A program made the position numbers and the translations under genes. Under the pieces are notes generated by a model. That model ran no database searches. It saw only the letters and a list, made by a program, of their open reading frames with translations, and had not been told where the DNA came from. Positions 1-64,000 of a stretch of DNA of 64,000 bases are shown piece by piece (the first letter of the stretch is position 1; each line of letters starts with the position of its first letter). This stretch comes from Echinostoma caproni (taxonomy: Eukaryota; Platyhelminthes; Trematoda; Plagiorchiida; Echinostomatidae), in assembly GCA_900618425.1 (NCBI GenBank), contig UZAN01039725.1:32181-96180 (forward strand), read 5' to 3'.

Positions 1-150
1 TAAACGAATCAGAAAAATCACGTCTATAAAGACTCACTAAGGCTTGTTTATTATTATTTGGAAAAAAATTTACCTCAGTATAAATGCTGTTGCCTATACG
101 AACCGACAAGTGTTTCACAGGGACCCGTTTCTTCAGTTTCGATTAGACCT
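1..150 (-). repeat. Dispersed repeat, copy 1 (second copy at 36.4 kb, opposite orientation)
   Basis: This block matches the reverse complement of about 36396-36545 over its whole length with scattered mismatches. Shared landmarks are the 20-mer gttgcctatacgaaccgaca (one difference in the other copy), then a run around ttcacagggacccgtt, then ttgtttattattat near the outer end. It is cut by the window edge, so its true length is unknown. No coding potential or tRNA-like box was seen; the family is not recognised. Confidence 0.75.
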
Positions 151-654
151 GTATGTTGTGTGATCTTCACCAGGCACCCTGTGCGCTGTTGGGTGGAGCA
201 ACAGCCGGACAGATAAATTTAAATTATTGATTTTTTGGAAAGTAAGCAATAGTTACAATAAACAAACGAATCTGTTGTCCAACGAACGGGGCAGAGATGA
301 ACTCCATCCCCATTCAAACAACACTTAACGTAATAATGTGTAGAAAAAACTAACAACTATCGATGGAACTTTCCTCTGCACAAACTAGTTCACATATCCA
401 AAATCGCATCTTAGTGAATATTTATCTACGTGTGTGCCAATCCAGCCCGCCTAGATCACAATACAAACTGTATTGTGTGTTGGGTTCACACACGCGGAAT
501 AAAATTTGAGCCACTGAGGATCGAAAGCTCAACTCAACTTAACTCACTGTCTAATTCAGCCACCACCGACAAATGATGTAATAATTTAGTGCTCTAGTTA
601 ATCATCGCGCTGTTGCGCCCAAGACGCTCGTTCCTGGGACAAACCACAGTCATT

Positions 655-840
655 TAAATGAGGCGTGAGATGAAAAGCTTGGAAGCACTGGACAGCTGCT
701 TCGACTTGGCTGGGTCTCATCAGCAGTGCAAATCCGTCAATTCAACTGGGAAGCGAACCCGGGACCTCACAGGTAAAACGCAAGCATACTGCCCACTCGG
801 CCACCGGGCAGCTGATCAGACCATTTCTCATTTTGAATAC
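655..840 (-). repeat. SINE family A copy A1 (left arm of foldback 1)
   Basis: Read on the minus strand this copy starts with a tRNA-like head. Box A is TGGCCGAGTGG (complement at 793-803) and box B is GGTTCGCTTCC (complement at 749-759). A body with a hammerhead-like motif follows (685-729), ending in a tail around TTTTCATCTCACGCCTCATT. The head resembles class II tRNAs such as Leu/Ser, so Pol III transcription is inferred. It is the best-preserved family A copy and the left arm of an inverted pair with 930-1065. Confidence 0.8.
685..729 (-). ncRNA. Type I hammerhead ribozyme-like motif in SINE A1
   Basis: On the minus strand, in order: gcactg (helix I), CTGATGA (core), a 14-nt helix II segment closing with gac/gtc, GAAG, a loopless helix III gcag/ctgt, C17, then cagtgc, which pairs perfectly with the opening gcactg. 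All conserved core positions are present except A15.1, which is G and can still wobble with U16.1. Helix II has one mismatch. Predicted cleavage falls between plus-strand positions 690 and 691, about 105-110 nt downstream of box A. Hammerheads self-cleave RNA by transesterification at an NUH site. Activity is inferred; this is the best candidate in the window. Confidence 0.7.
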
Positions 841-929
841 ACATGATGTAGCACAATCCATCTATACGAGATTGTTGCGAGTACCGGTCCTGGCTCATTT
901 CAGCACTAGTCTCCAGGGTTATGACTTGG

Positions 930-1065
930 TTGGAAACTTTCACAATGGGGTTCAATTCCCAGTTGGGTCGATGGATTCGTGCACTGTTGATGAGATTTAA
1001 CCAGGTCAAGGCAGGTTTCAAGTGCTTCCCGGCTTTTCATCCGACGCTTTATTTACACGCCGAAT
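930..1065 (+). repeat. SINE family A copy A2 (right arm of foldback 1)
   Basis: Plus-strand copy keeping the box B region (gggttcaattcccag), the hammerhead body and the tail, but its box A region is replaced by an unrelated spacer that is shared with copy A4 at 13.7 kb. The hammerhead-equivalent segment (981-1025) keeps the 45-nt spacing but has TTGATGA for CTGATGA and a mutated GAAA, so it is a relic. Confidence 0.75.
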
Positions 1066-1069
1066 TACA

Positions 1070-2756
1070 GCAGCTTTATACATAGCTCAATGGTCCTGCA
1101 TTTACACGACGGATTCATCAAATGAACTCCTTCATTACTCTCATACGAACTACAGTGTGAAGATGCAGAATCGCAGTGAACATTCACGGTGCACATGCCA
1201 AGTTGAATCTTTCTGTAAATCATTGCTATTTCTCAATTCATTCACTCGCTTCGATTTACTGAACCGTCAACCTTGTCTTTTAGTTATGATGCATAAAACA
1301 CAGTGGCTTTGATGATTATGAGAAAAATGACAAATATCTCTCTTTTGTAACACACATTCAGTTTTATGCTCACCTTTTTACCTATGAATGCTATGCAAAC
1401 ATAACTGGAAGAAAGTGAAACTAACAGAACCACTGTGCTCCTGTGTTTAATAAACAAATGCTTTTGCACTGGCAACATGTTTCGTTTCACAGGAAGCATT
1501 CGGTGGTGATCGACTGATAAGGTAATCGAACTAATCGCCTGGAGGTCCTGAGTTCCTACTCCACCATCGCCGCCGCCCATATTCCCATTATCTGTACCTC
1601 CCCATGCAGCCTTTGTTTGGCCGTGGCTCTCTTCCCGAGATTTTATTGTACACTTCTAGAATCATTTACATTGTTCTTCCTCGAGTAAAAATACATAAAT
1701 AGTCTTTGGTAGATTGCACCGCTGCGCCAATGGCTTGTCCGGTTCCGACTGAAAAGTTCCCTCGTTGTCACTCTAACTTAAGACCTCAGGTGGCTTCTGA
1801 CAACCCAGAGCATCAATAGCCCGAAAGTATTTTCGCAGATAAACGAAACATGCTGATACTAACTTGATTGTTTTAAATCTACTGGTGAGTTGGCAGTTTT
1901 TAGTACTTGTGAAGTAAGTTCAAAGTAGTTTCAGTATATCTACGACGTGAATCGTTGACGTCTGAACGAGTTCCATTGTTATTGATTATGGTTTCAACAG
2001 TGAACAGGTATACGACTAGTGTAGACCAAAAATACGCCTTTTATTCATATTTCTACTTTTCTACTCGTACACAGTGCCCTTGGGCGTTTCTGAAAGACCA
2101 TTTTCCGTGCTGTCCAGTTCCAATCGGGTTTCTTCCGCAGCCTACATATTCTGTAATGCTGTTCGTCTTTGATCAACACATCCATCCTAGGATTTATTTC
2201 ATGGGCAAACACATCAATTGGTAATGAGTCATACATTTGAGTAAACGTCATAGAATTCCGTGGTTCCATAAATGCACGGCTAATACTGTCAGCAAATTCT
2301 AGGTCTGTAATTTACATAACACGAACAAGTGGTGTGTTAGGATAGGCTTTGTCTGCTAAATGCAAGCAATCTAGTCCACAGAGTAACCTAATGGCACTAA
2401 TGCTGAACAGTAACCACACAAGATTCATTATTCCAAGTAAGTGCTCCTCGCTCCCTACAACAAGAACAAGCAAGCGCCCTTGAGTTTGTTAGATCTTAGA
2501 AAATGCTTTGCTTTTCTCAACGTAGCAATAATGTCCAGGATAGAATTTTTCGTGGTAACCACCAACAATGATTAAATCATGCGATGATTGGACACTAAGC
2601 CTAATTCAACATTTGATCTCTACATCAAATAAAACTGTATCTCTTAGATGAAGTGGACTGATGATTGCAGTACTTCAAGCACCACTGGAAGGCAAACCTT
2701 GGAGTCTTCACAAATACCACATCTTGAGATATTTCACAGCTTTGAAACAGGATTAC
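1070..2756. other. No supported feature
   Basis: Short unconvincing open frames only. A weak tRNA box B-like string (tgagttcctactcc) near 1550 may be an old SINE remnant but has no box A partner. Confidence 0.5.
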
Positions 2757-2810
2757 TGGGTACATGTATCTGATGAGCAGTAAGAACCGCGAAACCTATC
2801 GTGAGTTTCA
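2757..2810 (+). ncRNA. Hammerhead-like core relic
   Basis: CTGATGA at 2770-2776 and GAAA at 2791-2794 are separated by exactly 14 nt, the spacing in SINE families A and B, and the intervening segment can close with gc/gc. Helices I and III do not form. It may be a strongly eroded SINE copy or chance. Confidence 0.25.
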
Positions 2811-5800
2811 GAGAATTTTTTATCATTGATAATTTTTCTCTCGTTCTGTAGGTTTCAGCTATACCTTTTTATACCTGCACTCTGACAGAATCCTTTGAAT
2901 AGGTTACACTCCGCAGGGTAATGAACAATGGCGAGGGTGAATCTGATACTCGAGTGGACGTACTGTTCGGTTTTGGTAACATCCAACCTCAGATCTGGGA
3001 ACAAATAATACATCAAGAGACTAAACGCAACATTCAGCCGGAAAGCGACGAAGCTGTTAAAATTGTTCAAATATTCTTCTGTTTCTTGTTGCTTTGTTCC
3101 GGGAGTTTCTTGCGATGTGTTCCGGTGACATCTTCTTAGCCCAAACGCGCATGGCCAGTTTTACCAGAGTAAGTAATGACCTTTCGAAGAAGGTGGCGAT
3201 GATGACTTGACGATTTACGGAAATGTATTCGCCAAACAGAATCAATCTATCAATTACCGCTAAAATGCCTCAGGAACAGAACTTGAGTACCATTTCAGCC
3301 GATTCATCGAAACATCCCACAACAAATGAGGCCAGTTTCTGGTAACAGTTAATTTTATGTTTTCCTGCTGAGTTTGTAGCACGAAACTTGCACAGAACCC
3401 ACACAAATTCCGATGAGGATTGGTGCACTGACTCCCCCAGCACTGAGTGGCTTTTGCTACTACATCCTATCAGGCACACTCCCTATCCACTTTGTGTATT
3501 CGTGGTTTTCTTTGTACACATTGTGAGCTTTGCAGTTGTCAGCGAACTTCACTTTCCTGTGTCTTCTCCATAGAATGGTGATGTTTTTGAATGGTACCTA
3601 TTTTCATCCCAAGTTTTCTAAAAAAGAAAACGCAGCGCGCTTAACCTGAGCACAAATTTTCGGACAGGTCTGTGACCCCCTTCGATTCTGGAGCCAGAGT
3701 GACGTCGTTATGATCTGCAAACGGATTAAGTTACAATTGTTGGCTCCGAGAGATCGAAAAGGAGTCAACAGCCGACCTTAATCGAACACACATAAGCATG
3801 ACGTTCACATACCTGCGGATAAGTCAACAAAATACGGTTGAGAGAGATTATTGGGATAAACTTTCCATTATTTGTGATGGATTTGGTCGCATACAGGACA
3901 AAGAAAACGTGAACTGAAAGGCTCGAGAACTGTACATTTATCTCAAACCCGTTTGGATTAAGCACTCAATCTATGTTCAGATAATTCCTCGGGAATTAGG
4001 TTTCACGATATTCTTGTGGTCAGTCTCACCTTATGGAAACTCCAATGAATACAGTTTGAATTAATTCAACGTTAATTGGGTATCCGTAGAACAGATATCT
4101 AGTTCATTCACTTAGATCGACAAAAATACAATACAAAAATACAAAATACAATAGAATAGAATAGATGGTAGGCATTGGTATGATATTGATAACTGTGAAG
4201 GTTCCTCTCATAAAACGATCAGCATGACCGATGATGTTGTTCTGAAATCGACTTGTTTATCCTCGACCTCCAAGCGGTTTTTTAAGTTTTGGTTATTGGC
4301 TCCTCAGGAAATGAAATCAAACTCATCGAAAATGTGTTCATTCAGTGATAAATTGAAAACTGTCGGTTTTGTCGATCTAAACTGATATCTTCCGTATTTG
4401 ACCAACTGTAAGTTTATTCTTTAAAAGGAAATCTACCAAGTCAATACAATATCCGACGTTTGATAGAATGAGCAAAGCGGAAGAGAGATTCATAAACTTC
4501 AAGAACGTAGTCAACTGAATAAAATAATTTACTTGACCGAATAAATCAACATTACAAATTGTAAAAAGAACAAACAGTAGCGAACAAGCTCGCTTCCGGT
4601 GATTGATCTACAGACTAATACATCACAATTTAACAAACAAACTACCTTTCGTTTGAGATGACTGATTCCAAATGAATAAGGTCAATCCCTTCTGTTTGTA
4701 TGCCTAAAGAACCCCTTGACTAACTGAATCCATTGAATTTTCCTTCAAAAAAAATCTGAATGTATTTTATTGCAGTATATTGTATTGAAGCTTTATCGAG
4801 TTATATACAAGCTTTCAGTGAGAGCTGTAGCTCATATGTCGTCTATGGTAGTTAACATCTGTTCGCTTCAGAACATTAGCCACAGTCGGATTTTGTGCAT
4901 TTCTGATTAACTGAGAGAACAGCATTTCTACAGAAACGGTGCACTCTGGCAAATTCATTGATTTCCGCTTCTCAGGCCGAATATGTTCTTTGATATTCCT
5001 CTCAGTGAAGGAGACCTCCTAGTTTACAATCCAAATGTGCAGCATAATCTAAGCAACTTAGAATAACCAACCCAGTTTGGAATTAGATAATAACCGCGGA
5101 ACAAATTTTCCTCTCCACGCACACACTCCGAATACGTACCGATCAAACTCCTCAATGGTATACTAAATAACGAGTAAATAATGAAGTAATTATAAACAAT
5201 TTGGGAAAAAGATTGCCCCGTTCGTGAGCTTTGATACTCATCAACATCTAATCAGATTATTTGGTTGATAACGAAAGAGTCACCAATATGGCAGTAAATT
5301 CATAAGCAGGTGAAACACGGCTTTGTTGGTGATTGGACGGATGCAATCACTGTATGCGCATTCTTGAGTTAAACTACGGCGTCTGAGATAAACTCAAGTG
5401 ATAGCCAGAATGAAAACCAAGTCTTTTTAATTTATTTCTCTTCAGATAAGGTCATCTTTCCGTTATGACCTAAGCGATCCCCGTTAAGTGTTTCTTGTGT
5501 TCAGATGGAACATCTTATTCACTAATAGTAATAACAATATTACGATTGTTTATGCTGTTATACCTGTGTATTTTACTATTATGTCCATTTTTGAACAATT
5601 GTGAAAATCCTTGTATATACACGCTCACCTTCTTGTTCTATTGACCTTAATCCATGCAGTCCATGCACGTGAAAAAAGGTCCAATTTAGTCCAAGTGTAG
5701 ATTGGTAGATTGGGAGAATACCGGCGCGACAACACTATTCCGAAACTGGTATTCACATATCCCCCATCGAAGGCGCGTTGAGATGGAAAAAAATGTGCAA

Positions 5801-5916
5801 TTGATTCGTCACGTTTAGCAATTACTGATTTGTTTGTTTGTTTGGGTTGGTTTTTGCCTGAGATATTCGTTGTGCTAGGACAGGTAATACGCATGCTTGC
5901 CTGCATGTAGTTGTAA

Positions 5917-5918
<2 letters not shown>
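2811..5918. other. No supported gene; short AATAC-type tandem run
   Basis: Only an imperfect aatac/aatag tandem run at about 4121-4166 stands out. The open frames are short, overlap on opposite strands and show no recognisable motif. Confidence 0.5.

Positions 5919-5966
<48 letters not shown>
5919..5966 (+). repeat. (AC)24 microsatellite
   Basis: Perfect dinucleotide run of 24 units followed by gt and a single N at 5969. Long open frames here encoding Thr-His or Cys-Val runs are products of the repeat. Confidence 0.98.
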
Positions 5967-5968
<2 letters not shown>

Positions 5969-6361
5969 NCGAGCTTATCAATATGCGAATTGATGCGTCC
6001 CGGCCGAAAGTTGACATCAAGACGGAGGGCACTTTGCCCCAGGGCGTTGATGTACACGTACGAGATGATGAATACCAATGAAAATAGGATCTCACATATC
6101 TCAACCAATCCGGGTTTGACTGTGCCACCCGCGTCACTATGACAACAACGTAAACACATTGACACATGCACGCAATCACGTAACAACTACTCGGCAAGCA
6201 ACGCTTGGCTGTCGGATGAGAAGGCATGTCGCACCTACACAAACACACACATGTATCACGGGACCTTGGATCAAATAAGGTGAAATGCATCGGTCTAGGG
6301 AAATGGACTAGAATCGGATGGAAGCGTCTGTTTCATACTCCGGTTGTCGATCTGATTGGCT

Positions 6362-6430
6362 AGTTTGTTTGTTTGTTTGTTTATGTTTGTTTGTTTGTTT
6401 GCTTGCTTGCTTGCTTGCTTGCGTGCTTGT
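6362..6430 (+). repeat. (GTTT)n then (GCTT)n tetranucleotide repeat
   Basis: Compound microsatellite: gttt units with one interruption (gttta) pass into five to six gctt units. The change of unit at one end suggests point mutation followed by slippage expansion. Confidence 0.95.
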
Positions 6431-9400
6431 TCTTTCGTTAGTTCGTTTCACTTGTGAAGCTTGACCTCTGTCTTGAGAAGCAGGCGCGGTCGATTGGTTT
6501 GTCTTTTGGACTGTTCGCTACACGCGCTCTACTAGTACCATGCACGCGCCAGCGTGTGAACTGTATGTTTGAGCTCCATGATGGTATGCAATTAACTTCG
6601 AATTATGCAACCGAAACCGAAGCACCGACCGAGTAGTATTTGTGCATGGGTTTTATTTCCCACATCCAACTGTTCACAACCGTTCTTCTCTCATCCTCCC
6701 CTTAGGACGAATTCTCGCACATCGTTTGTATGTCCATCTAGTTCGAAGACAAACAGAACCGCCCCACCAACCACACCAGAATGGGTACACACGACAATAA
6801 CGAGGTAGGGAATGGAACTCACAATTCGGACACCTACGGTGAGAGAGGAACTGTGAGGATCGGATTTGGGGCACACACCCATACACAGAGAGAGTTTCCA
6901 TTCTAATCAGAACTGCCAACACAAACACACCAGCACGTGGTTCATGCTTGACCGATATCTTGGCCTGGGTCGGGGCTGGGAGATCTGTTGCACTACAGGT
7001 GAGACAACTTGTTATTCGGGCATTGGGTGTCACCCGAGCCCGAATGAGGTCATGGCTACCCGATTCACAAAGCCAAAGAGGATATGCTCAAACAAATTAG
7101 TTCATTTGTTATGGCCCTTTTGTCCTGATCAGGTTGATCACGTTCGACTCAAATACACATAGACCTAGAGAAAAACCCTTGTGGGGTGGGAGGTTAACTT
7201 GTTCTCTGTTGAACCGGCTAATGAATCGAATTCATGTCACATGACTTGTTTTTGTTCAATCCCTGTCGAATCGGCTAAGAGGATAGCTGCGACAGAACAG
7301 CACCCGGGTGTTAACATGAGACTATATATGAGACTATATAGTTCATCCGATGCGGAATGTGTCGTCTGGACGGTGCAACGAGATGCAGCTGAACATGAAT
7401 CAAGTGCCCTAAACAGCGGAATATCCCATCTATTTGGTACACACTTATCAACGCAGACAGATTTCTCTGCAAATCAGCCTCTAAACACAGAGTCCTATTG
7501 CAGTGCCTATAAGAGGCTAATAATCTATTTGAATAAGATCGGAAGCAATTGGTACGTGGTCATTTACAGGAAGTTCCACGTGGAGGCAAATAAAGTGACG
7601 ACCTGGCTGCATTTTAGACACCATCGATTGATGGATCCTATTTCAGATGTGACTCGAAATTGCTTGTGAGTGTGAGGTGACTAGCACTCCTGGCTTCTAT
7701 GCCAAATTGAATAGATCTTAATTCAAATCCAAGGGCTATATTTTCCAATTCGCATATTGACCTCAATTAAATTTCCCCAATGGTCTGCGATAACCTTTGC
7801 TATTAGATTTCGTCTTTTTACACTCCTCGCTGAAGAGTACTTGTGAGAACAAAACTCAAAGTTGTTGCATCCTGACAAGATGTATTTGGTGTATGTTCGA
7901 TAGGATGTATTGATGATAGTGCGCGTGGCATCGTTGATCAGATTCAAGAAAAATGAAATTCACCTTATACTCGACCAAAGATGGTGTTAAATAATACTCT
8001 GGGGAAGAACAGTACAACTATTTCCACCAGTTAAACTACTAGTGTGAAGCTATCCACCCTACTGGGAGCCAAATTCCAGATCTGTCCGGTAGAATACAAG
8101 CGGGTTACTTCCCTGAAGAATGGGATTTGATCACGCTGTGTTCACTTTCTTTCACTTTCCTTTATATTAATGATGGAGTTTGCTACGTCATATTACTTAT
8201 GGAGAATTAGTGAAGTATCCTTTGAAAGTTAATAACATTTTGCTGATTAAACTAGAATCGAATCAAAACCGAAAGTGTTTAAAAGAATACTATATTTTAA
8301 TAATATGTCCTCCGATGGTCTCGGCTTCAAAAGTCCACTCAAAGTGAATATAACTAACTGGTCTTTTGGTTTAACTCTTGTTCGTTCGTCTGTCTCAGGT
8401 TCCGATAGTTTTTCCCCTTGTTAAAAACCTTCTTCATGGAATTCGTGGATTTCCACCCTATTGAATATATCTCATTTTTGATGGAATTATTTTGAAGGTT
8501 GATAAGGGGCACCAGAGAGCTGGTTCGTCCTCGTCGAAACTCGTCACATAAGTGTGCTATGCTTATGGCCGTGTGGAGGATAGAACCACAATGTTTCGGC
8601 TTGAGGGTTGACAGGATGAGACAAACAATCTATGTTTTTTGCTAGTCATTATTGTTGGCATGAATATGATTTGTGCTCTTTGTAGTAATTGGGTAGGGTT
8701 TACTTCTTACCCCTTTCTTCATATTACATCTATAATCAAAATAAAATTAGGACAGTGCTTCAACATTTCAACTTCACTTTTTGATAGAATTAAAATGTTA
8801 TAAGCAAACTCGTTTTTGAAAGCGTTATTACGGGTTGATAAATCCTAACGTACATGGCTATTTTGGTCAATGTGAAATCCAAAGCAAAATGGAATTTTTC
8901 CCTTTTACGATTGAATGTTACTAAGTTGCATCAAAAGAAAGTGGTACTCATGAACATGATAAGAGACAGAAGGAATTGCGGCCGGCATGGTCAGGCGATT
9001 TGCCCATCAATGGACATCAATGGACACCTCGTCCATGGAATGCTGCGTGGGCGGATCCTGTCGTTTCCACCCTTATCAAAACGCAGTTACTAAACACGAG
9101 CCGGACCACGGACACCGAAGGCTATTGTTGCATAAACCGCGTGCTTGGAGCTCACGATTTGACAAACGAATGAATTACTTTTGAACTTCGTTATATCATT
9201 TTTATTAAACGAAATTCGTTCTAATGCAATCAGTGATGGCTGTGTCAAAGAAACACTTGAATGGGCATATGCCAGCAGGAGCTGAAGGTAAAGGAAATTT
9301 ATCATTGAACAGAAAACACCGAACTCACCTGAAGATGAAAAGAACAGCTAGCTTGGTCACGAAAACATTTCATTGCAACATGTATTGAGAATTTTCAATC

Positions 9401-12400
9401 CACTATCTCGTAAAATTCTTCTAATAATACGTGGGTTCTTTGCTTCATTTGACGGCCATTCGACGACGGGATATACTATCCACAAAGTGTTTTGAATTAA
9501 TTATGGTACAAAAGCGTCTTGAAGAAATCCAAGTTCGTAACCAAGAGCACTTTCCACGTAAGTAGTGGTTGACAGGTACTGGGCTGAGATTGATTCAAGA
9601 TGTTTATTGTGAACAAAAACGAGAGAGAGAAGTTTCGTGTACAGAAGTGATTACTGCATTGCACTGAATAAAAGCAGGCTAAATAGACCATTACGCACTA
9701 TCATCCGAACAAAAGAATCATCACTTCTATCCCTGTTTTCTGTCTATTATAAAACTCTTTACTCCCAGTATTTTCAAACTCCGGTCCTATTCATAACTAA
9801 GAAGTCCGAATATTTACACAAATAATTTGGACCACAAGTGTAAAATTGTGAAATCAGAAAGTGCTACTTTGTTCATCTATCCTACCAAACCAGTCTAGCG
9901 CTCATAAATCTACCAAACTCCACGCAGCGGAAAATGGGTAGCCTGTCAAACGCGATGAAACCACATGTTTCACCTAATACATGCATTATTTGCATTCAAG
10001 AATCTTGGTCAAACCAATATGTTGGGGGGTGGGAGGTCTTTATTGTGCGTATAAACAGGCTCGAATATCTCGAGAAGGACAACATAACACAAGAATAAAA
10101 AGAGTGATGATAATGTGGATTGTACCTATCAATTCATTCTAGTGCGATAAACCCAAGGGGTAGTTTTCAGTGGAACTGTTTGTGGTAACCGACAAAGAGC
10201 AACAAAGACAACTGTTTCATCCTGTTTGTGACTTGTCAGCAGTGCGTACCTTCTGTGTCCCTATCAGGACTAGAAACGTTAACCTTCATCAGCAGTGCCT
10301 AGTGCCTGTGAAAAGCCGAATGGGCTAACCCAAACATTCGCCATCTAGGCCTCTGTGGTGATCCTAGTCTACGGGATAACGTTAGCCACGGAGCTATGCG
10401 TTACAGTTTCTGTACAACGAACCACAGGCCAAAAGTGCCGATCAATCAGAAGTCGTGCGGTCTAGACAAAAGCTGTATGAGGTCAATAATGCAATCAGGC
10501 AATTAATGGATACCCGAGTAATCAATAAAATTCATTTGTACATGTTATTTAACCCCACTGATTTCTTTCATTTAACGTACTGCTACTTCTGTTGCTTTTT
10601 TGCATCTGGGTGACGGGAGACACCAGAGTTCTAGTGCTCGCATGATTCAGTGTTTCAGGTGCGTCCGTGATTTTTTATTCGTAATTCGTGATCTATTGTC
10701 CACTTCGACTACTACAGTTTCATGCCAGTTTCGTGACAGTTTCTATTGTTAGAGTACCGTTGTCACTAAGCGGTAATTACTAGTCATCCTTTTTTCTCTA
10801 CCCGGATATTTTTTCACTTGTAGTCAGTCATGTCCATCTACTCACAGAATGCGTAGGACTTATAGGCACAGAGGACTCAAATGACGATCTGCAATCTATC
10901 GTTTGATAATGCATGTTAATTAAAATAGTTTCTCAATTTTGTTCGTTTAAGACCTACATTTAACTCTTCTCTTGTAAATGGAATCTTCACTTTGTGGAGG
11001 TGTGTAACCTCCCAAATACCGTTTTTGTTTGTTAACTCCATAGAAGTTGATCGCAACTCTTCCTGTACAAGATCTGTGTTGTTACACGCACTGAACTTTT
11101 AACCCTCAGTTTGCAATCCACATCCTCAATTTAATTCCGCTTTCTTTCGTTAATATTGTCGGTTTTCACATGTACAACTTTAAAGTTTCAAGAATTGAGA
11201 TAATGACCATCAATGATGCAAACTACATCTCATAAAAAATCGTTTGCTAAACGGGACAGGCTTCATACTTACGTGATAACCAGCTATGAAAGCCTTTTAA
11301 TTGCCCCTCATTCATTGGGTATAGAGTTGGTGCTCGCATGTATCGACCCGGTCCCACCTCATACAGACCCTTAGCCACTCTTTGTTTGACACAAATTTCG
11401 ATTTAAAGTGGATAACTTGAGGAATAGCTTCCGAAGAGTTTTCAAGTATAATGATTATGATTTTTTTATCTTTTCACCGCTTTTTGATACTAAGATTATC
11501 TTTTTTAATTTTAGCTGAAATTTTGGTGTCATGCAATACTCATTAGTTACCATCTTCGATGCACCCAGATGGCCAAAACCCTCACGTTAAACATTTAACA
11601 GCTACCGAAATCAATGGTCAGTGGCAGGTATTGAACTGAATCATTAATCCAATGTATCAGACAGGTGATAGAAGGAAAAATCAGCTTTGCCGACCGTGAC
11701 CAACTGATCAACTTTAACAGTCGGCTGTTTATGACGTAATCCATATCTAACTACTCGTTAGTAGTTAGTTATTTAACCCTCAAATTCACCTGACCGGAAA
11801 CTGTGCATATCGACAAGCATTACAGACATCATTCTTGATGCAAACACATTATCAGGTAAAATAATAAAGCCAAAGCAGTAATTGCTACGACCGAAACACA
11901 CTTTGCTGTTGGATGTTCGTGTGCCTATGAAACTCTTCATGACTGTCGTTAAGGATCGCGTAAGCATTACGTTACGACTTTATTGATACCATAATTCAAG
12001 CTGGAAGTAATGCGTTGGTTTGGAGCATCCTCCCTCAGCCATTATAACAAATTACAGAAAAAATGCATCAAGTTTTAGAAAAAGCTGGTAAAACTCATTT
12101 ACTTGAACGCTCATACTATTCACACTTTTTCTGAACTCGAGTCGTGCTTTTAACGTGCGGAGAACGGGGTCAAGTGTTGGTACTGAGATTCGAACATATG
12201 TAAAGTAATTTTGTATAGGATTTCATTCATGATTGTTCAGTCTACATGTTTTTAAAGAAAATAACGCCACGGTATTTGGTGAAACTGTGACTTCCTCAAA
12301 GCTGAGAAAACTGTTTTCGTGTATTAGACTTAACAGCTCTTTCTGTTATCGACTCATCGTGTTAATTTATTTATCGTAAATGACTCGTCGTCGAAAAAGA

Positions 12401-13463
12401 TGATGCAACAATAATGAAAGATTTTGTTCCCTCTGCATCTTGAAAGTAGTAGAAAAACAGAATATAAGTATTGATCCTTGTATTCGCCGATACTATGTAA
12501 TAAAACTTTGAAGGTCATTGAAGGTCACCCTATTTGAAAATCATGCAAACGGCTATTTGGTTCAGTATCTAGCAATATCTCATCCGCTGTTTTAAGATAC
12601 CGAAACATTTAGCAAAACCCATTTAATACACAACACTGAGCTTTAAACTAAGGGATTAGGTCTCTGAGAAAATCAAAGGAACTTTGTTGACCAATAATCT
12701 CCATTCAGAAGGTATTTGAGTACACTTGTTAGAAGTCTCATAAATCTAGCTGGTTTTCTGTATGCATTTTTAGCGTTTAGTGAATACGAGATTTCTTTTC
12801 TCCTGTATGCAAATTAAGTAATGTGATTTGCTGAAGTGTTTTTAAGACTGCCAAATTTTTTGTTTTATCTTTCATTTTTCAATCCTTTTATAGAGTAAAC
12901 AATAATACAATTTTCAGGAATGTGGAAGCGGCCAATCAGACGGCTGTCATACTACACACAATGAGGAGTCAGGTAGTGGTAGTGATGGTGGTGGTGGGTT
13001 TCGTTCCAACACCTCATCCAGTATGATAATTTGGAGACTTTTAACACTCGACCGCTACCGCTCTGGATAGAGAGTACAGATTTGAAACATGTCCACATTT
13101 TAAGTACGAGGATTCATGTTACTGACGTGACCTACTTCATTTAAGTTTTTATGGAATTCATATCACATAACACAAATGATTACACATATACATCCCAAAC
13201 ATGAGTGCACTCATCACTGCTTCATAATGTATCCTCTGTGTCAATAGTTGGTCAGCGAGAGACCCACTAATTTGAACTTCCGAAGGCAAACATTTTGAAT
13301 CCAGCGCACAATATCCCGCCTTATTCTAATTTCACTTCACTTATTTGCTCTAAAACTCCTGCTCATTTACAAGTATTGGTCACTAACTAAAATGGGTTTA
13401 GCAAAAATTGGTTTTATGAGAATACTGGAGGATTTGGTTTGTTTATATGCCGAATCCCTTGTG
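6431..13463. other. No supported gene
   Basis: AT-rich non-coding sequence with relatively GC-rich patches near 6.5-7.3 kb. The longest open frame (7181-7669, 162 codons) has no motif I recognise and contains an internal short duplication (tatatgagactatatag region). A gtggtggtgg run lies just after it at 12.97-13.0 kb. No RNA gene was seen. Confidence 0.45.
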
Positions 13464-13650
13464 TAAATGAGGCGTGAGTTGAAAAGCTGGAAAGCACTAG
13501 ACTCCTGTTTCCACCTAGTTGGGTCTCATTAGCAGTGCGAATCCATCGACCCAATTGAGAATCGAACCCGAGACCTCACAGATAGAACGCAAGCATACTG
13601 CCCACTCGGCCACCGGGTAGTTTATCCGTTTCTCATTTCGATTATGCACG
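13464..13650 (-). repeat. SINE family A copy A3 (left arm of foldback 2)
   Basis: Minus-strand copy with a good tRNA-like head: box A TGGCCGAGTGG (complement at 13602-13612) and box B CGGGTTCGATTCTC (complement at 13557-13570). The hammerhead-equivalent segment is 13494-13538: same 45-nt length, GAAAC intact and GTC cleavage triplet present, but CTAATGA instead of CTGATGA and a helix III mismatch, so probably inactive. Confidence 0.8.
13494..13538 (-). ncRNA. Degenerate hammerhead motif in SINE A3
   Basis: On the minus strand: gcactg, CTAATGA (invariant G5 changed to A), helix II ending with a ggtg variant, GAAAC, AGGAG, TC, then tagtgc. The spacing is conserved, the core is damaged, and helix I has one mismatch at the junction. 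Confidence 0.5.
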
Positions 13651-13689
13651 ATATAGCACAACCCCTTTTATGCGAGCTTGTTGTGAGTG

Positions 13690-13850
13690 CCGGTTCTCGA
13701 TAATTCCAGCACTAGCCTGCAGGGTTATGACTCGGCTGGAAACTTCCACAACATGCTTGCGTTATATCTGTGAGGTCCCGGGTTCGACCCCCAGTTGGGT
13801 CGATGGATTCGCACCGCTGACCGGACCCAACCAGGTCGAAAAATTCTTTT
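13690..13850 (+). repeat. SINE family A copy A4 (right arm of foldback 2, 3' truncated)
   Basis: Plus-strand copy with box B gggttcgaccccca (13779-13792) and a body truncated just after the GAAA of the hammerhead segment (about 13811-13845). Its core reads CTGACCG. The spacer before it (gttatgactcggctggaaac and flanks) is the same as in foldback 1, showing that the whole composite shares ancestry. Confidence 0.75.
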
Positions 13851-16170
13851 TAGATATCTAGTACAAATTCACAGACAGTACTAGGCAATTCATTCTATCA
13901 GTAGAATGGATGCTGCCGTGCAACTGACCAGAATATCAACGCCGTCACACGAGCAATATGTTGGCACTATAGGTCTTATAAAACCCCTTACACCCGAGTT
14001 TTGGTTACAATGGCTTAGGTAACCGGGTTCTAGTGTAAAATCCTTAGTTATGAAACAGTTGGACAGTACTTTCATGGTTTTTTTTAGTAAGACACACAAA
14101 CGGGGACAGATAGATATCATAATGATAGTTTTTATACTGCGCCTGCTCCATATATTCTATTCTGCAGTCTATTCCATGGACGCCAATTCTCGGTCTGATA
14201 ACGATCCCCTCCCCCAATTCCCCCATGCACTTTATGGATATTTCTCTCTCTCTCGCACACACACACACACACGCATCTTCTTTGTCATCCATAAATGATG
14301 AGACAATTAGTTTGTACTTTTGGGGCCCAAACGTCATCCCTCTGATAGGCACGAGCCAGCTCGGCGGTGAAACGTGGGATGCTCCATTCACTCAACCGCG
14401 TAGTCCATCGTCCACTCCAATGCCACCGTGCTTACTCCCACCCAAAAAGAGAAATGTTCGTGTAAATTATAAACAGGATTTTTTTTCTCCTCTGTCTTTG
14501 AACCCTTGTGCTGCACATTAGAACACCTGTGTACCTAAACCTCACAGGTGGCTGTACTTTGTCAGTAGAATATACTAGTGGAGTATACTAGCGAGTGTGT
14601 AGACAAGTCCATCTACCCCTCACTGATCAGTCTAGCCATTTTGGAGAACACAATCTTTCACTTGTCCTACAAGCCTGTATCAGCAGTCCTGGAATCGAGA
14701 GGATATCACCTCCGATGGCGGAGACAGTTTCACCAGAAAAGGGTACGTGTGAAACAGACAGGAGAGCGGCTGGGGGAGGGGGAGACAATAGCATAAAATG
14801 CGCATGTCTGACATATTTTGATTGTCACTTTTCGTTTTTTTTTCTCTTCTCCAGTTCGGCCAGATTACCCTGGGCCCGTGTTGTTTGTTCATTGTCGGCA
14901 TTGCCGTGTGAATCGTAGTGGACTGGATTGAAGTGAAACTGAACGATTGGTTAGGATAATTTGCAAGAAAAGTACAAGCTCGAATTGCACGATCCACACG
15001 AGTGAAGGACACGAAGCGTCATCGCGAGGCCACACCGACCAGCCTGTTTGAACTCGCTTTCCGTATCAATTCGGTTCACGTGTGTGTGTGCCCGCAATAC
15101 ACGTGCCCGTGGAACGAAAACGGAAACTGGTAGAATCATTCTCTCATTTGTGTGTATAGTCTTGGTCACTGATACACTGAACAACGTGAAAAGTGCTTCC
15201 ATGTTAACCAAAAGCCTCGAAACTTTGATAGTCCAAGATAGGGTTTAATACTCTCCTAATTCATTGAAGAAAGGCTGTTTGAAGAGGCCGAACCGAGTTT
15301 AGGGGTCTACCAAATCTATGACCAGTTTTACCTCCGACAAAGACATAATTTCCAGTAAAATTGACTAGCCTGGTATCAACATTGACAGACGAACGATAAC
15401 ATTCAAATGAATTGAATATAGTACATCTCAGTTGCTATTTCAAGTGGATCGACATTTTTCGTGAAATCCTGATAACTTAGACATTAATAGCATCTAATTC
15501 GTAATTTAGGTAGACAGTAATTCTTTACCTGGAGGAGACGCATTTTTGGTTAAAAAAAGAGGACCTCACTCCACCAATCCCATTCATGCATAACCGTATG
15601 GAGCTGTGGTTGCAACTTGTAAAGTACAACGAAGTACAATCGGACTCCCACAAGTTCGTGAACGATACTCAATAACATTAATTCACACTCGATACGTTGG
15701 TCGTCTACGGTAAGGGGAAGGCTACAAAGAGGGATATTTCGATGTTTTCAGAGGAACTAACTGCTTTGTAATCCCATCAATCTTAAAAAAGGGTTATGTC
15801 TTTCTCGGTTTGGGATACACGCCGCCATACTTACTGAACAACTGTGGTCTGAATGCATGACAGCTGATAGAAATTCTCTATGGTTGACCGATCGCCATTG
15901 AAAAACGTACATGGAGTGGATAATGCGCTGGTGCAACTATCACGGAACGTAATGGTGTAATGCCCTATGAAGCGATAAATTATGGCTTCAGTTAAAAATG
16001 GCGGATTGAAATCGAACGGACAGAGTTATACAAACCGTATAAGTGTATCAACATTGCAAGGATCTGGGGCTGATTAATGGGGTAGGGAACTATTTGGCTT
16101 GGTTGGAAGATTGAGCTGGTTCTCACTGACGGGACTTTGAATGGTTCTAGGTACATAAATGTTGATTTAT
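13851..16170. other. No supported gene; short (AC)n near 14.26 kb
   Basis: The 14.0-15.2 kb part is somewhat GC-rich with overlapping open frames of about 70-115 codons on both strands, none with a recognisable domain or convincing splice signals. A short ctctctc/acacacac tract lies at about 14243-14273. Confidence 0.45.
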
Positions 16171-16235
16171 TTGAGCTAGCTATCCTTAGGACTTCACCTT
16201 CACGAACAATTCTCAGTTCATCGATTCAATTATAC
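16171..16235 (-). repeat. SINE family B 3' fragment (inverted partner of the 16.29 kb copy)
   Basis: The reverse complement matches the family B 3' region (aactgagaattgttcgtgaa followed by ggtgaagtc) seen on the plus strand at about 16.41-16.45 kb. It is followed by a plus-orientation family B tail (catcccacaccactagtcac). Confidence 0.65.
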
Positions 16236-16267
16236 ACTCAATCAGTATCAACCATCCCACACCACTA

Positions 16268-16505
16268 GTCACAAGTAACTGTAATGGTTTGCACACGTCT
16301 TCCATGCTATCGGTCCGGAGTTCAAATCCCGGACGGTGGATATGCACTACTGATGAGCTCTATTAAGAACAAAACTCGAGACTAGTGCTTCCTAGTGCAT
16401 GGCTGAATCGATGAACTGAGGATTGTGCGTGAAGGTGAAATCCGCAGGGTAGTCAGCTCAAATCAATCAATATCAATAATCCCACACCACTACTCACAAG
16501 CAACT
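16268..16505 (+). repeat. SINE family B copy B1
   Basis: A tRNA-like head with box B gagttcaaatcccgg, a hammerhead-like body (16344-16388) and a conserved tail ending in catcccacaccactac-like sequence. Shared with copies at about 19.0 and 19.5 kb on the plus strand and at 18.9, 29.1 and 58.1 kb on the minus strand. Confidence 0.75.
16344..16388 (+). ncRNA. Hammerhead-like motif in SINE B1 (core damaged)
   Basis: gcacta (helix I), CTGATGA intact, helix II gctc/gaac with one mismatch, AAAA in place of GAAA, helix III ctcgag, AC, then tagtgc, which perfectly pairs gcacta. Loss of G12 and of U16.1 makes activity unlikely. Confidence 0.5.
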
Positions 16506-18187
16506 GTGAGTTAAATGGGAGTAAATAAGTGTATTGAATAATCGATGAAAGTCAATGCTACAGTGGATACCAAATGCATCTGGTGTTTCACGCGAGTAAC
16601 GCCAATGGATCGCCCATTCGAGATACGCCATTCAATGACAGCAGGTTAAACAGAGAATCGCTACCGGCAGCCGTGTATCCGGACCACAGTTGCTTAACAC
16701 TCATGTTATTCCAGATCGTCATAGAATGATGTTATAAACGGAGTCCTCCATAAACATCGAAATATTCCTCGGTGTGGCCTTCCTCCTACCACGGAAGATC
16801 AACCACTACCATAAATATGGCGACATGTACTGAATGTAAAGAAAGGTTAACTGGGTGTTGCTCACGAAACCGCGTCCGTGCGATTGCACCTCGTTGTACT
16901 TTTGAAGTTGCTAGCACAACCCCATATGTACACAGATCCTTTTGCCTCTAAGCTTGTACTTGGTTGTTCACAGACTCAAGGCACGACTTCGAACAAAAGT
17001 TGAGTTGATAGGGACAACACTTTAAACATTGTTCCCAAGGCCCTTCAAACAGTTTACACATTTCAACAGCAAACCATTCGAACATGTTTCAGTTCTCCAG
17101 TGTATGGACTCCTCGATTCTTCAACTTGTTCAAGTGAAAAACTTTGTTCAGCTGCGTATAAATAATGCCAGAATAGCAGTTCTACATATTCACTTGCAAC
17201 CTGATCATTCTTCACGTTGAAAAACGAGTTAGTTGGTTAACCACCCACCGAACGCTAGCCCATGATTGCGAGACTCAGGCAGCAATTAGAGAGGTATTTG
17301 ACCACTGGCACCTATAGTGGATCTGTATATTTAATTGGTGAGACACTGAGCGGTTGTAGCAGTCTCTAAAACGAGGACGGTTTCAATAACGCGGTCACCT
17401 TCCACGTCGTTCAGTTACAGAACTCAAAATATATTGCTTTGTCCCCGTGATTCGGGGAATGGTATTATCGATGTGGTGACGACTGACAGCATCGCTGAAC
17501 TGGATGCAGAAGCTTTCTGCGACATTCGGTGCCGCAAAAAGTGCTAGTTCTTGATCTGCCCCGATTTCACCTACGACTGTCTTTCGTGGACAGCTAACGT
17601 TTACGATGAGTACACAGCCCGGTTTATCCCACAGTGAGAGTAGGTGGCATAAAATAATGATAAAAGTTTGACCTTTTACTTCTTATTCCAAACAATTTTT
17701 ACGCGAACAATATAATGGGTTAAATGGGCATAAACCCATATCAAATCCCATAGACAAGAACAATCAGACAGTTGAATTTATACGCATTAATCGAACTTTG
17801 CTTCCATCTGGTAGTCGAGGGACTTTTCGTGTGCTCAAAAGTTGCCGGCTCATGCGTTGAACTGCAAGTCTTTTCAGATTAACAGATAAAAAAATTCGCC
17901 AGTTCAGTAATTCGCGCGTATCGGTCTCGGTGTGAACAAGACATCACATGTTCGGTAATTCTACTTCATGCATTCGATTTCACGCTATCCGGAACCAGAA
18001 GCAGTTTGGTTTTCGAGATAAGTGTGTCATCGGTGTATCGCCTACTCGCACCTAAAGCCTAATAAAACCACTTAAAACCATCATTCACACGTGGGTGGAA
18101 CCCATGCTAGTTGTACATATTTTCACTGCAATAAATATCGCCAACAAATATCTATGCGTGTTCCATCAGAGATAGTGAGAGTCATGG
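16506..18187. other. No supported feature
   Basis: Short open frames only; nothing recognised on either strand. Confidence 0.5.
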
Positions 18188-18188
18188 N

Positions 18189-18237
<49 letters not shown>
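18189..18237 (+). repeat. (AC)24 microsatellite
   Basis: Perfect dinucleotide run directly after a single N at 18188, where the assembler probably stopped resolving the repeat edge. Confidence 0.98.
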
Positions 18238-18239
<2 letters not shown>

Positions 18240-18864
18240 AATAACCATCAATCCAATTTTCTTATTCCCGAGTGACATCCGCTGGAAATGCGTCGGCTGA
18301 AAACCACAAAGACGATTCACCGAGATGTGCACCGCAGCAATCATTTTGGTTAAGTTTGGTAAGTCCGATAAAGATGACTGAAAAGTGCTATATCACAAGA
18401 TGATATCCAGCGAGTCCTTAGTGGTCAAAAAATTGAATCCCCCCTCCCAACTCTGTTGGATCCGCTGGATATGCATTGTTGATGCTTCTTGAAAAAGGCG
18501 AGAGGGACGATTTCTCACTCCGTGTTCTGTTCCCTTCAATTATCTTCGTTTATGCTCAATGAGGTCCTTGAATTGACTAGGCCATTTGCAATCAAAAGAT
18601 GTATTCACCATATCAGTTCAAAGTGTGATGCCTAAGCGGGAGTCCCGGAAACCATGGTGTAGTGGAGGATATCTGTGGAAAGGAACTCAATCCTTTGCAA
18701 ACTACGGTAATCCAAGCCCGTTGGTAGATTTAAATCGATGCCATACGGTTCGAGTAATATTGTAGCAACTCATGAAACCGGCAACCCATTGGTCAACTTC
18801 GGGGTCAGAATACCGAATGAATGTGAAGTTCCAATGCAGCTGTGATATAAACTTTCGAGGATAT

Positions 18865-18990
18865 TCAAATTTTGATTTGAACTGCTCATCCTTCAGACTT
18901 CACCGCCAGGCACCATTCTCAGTTTATCCAGTCACAACCATACAATCGAAAGCACTAGACTCGAGTTTCACTCTTATTAGAGCATGTATA
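18865..18990 (-). repeat. SINE family B copy B2 (left arm of foldback)
   Basis: The reverse complement carries the 3' half of family B. It preserves the best cleavage-site version of the family, GAAACTCGAGTC followed by tagtgc, showing that the family ancestor had the canonical GTC triplet. The CTGATGA half is lost. Confidence 0.65.
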
Positions 18991-18994
18991 GTAC

Positions 18995-19232
18995 AACTAT
19001 ACAAACCAATTCATGCCACAAGCACATCCCTCCAAGTGATGAGTCCGGAGTTAAAGCCTGGACGGAACGGGGAATATTAACTTCTGATGAGCAGCTATAT
19101 TGGGGGAGCGAAACTGAAATCTAGAGCTTCCCAGTGTATGCTTGGCTGGATGAACTGAGAAAGGTAAACACTGAAGCACGGTCAGTGCAAATCACTATCA
19201 ACCATCCCACACCACTACTCCCAAGAAACTGT
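18995..19232 (+). repeat. SINE family B copy B3 (right arm of foldback)
   Basis: Plus-strand copy with ccggagttaaagcctggacg as a decayed box B, CTGATGA at about 19084-19090, GAAACTGAAATC and the conserved tail (catcccacaccactactccc). The helix II segment carries a 5-nt insertion relative to other copies, so the ribozyme fold is lost. Confidence 0.65.
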
Positions 19233-19444
19233 AATTTAAATGTGATTTACTAATTCAGCCTAATAGGTTCGTGGCCAGTTAGCCCGTAACCTGCACCGAA
19301 GACCTGACTTCGTGAGAGGCTTTCAATTACAGTTAACGAATAGTCAACTGTCTCCCATCGTTGCTATCGGACCAAAATGAACTGATTGACTTTCACTGAG
19401 GGCAACACCTAAACAAATATGAATTGGCAATTCGGCTCAGCCCT

Positions 19445-19660
19445 AGTATGAGCTGATTAGCACAATGACAACACACGCCATCCATGCGATGGATCCGGAG
19501 CGTAAATCCTGGACGGGACGGTGGATATGCACTACTGATGAGCTCCAATAAGAGCGAAACTCGAGGCTAGTGCTTTCGAATGCATGGTTGACCGGGTAAA
19601 TTGAGGATTGTGCGTAAAGGTTAGGTCTGAAGGGTGGTCAGTTCAAAGCAATATATCTGC
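19445..19660 (+). repeat. SINE family B copy B4
   Basis: The most complete family B copy. The head gattagcacaatgacaac is tRNA box A-like; a decayed box B follows, then the best-preserved family B hammerhead motif (19529-19573), then the family tail. Confidence 0.75.
19529..19573 (+). ncRNA. Type I hammerhead ribozyme-like motif in SINE B4
   Basis: gcacta / tagtgc forms a perfect 6-bp helix I. CTGATGA is intact. Helix II is gctc/gagc around the loop caataa. GAAA is intact. Helix III is the loopless palindrome ctcgag. The only core defect is G instead of U at position 16.1 (GGC rather than NUH before cleavage), one substitution from canonical; copy B2 shows the ancestral T. Probably inactive here but strong evidence for the family motif. 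Confidence 0.65.
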
Positions 19661-21722
19661 CTGCGTGGTAGTCACTAATAATGACTTGCATCCACTTTAT
19701 CTGCTTCTTGTGAAAGAATCACATCCGGCTGCTAAGTTCATCTTAGCAGAGGATCTTATACTTTAGAAATCAAATGACAAATCATTAGCCAAAGATACAT
19801 TTTTTTGTCAGTGAAAGTTGCAGGCTTCTATTTCTTAGTTTGACGGTTAGACTACATAGAACTTGTCCGAAACATTCAGGGTCCCAAAGACAGTTAAATT
19901 TTGCACCGTGTAAGACGTGCGTATCTTCATTTGTAAGTGTTACATTTATAGGCACTAACGGAATTCGTGCGTCAACAAGTTTGCTGGTGTTTATTCGCAT
20001 AGGTTTCTCTGGTCAAAAAGTGTACATTCACATAAAGTGAGAAAACTAACGCATTGCACGAATGCTCGTGAAAAACTAAACTTTATTCCGTAAAAATCGC
20101 AAATGTTTGGCGATCAATGAATGAAATCAGTTTCTTTTCGAATGACTAACTTCAGACTAAAATTGTTACAGCCCAAAGTTGAATCATGGATACGTGGATG
20201 CTACCTAGTGTTTACAAGCATTTTACTAAGTTACTAATGTTTATGATAACTCAATTCAAAATAACATTTGAGTATCTCTCTTCTTCTGTGTTTATCAGAT
20301 ATGGATTCTGTTTGATGAAGTTGATTCGGACAAAGGACTTGACATTGAGACCAATCCGATTTGCCAACTATCAGTTCGGTGTTGGCGTGTTTAAAGGAGA
20401 GACCGATAAAAATATCATAGACATGGTGGATAAGAAGAGGTAGAGGATAGCGGCTACCAACAATGCCAGCGTTTCTTCTGTAAATCTGACTCGAATTTCT
20501 ATCGACAACAGGAACACAATTTCTCATATAGTTTCACATAGGTTTTCAAAGAAAACGTCTGTAGATGAGTTAGAACCACCAACTAGGCTGACTATTTGGT
20601 TTGAATCGATAATCAGCAAGCTTTATAAAAAACCAACCACAGATATAACAAAGAAAACAAATCATCGAATTTCAGTGGTAATGGTTTTATTTAGAGGAAG
20701 GCTGATTTTTGTGAGTTTCAAACGACGTAACCCACTGGTGAAACCGGTGAGGTAGCCGAATGATCTCGTTCACTGTGATCAGTGGGCACACGTTTCATGA
20801 AAAACGGCTTGACGTTCACCAATTTCATCGGTTTGTCGTGCGTCTGTTTTAGATAAATCTGAAATTGAGAGTATGTGGAAACGCTGACTTAACTGAGTGT
20901 GTGATTCCAAACATGCTATAAGGATTAACATAAAAAAGAAGAATAGGGTAAAAAACGAAATTTTGGGTAACAAATAAAAAGAAATGGACAGTGGCGTCCA
21001 AGTGAACAGTGATGATGAAAGAAACTGAAAAATGAGTGTCGCACACGTTTGATAAATTCGGTAAATTCATCTTAAAATAGTACATTCTATAAATTAGTTT
21101 TCGATATGCTACTGCAGTATTTAAGTTTCCGGGGGTTAAATATTTCAAGTCGCCAACAAACTAGACCAAAGGTTGTATGTTCAAATCCCACACCTGTCAC
21201 ATGCATACCCTAATTCTGTTTGGACAGCTTCTGAATGGCCACAAACTCGTTTCCGGAGATTGATGGCACAATTGTCTATTCGATAAAACATGCCTATCAT
21301 GATTCACCTGTAGACCGACGATTCAACTCCAGACAATGACAGAACTTGTGATTTTAAGTTGCTTTTTAAATTTCATCAATATGGAAAGAAGACAAATATC
21401 GTGAGAAGTTAACATTTCGTTTAGTCTTCTCAATCGTTTACTGAAAACAAACACGTACATGGGGTTGTTCAATTATGGTGCATGAATGTGTACACGCGTA
21501 CAAAGATCAATAAAACATAGAAGTAGACGATCAGCTCCACGGTAAGTGGATTGACTGTATCAAAAATTTTGTGTGCATAAGTTCGGATGATGTAGTCGAA
21601 TAAGCAGCGCTTCACTAGTTGCCAAGAGTTTAGCATTGCGATTACCTAAAAGTGGTTTGAAAGACGAATTGGAGTCAACTGTGTCTTGTTTTCATCAGAT
21701 GTTTTGCAACAGATGGACCTGG
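19661..21722. other. No supported gene
   Basis: Short frames only. A box B-like gttcaaatcccacac at about 21179-21195 hints at an old tRNA-related remnant. Confidence 0.45.
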
Positions 21723-21783
21723 ATTTCATAGAAGGAATTCGTCGTGCATAGAGTAAATGAAGCGTAGACTGAAAAGCTGGGAA

Positions 21784-21828
21784 GCACTGTAAAGCTGTTT
21801 CGATCTGGTTAGATGTCATCAGCAGTGC
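21784..21828 (-). ncRNA. Hammerhead-like motif in SINE A5
   Basis: On the minus strand: gcactg, CTGATGA intact, helix II catc/gatc (terminal pair lost), GAAAC intact, AGCTTTA, cagtgc. Helix I is perfect. The cleavage triplet is TTA, which fits NUH, but helix III has a mismatch. Marginal activity is possible. Confidence 0.55.
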
Positions 21829-22060
21829 GCAAGCATGCTACCCATTCGGCCACCAGATTACCAGACCGTTTTTTCATTTCCTATTGACACGATATAGCAC
21901 CATCCATAATTCGTAATCAACTACGACAGAAATGGGCGTTTCTCTTGCTTCCAATGCGGTATCGTGTAAATGGAAAATGAAAAACTGTCTGGTAGTTTGT
22001 CCGGTGGCCTAGTGGGTAGCATGCTTGCGTACTGCCTGTGAGGTCCGGGTCGATGGATCC

Positions 22061-22105
22061 GCCCTGCTGATGAGATCTAACCAGGTCGAAACAGCTCTAC
22101 CATGC
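22061..22105 (+). ncRNA. Hammerhead-like motif in SINE A6
   Basis: gccctg, CTGATGA intact, helix II gatc/ggtc with one wobble, GAAAC intact, AGCTCTA, ccatgc. The core is complete. Helix I pairs poorly and helix III has one mismatch. The 45-nt length is kept. Confidence 0.5.
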
Positions 22106-22166
22106 TTCCCAGCTTTTCAGTCTACGCTTCATTTACTCTATGCACGACGAATTCCTTCTATGAAAT

Positions 22167-22745
22167 TGAATCAAATCCTGCATTACTCACATGGAACCTG
22201 GATTTCTTGTAATAACTTGACCATCGACTATCGGTTGTCATCCATTTCACCAACCTCTTTGGAATATGTTCAGCCATCCGTGGCGAGAGCTGGCAGTTTG
22301 TTTTACCTAGATGTGCGTCACCGCAACTGCAGGTGAATTGATATACAGTGTGGGAGATGGAACAGGTTTTCCAGCCATGTTTACTTTTGTGCAAATTAAC
22401 TCAACGAGCAGAGGCATGAGTCTGAATTGAGCAGCTGTGGAATGTACGGTCTAGAGCTGACCTCAACTTATGGCGCACATCATTGTAAGTGTGGTCACCT
22501 TTGAACGCAGGCTTTAAGTAGGTGTTATTTTTGCTTACGTTTTGGATTAGGTCACTATTTGGGAATGGTCTACTGTGAATGTCCATAAACCTATCTGTGT
22601 AACCACTGTTTAGCAGTGTTTTCCTCAGGAAATCCTCTTCTTCCTTTAGTGTGTCTGGAGAACAAATGTCTATCGCCCGATGAAATAGGGTTCTCACAAG
22701 CCCACGTTTGTAAGCCATGGGGAAAAAGCTGGAAAAGTGTAGGTA
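22167..22745 (-). pseudogene. Penelope-like element fragment with GIY-YIG endonuclease
   Basis: Penelope-like elements are retroelements encoding a reverse transcriptase and a C-terminal GIY-YIG endonuclease. Two minus-strand frames cover the C-terminal part. 22401-22718 contains the linker typical of these elements (MAYKRGLVRTLFHRA, then EEEDFLRKTLLNSGY). 22158-22394 contains the cysteine-bearing motif YQFTCSCGDAHLGKTN and RMAEHIPK, which match the GIY-YIG core and its conserved arginine region. A stop and frameshift near 22395-22401 separate the two, and nothing of the reverse transcriptase palm remains upstream, so this is a dead 5'-truncated copy. It abuts SINE foldback 3 on its 3' side. 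Confidence 0.8.
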
Positions 22746-23774
22746 TTAAAGACAGGTATTATCTGTAGTATTTTTGTGCATCTAATCCGTGCAAAATCAA
22801 TTTGTTTTCACTCTATTGGGTGATCGCATCACAAATGCACTCAGAGAGCTTCAAGCCGGGTTTGGGGTGAGATGCAAATTAAAAGACAGTTAGATTCGAG
22901 TTTTACTGCGGAAATCCTGTGTGCGCGTCGGACAATTGAAACATGTGAGCGCTATTTGCTTTGATCGCCGAGTTGAAACTAGCATCGAGTAATTCGTTGT
23001 TGGAATAAAGTGATTTCATATCCTTCCAATAAAATTGTTGAAGTCTGTTTGGAGCAATACTTGCGAACGTAAACGTACAATGTCACCGCTTTAGACTAAA
23101 CTTATCAGTAGTCAATCATGAACCTCATTCTTCAGTTATGATGAGAATATTAGTCTCAGAAACCAGAAACAGATAGTTCCATTCTTCTTCGGGTTCAGGA
23201 CTTTTAGATACAGGCCGTCAGTCAGTGATGTAATCAATCGTGTGCTTGAACCCTACTACGGCCATCCCAGCTTTCATCTCCATGGATTGTCTGAACAGTC
23301 ACCGAGTGGCTATTTGTGGCTCATTGTGTGGTACTGACTAAGCATTCTAATTATATCAAATAACTAAAAACAAAAACGTGATTTTTATTTATTTATTTAC
23401 GTGGATAGTGCATAATATCTGACTATTGAATGCTTCCACGATCTCGAAAAAGTCAGATATATGAACACTACTCACTGGGTAAATCTTTCAAGTGCATTAG
23501 CTGAGGTAAGGAAACTATAAATTTGACAGTTTAGTAATTGCTCAAACATCAAGTAAATTAAAATGTCAGCTTTTTGTATGTCCTAGAAAAAAAGCATTTT
23601 AAACTGTAACTGAAGCGGCAAAAACTAATGCTTTATAACACATTTGGTTGATGATAGCTTTCTCCCATTTTATGCAGAGATTATCGCTTCAGGAAGATTA
23701 GTTGTTCTCATGATTGGTCTGTTCCACGCAGGGCGGTACTGCAACTTTATGCTTCTGTAATCGTTCCTGCAATT
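22746..23774. other. No supported feature
   Basis: AT-rich non-coding sequence; no frame or motif recognised. Confidence 0.5.
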
Positions 23775-23795
23775 TATATATATATATATATATAT
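23775..23795 (+). repeat. (TA)n microsatellite at the 3' end of the RTE-like element
   Basis: About ten ta units lying at the distal edge of the retrotransposon 3' flank on the minus strand. It may represent the element's short-repeat tail. Confidence 0.85.
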
Positions 23796-24246
23796 GACAA
23801 TAAGTATTCCAAGATCAGTGATAGAGAATGGACCATATCCGTTACGTTGGTAATTTGATATTCTTTATCCAGGTCAGACCGGAAACTGGTCTGCGGTTGC
23901 ATGCGTGCACAGAGTAAGGTGGAACGGCAGAAAACAAGCGTGCAATCAGAAAATGATCTTGGATAACTGCATGAACGTACATCGTGAACCACCTGTCATC
24001 CCTTTTTGTGTGTACCTGCACCGATTTTAGCCTGACGCGTGCCATTACGAAATACGTTTAAGTTTCAGTTCTTACAACCATTACCAATGCACTTACGTGC
24101 GCCGGTTTTGTTTGGTGTCTTTTAATTGCCCATTTGTATAAAATAGCAGAATGATGATTAGAATGTTGAGAGTAGAGTAAGGCGGAAGGTAGCACATTTT
24201 GATAGACTGAAGTTACAAGAATAATGAGTAGATGCATGAGCGACAC

Positions 24247-27200
24247 CCAGCCATATCGCTCAGCGTCTCAAACCACCGGTGACCGTCATCCTGGGGTCCC
24301 TAGCCAGGGAGCCCAACGGGACCTATGTGACCCAGTCTTCTGGTCAGGGTTTTCATACCCTCATGCCAGGTCTTAGCTTGACCGCCCTTGAACTTTTTCC
24401 AACCGCTACCTGCCTCGCCAAGCGTCGCTCGACGTGGCAACCTATTTGGTGACATGCGTAGCACATGTCCCAATCAGCGTAATATATGGAGATCGACTAC
24501 CTATTCCAGTGGACGACCGCGATTACCTAAAACTCTGTGTCTAACCTCAGCATTGTTCGTCCGGTTATCCCACCAGGCTCATGCAGTGCTACGTAGACAG
24601 CGGTGTTCGAACATCGACAGTCTATTTCTATCCTATTCCTGTAATGGCCAAATCGCTGCGCCGCAAAGCAGAATTGGCCGAACTGCTGCAGCATATACTC
24701 GACCCTTCATAGACAACCGGATGTCGCGACGGCGCCACAGATGTCTCAAGTTGGCAAATGCCAACCGAGCTTTCTGTATGTGAGCNNNNNNNNNNNNNNN
24801 NNNNNNNNNNNNNNNNNNNNNNNNNNNNNNNNNNNNNNNNNNNNNNNNNNNNNNNNNNNNNNNNNNNNNNNNNNNNNNNNNNNNNNNNNNNNNNNNNNNN
24901 NNNNNNNNNNNNNNNNNNNNNNNNNNNNNNNNNNNNNNNNNNNNNNNNNNNNNNNNNNNNNNNNNNNNNNNNNNNNNNNNNNNNNNNNNNNNNNNNNNNN
25001 NNNNNNNNNNNNNNNNNNNNNNNNNNNNNNNNNNNNNNNNNNNNNNNNNNNNNNNNNNNNNNNNNNNNNNNNNNNNNNNNNNNNNNNNNCGAGCTTTCTG
25101 TATGTGAGCCGATACTTCATCTATGATGTGTCCGCCAGGTGAGACATAGCTGCACAGGTAGCAAAACTTGTCTACTTTCTCTACAACTTCACCGGTCAGT
25201 GTGAGACTGGGATTTGGTCCAACCGAATCTTGGAGAAGGTGCAAAGCGCATGCTGAAGATCTCTGCAATAGCACTCAAACTATCCATACAAGCTTGCAAC
25301 TTACCTGAATCTTCAATTAGTAGCACAATGTCGTCTGCATACTCTAGATCAGTCTGTCACCTGGGAGTAAATCGATACCACTATCCTCACACGAGGATAG
25401 GGCGGTTTCAAGAATTAAATCTATAACAAAGTTAAACAGAAATGGAGAGAGAGAGGGTAACCCCGTTGAACACCACTTTCCGTGGTGAACTCGAGTGAAA
25501 AAGTACAGTAAGCTCGGACTCGACTTCGGTTATTATTATAGAGGGGTTGTAATATTTCAATAAACATTTCGGGCACACCCTTCAGGGAAAGGCATCACCA
25601 GAGTTTAGAGCGGTCGACTGAGTCGAAAGCTGCTTTCAGGTCGAGGAAGATGGAAATGGTGGGTCTACAAAAAGTGTCTGTGTTCTAAGATTTGACGAAG
25701 AGTAAAGATGTGGTCGATACAACCTCGACCAGGTCTAAAACCAGACTGGTTCTCACGTGTGCACTCTTCACGAGCGGTAGACAATCGACGGAGTATGATC
25801 CCGGCGAGAAGTTTAGGGATGATGTTGATTAAACTAATTTCTCTGTGTTCTCACAAGAGAACCTGTCGCCCTTCTTGTAAATCGGTATGATCATCGATGC
25901 ACACCATTCAGTTGGAACCCGTTCATTTTCCCACACTGAACCCAGGAGTGTTATTAACTCCAAAACAAAGGCTAGACCTCCATCCTTACAAAACCGATGG
26001 GGATAGCCCGTCTGGGCCGGAAGCCTTATGCCTTTTGAGATAACTTATTTCCCGGGTTACCTCCACTTCAGATGGAGGACTGATGTCAACTGGCAGTAGT
26101 TGCACAGTTGAATTGGGTGTAGGGAGGTCTCCTGCTGACGAGAGCCAGCTGAAATGAGCCTTGAAATGTTCTGCCCATCGATCTAGACGGCGGTGCTGAA
26201 TATGGATCAGTGTGCCGTCGGACTCGTTAATTACCTCACTTACACCTGTTTTCCTTGGACCTGTACTCCTAATTATTCGGAAAAGATTGCAACTATTACC
26301 GATAGTCGCAGCCTTCTCCATCTCTCCGCAGTTTCCTACCCACCACTTCTCGCGGTCATTCCTCAGACTCTTGATGAGCTGGTTTTTAAGGTATTTGCGC
26401 GCTTTGTCGTAGTTTGAACCCGAAGGAATGGCTTTGCGAGCGTCCAGCAGGGCAACCGAAGTCGGGGAGATCCATCGTTTTTAATTTGATCGTGAGTCAG
26501 AATTTACTGTTGTTTCCATTGACATTTTGATCGCTTCCTTGATTGCCGTCCAGTGCTCACTGAGTCCTCCGGCTGATGGTTGTGCTGAGAGACGATCTGA
26601 TAGTTCCGCTTCGAAGGCCGATTTGCAACCATTGCTGACATTGTATCTGGAGCATCCGTTTTCGGTGGCTTTCCTGCGTTTGTTTACTAGGCGTAGAGAG
26701 AATCTTGCTCATAGCAGAGCATGGTCCGTGTCTACGGTGGTTGGTCAGTAGGAGCGGTAGTCTTCAATGGATCCTCGCCAGCGGTAGCTGATGGCAATGT
26801 GGTCGATTTGAGTCCAGCGCTGTGAAGCGGTTGGCGGTCTCCATTTAAGGTGGTGTCTTTAGTGCGATAAGTTCGTGCTTGACAGAAACAGTTGGTGGTC
26901 AGCACAAAGTTGGAGTAGGCGTTCTCCGTTGTCAGTCCTGTTGACTGGGAGTGCATGTGAACCTCCAAGTAACCTCTCTGATTCATCCAGGGATCTTACT
27001 TGAGCATTGAAGTCTACAGCGACCACCACGATGTCGGTTGACCGAGCACTTCGGATTAGTTGAGAGAAGTCCTTGTGGAATTCATCCTTCAATTCTGATG
27101 AAATGCAATCTGTCAGTGCATACGCGGATACGACAAATAAGCATCGACGTTTCGTTCTGTAGCTGTCGACTCGTACTGATCCATCCAGACGTACGGCGCA

Positions 27201-27720
27201 AAGTCGGCTGTTAACCGGGATCCAATCGAGAAGTGAGCGCTCGGCTTTGACACTCAGCGCAATCCCAGCACCAGCAGCACCGCGAGCTTCGGATGTCGCC
27301 TGACACCGATATGATTGAAGTAGGGTCTTGTATGTGTGTTTCGGAGATACAGCATACATCTATCTGTATGGAAGGTTTCAAGGGTTCTAGCTAAGGCGGC
27401 TTGTTGATCAATCTGATAGAGTGTGCGGACATTAAATGCGGCTAAGTGGAAAGGAGATGTTGACTTCAAAAATCTGATAGCCTCTGAGTGGTTGGCCTCA
27501 TTAGTTGAACACTGAGTGGCATCCGATGGGTGGCGAAAACAGGATGCATCTCTCAAGGTATGGGACTGAGAAGAGGAAATAGACAGTTGAGAAAGACGGT
27601 TCTCCGAATGGGTACCTAAGACTTTTGAGCACGGCATACTACGCGGTTGCCCACATCGACGAAGGGGTTTTTCTTTGGGAACCACAACCGGAGCCTTTGA
27701 CTCAAAAATCTGACCCACAA
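24247..27720 (-). pseudogene. Broken endonuclease-reverse transcriptase ORF of the RTE-like element
   Basis: The remaining open segments are 27254-27718 (leader and endonuclease N-terminus), 26859-27359 (endonuclease core, including SYRTKRRCLFVVSAYALTDC), 25986-26321 (linker and first RT motif) and 24633-25274 (C-terminal domain, across the gap). The endonuclease metal-binding SET-type motif is changed to LRNTHTR, and the GD in the conserved GDFN motif reads VD. The YADD box is readable only after a frame change. The copy cannot encode a working enzyme. When intact, such a protein nicks genomic DNA and copies its RNA by target-primed reverse transcription. Confidence 0.85.
24786..25089. other. 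Assembly gap (304 N)
   Basis: Run of N inside the retrotransposon. The 20-mer cgagctttctgtatgtgagc lies directly on both sides (24766-24785 and 25090-25109), and the minus frame repeats AHIQKA at both edges, so the contigs probably overlap rather than being separated. Confidence 0.99.
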
Positions 27721-27840
27721 GGCAAAGGGGTTATGAAATACGTGCTGGTTCCGTTCTCTCTCCCGCGCGTATCCGAGCGTTAGCGTGATGTGCTGCTGTG
27801 CGCTGAGGTTTAACCCGATCAGTTATTTTTTCGAAACGGT

Positions 27841-29024
27841 TCCCACTCTTCGGTTTTGCGTTGAGGATTCATGACCACGTTAAAGTATTGCTTGAATGGC
27901 TGGGCATGAATTGCCTGAACTTGGGAGCCACAGTTAGACTGAATATGCATATTGCCACTTCTCTTTGGAATACAGAAAGGGAAAAGATTTTTGATCAGCC
28001 TAATATTCAGACTGGCAGCCGATAAAAGTATAAATTACACCCCAAAATGCTTCACGGTCTCGATGGTCTAATGACAAACAGCGGTAAGTGGATGAATTCT
28101 TCTATCAACGGCCAACAAACCTAGAGGTAGATGTTTCTTAGTACGCTATTCTGGAAAATCATCAGTGTTTCACAGCAACGTTTTGTAGATGCATTCAAAG
28201 CGATGCTGTCATTTGCGGCTGTTACACATTTCGCACTATTTACAGGGTCTTTGGTAAGGGTCTATCTATATAAATGTTGGAAGATTTGCCAGAGAAGTTT
28301 ATCCCACTGAATAAAAAAAGTCAATTTCATCTGTCTGTTTGAAAGCCTATTCAGAAAATAACCGGAGATGCTAATTAGAAATTTATAACGAAAACGTACA
28401 TGTCATTGGTAACTACAACCTGTCAAATCTTTGCTTACTGATAAATTGTAACAAATAACTCGAAGGCATCCACTTTCCAGGTCCACCGTTTCATTACGTT
28501 CTCATGCGCTTGGTCCCCGCAGTGCGTCTGTATCCTATTCAGGCGTAGTGTGAAACTTCCCTCGGTCGACTGACTGCTATCGCACGTCCAACCAACAGTC
28601 AGTTACGTGCTACTGCGCTAATACAATGACGCTTTACCATAGCCAAAAAATCATCGAGTGTGAGCACACGTTTTCGCATACGGCTTTGCTACAAGATTAT
28701 TCATCCTCCTTCTCCCTCCCCCATTGCGACATCCCTTTTACGCGTCCTTCCATCACCTATTCACTCAAATGGACGACGACGCACTTATATGGTCAACTCA
28801 GTGGATACCTAATCTAGATGTGTGTATCAATTTGCCTCGATTTCATGATTCAGCAACTCGATAACGGACACGTGATCGGGTAGCTGAGTGAAACACGATG
28901 CCCATTAGAGTCAGTGTCTAGTCAGTAGAGGAGGTAACAATCTTGAGTGAACAAAAAAGAGTCCATTTTGGTATTTATATGACCTCTTACTTTAATAACG
29001 TTGTTTTGGACTCTCCATCCTATA
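27841..29024. other. No supported feature
   Basis: A moderately GC-rich pyrimidine stretch at 28.5-28.8 kb is open for 63 codons, with no motif. Confidence 0.5.
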
Positions 29025-29175
29025 GACTCCTTCTTCGCACACAATCCTCGCTTCATTCAATCAACCGTACAATTGGGAAGCAGAACTCTCGTGTTTTGCT
29101 CTTGTTATAACCCAGCTGTAATTTATATCCACTATCCCGTCTGCTACTTGAACTCCGAGCTAACCTGACTCGCCA
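29025..29175 (-). repeat. SINE family B copy B5 (degenerate)
   Basis: The reverse complement shows ctcggagttcaagtagcaga (box B-like) and gggatagtggatat, then an eroded hammerhead segment and gcgaggattgtgtgcgaag in the tail, colinear with copies B1 and B4. No ribozyme core survives. Confidence 0.6.
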
Positions 29176-30937
29176 ATTCAATTTGGTTCATTTGTTGTTT
29201 TCAAGGACAATTCGTCAGTTATTTTAACATGACAGTAACAGCTTCTATAACATACAACGGAATCATCAACAGCATCATCATCTTTATCATCCCCGTTATC
29301 GTCATCATTACCATCGCCATCAGCAGCAGCAACAACAGTAGCCTCGTGAACATGATACTTTAACAATACTACCTAATCCGTTATTGTTGCATTTCACGGA
29401 ATCTAACCACAGAATCAAGAACAAGGAGAATAATGCGCGCAACCCGTTTATAGTCAAACAGTTTAAGCCATACAGTGGTGTATGGAGTCTAAATCAGGCT
29501 CAACACGGGCGCCATTTGGCTATTATGGCTTAACCATCATAATATTTCTCTTTTTGTATCTTATAGTAGCGACGGAGCGCTTGGTACCCACGCCGGTATT
29601 AGTTGAGTAGGAGTGCTTGCATCTCACTGAAACTTCTGGGTTCATGGTGCTTCGTTTATCTTAACTTGCACAGTTGTCGTAAACTCTGACTGCCAGTAGT
29701 TCCTCTCAATTCCCTTTCACCGTCGTCCGTACCACCGATCCTCGCCGTTCCATCATCCGTCGTCCGCGAAGCCATAAATCACATGGATTAATCGCGAATA
29801 CAAGACAGAGGACATCGTGCCTCGCATTGATGTCATTTCCACCGTGTTGTGAGAGCCCGATATACGTTCGCATCACAGTGAAATTGTAATTCAGATTGTA
29901 GCAACTTTTGTAACTGAGGCTAGCTCACTATCATTTGGATGCCAGTGATCAATCAGTTTTCCTATCGACTCTGAGATTAGTTAGCGATCCAGTATGGCAT
30001 TGATCTGTACTTATTTCATGTTCATCTTTTAAATCGATTAGATACAATCACAACTAACCCCTTATACAGCTCCTTCCGATCAGGATATTCAGATCAGGTG
30101 GTCTGATACAACAATATATTTCTGTAGAGCGAAATGCCTCACTTCTACTTCGGCCGCATATTTCATTGAATCACTGCGCTAAAGCTATTTATACCGGGTC
30201 AGATATCGACTCGTCGGCCCCAACTATCCGCGATTTCCAACTGTTGATTCCTACTGTGTTTTTTTAATATGGTGGCACTGGTAACAAATATTTGCTAACA
30301 CCTTTTTGAATGAAAGGTGTCCGCATGCGGAATGTGGAACTAATGTTATCCTCACTCGTCCCACTTACAAACAGTCGTGCACTCACTAAAACTCCACATT
30401 CATTTAGTCTGCTTTACCACAGATAATCTGTCATACTTTTTAAATTCACAGATTATGCTAAATAATCAGAGTGAAAACAATAAGTGAAGGGTTGCGAATA
30501 CGTCGGATCAGAGTGTGCAAAATCTCAGAATAAAACTGGCCTTTGAGGTATCATTAGGCTTAAATATTTATTCAGGTCTCTTAAATCCACTTGATATTTG
30601 TCCCTATTCAAATTGTGAGGACTGTTTAACTATTCGCTTTTATCCTATATATTTATGCCGTTAGACTATCTTCAGATTGCAGCACCATTTTTCTTAATCC
30701 ATTGGAATTTGATCCCCGGCTGCGAGGTGTCCATTCAATGCACCAACAACATCAACTTTCGGGTTCGATCATTAACAACCTACTTCCCGTAAACAAAACA
30801 TGACAGTGTGCGACGAGTAATATGTTACTGAGCTGCAACGCTCTTCGACTTGATGGGCTGCAAGTGTACCAAGTGTACAAATTACTTAGCTCGTTGCCGG
30901 CAATTCAGACCTGTCATATGATCAGTCGCATGACGAA
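29176..30937. other. No supported gene; imperfect ATC trinucleotide tract
   Basis: At 29260-29340 an imperfect atc/agc/aac tract gives an Asp-rich minus-strand frame that is repeat-derived. Nothing else stands out. Confidence 0.5.
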
Positions 30938-31085
30938 AAGTGAGGTGAAAGTCCACGAAGCCCCGTGCAGCTGTTTCGACCTAGTTGAATATTATCATCT
31001 GTGTGAACCTTTTGACCCAACGGGGTATCGAACCCAGACCTCACATATAGGACACAGTCCTGATACTAACTTTGCCATCGAATAT
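30938..31085 (-). repeat. SINE family A copy A7 (degenerate)
   Basis: The minus strand retains GGGTTCGATACCCC (complement at about 31021-31034), GTCGAAACAGCTG of the hammerhead body and CTTTTCGTCATGCG-like tail sequence. CTGATGA is lost, so no active motif remains. Confidence 0.6.
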
Positions 31086-34000
31086 TTAATCGGACTGTTT
31101 CACTTTTTCTATAAATGATCAAGCACAAACCATTTTTGCGAACTTTGTGCAAACAACTGAATTAGTTCAACTTAGCATTAGCCTACAGGGTTTATGGTAC
31201 TGTCGGAAAATTCCTAACCTCATCGCTTAGTAGGACAGAGTAACGGAGTAAATGATCTAGCAGGAGCGCATTCAGCTTAAGAAGTGGAACAGTTTCAATC
31301 ATAAATTAGAACCACACCCTTCCAAGTTGGCACTGAACATGACGTGGATTGAACGGTTATTATAATGTTTTCATTATTGATTTCAACTGACAATTCTTTA
31401 AACTTTATCTACACATAAAATGCTCAGTTCATCCAAACAATTTGGTTTAGGGGAAGCAAATAACAGTTTTGGTCTGATTAAGTTTTACCGATGCGCTAAT
31501 CAGTGTGTCCAGAAGTTTCGCTTTCGGCTCTTTCCTTCATTCGAAAATTTTCACGATGTATTAAACGAATAAAACCTGAAACAAAAACTAAGTGGATGAG
31601 TTCAATGTTGTTTATCAAATCATATCCCCGGACTAAGAGGGTTTCGGTTTTCAACTCGAACGTTCGTGGTTTGAGACCCGGTAGGGCCGCGAAAAACAGT
31701 ATTCACTGCTGGCGAGCCCCATCAGCGTTCAGCATGTGAGAATCAACGCACAACACGTAAAAACCAGAAAATCAATACTTATTACTTGAGGCTGATGAAA
31801 CGGGATAGACTAACCCAAATGTCATACTACAAGTCATCTATCATTATTTCAGCATTCGGAAGACAGCTAGTGATATCGCAAAACTATAGACAATCTTTAA
31901 CTGTGTATATTTGCTACACGGTTCTGTTTCCCTGTGTGTATTTTCACTCCAGAAAGACGATGGCGAAAGTCAAATCAACCCTCGAGGGAAGGAAATGTCT
32001 ATAAGAAAAAGAATACCGAAACCATTGGGTTGAAGGTAACCACTGAAACAGAAATCGCCCAAAATATCAGTGGACATGACGGTCCGGAACGGTTTAACTA
32101 CTGTTGGTGAGTGTTTTCAGTTTTGGCTGTACTATAGAGACCAACACAGTGAACAGCTCCATCAAATTTAACTTGGTTCACACTACTTTTAAATATCCAA
32201 CTTTTCTGTATCATACTAACTGTTGACGGCATAGTTACTAGAAGTACACGATTTTGTTTGGAAGGGGGAACTCTAAATTGGAGTAAATGTAAATGAAAAT
32301 GTTTTGACTGACTAGCATTAAAGGTGATAATTGAAACAATCGGGAATTGACAATTCTGGTCAGCTTGGTTTCGCACAGCGTTACGAAATGAATGTGTGCT
32401 CTGCTGCCTGTTTCGACAGACAACTATCCGTCCTGACAATGTAGGATGCATTCTGACCAGCTGAACTTCTCCAGCAACGATGGAGGCCTAATTTGTTACT
32501 TGTTTCATATCCACGTGATTGTCTGAACATGTAGGCGTTTTTGAGAGCAGATTTCGAACAATAAATTACGCATTTGAGTAGAAAGTCTTCTTCAAACGGC
32601 AAATCATATTGAAATCAGCTATTTTCTGCTATCGAAATTTGTGAGGTTGCAGTTACTGACGCACAATGTCGTTCTTACCGAAACGTTGTTACTTATTATA
32701 TGCAAGATCCCTAACTTCATTGTGGTCCCCGGTTCAACTGGAGCCGAGGTCCATGGATGTGCACTATTGATGGCAATCGGAATTTGTTATAAGTAATGGT
32801 TTACACACTCTCCTGTGTTTTCGCGACGCAGTTTGGTTGCTGTTCCATACCCTTCTGTTAATGTATATTTGACTGCTGTCAGCATCCCTGAATAGGATAT
32901 AATTAATGAAACAGGTTGATTGTACGCCTATTTTCTTCACTCTCAAAATGTTAGCCCAATATCAAGGGGGGTGGGATAATGGAGGTTAACTTCCAGGACG
33001 AGACTTAGGCGTCGGATATTATTTTCATTCATTTAGTGTGAACCAACGGTAGGGGTATGACCAAGGCCCGATTCTTTCTAACGATCAACAAAGATCATCA
33101 TAATGCTACGTTTTGTGGCAGTTTTTTTCTATTGCTATTACATGTTTCCCTGTAGAATGAAGCTAATCACAATTCTTAATGCAGATCTCATCCCTCTTGT
33201 GACATTACAGATCATAAAATGTAGTTGTTAATAGTCGCGAGTGAATGAAGGCTTGCGATGTGTTCAAATCTCAAGCCGAATTTATGAGAAATTGTGCATC
33301 AAACAAATCAGTGCCAAGTGCTCAAGCCTTGGCATACAAGTTTTTATTGAACTCGTGAAACAACGGAGTTTTCTTCGGACTACTTTCTCTCCGAACCTAA
33401 TGAGTAAAGCCTCATGCACGGGAACGGGTGTAGCATTTATAAAATAGTAACCCCTTGCTTGGCGGGTTCTACTATACGGGTATCCTTATAATCACAAGAA
33501 TTATCGATTTCAACGACCACTGGAGGTGTACCATTCGTGAGCTTACCGAACTTCAATTTAGAAAATATGAAAGATTTATTTCCAAAAATGACGAATATAC
33601 ATGAAACAGATCGCGCAAATCCATTTTCTCGATGCACCATGTGCTCTCTTCGAACACTTGGATCCGTCATTTTTGCATGGAATCCATAAAATTGGCAATG
33701 AGATCTCTTTTGTCAATTTACTTCCGTACATTCCACAATCTGATCCCGGAAACCACTCCCGACGTAGTTCAGATGTTTCCGTCTACTCTGTGTTTTCAAT
33801 TACATTCCAATTCGGAATGTTCATTGACAACTGAATGAAATTAATTTTGGAGTTAAGCGGTACAGAGGTTTCACAAAAAAGAACGTGCAATATGTAATAA
33901 AGTATACATGGTTTCCATGTTAAACCTTCCACGAGATCTGACAAGGAGCGTTAGCTTGAAAAATTACGTGATGGTTGACGAAAACCTGTTTGATCAATAA

Positions 34001-34920
34001 AAAATAATTTGCACTATCGAGGGTGCCATATGCGGAAGGAAGCTCATCGTCCCCGTGCCCGATATTCAATTCTCATCCAAGTCATTGATAAGAGGATGGG
34101 GGCTGGGCGGATCTTTCCCTCTGGTAAATGCATTGCTTACGGAATTTAGGTCCATAATTAATATCTCTTTAACTCATGTCTAGCTCCGAAAAATGAGGCG
34201 AATACCAAATCGACGAACAATAACGTTATTCTCATTCATTGGTAAAATCAGAAAGTGGCGCCCCCCCCCTTTGCTTGGCGTCCAGCGATGGTGTCACATA
34301 AACCGATCTCTGACTGCATTTGAAAGTCAATCATAATTTATCGAACCAGTCAGGTCTCATGTAGAAAAATGCCTTTATGAAGAACATTCACTTCATTCAC
34401 TATATCAGGAGGTTGCATGATTAGGAAGATATTCAAGCGATTGCACAAATGTTTTGCCACGGGTGGCTGAATGTTGTCAAACATTGATTCTGACCACATA
34501 AAGGAGGAGATTATGCAGGGGATACAAGACAATGGTGTCCAGCGGACCCTGCATGAATTAGAAAATATTATCACATGGTGTATTAAAAAATACTGTCTCA
34601 ATAAATGTGCATAGTTATGCACGAATAGACACGCAGACAACAAGAAACATGATAGCACAGTTTCTCATTCGGCAAAATCGACCCCTTAGTTGCTTGTTGT
34701 GTTGTATCTCAATCAATCTGTTATATCTGCATACCTGTCCATCATCACTTGATTATGTCAAATTCTCGAGTGCACACACGCACACATATTCAAACGATAC
34801 CTTGCTCGAAGTATCATTGTTTACAAACAAACTACACACCTTAAACGACGAGACACGTGCTCATTTAACACCCGTGGTTATCGATCCGGTTTACAGGGAT
34901 CGAAAAAGAGCCACCGCGGA
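31086..34920. other. No supported gene; small SINE remnant near 32.73-32.78 kb
   Basis: gtgcactattgatgg at about 32757 with an upstream ggttcaactgg resembles a truncated SINE body. A run of nine C lies at 34261-34269. The open frames are short and carry no recognisable domain. Confidence 0.45.
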
Positions 34921-34942
34921 CGCGAGCGTGCACACGCTCGCG
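34921..34942. repeat. GC-rich perfect inverted repeat
   Basis: Ten-base arms cgcgagcgtg and cacgctcgcg separated by ca. The spacer is too short for a simple RNA hairpin; a dimeric protein site or cruciform is possible but unsupported. Confidence 0.8.
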
Positions 34943-35112
34943 CACGGATTATTTCACTGTGTGTCAGTCACACTTTATCTTGCATTGGTTTTTTGGTATT
35001 TGTCCTGATTTTAGGTTGTTTTCCACAAAAACGTGACTGCCGACTGGAACAGCCCCACCGAGGAATGACCATATTTGCTTTCCCAAATCCCTGGAAGACG
35101 TCTAATGCAGGA

Positions 35113-35154
35113 CTGGTGGTGGTGGTGGTGATGGTGGTGGTAATGATGATGATC
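35113..35154 (+). repeat. (GGT)n / (GAT)n trinucleotide tract
   Basis: Imperfect ggt units passing into atg units just before the 990-base gap. Confidence 0.9.
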
Positions 35155-35326
35155 TTCGCCCACTGCCTTCAAATCATCCAGTGAAATGTAGTCTTGAGTT
35201 TATTCATCGCTATAACATTACGTACATTGTGAACGAAATATCAAATTCGATTTGTATGAAATATTTTTTTATTTTTCAAATCTCATTACCATTCGTTCCA
35301 TTCTGCCAAGAGATCATACACCACTG

Positions 35327-36316
35327 NNNNNNNNNNNNNNNNNNNNNNNNNNNNNNNNNNNNNNNNNNNNNNNNNNNNNNNNNNNNNNNNNNNNNNNNNN
35401 NNNNNNNNNNNNNNNNNNNNNNNNNNNNNNNNNNNNNNNNNNNNNNNNNNNNNNNNNNNNNNNNNNNNNNNNNNNNNNNNNNNNNNNNNNNNNNNNNNNN
35501 NNNNNNNNNNNNNNNNNNNNNNNNNNNNNNNNNNNNNNNNNNNNNNNNNNNNNNNNNNNNNNNNNNNNNNNNNNNNNNNNNNNNNNNNNNNNNNNNNNNN
35601 NNNNNNNNNNNNNNNNNNNNNNNNNNNNNNNNNNNNNNNNNNNNNNNNNNNNNNNNNNNNNNNNNNNNNNNNNNNNNNNNNNNNNNNNNNNNNNNNNNNN
35701 NNNNNNNNNNNNNNNNNNNNNNNNNNNNNNNNNNNNNNNNNNNNNNNNNNNNNNNNNNNNNNNNNNNNNNNNNNNNNNNNNNNNNNNNNNNNNNNNNNNN
35801 NNNNNNNNNNNNNNNNNNNNNNNNNNNNNNNNNNNNNNNNNNNNNNNNNNNNNNNNNNNNNNNNNNNNNNNNNNNNNNNNNNNNNNNNNNNNNNNNNNNN
35901 NNNNNNNNNNNNNNNNNNNNNNNNNNNNNNNNNNNNNNNNNNNNNNNNNNNNNNNNNNNNNNNNNNNNNNNNNNNNNNNNNNNNNNNNNNNNNNNNNNNN
36001 NNNNNNNNNNNNNNNNNNNNNNNNNNNNNNNNNNNNNNNNNNNNNNNNNNNNNNNNNNNNNNNNNNNNNNNNNNNNNNNNNNNNNNNNNNNNNNNNNNNN
36101 NNNNNNNNNNNNNNNNNNNNNNNNNNNNNNNNNNNNNNNNNNNNNNNNNNNNNNNNNNNNNNNNNNNNNNNNNNNNNNNNNNNNNNNNNNNNNNNNNNNN
36201 NNNNNNNNNNNNNNNNNNNNNNNNNNNNNNNNNNNNNNNNNNNNNNNNNNNNNNNNNNNNNNNNNNNNNNNNNNNNNNNNNNNNNNNNNNNNNNNNNNNN
36301 NNNNNNNNNNNNNNNN
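35327..36316. other. Assembly gap (990 N)
   Basis: Run of N. Open frames spanning it are artefacts. A (TA)n tract and the 36.4 kb copy of the window-start repeat lie just to its right. Confidence 0.99.
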
Positions 36317-36357
36317 CTACCACAAGCAGGAAGGGGTAGACGTGTGTGGTTCTTGCG

Positions 36358-36359
<2 letters not shown>

Positions 36360-36399
<40 letters not shown>
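36360..36399 (+). repeat. (TA)20 microsatellite
   Basis: Perfect ta run next to the gap and to the dispersed repeat copy 2; Tyr-Ile frames here are repeat products. Confidence 0.97.
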
Positions 36400-36400
<1 letters not shown>

Positions 36401-36545
36401 TCGAAAGTGAAGCAACGGGTCCCTGTGAAACACTTGTGGGTTCGTATAGGCAACAGCACTTACAGTGAAGTAAATTATTTTTTCAGATAATAATAAACAA
36501 ACCTTGATGAGTCTTTATGGACAAGATTTGGCTGATTCGTTTATA
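36400..36545 (+). repeat. Dispersed repeat, copy 2 (inverse of positions 1-150)
   Basis: Contains acgggtccctgtgaaacact and gttcgtataggcaacagca, the complements of the block at the window start, then a shared ataataataaacaa and a shared gctgattcgttta end. Overall similarity is high by eye. Confidence 0.75.
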
Positions 36546-36706
36546 CTCAGCAGATGGAATGGTTCAGAATTTAGCGGTTACTTCCATTTCGTCAGCAGTC
36601 GTTGACCTAGACCATTATAAGTTAAGAGCTAACTAAAGAGAATAAAACAATTTTTATTTAAAACAAATTAACATTGATAATGATTAAGATGTAAACTTTG
36701 TGTACA

Positions 36707-37560
36707 CTAATAGTCGACCGGTTGCTCTTTGTTCTTTAGGATTTTTTCGAGTCTCTTCGGCATCGAGTTCAACAATTTGTTATGAAGTCATTTTCTATTT
36801 TGTGCTCCATTACGTATCGCACTTTTGCCTCCAATGTCCAATGTATAGGTAGCATATTAACCTCTCTCTTCAAAATAGAAAACATATTTTCAATCACATT
36901 GAGATCCGGGCTATTAGGAGGAAGTTGCATGAACTGGACCTTAGAATCACGCATCTTTTCTGAAGTCTAAAAGCAAATATTAAGTGAATCAGTTTCCTTA
37001 AGTAAGTAAATTTACTAACCTCTCGCGAAACATGACACGGAGCGTTGTCCTGAAAAACGACAACTTCTTCCAGATGAATTGTTTTCATGAAATTCTGAAA
37101 ACATTACTGATACGAATTTCCCACTATTCATGGTACCTTTGACTGATGTCCACCGACAAGGCTGTGAGTATGTTTCATTCCTGCCCAGATGAATTCTCTC
37201 CACGGGTGAGAAAGTCTTTCATTTGGTGCAGCAAGTCCTTTTAGAAAACCGGAATCCTGGAACATTTCATTTTTTTATTCTTCTTTGCCGAAGGGAACAT
37301 GAATGGTGGGGAAGATCTTCTTGGTGGATAGATAACAACGATTTTCTGCAATGTTTTTTTTCAGAGTAATACGAATTAGATCGTCATCCTGTTTGGATGT
37401 ACTCGTTTGCGGCCTCCACAAGCTGTTCTGTTTTTTATATGGATTATCCTGTAAATCATGCTTTTGTCAACGTTAAAGTACTGGGCAAGATTTGATATCG
37501 AAAATTTCAGCTTGTGTGCTCGTGCAACTCTGTTTCCGTCTTCTTCACTGAGATAACGAG
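36707..37560 (-). pseudogene. Tc1-like (Tc1/mariner) DD34E transposase relic
   Basis: Cut-and-paste DNA transposase fragments on the minus strand. From N to C terminus: a helix-turn-helix piece with LAQYFNVDKSMIYRI (about 37.45-37.52 kb); a WTSVKGTMNSGKF segment; VVVFQDNAPCHVSRE with the second catalytic Asp; then QLPPNSPDLNVIENMF with the catalytic Glu; and a tail that becomes readable only after a frameshift near 36780, ending in QPVDY at a stop at 36707-36709. The region carrying the first catalytic Asp appears deleted, and another frameshift lies near 37090. If a 53-nt GT-AG segment (36967-37019) is removed, the Asp-Glu spacing is exactly 34 residues. Terminal inverted repeats were not found. 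The copy is inactive. Confidence 0.85.
36967..37019 (-). other. Putative 53-nt GT-AG intron in the transposase relic
   Basis: On the minus strand the segment opens with GTTAGTAAA directly after the codon for HVSRE's Glu and closes with TTTGCTTTTAG before the codons for TSEKMRD. Its removal is phase 0 and restores a continuous frame with the canonical Asp-34-Glu spacing. A chance insertion is the alternative. Confidence 0.5.
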
Positions 37561-38113
37561 AACTTTGTTTTCAAATGATACCTGCTTCATTATGGTGACA
37601 ACATTACGAACATCCAAAGCTGTACACAAACATGACCTTGATTTCAAGGTTGACTTAATTAAAATGGTATTTCCCGAATTGAATGAGTTAGCTATCAAAC
37701 ATAGATTATTATTATGAAGACTTATTTAATGCAATTTCTCCGGGTTTCGTTTGATTATTCAAGAGAGTTGCTTTAATGGATAAAAATAGATAATAATAAT
37801 AATAAGATTAAATAATGCCTCAAAACAAATAACCACGATGGCAAGGGTGTATGGAAATAATTTGGGATAATTCTTGAGTCACTCCTTTTGGAATATATTG
37901 CGTTTTCATACTTTTCATATTGAGATTATTTAATCTTGGCAGCCAAGGTCAGTCACGTTTAATTGACAATAATGTAGCCTAGAAACTATCTATATCGAAA
38001 TAGACAAGGGATAATTTATTGTCCATACCTAAAGCATTATTATAGGTGACTAATATAATGAAACTCCATTTGTTCGTAAAGAAAATATTTTAGTGTATCA
38101 CAATCGGTCAGTA

Positions 38114-38116
<3 letters not shown>

Positions 38117-38145
<29 letters not shown>
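38117..38145 (+). repeat. (TA)n microsatellite
   Basis: Perfect ta run immediately 5' of SINE copy A8. Confidence 0.96.
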
Positions 38146-38149
<4 letters not shown>

Positions 38150-38600
38150 AAATGAGAAACTATTTGATAGGCTGCCCGGTGATCGAGTGGATAGTATCTG
38201 TGCGTTCTACCTCTCGTCTTTTGTCTTCTTTTTGTCGCTGTCTTTTTACTTCCTTTTTTATTTACTGAACATACAAATGTACAGTCAACATTCAGGAAGG
38301 GGGCGCAGCCATACAAAGGCTGCCTGGGAAGACGGATGACGGTGGAACGGTTCGATTCCGGGACTTCCAGGTCATAAGTTGGTGACCTAACCCCTTGGCC
38401 ACCACCACCTTGTTTCTCGGGTTCGATTCCCAGTTGGATCGATGGCTTCGCGCTGCTGATCAGACCCAACCAGGTCGAAACAGCTGTCCAGTGGTCCTCA
38501 GCGCTTCATCTCACACCGCAGTTACATGACGAATTCATCACATAAACAAATCAAATCCTCCACTGATCTCATGTTTCATGTTCTCTAAACTGCCGAGCGA
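38150..38600 (+). repeat. SINE family A copy A8, interrupted by a ~200-nt insertion
   Basis: The copy starts with aaaatgagaaac, a conserved 5' lead-in, then box A tgatcgagtgg (38180-38190). From about 38213 to 38415 the sequence is foreign. The copy then resumes at box B gggttcgattcccag (38419-38433) and continues through a well-preserved hammerhead motif and the tail. The foreign part carries its own tRNA-like pieces on both strands (cggttcgattccggg at 38348-38362; complement of gtggtggccaaggggttagg near 38.39 kb) and a gcagcc/ggctgc hairpin at 38305-38323, so it is probably another SINE-like insert. Confidence 0.75.
38450..38494 (+). ncRNA. Type I hammerhead ribozyme-like motif in SINE A8 (G8C)
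   Basis: gcgctg, CTGATCA, helix II gacc/ggtc with loop caacca (perfect), GAAA, loopless helix III acag/ctgt (perfect), C17, cagtgg. Everything but helix I's outer pair and one core base is canonical. The core base is G8 changed to C. In hammerheads G8 pairs with C3 and takes part in catalysis, so activity is expected to be lost. Confidence 0.65.
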
Positions 38601-38739
38601 AACCTTCATCATACATATGATAATCAGTCTTGTTGATCCGTAAATAACCGACCATATTTCTTCCAACGAGAAGACGATTGTGAATGATTGTAGTCGTCTG
38701 AAACGGCCTGGAAGATTAGCCTTCTGATGCACGTTTGTT

Positions 38740-38905
38740 TGTCGTAGCTCCCAGCTCAAGTATGGCCCGGCAAAGCACAGCCGTTTCACCTTGGTTGGAA
38801 CTCGTCAATAATGCATATCCACTGAAACCGTGAGGATTCGAACCCGGTGAGGAGGAGTTGTCCGATATTAGGTATTTCTCATGGACTGATTGATCAAGCT
38901 GCAAT
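38740..38905 (-). repeat. SINE family B-related copy B7
   Basis: The minus strand has a good box B, GGGTTCGAATCCTCACGG (complement at about 38835-38852), followed by agtggatatgcattattgac and an eroded hammerhead segment (38770-38814) with GAAAC kept and TTGACGA for CTGATGA. Body features are intermediate between families A and B. Confidence 0.55.
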
Positions 38906-39950
38906 CGACATACACATTTCATTCGCGTGCGAAGTTCAAGATAAGTTATTGTTTCCTCAACATTGAAAGTGCTTTGACTCAAGCAACTTAACAGTCCATA
39001 GCAGTACTGGTTTATTCACATTTTAGAACGATGGTTAGACACTGAAAGATGTTTTATTTCTACAACGGGCTCTGACCTATGTTCTACATAGACACAAAGG
39101 TTGCCCAAACTGAGGGGAGAAAAATAAGATAAAAATTTGTACTCGTTTACCTAAAAGTTTTTACCTTTCTTTGAGTACGTGCTAAAAATCAAATACTATT
39201 GCTCCTGGAGTGCGCCGGACAGACTTCACAGGCAGACTTCTCTCGATTTGTAAATAATGATCCCTCAGTCTTTTGTGATATCCTGACCGAATCGATGAAG
39301 TTTTACAATGCCCGTGAGAAGCTTGATACGCACAGTCTGATTGTTTCTTCTCTACCACACTTAAACAATTACGTCAGAACGAAAAAGAAGAAGCCGAAAG
39401 GCACGCTTTGGTGTGTGAGGTTTTGAAGGCTATCATGACGAAACTAGGAAAACTAAATGCTGTTTAGGTACTTGCACTGTTGGTCAAAGGGATTCGTGGT
39501 AATACGTGGGAAACGGTGTTTCAGTTTTGCTGTCTCAAATGGACGGAGATTCTGTCAACGCGGACAATCTCAATCACCATTTCCGTATTGTGGTTACCGA
39601 TACCCCTGTACTATCCACAGTAATTGCCCCATAATACTCCATAATGCTAGAAATTTACATACTTTGGGACCAAATCGAAGTTTCCAAAATTTCTTCAGTC
39701 TGAAGTCAAATAAAGCATAACGTTCCAATGGACTGCCACCAGTTGTGCAATATCTCACTCCCCTGTTTTTTTCATCGATCTACTCCACCAATGCTTATCT
39801 CAAAACTGTATTCTGGACTGTTGGAGAGTGCCTTTTATCACACCGAAGAAGAGAACTTCTTAATTTCGCCTGATTGCTGGCACACCTTTTGTATGGAAGT
39901 TCTATAATACATTTTATTATCGAAGAGGTCCGCTTAGCTAGACACATTTG
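38906..39950. other. No supported gene (possible decayed retroelement sequence)
   Basis: A 75-codon frame at 39199-39426 and nearby frames lie just upstream of the CR1-like reverse transcriptase relic and may be its decayed 5' part, but no motif supports this. Confidence 0.3.
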
Positions 39951-40860
39951 ATCCCAATCAATCTACCCATTTTAGCTCCCGATCAATCATCGAAGCGCTG
40001 GTGTTCATCATCCACTATGTTTCCCCTTCTTAGGTTATGTTCTTTGACCACAGTGATGTCTTCAGTTGTGTCGGTAGAACGTAAATTGTTCGTAGTCTGT
40101 GTGAGAAGGATATTCAGCTGCAAGTAACCGAACTATTGCGTAATTACTTCACCCACCGCATACAGTGTACTAAGTATAAGGATAACAACTCTTCGCCTGT
40201 CCTCCACTCATGGAGTTATTTACGTTACCGTTCTATCTCCTTTCCTGTTCTCTACTTCCATGTCTGCTTTTGATGATTGTTTGCCCAGTAAGTATACTGC
40301 TCATCGACTGGTCTTTAGATTGCCATCTTGCTATGAATCACTCCACCTGTACATATATCATATTTTCTTTGCAGAAATATGACAAACACATTGATGTAAT
40401 AAACTCTTGTCATCATGTCGTTATCAACGAAGAACAAGTTTTCATAAAGTATTCTGTATATATCTCGGAGTTACCATTTTCCGTGATCTCTCTTGGTCCT
40501 CTCATGTCGCCTAGATATAAAAAAATGTCAGAAAACTCACCATTTTTGTTATCCGTGCTGTTTACTCCCAGCCTACTTAGTAAAATGTTTTGTCCCCTCT
40601 TGCATCTTTCCCCACTATCTTTATTCACCCCCAATTATCTTTCCCGTTCTTATTATCAAGTAAGGACTTCAGGCTCATTCGTAGATTCACTGAAGCCATA
40701 TGTCGATACAATGGCATATCTAGCGATCTTAATGTCACCCCACTTTACTGCTTACCAGGTACTTTGTGTTAAGATACTGTTAGGCCGCAACCTGTTCACT
40801 AACTTCTTAGAAAACGTATTCCCACGAATATCACTTGCTTCAAATATAAGTCAATAGCCA
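39950..40860 (+). pseudogene. CR1-like non-LTR reverse transcriptase fossil
   Basis: Reading across frames on the plus strand gives, in order, RSIIEALVFIIHYVSPS, MFFDHSDVFSCV (resembling RT motif A with its Asp), LLRNYFTHRIQCTKYKDNN (resembling the SYLTNRTQxVKY segment), and GVIYVTVLSPFLFSTSM (resembling GVIQGSVLGPLLF). C-terminal-like pieces SDLNVTPLYCLPGT and GRNLFTNFLENVF follow near 40.72-40.83 kb. At least two frame changes and several stops intervene. The 215-codon open frame at 40210-40857 is out of frame with the RT at its start and is not a gene. The clade is inferred from motif style only. Confidence 0.6.
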
Positions 40861-40869
40861 CGCGCATCG

Positions 40870-42340
40870 CAACATACATGTCTTACGTAATATCGTACCT
40901 TGCACGGTTTCTTCTTCGTATCATTGAAGCCTTAACCTCAAACTTTGCTGAGTGCCAAGGCAGTTTATTTGTGGTTATCGCAACCAGACCACAGACACAC
41001 GCACAGAAACCTATGGACACGAAACAACAGAACACCACACTGCGGTGTCGGTGGTCAACCTGACAGCCGACAGGATTTGGCTAGTCTGCCCCGCGCCTAT
41101 TGCTTCCATAATTTCTCGGCTTTTCATGTGATGGTAGCCAATCAGCATGACGGTGGTAGAAATCTTGACTACCGATTGGTCCACGCGACTGGCTCTCGCA
41201 CGCACATTTGTCGTTCGGCCGTCCTCGGTACCCGCGTTTGGTGCGTGTGTGCGTACACGGGTGGTTTACGAAATGNTGAAAAAGGTTTGTGTTTCTATGT
41301 CCAGGTGCCGTACAGGAGGAGCGTGCGTGCGTTCGTGCAACCGGCCGAGATATCGTCGGATGAGAGTGAGAGAGAAAGAAAGAAAGGCCACGATAGCCAA
41401 ACCAGAGGGCGAAGCTGAGCGTGAATATCATTGTGTTGTCACACCACATCACAACTGATCGAGCACGGGCACACCTTACATTTTGACTGTGGTAAGCTGA
41501 AATTAATGAGCATTTATCCTTACGTATCATACCGTTAACCTGGCTGACATTCTTCTGACCGGGATGTGGAATATACACGCCTAATCGTGTACTTCTTATA
41601 CATGGATCAGATTAATGATCTATTCACACTGTAGTTGACAAGGTATCGTTAACCAGACAAACAGATCTATCACATCAAGTAATAATGTAATAAGTGTTTC
41701 CAATCGTCGTTTTACATTGTAACTAATCAACTCCGAACATAATCAGCGTGTATTTGGAGTCTATTATTATTACTACAATTACTAGACGAGGCATCGAGTT
41801 GCTCATTTGAACAGTTTGATCTAACCGCCTAGCCACTGATTCTCGAAGCACGTACAGATTTATCAAAGTAATAGATATTATCCACTTGTATATTGTTATT
41901 ATTATCATCATCATCATGGTTATTATTATTATTGTGATCTCATGAAATTTTGTGGTGGAAATTATTGGCACTCAAGAACTAAACTTGTTTTTGGTAGTGC
42001 AAACTATGGATTAGGCGTAGTGCTAGAAACTCGGATCTTACCGCCGGCCACTGGAAGTGTTTGTTATTCACCCGGTTTTTGTTTTGTTTTACGAATTACT
42101 TGATCAATAAACCCTCCGCATCTGTCCCAGGACCTATGATTCTGTCATTCCGTAGATGTTTAATTTTGATGTCCACTATCTGACGAATATACTTCAAGGA
42201 TAGTTTGATTGTTTGATCACACATCACCGAAGTGATTTGTTGTCTTATTCGAATAGTTATCGTTTAATGTGTATGCATATAGTCAACCCACAATGTTACT
42301 CAAACTATGGACAAGGTTAGGTTGTTATGTGAGCTATCTT
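40870..42340. other. No supported gene; GC-rich island at 41.0-41.45 kb
   Basis: Overlapping frames up to 165 codons occur on both strands in a GC-rich stretch containing one N (41276), but all contradict each other and have no domain. An att/atc trinucleotide tract lies at about 41.88-41.93 kb. Confidence 0.45.
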
Positions 42341-43002
42341 TTCCAGATTAAGATGTTCGAATATCATTTCCAGATGTCATGTTGCTATGTGGATAGTATC
42401 TTGCACAGTACAGAATGCGAACGTTCGATGGGACTCCTGTTTACCCAGATCCATGTGCGTCCTACCTGCATACCGATCTATGGCCTCCGGAAATATCGTC
42501 CCACGCTCAACAAAAATATGTACCGACGATTGCAAACGTTCAACTCCCATTTCACGTCGTCCGCTACGACCCCTTTTGTACCGAGAACATTTCATTCATT
42601 AGATAATGAACGTTCGTGGTGAGCACTGTTCAGTCAATTGCTCATTTGCTGGGTCAAGTGAGAAACGTGGTCATCGAGTGAGAGACCTCACCAAACCCTA
42701 AAGCGCTACTTTTTGTTTCGTATTCAACCAAGCCTTCGTCGATTTGCACATGGTGGCATAGCTCTGGCTGAATTGTGGGCTGCATTGTCTAATCCGTGTG
42801 TGTGCAAACAAGTAGACGAGGTCATCGTCGATGCATATTTTTGTTGAGCGTGGGACGATATTTCCGAGGGCCATATTCAGGTAGAACGCACATGGATCTG
42901 GGTAAACAGGGGTCCCATCGAACGTTCGCACTCTGTACTGTACAAGGTAGTATCCACATAGCAACTTGACATTTTAAATTGATACTCGGACATCTTAAAT
43001 CC
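42341..43002. repeat. Inverted repeat with ~180-nt arms
   Basis: The left arm (42341-42531) and right arm (42824-43002) are inverted copies. Shared strings include gaacgttcgatggga, ttacccagatccatgtgcg and cgtcccacgctcaacaaaaa. The right arm lacks about nine nt in the middle. A loop of about 290 nt separates them. Short frames in the arms (TFDGTPVYPDPCA) are shared because the DNA is shared; no protein family was recognised. Confidence 0.85.
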
Positions 43003-43045
43003 ATATTGTGACATCTTAAATTCAGATATCTTAAACTGAAAAAGG
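42968..43045 (+). repeat. 21-nt tandem repeat at the end of the inverted repeat
   Basis: Three units of exactly 21 nt start at 42968, 42989 and 43010, each beginning gacat(c/t)ttaaat. They are followed by gaaaaaggtatag. A related array is at 53.77-53.84 kb. Confidence 0.75.
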
Positions 43046-45706
43046 TATAGAGATACCTAGGACATTCTCCTCGACATCAAGTATAGACCTGAAGTGCAAT
43101 TTGTAATTGTTTGTAAACGTTCGTGAAGGAGGTCTCATTATCCGTGCTTGTAATTAACGTTCTCGAGCTCAGTTTTGTACAATATCCTCAGCAGAAAATG
43201 GACCAAAGACGGTAGTAGTGGTGGTAGTAGTAGTACTGGCGGTGGTAGTTGCATTAGCAATGGTACTTGGTGCATCGCCAGTCTGTAAGACCGAACAGTC
43301 ATTCGAATTAGCACTGTCGCACACCCCCGAATTACTGTACCATCGCTTCCAATGACACCGAATCTGTCAATTATATTGTGACACAGCTAATATAGTATCA
43401 GTATTTTAGTGTCCTGCTGCTTGTTGGTGCGGTTCTATCCACCTGTTTGCCTGATTTGGAATACGAGTGCACAGCCCCGATTGACTGTATGCTGCACACT
43501 GCCTCGTTTGCCAGTGAACGAGGGAGCGGGTGATAGACTTGTTTGCATGTATCTATAGGCTATAGTTTGTGCAATATCTGCTGTCTTCTTTGTAATGTGG
43601 CTAAAATGAAAACATCAATGGATGGCGCAATACTGGATAGTGACAAACCAGCTGCATGTTTGTGAACCGTGTCCTGACGAGTATTCAGTCATCCCCCCAC
43701 TATACACATACACGTGTACAGATGTCACGGTTATCAGGACTGAGAAGCGTGGAACCAACCGAGCCGAATAGCCAGGGCCTGATCAGGTCACAGGAGAGAG
43801 AGTGTGTGTGCAAAAGTTCCATCAAGACAATTTAGCTTTGTGTCGAACTCACAGCGGCGGTACAACCGAAAATAGATGGATGATGATAAGGGTAGTGATG
43901 GTGGTGGTGGTGGTGGTGGTTTATGCGACAATTCAGGTAGGGGTCAACGGGAGCATCTGGGGACGGATGGGTTGGTATGTCAAAAGTGGCATATGATACA
44001 ATGCGGTCAGGCAGATTTGACACAGCCGCAGAGATAGATACGTCCATAACAATGATGGACACAATGTACAACGAAATTTATCCGACTCAAATGGTCATCG
44101 TGTTTCAAGTAATACATTTTAAGCCACAATTGTACCCTGATTCGATGTAACAAAGATATTTTTCACAAGAGAAAATGAGATTCTGTTGAAAATTACTCCC
44201 GAAATTCGGAATAACCGATAGTTTTCGGCAGTCTGTCATTCCTCATTCATTGTCTGATTTGGGCCAGCTCTGAAATTGATAGCTCATTTGTAGCGAATAT
44301 CAATTTCGACTGTGGTGGAACAACAATTGCATTCATTTGAGACTTGGGAACTGCAAAGATGGGTCGCGATAACGATTAGATGACATGCACAGTGAAGCGG
44401 TAGACCTCACCATTTAAAGGGCTACTTTATAAAGACGATAAGGAAAATGCAGCTAAGGTGCAGCTTATTGGTTCTGCACCCCAAGAATAAAAGATTAAAA
44501 GTGGGACAAAAAAACAGAGGAATAAAGGGTATTTTACAAATCAACCGTCAGCTGCCAAGAGTAAGTGATCTTTTGTGATCCCAATCGGCTTGCCAAGAGG
44601 TAAAGGGGGGACCAAGACAGTAAGCTCTGAAAATCGAATGGAAGTCAATCGCATAGGGATACAGAGCTGACTGAAGATTGGATGGATTCAAGCCTATATC
44701 TCGACCACAATCCCAAATTGCTGTCGAAGGGACGCTCCTCATCTTGGGCAAATCAACAGTAGTTCAAACGAGAGGTATTTGGGTTTGTGGTGGTGATGGG
44801 GTATGGATATGTGTCACTGTGCATTGTCTACCGACTAAGTTATTTCGTCCTCAAACACGAATGCGAAAAACTGATTCTACATTTCAGAAAGAACCAAAGG
44901 TAAGAAACATGATTAGTATTCGCCAAACAGTTTAAGAAGGAATAGTTTGTTTGTCATGACTGTCGAAATTCGTGCACCTACCCACTCATAGTCTAGGGCA
45001 AAAACATTGTCGTTAATTTCAATTGTGAGCGGTTAAGTGATAGGCCATTGTCCGTAAACGAACATATACTTCCTGAGATAAATGAAAGCAAGACGTCTGG
45101 TTAATATGTATAATCACGGTAATGTTACGCGCGAATGTGTGTGCGGGCTCATTCGTATGGATAACTGTAACCACTCGTCTCTGTCAGTCTGTTTCATATT
45201 ACAATTGCATTCTGTTATTCTTCGTGGTACGGTGTGTCACACACTACGCGGGATATCGCATCTAACAAGAATCACTAAAATCGTAAAATGTTCATCAGTG
45301 GATTCTGAAGAGGTGGGGAGATTTCGATAGAATATGAGCGAACTTAGAGCAAACTGAAAGTTGTTTTTCAGCAAATGCGATACGAACTAGGACTTTATAT
45401 GAAGTTTGAAACGGTACCCCTGGTACTCCTGATTTAATATCGGGACAACATGAACTGATGCAGCGACATGTTGAGTTCGTTTCATTTGAAAATCATTTAG
45501 ATGGTTCTCGGGGAGCAGAACAACACACCCGAAGTCAGTCGATATTTACTGCTCTGATCCGATCTAATCTGTACACATAAAATTTCCTTCCATATGCGGA
45601 CTAGAATGTCCCCTGACTTTAAATCCACTCCGTGTTCGTCCATCGTTGTGTGTGGTCGTAAAATCGTGACTCATGCTGTTTCATCTGTCTTTCATCTGTC
45701 AACCAG
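43046..45706. other. No supported gene; GGT-type tracts
   Basis: Imperfect gtagtggtggtag tracts at about 43.21-43.25 kb and ggtggtggtggt at about 43.90-43.92 kb. Frames here are short or repeat-derived. Confidence 0.45.
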
Positions 45707-46189
45707 GAACCATTGGAATTGATATTCGAACGGGATTTCACGCCGGCGTTTTTTTTAAATTGTATTCACCCATCGTGTGTGCGTTCTTGCCCGGTTGGAA
45801 CGACATGTGGACGAAGAACGAACCGATTCTGACTTGGCCTCATGTACCAACGGACGCGTGGCCACATGATGCAATCGATCAGAAACCGATGCTGGACATA
45901 CCGAATGCATCTTTGCATCCTCCCCAGCATACGCATCAACAGCCACAACATCTCAATCATCATCCCCAGCAAACCGAACCACTAACTCTGTCCCAACACC
46001 AGCAGCAGCATCAACTGCACCAACACAACCACCACCAAGGTGCACAGCCAGGATCCCAACCCGTGCAACATAATGTGTCCTTTTTCGATTACTGTTGGGA
46101 GCCGAGAGTGATGTCATCATCAAACAGTATGCTCGATTCGNATGCGATGATGTCCTGTCCGGATCATCCCCTATTTTTCAACGAATCCG
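45707..46189 (+). CDS. His/Gln-rich coding exon of an unidentified host gene
   Basis: This is the only convincing host exon. The acceptor is a pyrimidine-rich tract ending gtcaaccag at 45706. The donor is ccg|gtaagtg at 46190. The exon is 483 nt (161 codons) and both borders are phase 1, so it is symmetric. The open frame continues through both splice sites. Content: a Trp-rich N-terminal part (NEPILTWPHVPTDAWPHD), a His/Gln/Pro-rich low-complexity run in the middle, then FFDYCWEPRVMSSSN and a Cys/His-containing SCPDHPLFFNESG end. His/Gln-rich stretches of this kind are common in flatworm transcription factors outside their DNA-binding domains, but no such domain is visible, so the gene is unnamed. 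One N at 46141 affects one codon. If this is the first coding exon, the internal Met before WTKNEP could be the start. Confidence 0.6.
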
Positions 46190-46949
46190 GTAAGTGGGTC
46201 AGTGTATTCCTAGTCAGTCTGATGGCCGATTGATTAATCACTTTCAGTCGCGCTGAGTATAAATGATGTTTGTTTCGGAATTACGTAACCTTACACATTC
46301 AGACTGGCACGTGAATTAATCCCATGATTGTTTGTTAGCTCATCAGAGTGCGTTTCTGTGTGTGTGTGTGTGTGTGTGCACCATTAGGTTTATTGCGCTT
46401 GTGAGCAAATGAAGGGGGGGGGCAGGGGGTGATGAAGCATGGAATGGTCAGAAGGGAAATAAAACTGAGCGAAGACGATGTGGTTGATGATCCGCGCGTT
46501 AGTGAGGTCACTAAATGTAGGTGTTAATTGCCCATGATCTATTCGGTTCAGCCTCTGTTGGGGGATGTCAAAGTGCGAGGGATTTGGACACGGTGGTGGT
46601 GGTGGTGATGGTGGTCGTGAAGACAATACGATTGATGATCCAGTGAATAACTAATTCGCAAATTGTGATCCGGTTGGGATGTCACAAGTGTGAATCACAA
46701 ATGCGAAAATGCCTTGCTGGTGGTGCTGTCGGAGGGCGGCAGCGGTGGAGCTTAATCCACTAAATTCGGTGTGATGATTAGATGAAAAAGAGCATGGTTT
46801 TGATAAACCTATTTGTAGTTCCCTAATCAAAAGTGGAACGCGTATTATCCAATTAACTAAAGAAGTATTTAATCGATTCTATTGATTACAGAAAGTAATT
46901 TGCCAAATACAAAGAAACATGAAATGTATGTCGATTGTGAAAAGTTCAG
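46190..46949. other. Probable intron after the His/Gln-rich exon
   Basis: Begins with a consensus donor. Holds a (TG)n tract at about 46358-46378, a run of nine G at about 46414-46422 and ggtggtggtggtgatggtgg at about 46.59-46.61 kb. No further exon was recognised. Confidence 0.45.
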
Positions 46950-47031
46950 TAGCCTCGGTGGGATTCGAACCCACGCATGGACACCGCCTACGCTTTGTAC
47001 GCGCATGCTCTACCAGCTGAGCTACGAGGCC
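46950..47031 (-). tRNA. tRNA-like gene with long variable region (anticodon would be ACA)
   Basis: On the minus strand: a 7-bp acceptor GGCCTCG/CGAGGCT (first pair G-U), TA, a perfect D stem GCTC/GAGC with loop AGCTGGTA, an anticodon stem TGCGC/GCGTA with a 7-nt loop GTACAAA, a 14-nt variable region, a perfect T stem GTGGG/CCCAC with loop TTCGAAT, and discriminator A. Box A and box B are intact and a TTTT lies about 9 nt downstream, as expected for Pol III termination. U33 sets the anticodon as ACA (would read UGU, Cys), which is unusual since Cys tRNAs normally use GCA. The D arm is not class II, although the variable region is. It may be a tRNA pseudogene or the head of a SINE. Confidence 0.6.
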
Positions 47032-49604
47032 ACACCAATAGCATGAAATGGCATGAAATGATTAGATAGGATAGATTATTACTGTTTAGACTAATCAATC
47101 ATACGAATCCTTTCCATTACATGGTAGCCAGCTGCCAACTGCTTTCGATTAGAAGTGAGCCAGGTGCATGGCTTGTGCTAAACTCATGCATATAAACCGT
47201 ACCACTACTTATATGGACATGGTGAATCAACTTGATCAGTGGTCAAGTGTGCAGTTTATTTGCGGGATCGATTCTCAATTGGTTCACAGATAACCAAAGA
47301 GATATGAATAGACGAGGAATGTTTCACAGGTTGGCCATTCGTGTTCCGCACCGTGCAATCAATTCCACCCAGAAAACAACTCATCATGTTTCAGAACAGA
47401 GTTCACATTAGAATCTCAAACAGTTATACAAGCCAATCTTGAAGAAATAGGTTGGTGATTCCGTGGCCACAATCTGTGCTATGAATCAAGTGCTTGAAGA
47501 TAGGAAATGATTTGAAAAAGACGTGCCCGAATAGGTAGACCAAATGAGCGACAAGAACCACGAATCCGAATGTGTGTTTTGACTGCAATCCTTCATATCT
47601 TTCTAACTAAGATGCATAATGCCTCGATAAGTTAATAGGTCGTCAAATAAAGGTTGCAGATGAAGCTATGGTGGATCAGTTTGCATCCCTTTTAGGAGAT
47701 TTAATCTTAGACGACCCATGTGCATTAAAATGCTTGCAGACAAAGCGATCTAACCAAACAGTCTTTGTGATACCACTGCAACGAATTTTGTAAGATCCGA
47801 AAAAGAGAATAAAGTCTTTCTCATTTAGACAGGAAAAAACTGGGGAAAATGCATAAACGGAAGTGTGAAAGCGTAGAAAGTTAAGCTAAGAACCAGAAAG
47901 AAAGTTTAGGTGACAAGTTCTGTGTCTGTGTCGAATATATTCGAGTTGGTAACTCTTGGGAATGGCAGTACTGTTAACAGGCTGATTACCAAAAGGATCT
48001 TGATAACGGGTACCGTTTAACGAGTAAACGAGAAATCCATGCATTTATCGACCTTTGAGCATCAAAGTTAGGGGCTCAAACCAACTGAAAATCCGGTCAC
48101 GACAGTCTTGAAGTCAAGGGACAAACAATCATCCCAGTCATCAGCATAATTATACCCGCTTACCATTTGATGTATGGAAAAGTCGTTTACGTAGATCGAT
48201 CACATCCACAAATTCGTTCTACAAGTTTTATCGATGAATAAAGTAACGGCAGGTTCGCTTCGATCGGGAATAAGCAAGCTTGAAACAAAATCGTGAACCA
48301 CGATTTCTAGTCGATAAAATCGTAGAGTTAATCCACGTAATTTTGTGTATTTTGGACAATGACTGATCGTAAGTTGAGCGTTTCTTGTGAAGCCGAGTGA
48401 ACAGGGTCTGGTTTATTTTCTTCAGAACCGAATGCTGTTCCATCCTTTATCTATCTGTTAAAGGACATTGGCATTCATTTTTAACCAACTTTTGCCCAGA
48501 ACAGGCGGTTTCACACGTTGAAAACCGTACGGAACTGTTATTACATCGAGTGTAGTTTCATTCGACGAGTTAGAATTGAATTTAACTCTAACCAGTCGAT
48601 TTAGGCAAATATTTGCCATATGGTGTTTGTGTGCGTGTGTGCCATAAACCTCAGTCTGATATGAATGTTCTCCGGGCATTTCGTAACTGTGGATGGACAG
48701 TTTGAGTGATTTGTGTTTATTTCAACTGCGCACAGTATATTTCAGTGGTCCAGCGAACACAGTAGCATCAACTTGTATTTTACCTCCTGATACAGGACGA
48801 TCTCAGACACTGTGGTAGATCGTGGCGAGTAAATTGTTTTTCAAGCACTCACTCCCTTGTGTGTCACAGTTGGCCCGCTTGAGTGTGTGTGTATGTAAGC
48901 ACGACGTTGACGTGATTCCATCATTCGGAATGCGGTGGCAGAGACCAACCACATGCGAGCAAAAACTCTTATTTCTATGGATTGTGTCGGCAATAAATGC
49001 TTTATCCCCTATTCCGTCAGGGCCTTTTGACAGAACACGTTCTATCTACAAAAAATGCGTAGACACGTGATAATTATACAGTACATGCATAGTTGCCGAC
49101 TGAATCGACACATATCGTGCCATATTAGCTTTCACTGAGTCCTTCATGACCATGGTGAACCTATACCTGAAATCACTGATTGGTAGATCAAAACAGGTTG
49201 GGAACTGGAGATCCTTTGAAACGAAAGAAATTTGGAAAGAAAGCGAATACATAATGAAACACTAGTTGATATGTGTAGGTACATTTTCTCCGACTGTTTC
49301 ACTCTTATGCCGGAAAAAGAACTCCGGGTTTCACTCCGCGATTGCTCCAAGCGCTACTGACCTAGTGCGTAAAGTAACACGAGTTGGAGATGAATCGATT
49401 ATTAGCATCGCTGGGGTGATTTACAGACTTCTATTCTGTGTATCATACTGATGTTGATCTCTTTGCTTGGCGTTTACTTGAAACGCTGTGCTGTATGAAA
49501 GTGGGAACAAACCTATGAATTCGCATGGAATTGAAATGAAATTATCTGCAATCTGTTACACGATTGCGTAGTGATTGGCCGTTAACCGTGCTGCGCAGGT
49601 TTAA
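47032..49604. other. No supported feature
   Basis: Short frames only on both strands. Confidence 0.45.
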
Positions 49605-49690
49605 TTGTTATGGCTACCAATCCTAGTCCCGGTAAGGACGCAAGGATGGTGAGTACAAACTCCTGATGAGACACAACAGAGAATAAAGGG
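49605..49690 (+). repeat. Degenerate SINE family B-like fragment
   Basis: cctagtcccggtaaggacg followed by actcCTGATGAgacac matches the box B region and hammerhead start of family B, but GAAA and helix III are gone. Confidence 0.35.
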
Positions 49691-52600
49691 CTATCCATTG
49701 ATTTTTGTTACTGTTCGCACAAGATTGTGTGGAAACGCCAGTTGATTTACGACAACCTGATGAAAGGGGAGGGATGACATGTCAGGTTTATTTTGTCTGG
49801 TGTGATATTTCACAAAAAAGATGTTGAAAGAGCTAGCTCACAGTCTCAACAGGGGTTCTTAGTTTGTATGAAATAAAGCCTATGTGAATTAGGGTTGTGA
49901 AAACTGAATTTGGCATTCAACCGTTTAGCGGAATAGTCACGGCCGAAAAGTTTTGCATACAGTGGACTGCGAATCAGGACAGAACCTGCTACACAGTACG
50001 TACAACGACGTTCAGCACTGACTAGTGCACCTTTCCCAAATAGTTTGGGCTTCTCAGTCCGGTTTGAATTATCTTCTTGTTTAGAACCAAGAAGCTTGCG
50101 AGATGTAACATGTTGAGAATTCATTGGACTTATTAATGTGATTTTCCACTCTGTGATCGATCAGGCGGTTCATTTGCAACGAAAAGATCCGAAGAAAGGT
50201 GATGTATCACCATGCGTTTTGATTTCTTCGGAAAGGAACAGTCTAAGTTTACTGATAATTTGGCCGTCTGTCTGTTGATTCACCATGGGTTACCGGGATT
50301 GCTGACAACGTTCATGAACCGGAATGATCCTGAGTGCGAGAGTGCTTCCAAGCGGGGAATTGCGATTCACCGTGAACGGTAATTGTGATAGAAAGTTTCC
50401 GTCCAGCCTCAAGCAGCATTATAGACTGGCGACAATGAATGAAAACAATGAGTTAGTTGGCTTTACATTTTTCCTACTGGTCAAAAAGTTGTGAGAATAG
50501 GGCATAATTTGTTCAGCTTTGCCGGATCTGTGTTTGTCCATTCCGTTTTGGTTAGTTAATTATTCTGTGAATCTGTTCATGTATTTATTGTAGGTCGAAA
50601 ATAAATAAGCTCATAATGGGTTGGTAATGGAGACCGCATGTTTTTCCTAGGTCAGTTTCTGTTGTCATGTGTCACATAGAACATCATACTTAGAACACGG
50701 CTACCTTATGAATAACCTTCTGGCCCTTTTCGAGCCGGAAGCTGACTGGTCCAGTAAGGACGTTAAGCCTTGTTATTTTGTTCAAGACATTGAGAGAGCG
50801 AGAGAATGCAATGTCAACACCTGAGATTAGCCTAGCAACATATGTTTTGCGTTACCACGGTCAGTGGTCCTGCCACACGAGTGTCGTTCGTCCAGCAAGT
50901 GATGCCCGCAAGCGGACAACTCGTATTAGGCTAGAGTGTGCCACGGGGTGGGGTGTAGTGTTTAGGCAGTGAATGCATGCGCAGTGGTGAGACAGGCGAA
51001 AGCTGGGGGTAACATTCGAGCGAGGGCGGAAAAGAGACAGACTGTCATCGATACAACAACTCTCACTATCAACCAAATGCAGCTGCAGCGGGCTCCACCA
51101 CATCCATGTCACATAAACAGGTTTATTTGACTGAGTCCTGTCTCGACGGCCAATGAGTTTTAAAAGACATGGGGGGAGGGGTTGTAGACAAATCAATACA
51201 AAGAACCTTGTAAACAAATTGATGTTAATTTTCGGTAGCGTATCCGAATATGTTCACATTTGGGAGCCATTGAGAAACTAACCAAGAAAGTGTCTCTCTT
51301 GTAATACATGAAACTCCCCTGTGCTCTTCTCCTCACAAGCACACATTGGACAAAAAGCGAAGAAGCATCAGTCCAACGTTCTTTACCAAACTTATGATTA
51401 AAAGAGTATCATCCAAAAATCCTTTACATAACCTCGTCAGAATGATCCTTAAGGGGGACATGAGTGAAAGATGCCCTGTGTCATGAATGTGAATCACATG
51501 ACCATTCAATTGCATTTGAAAACAGATCGAGAACCGACAACTATTTTATAGGTAGATAACGGACAAAGTCGCTGTGACCTATCCACGGTAAGTGATTCCT
51601 TTGTTACACACAAACACCTACCTCATGTTTCGCAAACTCCCCCCGAAGGGGAAGCCAATAGATGTGTGTGTGTATGTGCAAAACGGTGCTTGCGACCGGT
51701 TCCACATTTAAGCAAGGCCCGAGTAATATAATCTCACACAAACAAATAAAAGTACTTGTGTTGAATCATCACCAGCATCGCCTCGACAGGGTAACTGCAA
51801 GTATACTGACCATTATTCACGAGGTCATCCGTATTGTTTGTATCCCTTGGTAAATATTCAACAGGATGATAACTGATCGAATGGAATGTGCGTATAAGTT
51901 TGGTAGGATTGGAAAATCTGAAATGATTGGCTAGGACCTGGTGTGATTTCGGGCTATATTCATCCGGTTTCAATAGCTGTCGCATCCATGCTTTCAATCC
52001 ACGGGGGTGGCTTTCAAATTCTAACAACGCCACTAAATTTTGGTCACTTGGAGCTACTGCTTCGTCCGGTTCTATACAAGGCCACTTTAATTGAAAAGCC
52101 TTCTTCTCTCTGTCAATTTTTCATAAAAAGTGATTACAAGTGTAACATTGCAATTAGCATTACCGATGCAAGTCAAAAATTCCCTGAAAGTTATGCGGTC
52201 CTGTTGCACGCAAACTTCAGAGCTGAGGGTTGGGATCATAGTTTAGTACAGAGTCGTGCAGGTTTTAAAGTGGAAAAACAAACACACAATGTTTGAGAAC
52301 AGCCCGGAATATCGTCTAAAATAATTCTGTAAAGTCTAGTTATCTAATTGGTTCAATCTGTTTTAAATGTGATCGGTGCTATTAAACAGTTGAACGGATT
52401 AAGAAGCGTTGATACCAAAAGCTCGGAACCCAAGTCGAATTCGGTAGTTGAACAGCACCGGGGTAATTTGATTGTAATTTCATGAGAATCCGTTCTAGGG
52501 AACAAGCGCAATCATCAAGGTGCTCAATTATGCAACAATCCACACAGCAGTTAGTTCAAGCCATGACTACATGAAACTTACTTCTGAAACGACCTTATGC

Positions 52601-52758
52601 AGACTTAAAAGGTATTTGGATCAAGGATGCAATTCTAATTTAGGATTTTACAAGACTGAGATAAGAATCAGTTGGTTGATAAAATTGCTCTCAGTTAACA
52701 TGTGGTGGAATTCAATCATAGGTATTTATCCTTCCACTATCAGTCTCACTTTCGTCAG

Positions 52759-52759
<1 letters not shown>
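49691..52759. other. No supported gene
   Basis: A relatively GC-rich stretch near 50.8-51.2 kb and frames of 99-118 codons near 51.7-52.3 kb were examined; no domain was recognised and overlapping frames conflict. Confidence 0.4.
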
Positions 52760-52795
<36 letters not shown>

Positions 52796-52810
52796 CTACT
52801 ACTACTACTA
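52760..52810 (+). repeat. (CAA)n then (CTA)n trinucleotide microsatellite
   Basis: About twelve aac units followed by five act units. Gln, Thr and Val homopolymer frames across it are repeat products. Confidence 0.95.
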
Positions 52811-53770
52811 AATTGCACATACTTATGGCGTGTTCTGTTTCAGATCGAATAAGGAGAACTTCAAAGTTAACTCTGTTTTTGTTGCGCATTGACGTCTCCC
52901 GGTAACCAATTTGCGAAGTCCTGCTACTAAGTGAGTAACAGGTTTCGGAGCATAACGATGAGTCCATAAAGCAATAGGTTTGCTCATACAGGAAAATACG
53001 AGTACTGTTCCATGATGATAATAGCCTTGTAAGCATACTCCCGTGGGCATGCTGCATATAAACGCCAGTCCCAAAACACCAGGCTTAATAAATGAAGTAT
53101 GAGTTCAGCAAGAGGCAATGACAAATCTATAGTTAAATCTCGAGCTTCTTACGAAATTTTCCAATAGAGAAGAACTAACTAAAAGCTTATAAACGAGTAG
53201 TATCTAAATGATTCGAGGAAACTGTTCCAGAAGCACACTCACTGTTCTGTTGTGATTGTCACCCAGACCTTTGGATAACACTTGACCCGCAACCTTCGAA
53301 ATGACTATGGTTCTAAGTGCATTTTTGAGTTGGAATATTTTCGGTACACAAAACGTTTGCCGGAGAACCATGGTACTGATGAACTCTGCCGAAATCGAGT
53401 CCTAGAAGTTTACATGAGATTGGGAGAGCTTATTTGGAGTTCACGGATTTTCACGCAATACGTGATAACTAACACTATTGCAGCATTATACGACGAATGC
53501 ATGCAATGGCTCAAGCATTCATCGCGTATGATCCATCAGTATCAAGCCCGATGTGACTTCACAGGGGAAGGGGGGATGAACAGAGAGAGAGAGTGTGTGT
53601 GAGAGCGAGAAAGACGCGTACGCGTAATAGCAAGGTAAACAATCAAGATACATCAGGGGGTTGGTGTGTATGTCTCACAATTTTCACTCCTGTGTTTCAA
53701 CCGGAGGTGGACAAGTCTATGCTGTATGGGCTTTAAAGGGCATGCACATGGCAACTCCGATAAGGTCAAC
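52811..53770. other. No supported gene
   Basis: A 106-codon frame (53282-53602) has no recognisable motif. A perfect 12-nt palindrome acgcgtacgcgt lies at 53614-53625. Confidence 0.4.
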
Positions 53771-53845
53771 GAAACAGCTTAAAATGGTGCTCAGACATCT
53801 TGAAATGATATTCGGACAACTGGAATTTCAAAAGGTATAGTTCGA
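53771..53845 (+). repeat. Relic of the 21-nt repeat seen at 43.0 kb
   Basis: gacatcttgaaatgatattc starts a 21-nt unit at 53794, with a degenerate unit on each side, ending aaaaggtatag as at 43.04 kb. It is closest to the unit in the left arm of the 42.3 kb inverted repeat (two differences). Confidence 0.65.
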
Positions 53846-55846
53846 CTAGGTTCACGTACAAATGGAAATCGGTGGATAAGATAAAATGCAAAGACGGTGA
53901 TGTCGATAGTAATTGGACGCAACTACAAACTCGATATTGACAGAAAGTTTAAACAGCGATGAAGCAACGAAATCCACTAACTTGATCCGATAGGTCACTG
54001 ATGAATTGTCAGAACAATCTCCTAGCAGTTTTAGGTCAGATGCAGACAAAAAGCAACAGATCAACTACATGGTAAGTGAACTGATTGTGTCAACAACTTT
54101 TAGGTGCCCAGAACGGGAGGATGTAATCGGATTAGCAACGCCTCACTTATTGACAACAGTTTTGCATTACAGTTACGTAACAACGGTTTGAAAGAGGTAG
54201 CGGGATCAATTGTGTTTGCTTGTCTTGGGGTGTATTGCGTTTGATGACCCCGGGTTACGTGTGATCGTCTGATTACTGGGTGTGGTCCGTTCACAAGGAT
54301 TTACAAACGCAGTGTGCTTGTTTGTTTTACGTCAGTGATTGAGAAAATTAAACGAAATGTTAACACTTTATTTTGGATTAGACATCTTTCCCATAAAATA
54401 GTAACGCACATTACTCAATGCATGCGGTTATTTTTAAACTCGGGAAGCACTTTACGCTCTTTATGGAACTTATCTGTATGGCACCAACTTGTTCAGGATT
54501 TGAAATCAGTACGTTTTGAAAATCAGTTTGTCCAGGAATCGAATCAAGAAATCCGGGTATAGTGACATGGGTACAGAAATCAAGCAGCACGTATGAAGAT
54601 CCACGGGAACGCTCTAAAATGATAGTGGTAGACACTCAATACCACTGACACTCGATTGCACTTCTCACTGTCAGACACGTTCACAAACGGAGAACACAAC
54701 TGTCGCACACGGAGCGAACGGCAAAATGCAATGTATAAACTGTATCAGGGAAGGAGGGGGTACACAAGGTTCGTATCGATTATGGATTCTCATTTATTTC
54801 CTGACTCTTCTGTTTGTTTGTTATTAGTGCTCCCCGTATTCAACCATTGTGTGCCTGAAAGGGGCATGGAACGTAAGATAATTATTAGTACTATACACAT
54901 CCGACCATTTCGGTTTCAATGCCGTTACAGTATCCTTCAAAAATTGTCCGGACAACAGTTCAAGTTCTCTTCAGGATTTCAATTGGTCCCAGAATCATTC
55001 CTAATTGTCCCATGGTCAAATTCAGACGTCCATCTAGACTTGTCCCATGGAAGATGTTAACATGAGTTAACATTAAACAAACCAATGTAAGAGCTGACCA
55101 TAATTACTGAAAATAGGCTGTTCACATGTCGTTTCCAAAGGTAGCTAATCCGTCGCTCTTTGGTCCGACAACAGCGACGAAAGATCCAATGAATCATGTT
55201 ATTTTAACTTCAACCAAAATCCTTCCACCAAACCAGATCCGATGTCCATGCAGAGATCTTGCAATCTTTGAAAGAACTGAATTTTGAACTTGTCTAAATT
55301 ATACTTCATTGCATTCGCTTGTCAAGGAGTGTGACGAAATCGCAACGGTTTATCTTCGATCGATATTTGGTGCAATTGAACTTCCAGTTGTGTAACGAAA
55401 GAATATAATAATAATAATAATAAATGTTCAGCTTTTTAAACGATCTTGGCTATGCAAGGTGTGTTTTTAACAATTCGTTCACTCTCCTGTGCGCCAATGA
55501 TCTACTCCCCCGGAGGCATCAGCTCGTGAAACCGTCTGTTGCTCCAAAACAGCTTAAGGTTTTGTATACACCGGGTAGTAGAATGGGGGTGGCGTTCGAC
55601 CTAGAATCAAATGGCTCCATATTTCAGATGTGTCGTGAATTTGGTATGCATACATCTTTACGCAAAGATCCATTTTTTAGTGATTATAAATTTAAATTTG
55701 TTTTTACCAGGCGTATAGTGAATACTACTCATTTAACTAAATCAAGAGTCATTCAACGTGACTGTAAAAATATCCAGGCCAGTAGTCGAATAATGTAAAC
55801 TAATTGAGAATATGCGTTTGATAGAACACACGTGGATGATTGAGAC
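53846..55846. other. No supported gene; short (AAT)n at about 55.41 kb
   Basis: Frames at 54656-55060 (134 codons) and 55424-55798 (124 codons) show no known domain. The second lies directly after an aat tract and has ordinary-looking amino acid composition, so an unknown short gene or exon cannot be excluded. Confidence 0.35.
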
Positions 55847-55878
55847 GGGGGACGGCGGCGGCGGGGACGGGGGGGGGA
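55847..55878 (+). repeat. G-rich tract, G-quadruplex-capable
   Basis: Runs of five, four and nine or more G separated by short cggcggc-type linkers. Confidence 0.7.
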
Positions 55879-55997
55879 GTGGTGTTTGTCGAAAAACATG
55901 TGTACCATTTTTGCGTTTTACGACAATGCTAAGCATACATGTTCTCAGTAGCATTTCATTGTGTGCATGTGTGTGTATGTGTGTGCGCGCGTGTCAA

Positions 55998-56002
<5 letters not shown>

Positions 56003-56030
<28 letters not shown>
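56003..56030 (+). repeat. (AC)14 microsatellite
   Basis: Perfect ac run flanked by gt and tg-rich sequence. Confidence 0.95.
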
Positions 56031-56033
<3 letters not shown>

Positions 56034-56283
56034 TACTTTCATAGTAGTATTTTGTGTGACAGAAATGGATCTACCGCCAGAGAAAATGTCATCTCTCACC
56101 CAATCCTAGCCCATAAGCGATTGTGTATACTCCCTGTACCCCCATGAAGATGTGCGAAAGTTATTCACAGCATATAGCGTGCACGAGACTGTGCATTTTG
56201 TGTGCCTGGATGTGAATGTACATTGTGCCAATGGTGAAGAAACGGTTCTAATAGCCAATTGACACACGTAAACCGAGGATAGA

Positions 56284-56302
56284 GGGGTGGGGTGGGGTGG
56301 GG
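56284..56302 (+). repeat. Perfect G-quadruplex motif
   Basis: Four tracts of four G with single-T loops, the most stable loop arrangement known for G-quadruplexes in vitro. Confidence 0.85.
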
Positions 56303-57321
56303 TTCAGAAGTAATAGTTGGCTCTTCCTAAGCCTCCCCGTAGATCTTTATTTCTGGTCTAAGTCTTTGAAGGTCTCCAGTATTCGGTCGTACACGCACAT
56401 ATACGTACACAAATAAAAACCGATAAGCAATCACAACGGACGTCATTTTTCCAATGGGTGATCACTGATACATTGTAGTCTGCTGCCTCCGCCACCACCA
56501 TCCCCCTTAGATTATCACCCACACGCACTCTGCATACCAGTTTATTGTATCAACTTCATCTGTAGACGAACAGCACTGCAGTTCGGAAAAAAGATGTAGA
56601 GTCAATGACACTGGTTGAACAAGAATGAACAGTGCGGGTCCACGTCTGACCGGTGCTTGACTCACTCGTGACTACACGCCACGTGGGAATTCCATAAAAA
56701 CCTACTGGTCCTCGAATAGGACAGTAGACCCCGCACAAAATGGCCCCAGTAATACGACTATGAGAGCGAACATGTCCTCTGACTTGAGACGACGAGACAG
56801 ATCGAGGGAGGAGGTACGATGCTGTCGTCGGTTGAACTAAGTGATTCACATGCAATATGGGCAAGGAGAGTAAAGAGCTTATGAAAGGGGGAGAACAGTA
56901 AAGGGTTTTACAGAAGCGTTCTATTCGTAGTAAGTTCGACATACATGGATGGATATGATCATTTGAGTGTTCGTGTGCGAGAAGAGACGAGGGACAAAAG
57001 AAGGGGGCGCGGAGGGAGTTCGGACTAAAGACGATTGAATTGTTGTCACAGCATGTGCGTGTGTGAGTGTGTATAACTGAACTAGCGAAAAGAGAGAAGA
57101 AATGAAACATGGGGGTGGTTGGTGTTGAGAAAACCTATCCTTCATCTGGATCCTCCGATAAGGGCCAGATGATTCGCTCCGTATCGAATTCCGTTCGGAT
57201 ATTGATCACAACACACATTTTATGTCTACCCCTACCGTCGTCGAGGGGTGATTCTCTTACCGATCATATCGACTACACTCGAAACTATGGCCTAAAGTAA
57301 TGACACGGAGAAATGTTTCGC

Positions 57322-57345
57322 GGGGTGGGGTGGGGTCGGGTGGGG
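57322..57345 (+). repeat. G-quadruplex motif with five G tracts
   Basis: Five tracts of three to four G with T or TC loops, 1.0 kb from the previous motif on the same strand. Confidence 0.8.
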
Positions 57346-57659
57346 ATAAGAGCTGAATGGGGTAAATTGTAGTTTAACGACTGTAGGTCAACAAGAGTCC
57401 TTTAAGTCTCAAAGATAATGATAAGAAAACGATCATTTCGGTGTTTTTATTTTCTCCTTTTCAACATACAGCTAAAATCACACAAAATTTACTGAAATGT
57501 TTATGTAAACATGATCTTGATGATTTTTACGTTCTCTTTTCGATCATATCAACGTATTTACAAACCCTTCTTATATTTTATTCGAAATTTTAGATTTTAA
57601 AACATCATACCAACGTGGAGAACTTTCAGTAGTGAAACTGTTTTAATTAGTCACTAAAA

Positions 57660-57900
57660 ACTATAGTTTACCACGGTTATCATGTATCACGAACAGCGCA
57701 AGCGCATTTACAGCAATCCCATTAAGGTTCGAACCTAGGACCTCGGAGACAAAATACACGTATGTGGTATTCGGATAGTTAAGTAGGTTAATCAACCCTG
57801 AGTTGATGCGTAACCAATTTGTACGAGGTTCTGGCGAATTTAGCCACTCAGATGGGAAACGATTGTGAATCGAACAACGGAGCAAACTACACATGATAGA
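57660..57900 (-). repeat. tRNA-related repeat fragment
   Basis: The minus strand has a strong box B, AGGTTCGAACCT (complement at about 57726-57737), preceded by ccgaggtcct as in other heads in this window, but the rest does not align with family A or B. Probably a third SINE family or a tRNA pseudogene. Confidence 0.4.
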
Positions 57901-58029
57901 TTAGTATAATTAATAAAATCAAACTAAATAAATCATATGCAAGCTGGCTTTCATCATATTCCGTCCTTTGTTACTTGCTTCCACGATCAATAACTTACGG
58001 AAAAGTTGTTTGTGAGTAGTGGTATAGGG

Positions 58030-58250
58030 TAGGCGATTTTCAGTTGAGCTAGTCATTCTTCAGACGTCATCCTTACGCACAAATCTCAGTTGACTGAAGG
58101 TCGTAAATTGGAATAACTCTGTCGCTAGAACTCCTCAGTATGGCACATTCACCGCTCCTTCCGAGGTTTGAACTTCAGACTCTCGTAGCGAAAGGCTTGT
58201 GTGTGCGTTAATCGACCCAAGCTAGGGTGAACGAGTATTGACAACTCCAG
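58030..58250 (-). repeat. SINE family B copy B6 (degenerate)
   Basis: The minus strand shows ggtcgattaacgcacacac (box A-like), agttcaaacctcgg (box B-like), ccataCTGAGGAgttc as the decayed ribozyme start, then ctgagatttgtgcgtaagga in the tail. The order matches B4. Confidence 0.6.
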
Positions 58251-59448
58251 TTTGTTTAGATTTCTTCTTCAGTGAAGGCCATTCGGTTTATTGGACCCGA
58301 TAGCCACGAAAGGAAATAGTCTGCTGTCTGACAGCTCTATTGAAACCCCCCCTCCATAATAAAGAGAAAATCAAGAGTATTTTTTTTATCTGGTCACAGT
58401 TTAGATGACTCGTACTCACTGAATGATGTGATCGTTTATTAGAAATATCGATATTCCAGCCCTTACACACATACACACATCATTCACAATTGTCATACCT
58501 TATCACGATTCGATTTGTATTCATCATTTAGTTAGGTTCCTTTGGCGTATCGAAAAATTATCCCAAGGTTATTCTACCTTTCATAGAGCTTTAAGTAACA
58601 TAGTTCATTTGTATTTTAGATTAAACAATGGAACAGAAGGAGAATTGATAGTGATTGAAGTTGCATCATTTCAGACAGAGTGAAAAACTTGAATAGGATT
58701 CAACATCAGATGTGTCTTGGGCGTTTAAGGCCTCATATTTGAGGTGTGCATCAAAATCTGAATTCTGTCGCCTCCATTTTCACCCAAATGGATCACAGAC
58801 CACGAAACTATAGTAAGGCCACATGCAGTTTTGCATATTTCTCCGTGAACCACCCCTACCCTCTTCTTTGAACTCATCTTGACACGGAATTCCGCTTTCC
58901 CCTGTGCATGAATCGGTGTATGCAAGGGGAAGTATTGAGGAGGTGCGAAATGCCATTAAAACCACACTGAACTCAATACCGAATGAATATGGCTTTCGAT
59001 TTTACCCGATAAGGGTAAAGTTCAGGGCTAATCGGCAGTGAACAGTGAGGAATACTCATTGTCACACAAGGGCTTCTGGCCTCTGTGGTGTTCAGTTTTG
59101 CAAAGTGTGCTTTCACTCGAGTTTCACTGTGAGCAGATCACACGTACATGTGTGTGTTAGTCAACACCGCCCTGAAGGGACAACCGAGCCACATCACGCA
59201 ATCGAAGTGAAATGATATAAAACGGCAGTTAGCGAGTTTCCGGTCGATTCCACTATAGCCGTATCTATTGGTACTGTACGTCGAGAAACTATGGATGCGA
59301 ACCGCCTTGAATCAGAACACTGGTACTGTGAAGTTGAGACAATGCTGTGTGTAAACCTGTTCCACCCAAAGATCGCCTAAATAAAACTAGACGATGTCAA
59401 AAAAGGTACGGACTGTGCTATAAGCGTAATAAAATTCCGTCTGATCAC
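58251..59448. other. No supported feature
   Basis: Short frames only. Confidence 0.45.
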
Positions 59449-59570
59449 ATATTCAGCGGCCAGCTGTGTAGTATGCTTGCGTTCTACTTGCGAGGTTCCG
59501 AGTTCATGATCCTCAATTGGATAGATGGATTAGTACTGCTGAAGAAATTCATTCAGATCCCATGCTCCCT
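59449..59570 (+). repeat. SINE family A copy A9 (degenerate)
   Basis: ggccagctgtgtagtatgct with tgcgttctacttgcgaggtt matches the family A tRNA-like head. A decayed box B follows, then agtactgCTGAAGAaattc in place of the hammerhead start, after which similarity is lost. Confidence 0.6.
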
Positions 59571-62255
59571 CGATTTTCGGTTCGCAATTTGGTTGGTCTG
59601 TACGCAACAAAATACACAAACGGAATGCAAAGTTCTTTATCTCTCATTAAGTCCAACCGGAAAAGCATTCTTGAAACAGTACACAGCGTGGGCTGATCAA
59701 CGTTGAACCACAACTCGTCTACGTTGCTCGGTATCTCAGAAAGACCTTTCCTACGAGACTTGATGAAGGAGACAGAACTTTGGTCTCAGGAATACGTCCT
59801 TTATTGTTAGCAATCTGTGGTTGGAAAGGTACGTGGATGTGTCAAAAAAGTGCTGTAACAACATCAGAATGCTCCAGATATATTGGCAGCTTTGCTGTCG
59901 TCCGGTTCACTACCGCGCCTAACCTATCGGGCCTTATGCGGTTCACCACCCCAAGTCCGGAGACTTAGGTTACCGGTTTCCATCACTGACTATGGGATTT
60001 ACCCCGTATGCTATTCATCACACGAAAGTGTACAATAAAAAAAATTACGAGGACCTTATCTCAACCGGAACAATTCACGCATAAATTCACCTAACCACTC
60101 AGAACTGGTGGCACTATTCCCAAAGATAATCGAGACCTGATTTTCATGAATTGTACTCAGTTGACCTACATTCACCCTTTGTAGTAAATTCATGAAGATT
60201 ACGATCAGGCAATAGAAGTCATGGGAACAGTCCGCTTACTGTGTACGCGAAAATGGCGCGGAACAAAGATTTTGAATTTACAACTGTTATCTTATTTCCA
60301 TTTTCTGCCTAACGAGTTCGTTTCGGGTCGCATAAACATAGATTTATTGATCGTTCGATCGGACGCAAAGTTTCACACGCTGTCACGTGAATCACATGCC
60401 ACGTTTAAGCAGTGAGAATTTCAACTAAATAATCATTTAAGGTGGCTCACAATCCAATATTCATATACAAACAGTGCCATTTTGTTCGGGTTTCTGGTTA
60501 AACGATTTAAATCATCGTGGACAAAGGAGGGCCATATCGGGTTTTAACAATCCGGTGGATGCATCATGTGACTTTAAACCATACTACTACAGCTGATTGA
60601 CTACAGCCAATATTAGTGGAACACGTACCCAAAGTATGGTAGCGACTTCACAGGTCACGACGGAATCAAATTATCAACAATGTCTGTCGATGAACGCATT
60701 CCAATGGTTAGTGAATGTAAACACACCGTACGGTTTTATAGAAAATAGAAAATCGATTACATCTAAGTCTTTTTGGAGCTTATTTTTGAGCGAATATTCA
60801 CACTCAATGCCTGATTACCTAACTGGTAGAATCCAGTGAATCGATAACAGTGGATGGACACTCAAATGACTGACCGTATAATTCACGAACTACTGGAAAG
60901 GATGTCTCGGGGTGTGGCGCGTTCTCACTCAGCTGGCTAGTCTCCACCGAGACCCGTTTAAGGAATAGCCACTCGGATAGGCGTGAACTGTTACTCCATC
61001 GGGCCACTGATCTGTTGTTTCATTTATCGGGAGAAACAAAATCGTCTAGCGCTTCAATAGAACAAACTGACAACAGGATATCGATAACAGTATTGAACTA
61101 TGCTTCGGTGGGATAGAATTGCTAATTCAAGGTAAAGAAAAAAACGTGTGGAAAAGCAACATGTGAACTTCTTTCGTGTCGAATGTCTTTTAGTTCGTTT
61201 GTTTGTTCCATATGTGATGAATGTGCGATTTATGTCTACGATAGAAACTTCTATATGAAAGACGACACCGAAGTGTATGAAGGAAACAGCCCCCTAGTAA
61301 ACAGTCAGTTCAACTATGGAACTGATCCAACAATACGATCCAGAAAAGAACTGCTTCCCGGAGAAAGGGATCTGTGTTGTACAATAGCATTTTGTAAATT
61401 GCCTCCACACGGAGGCAAACCCAGCCCCAAGAACTGCAACCAGTGGGTATCAGTTGCACTTTTCTGATTTTTGAAAGTCAGAAGTCACAATAACTGAAAT
61501 CCGATAGATTACGCAGCGAACGGTTTCGTTAATGGATTTTGGTGACCAGACAGATCATGGAAACTACTTTGATGATTGATAATGGGCCAATACAGATTCC
61601 GTTTCTATTTACTATAATTGTTGTTTTTTGTTTACGGTACTGTATATACTGTAAAATTATCAATTTCGGTCCAACCGGCAGGTTTGCTGCTTTTGGTATC
61701 GGTATACACTTACATTTCAATGGAAATCATTACTGTCACTTGATAGCCGTTTCACCGCAGCGTTTGTTAATCAATTAAGAGCATATTGATCGAACCTAAT
61801 TACTTGACTGGGCCACGTGGTTTACGGCATATGGCTTAACATCCAGTATCGTCCACACTCAAATTTTTACCAAAGCTGACTATGACTTATCGCGTGACAG
61901 GACATGACGAGGATGATTTTATATTTATATTGCGGTATAATTTTACACGATCAACGATTTGTACGCCAAAATAACCCAATAGCTTATTCATGCAACACTG
62001 TTTTGCGCTTCCAGCAGCGTCTTCGCGTCCCTCTCTCTCTGTGTGTCTGTATCAACAGGCTAATAGAGGATATGGTTTCACTTGACACTCATAAACCATT
62101 TATGTGAATGTGTGTGTGTGTCTGTGCTTGATCGATTCAAGCTCATTCGCAACATACATTTGATCGATTCGTTTGATTGATATTTCTAGCAGGTTTGCCA
62201 GTTCACACTCGGACAGGAATGATTGTGTCCCTGTTCGGTTCTTACTCTTCACCTC
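59571..62255. other. No supported gene
   Basis: Frames up to 94 codons (61183-61467) were inspected without recognising a domain. A weak tRNA-like region lies near 60.93-61.01 kb. Confidence 0.4.
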
Positions 62256-62300
62256 ACAAACACACACATACACGCACACATAAACACACACATACTCAAG
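62256..62300 (+). repeat. Imperfect (AC)n tract
   Basis: Interrupted cacaca/cacata units; His-Thr frames across it are repeat products. Confidence 0.85.
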
Positions 62301-63083
62301 ATAGACGAACGAACGAATACTGGGTGAGAATTAGTCGGGTACGCGTTTTCAGTTACCAACACGTCGGTCTATACCCACCCACCTACATATATACGCACTC
62401 GTGCGCACACATTCATAGGAGTGTCTGCTTAAGTTGTTTATATTTGAGGTGCTTGCGGTGCCAAAACAAGCGTGCGATTGGATGAATTCGTCGCGAACTG
62501 AACTAAACGTGAACGTAGGTGGATGGGGCTACCGCTTCACTGAGGTACAACAGCAACAACAACAGTCCATACCAATCACTCTTACGCGAACTACTGTAAG
62601 ACCGCAACCATAAGGGGCGACTCTGGACGTGGTACGAGTTACTGTAGCCGCGCTACGTGTGTGCAACTTCTCTGAATCAAGCACCCCTCCCCACTCGTAA
62701 AACCAACCAAATTCTGAGTTAATCGGTCACATACACACTAACACACAAGCTGCATTTCGGACCTTCAAACAAAGCACAACTGTGAAGCTTCAGGTCACGT
62801 GGATTGTAGCTCGTTCGTCAGCTCACTGGAACCGGGATTGCACTAATAGGGACACACACAGGCACGACCCCGTGATTTGTAAGGTATGCATCTGTCCATA
62901 TATGTGTACAGATATAAACAAATCATTCGAAATGCATCACAGCAAATGATTCGCAAGCGGNGGCGATTTAGGGGTGTATATACTGGTTTCGGATGCACCA
63001 TGATAAAGGCGTCACGCATGTAGCCCTAACCTGTTTCCTGTTAACAGGGGTCAGCTGATCATAATCTTGGTTGTGTCGCTGTA

Positions 63084-63085
63084 AA

Positions 63086-63137
<52 letters not shown>
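63084..63137 (+). repeat. Compound (TA)n-(GT)n microsatellite inside a short inverted repeat
   Basis: ta units pass into gt units. tgtgtcgc at 63072-63079 and its complement gcgacaca at 63138-63145 flank the tract exactly. Confidence 0.9.
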
Positions 63138-63145
63138 GCGACACA

Positions 63146-64000
63146 GCAGGTTTGCGCATTCAGGAGCCANAGCGGTCTATGTTTGTGCTTTATTCCAAGT
63201 TCGGCAGAGACAGAACAAGACTGAAATGGTAACCTGAAGTAGGACACGAAATTTGACCATAAGTGCTAAATATGTCAATAATAACCGGCAAAAATTGAAA
63301 CGGTGATTTACTGGTTTCCTCAGTGGTCTGCTTAAGTAGACAACATTTTTTCTTATCCATTGTAAGGATCTAGTGGAACAAAATTAGCAATTCATTCACT
63401 GTTGTCTATAAGACCTTCTAAGATTTATAACCTTGACAACTGCATGGATATATTCTGCCTACCACCTTATCCGGAGTGATTATTCATGTCACAAATTGTC
63501 TACTCTTGTTCAACGATATCTAATGTGAATTTTTTACCTATTGTTCACCAATAATTGATCCTGATTTCCCAACTGCCGACCGACAGCCCATGGATACTAA
63601 TGAAACATGTCTGTCTGGTCATCATTACTCAGCACAATGGTCGAATTAAACTGAACAAAGTCCGTACATTCCCACCAGCACCATTGGTAAACAGAGCCGT
63701 ATTTGATACTCGAGATGGAATAGCCTAAATCACCTGATCCTGCTCGATATACAGTCAATTTGTTTAGTTCAACGGAAGTGTATCACTGTTGTAAAATAGT
63801 GGTCAAGTCATNNNNTTGATATGTTAAACCCTTTGTCAAAACGGTACGATAAATGAGATACAGATTCGTCTTCTGGCTTATTTTGGGCATGTGTATTGTA
63901 TAGCTAAAAACGTCAGATTGACGAACATGACAAACACATCTATTGTGAGAGAACAACATCGACTAAACCTTGGCATTCGGTCTATCATGTACATATATAT
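63146..64000. other. No supported gene
   Basis: AT-rich sequence with a single N at 63170 and four N at 63812-63815. Confidence 0.5.

Follow-up and report, generated by a model that had tools for sequence, protein, structure and literature searches.

The window, which here means the whole 64,000-nucleotide stretch that was analysed, carries a type I hammerhead ribozyme motif on its minus strand (Table 1). Read from 729 to 685, this segment is GCACTG CTGATGA GACC CAGCCA AGTC GAA GCAG CTGT C CAGTGC, and it matches all 45 positions of the Rfam model RF00163 (Hammerhead_1) with 37.5 bits, above the cut-off of 34 (E 7.5e-6, entire window against 4227 Rfam families). The invariant core CUGANGA / GAA / NUH and the three helices are present, with 6 of 6 pairs in helix I, 3 of 4 in helix II and 4 of 4 in helix III when a G.U at 15.1-16.1 is counted; these position names, like 10.1-11.1 and G8 below, follow the usual hammerhead numbering. 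Relative to the Rfam model, the copy departs by G15.1.U16.1, where A-U is expected, and by a C.A in helix II, and it has 3 mismatches to the hammerhead consensus of its repeat family, designated family A. A strict hammerhead descriptor of our own matched the window at this site only, compared with 3 matches in 100 dinucleotide-shuffled windows. A preliminary description of the sequence had placed a minus-strand type I hammerhead within these 45 nucleotides and had proposed an Rfam covariance search as a check; at the level of sequence, the score, the core and the helix I pairing confirm a genuine type I motif. Nor does the family consensus lack a covariance match, which had been named as grounds for rejection, as both arms of a further genomic locus, L051, equal the family A hammerhead consensus and score 49.9 bits with RF00163. 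The loopless helix III that had also been described holds up in its pairs, but a loopless helix of 4 bp cannot close in one strand. The ViennaRNA minimum-energy fold of the 45-mer is a competing structure, though the tool is unable to form a loopless helix, and it was uninformative.

With boxes A and B, family A has a tRNA-related Pol III head that is followed by the hammerhead. Box B (759-749), one base off the consensus GGTTCGANTCC, sits between box A and the ribozyme start. The box A that had been placed about 105-110 nt upstream is present, 112 nt before the cleavage site but 74 nt before the first base of the ribozyme. When six loci were submitted to ARAGORN, the head of L051, a well-preserved copy, was called as tRNA-Gln (356-282, minus), 7 nt before the hammerhead, and no tRNA was called in the other five; the tRNA covariance model gave sub-threshold scores only, with 20.9 bits for L051 and 17.7 bits for L018, a locus of family C. 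In these two loci, the hammerhead starts 7-10 nt after the tRNA-like 3' end. Elsewhere in the window, a tRNA was called at 46950-47031 within a repeat of about 119 nt (46925-47043), which may be another tRNA-headed family; two copies of this repeat, inverted relative to each other, lie next to a Penelope-like element at 580-856 of locus L060.

The hammerhead at 685-729 lies in one arm of a head-to-head pair of family A copies, insertion A1. The assignment of a shared centre, M, is based on segment 6-296 of the A1 minus arm, which aligns through to 13751-13464. Read on the minus strand at 845-945, and likewise in L055 and L056, the centre contains CCAACC-GAGTC-ATAAC-CC(C/T)GGAG-GC-TAGTGC, which resembles the 3' half of a second hammerhead in decayed form. 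No open reading frame of at least 120 aa was found inside 639-1156, and one of 123 aa starts at 1284. The locus had been described as a tRNA-headed SINE with a hammerhead, and the hammerhead, the tRNA-like Pol III head and the many copies all stand, but the evidence does not support a plain single-arm SINE. The inverted pairs were absent from that earlier reading, as was the second hammerhead family at 16344 and 19529.

Table 1. Hammerhead-bearing elements of families A, B and C and their parts, in window positions.
Feature	Position	Strand	Remarks
Insertion A1, head-to-head family A pair with centre	651..1144		arms - (655-847) and + (948-1056); tail on + arm only
A1 left candidate target-site duplication, weak (ACAAACCACAGT)	639..650	+	10/12 identical to 1145-1156; adjoins element end
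A1 minus-arm body, early end, no tail	656..684	-	
Type I hammerhead	685..729	-	RF00163; predicted cleavage between 691 and 690
A1 minus-arm tRNA-like Pol III head	731..814	-	matches the head consensus of family A
Pol III box B, GGTTCGCTTCC	749..759	-	direct reading, one base off GGTTCGANTCC
Pol III box A, TGGCCGAGTGG	793..803	-	direct reading, exact
A1 centre M, upstream of head	845..945	-	common to A2, A5 and other genomic copies
A1 plus-arm hammerhead, core lost	981..1025	+	10 mismatches to consensus
A1 plus-arm 3' tail	1121..1144	+	
A1 right candidate target-site duplication, weak (ACGAACTACAGT)	1145..1156	+	10/12 identical to 639-650
Family C copy	10165..10287	-	decayed hammerhead 10245-10201
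Insertion A2	13416..13843		tailed minus arm (tail 13416-13439, hammerhead 13538-13494); plus arm cut short within hammerhead
Family B head-to-head pair	16160..16528		hammerhead 16344-16388 (+); tail on + arm only, by eye
Family B head-to-head pair	18871..19253		tail on + arm only, by eye
Family B copy	19472..19657	+	hammerhead 19529-19573, G at 16.1
Insertion A3	21728..22194		minus arm (hammerhead 21828-21784), plus arm (hammerhead 22061-22105), tail 22166-22194
Further family B copy	29000-29158		
Copy A5, decayed	30936..31113	-	
Copy A4	38147..38573	+	interrupted by a further insert (about 38213-38414); hammerhead 38450-38494; tail 38549-38573
Further family B copy	58040-58199		
Copy A6, head with truncated hammerhead	59421..59582	+	

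The same 45-nt block had been listed at 981, 13494, 21784, 22061 and 38450, and all five copies exist, but they are diverged: compared with the hammerhead consensus of family A they have 10, 6, 6, 7 and 3 mismatches, respectively, and each has a broken core or lost pairs. A count limited to sites with CTG or GAA in place gave no match with up to 12 mismatches in 20 shuffled windows. The cores of 981, 13494 and 38450 are broken (by G8 to C in the last of these); in the copy at 21784, core and helix I are intact, but the 10.1-11.1 pair and one pair of helix III are gone, and the copy at 22061 has an intact core and 3 of 6 pairs in helix I. The segment 38451-38494 also scores above the RF00163 cut-off (36.2 bits), and 13538-13494 (27.3 bits) and 38814-38770 (20.2 bits) score below it. 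As most copies in the window are decayed, it is uncertain whether the 685-729 copy itself cleaves. Two other repeats were observed in the window: an inverted repeat at 42348-42530 / 42824-42998 that was not recognised as family A, B or C, whose arms measure 125 nt (89%) and 52 nt (92% complementary), and a broken LINE, presumably RTE-like, on the minus strand at 24628-27730, with endonuclease and reverse-transcriptase pieces cut by an N run at 24786-25089.

The host assembly (426.5 Mb, 12,689 contigs), in which the window is positions 32181-96180 of one contig, was searched with RF00163, which yielded 66,429 first-look candidates; 74 were scored and 74/74 were above the cut-off, the best with 60.6 bits. 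The 30 best loci among those scored belong to family C, which has a tRNA-like head other than that of family A. At least three hammerhead families are present: A and C, each with a tRNA-like head, hammerhead, body and 3' tail, and B, with a box-B-like stretch before the hammerhead and no clear box A. The helices of family B differ from those of A at several positions (helix II GCTC/GAGC, helix III ACTCGAGT), and the segment 19521-19586 matches Rfam HH9 (RF02275) with 31.2 bits, below the cut-off of 52. Family C, represented by L001-L030 and one window copy (10165-10287), has a unit of 320 nt, two alternative tail ends (X2a and X2b) and hammerheads that score higher than those of A, with a helix II (GTCC/GGAC) equal to the RF00163 consensus; its cores are intact in 32/44 copies, a set largely selected by hammerhead score. 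A family A search of the genome gave 4181 first-look candidates, of which 40 were scored. All three families are interspersed at high copy number: nhmmer matched 7 A, 8 B and 5 C copies, arms counted apart, in 176,701 non-N bases sampled as 20 stretches of 10 kb (L045 was all N) from 17 contigs that were all taken from the RF00163 genome listing, and naive scaling gives a rough figure of 10,000-20,000 copies of each family. A pattern search of a viral-contig collection for the family hammerhead gave 0 matches.

The copies are arranged with a bias in orientation. Among same-family neighbours no more than 500 bp apart in the window and L001-L058, with split hits merged and palindromic self-overlaps dropped, 24 were head-to-head (-+), 0 tail-to-tail (+-), 4 in the -- and 1 in the ++ orientation; without L051-L056, which were picked for a listed second inverted match, the counts are 18 / 0 / 3 / 1. 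A looser cut-off admits one weak tail-to-tail pair (38415-38524 / 38770-38847), which is gone at a stricter cut-off. The family A pairs of the window (685/981, 13494/13811 and 21784/22061) all have their heads inward, and the two arms of A3 are 94% alike over 107 nt. A DNA search of the genome with the A1 arm found a further inverted match nearby in 6 of the 40 contigs listed, all head-to-head and one of them with a same-strand match as well. Further copies appear to be single arms.

Several of these insertions are flanked by direct repeats of 11-16 bp, which in some cases enclose whole pairs. Duplications score at least 10 in 9/40 insertions (8 of family C and A3), compared with 0.8% of 1560 mismatched flank pairs, and the remaining 31/40 score below 10. 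Within family A, 5/11 pairs score at least 9, compared with 2/110 mismatched flank pairs, A3 being in both sets; the other 6/11, A1 included, have no duplication above score 8. The A1 duplication reaches a score of 6, which 36/110 mismatched flank pairs also reach, and is a weak candidate only. Examples include A3 (ACCTGGATTTC at 21717-21727 / 22196-22206), L013 (ACATTAAACGAT), L020 (TAAAGTTCACTG), L054 (CAATTACTGTATAT, 14/14), L026, L028 and L004 (CTATCATCTATTCA), where the second arm of L004 was recognised by eye only; A2 has a possible duplication at 13403-13416 / 13839-13852 (11/14).

The two arms of a pair also tend to end differently. Two end points occur among the arms of family A, an early one and one about 30 nt further on, and a tail is present on exactly one arm in 9/11 pairs; L055, with a tail on both arms, and L053, with a tail on neither, break this rule, and the tailless arm of A2 is simply truncated in the hammerhead. 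In family B, exactly one arm has a tail in 3/3 pairs, judged by eye. The outer ends of family C are of two types, at about u265 and about u66 of the 320-nt unit and about 120 nt apart, and in 18/18 scorable loci of the 30, which were chosen by hammerhead score and not by their ends, there is one outer end of each type in opposite orientation. In L013, L017 and L022, the side opposite the long end is truncated or unusual, and the remaining 9/30 gave no end pair. Copy ends cluster at two 3' sites and do not gather at the cleavage site between u224 and u225, which speaks against copies that start at the cleaved 5' end; copies are therefore not usually bounded by such an end.

The helices of the ribozyme appear to have been maintained in the form of RNA. 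In a hand-chosen set of 29 aligned hammerheads (17 A, 4 B and 8 C) with the structure of the Rfam model, 89.2% of pair cells are standard and 8 of 14 pairs have two-sided changes, with compensatory changes between families in all three helices. The fraction of cells paired and the covariation score were each reached by 0/500 shuffles, and two other measures, two-sided pairs and pair types, by 32/500 and 38/500; as the sequences are related, these counts are not probabilities. Slid structures drop to 16-40% paired. This covariation argues for selection at the RNA level. Helix III is self-complementary, with ACAGCTGT in A and C and ACTCGAGT in B, such that one strand can form 2 bp with an AGCU loop and two RNAs can form an 8-bp palindrome. 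In amphibians, and possibly also in Penelope-like elements, hammerheads whose helix III is very short are reported to work as dimers, according to the available text of PMC7229834 and PMC7761336.

Penelope-like elements are present in the same genome. Pfam searches identified a reverse transcriptase (RVT_1, 4e-13) followed on the same strand by GIY-YIG (5.2e-7) in L057 and GIY-YIG (3.7e-7) in L058, and 5 matches were listed in a genome search for GIY-YIG; L033 is a broken piece with RVT_1 at 1.3e-4, below the cut-off. L019 presumably holds a broken piece as well, to judge by a motif alone; a PDB search with its reverse-transcriptase piece gave one match (E 0.019), to an unrelated protein. Both copies examined have terminal inverted repeats, with 93.5% identity between L057 358-465 and L060 233-340 and 98.5% between L058 955-1019 and L059 103-167. 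In the terminal repeats of L057/L060 and L058/L059, a hammerhead-like GACCTTCCAAGAGGGTCGAAAC was seen by eye, and Rfam gave no hammerhead match in L057 or L058. The outer end of the L057/L060 repeat reads GGCTAATCCAAACATTCC. In family C, the X2b end is GGCTAATCCAAACATTCACC, with 17 bases identical to the L057/L060 end in the corresponding place. The 46-nt X2b end scores 34 compared with a shuffle maximum of 32 (0/500 as high). This was one of five ends tried, against four Penelope loci that are all partial or decayed; the T1 end of family C is borderline (4/300 shuffles as high), and the other ends have no similarity to these loci (X2a 69/300, A 85/300 and B 174/300 shuffles as high).

In comparison with known systems, family A most closely follows Sm-alpha and Sj-alpha, the schistosome SINE-like retroposons that contain a hammerhead (PMC8490949, PMC2770079, as far as their accessible text goes). 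The tRNA-related head is in common, with S. mansoni elements called tRNA-Gln like L051 (PMC2770079, in part), as are the type I hammerhead, very high copy number and short unit (335 bp in an S. mansoni example, PMC8490949, in part). The likeness is drawn from published descriptions and the Rfam consensus, and the text available from those sources does not describe head-to-head pairs or Penelope tails. Such an anatomy is described for Penelope itself, where the available text of PMC3846280 reports adjacent inverted pLTRs, of which head-to-head is the commonest inverted arrangement, with a short duplication around the whole insert and an optional 31-bp tail at one inverted pLTR. Head-to-head inverted copies, target-site duplication and a tail on one arm are features that the elements described here have in common with Penelope-like elements, as are minimal type I hammerheads (PMC7761336, in the text available); of the five ends compared, X2b also has the 17 bases of its outer end in common with one such element of the genome. 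The differences are a spacing of about 120 nt between the family C ends compared with the 31-bp Penelope tail (PMC3846280), a tRNA-like Pol III head that goes unmentioned for Penelope in the accessible text, and the absence of an open reading frame. The reverse transcriptase and GIY-YIG frame of a Penelope-like element is lacking in A1, and such domains are found elsewhere in the genome. As the window elements have no open reading frame of their own, they are not members of the Penelope-like elements; their insertions look like Penelope products.

Taken together, the head-to-head arms, single tail and single duplication and, for one family, the terminal bases in common with a Penelope element point to Penelope machinery. 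We consider it likely, at a probability of roughly three in four, that family A is a non-coding, Sm-alpha-like hammerhead element moved by Penelope machinery. Penelope-like elements have already been named likely candidates for the mover of animal hammerhead repeats (PMC7229834, PMC7761336) on the grounds, in the text available, that both have type I hammerheads and tandem copies in the same genomes.

The closest competitor to this reading is a retrozyme route, in which tandem transcripts would be cut to units, circularised and reverse transcribed, with inversion as a side effect of self-priming. Metazoan non-LTR retrozymes (PMC7229834, as accessible) likewise combine a small non-coding unit with a type I hammerhead and long duplications, the 320-nt unit of family C falls within their range of 170-400 nt, and some family C matches cross the unit junction. 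Same-strand neighbours also exist but are the minority (5/29), and the copy ends lie at two 3' sites rather than at the cleavage site; we consider this route rather unlikely. Retrozymes are described as tandem copies that are expressed as circular RNA, whereas the elements described here occur mainly as head-to-head pairs; the word 'inverted' is absent from the accessible text of PMC7229834, in which Penelope elements are called strong candidates for moving retrozymes. The retrozyme and Penelope routes may both hold.

It is improbable that these are ordinary tRNA-derived SINEs of the Sm-alpha type moved by a LINE (RTE, CR1), with pairs that arose by independent insertions or later rearrangement. 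The Pol III head is what such a SINE would have, duplications of 11-16 bp are compatible with LINE integration, and LINE remnants occur in the window (Exo_endo_phos_2, E 3.3e-4, below the cut-off) and, to judge by motifs, in the genome samples. However, independent insertions predict tail-to-tail pairs as often as head-to-head pairs, and 0 and 24 were observed, respectively; further arguments against LINE mobilisation are the single duplication around the whole pair in some cases, the unequal tails of the arms in all three families and, in family C, the X2b end in common with a Penelope element.

A foldback or MITE-like DNA transposon with arms that carry the tRNA-like head and hammerhead by chance would account for inverted arms, conserved outer ends and a variable centre, but is very improbable given that the outer ends differ (short versus tail), duplications range in length from 11 to 16, both single arms and same-strand neighbours (5/29) occur, and the helix covariation implies selection at the RNA level. 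A chance motif or functionless fossil, which would suit the departure of all six listed window copies from the consensus and the broken cores of three, is the least credible reading in light of the E value of 7.5e-6, the intact cores of 32/44 family C copies in a set largely selected by score, and the compensatory changes between families.

Under mobilisation by Penelope machinery, we infer the transcription, cleavage and movement of the hammerhead elements. Pol III would transcribe the element, and the ribozyme would cleave after GUC, probably best when two RNAs pair via the self-complementary helix III, which may either release the tRNA-like head or reduce tandem transcripts to single units. 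The tail would then be recognised by a Penelope-type reverse transcriptase/GIY-YIG endonuclease that cuts both target strands, and each target strand would prime a copy, at the short end in one case and at the tail end in the other, before the two cDNAs join in the middle. The hammerhead 'SINE' would thus be a Penelope-dependent parasite. In the available text of PMC11167929, a Penelope protein cleaves both target strands, extends them and begins its copy at an internal position of the RNA, and this internal start is linked to a genomic tail signature that is called unique to Penelope elements.

This kind of element is known already, as Sm-alpha/Sj-alpha; the anatomy of the insertions and the shared end are what the sources consulted lack. 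No report of head-to-head pairs or Penelope tails in hammerhead SINEs was found among the titles and opening lines of abstracts in the open-access collection searched, and neither this anatomy nor the shared end occurs in the text consulted on hammerhead elements. The balance tips slightly towards a wider reading, in which tRNA-headed hammerhead 'SINEs', and by extension Sm-alpha/Sj-alpha, would be a Pol III-driven, Penelope-dependent class, with two-armed, one-tailed insertions that record Penelope-type priming on both target strands and a hammerhead that cuts the RNA into the unit that Penelope uses. The insertion scars and the terminal sequence shared by one family bring the question within reach of a test that combines a Penelope protein with a defined tail RNA. 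If this reading is true, a tRNA-like head combined with a hammerhead would be a recurrent way to become a Penelope parasite.
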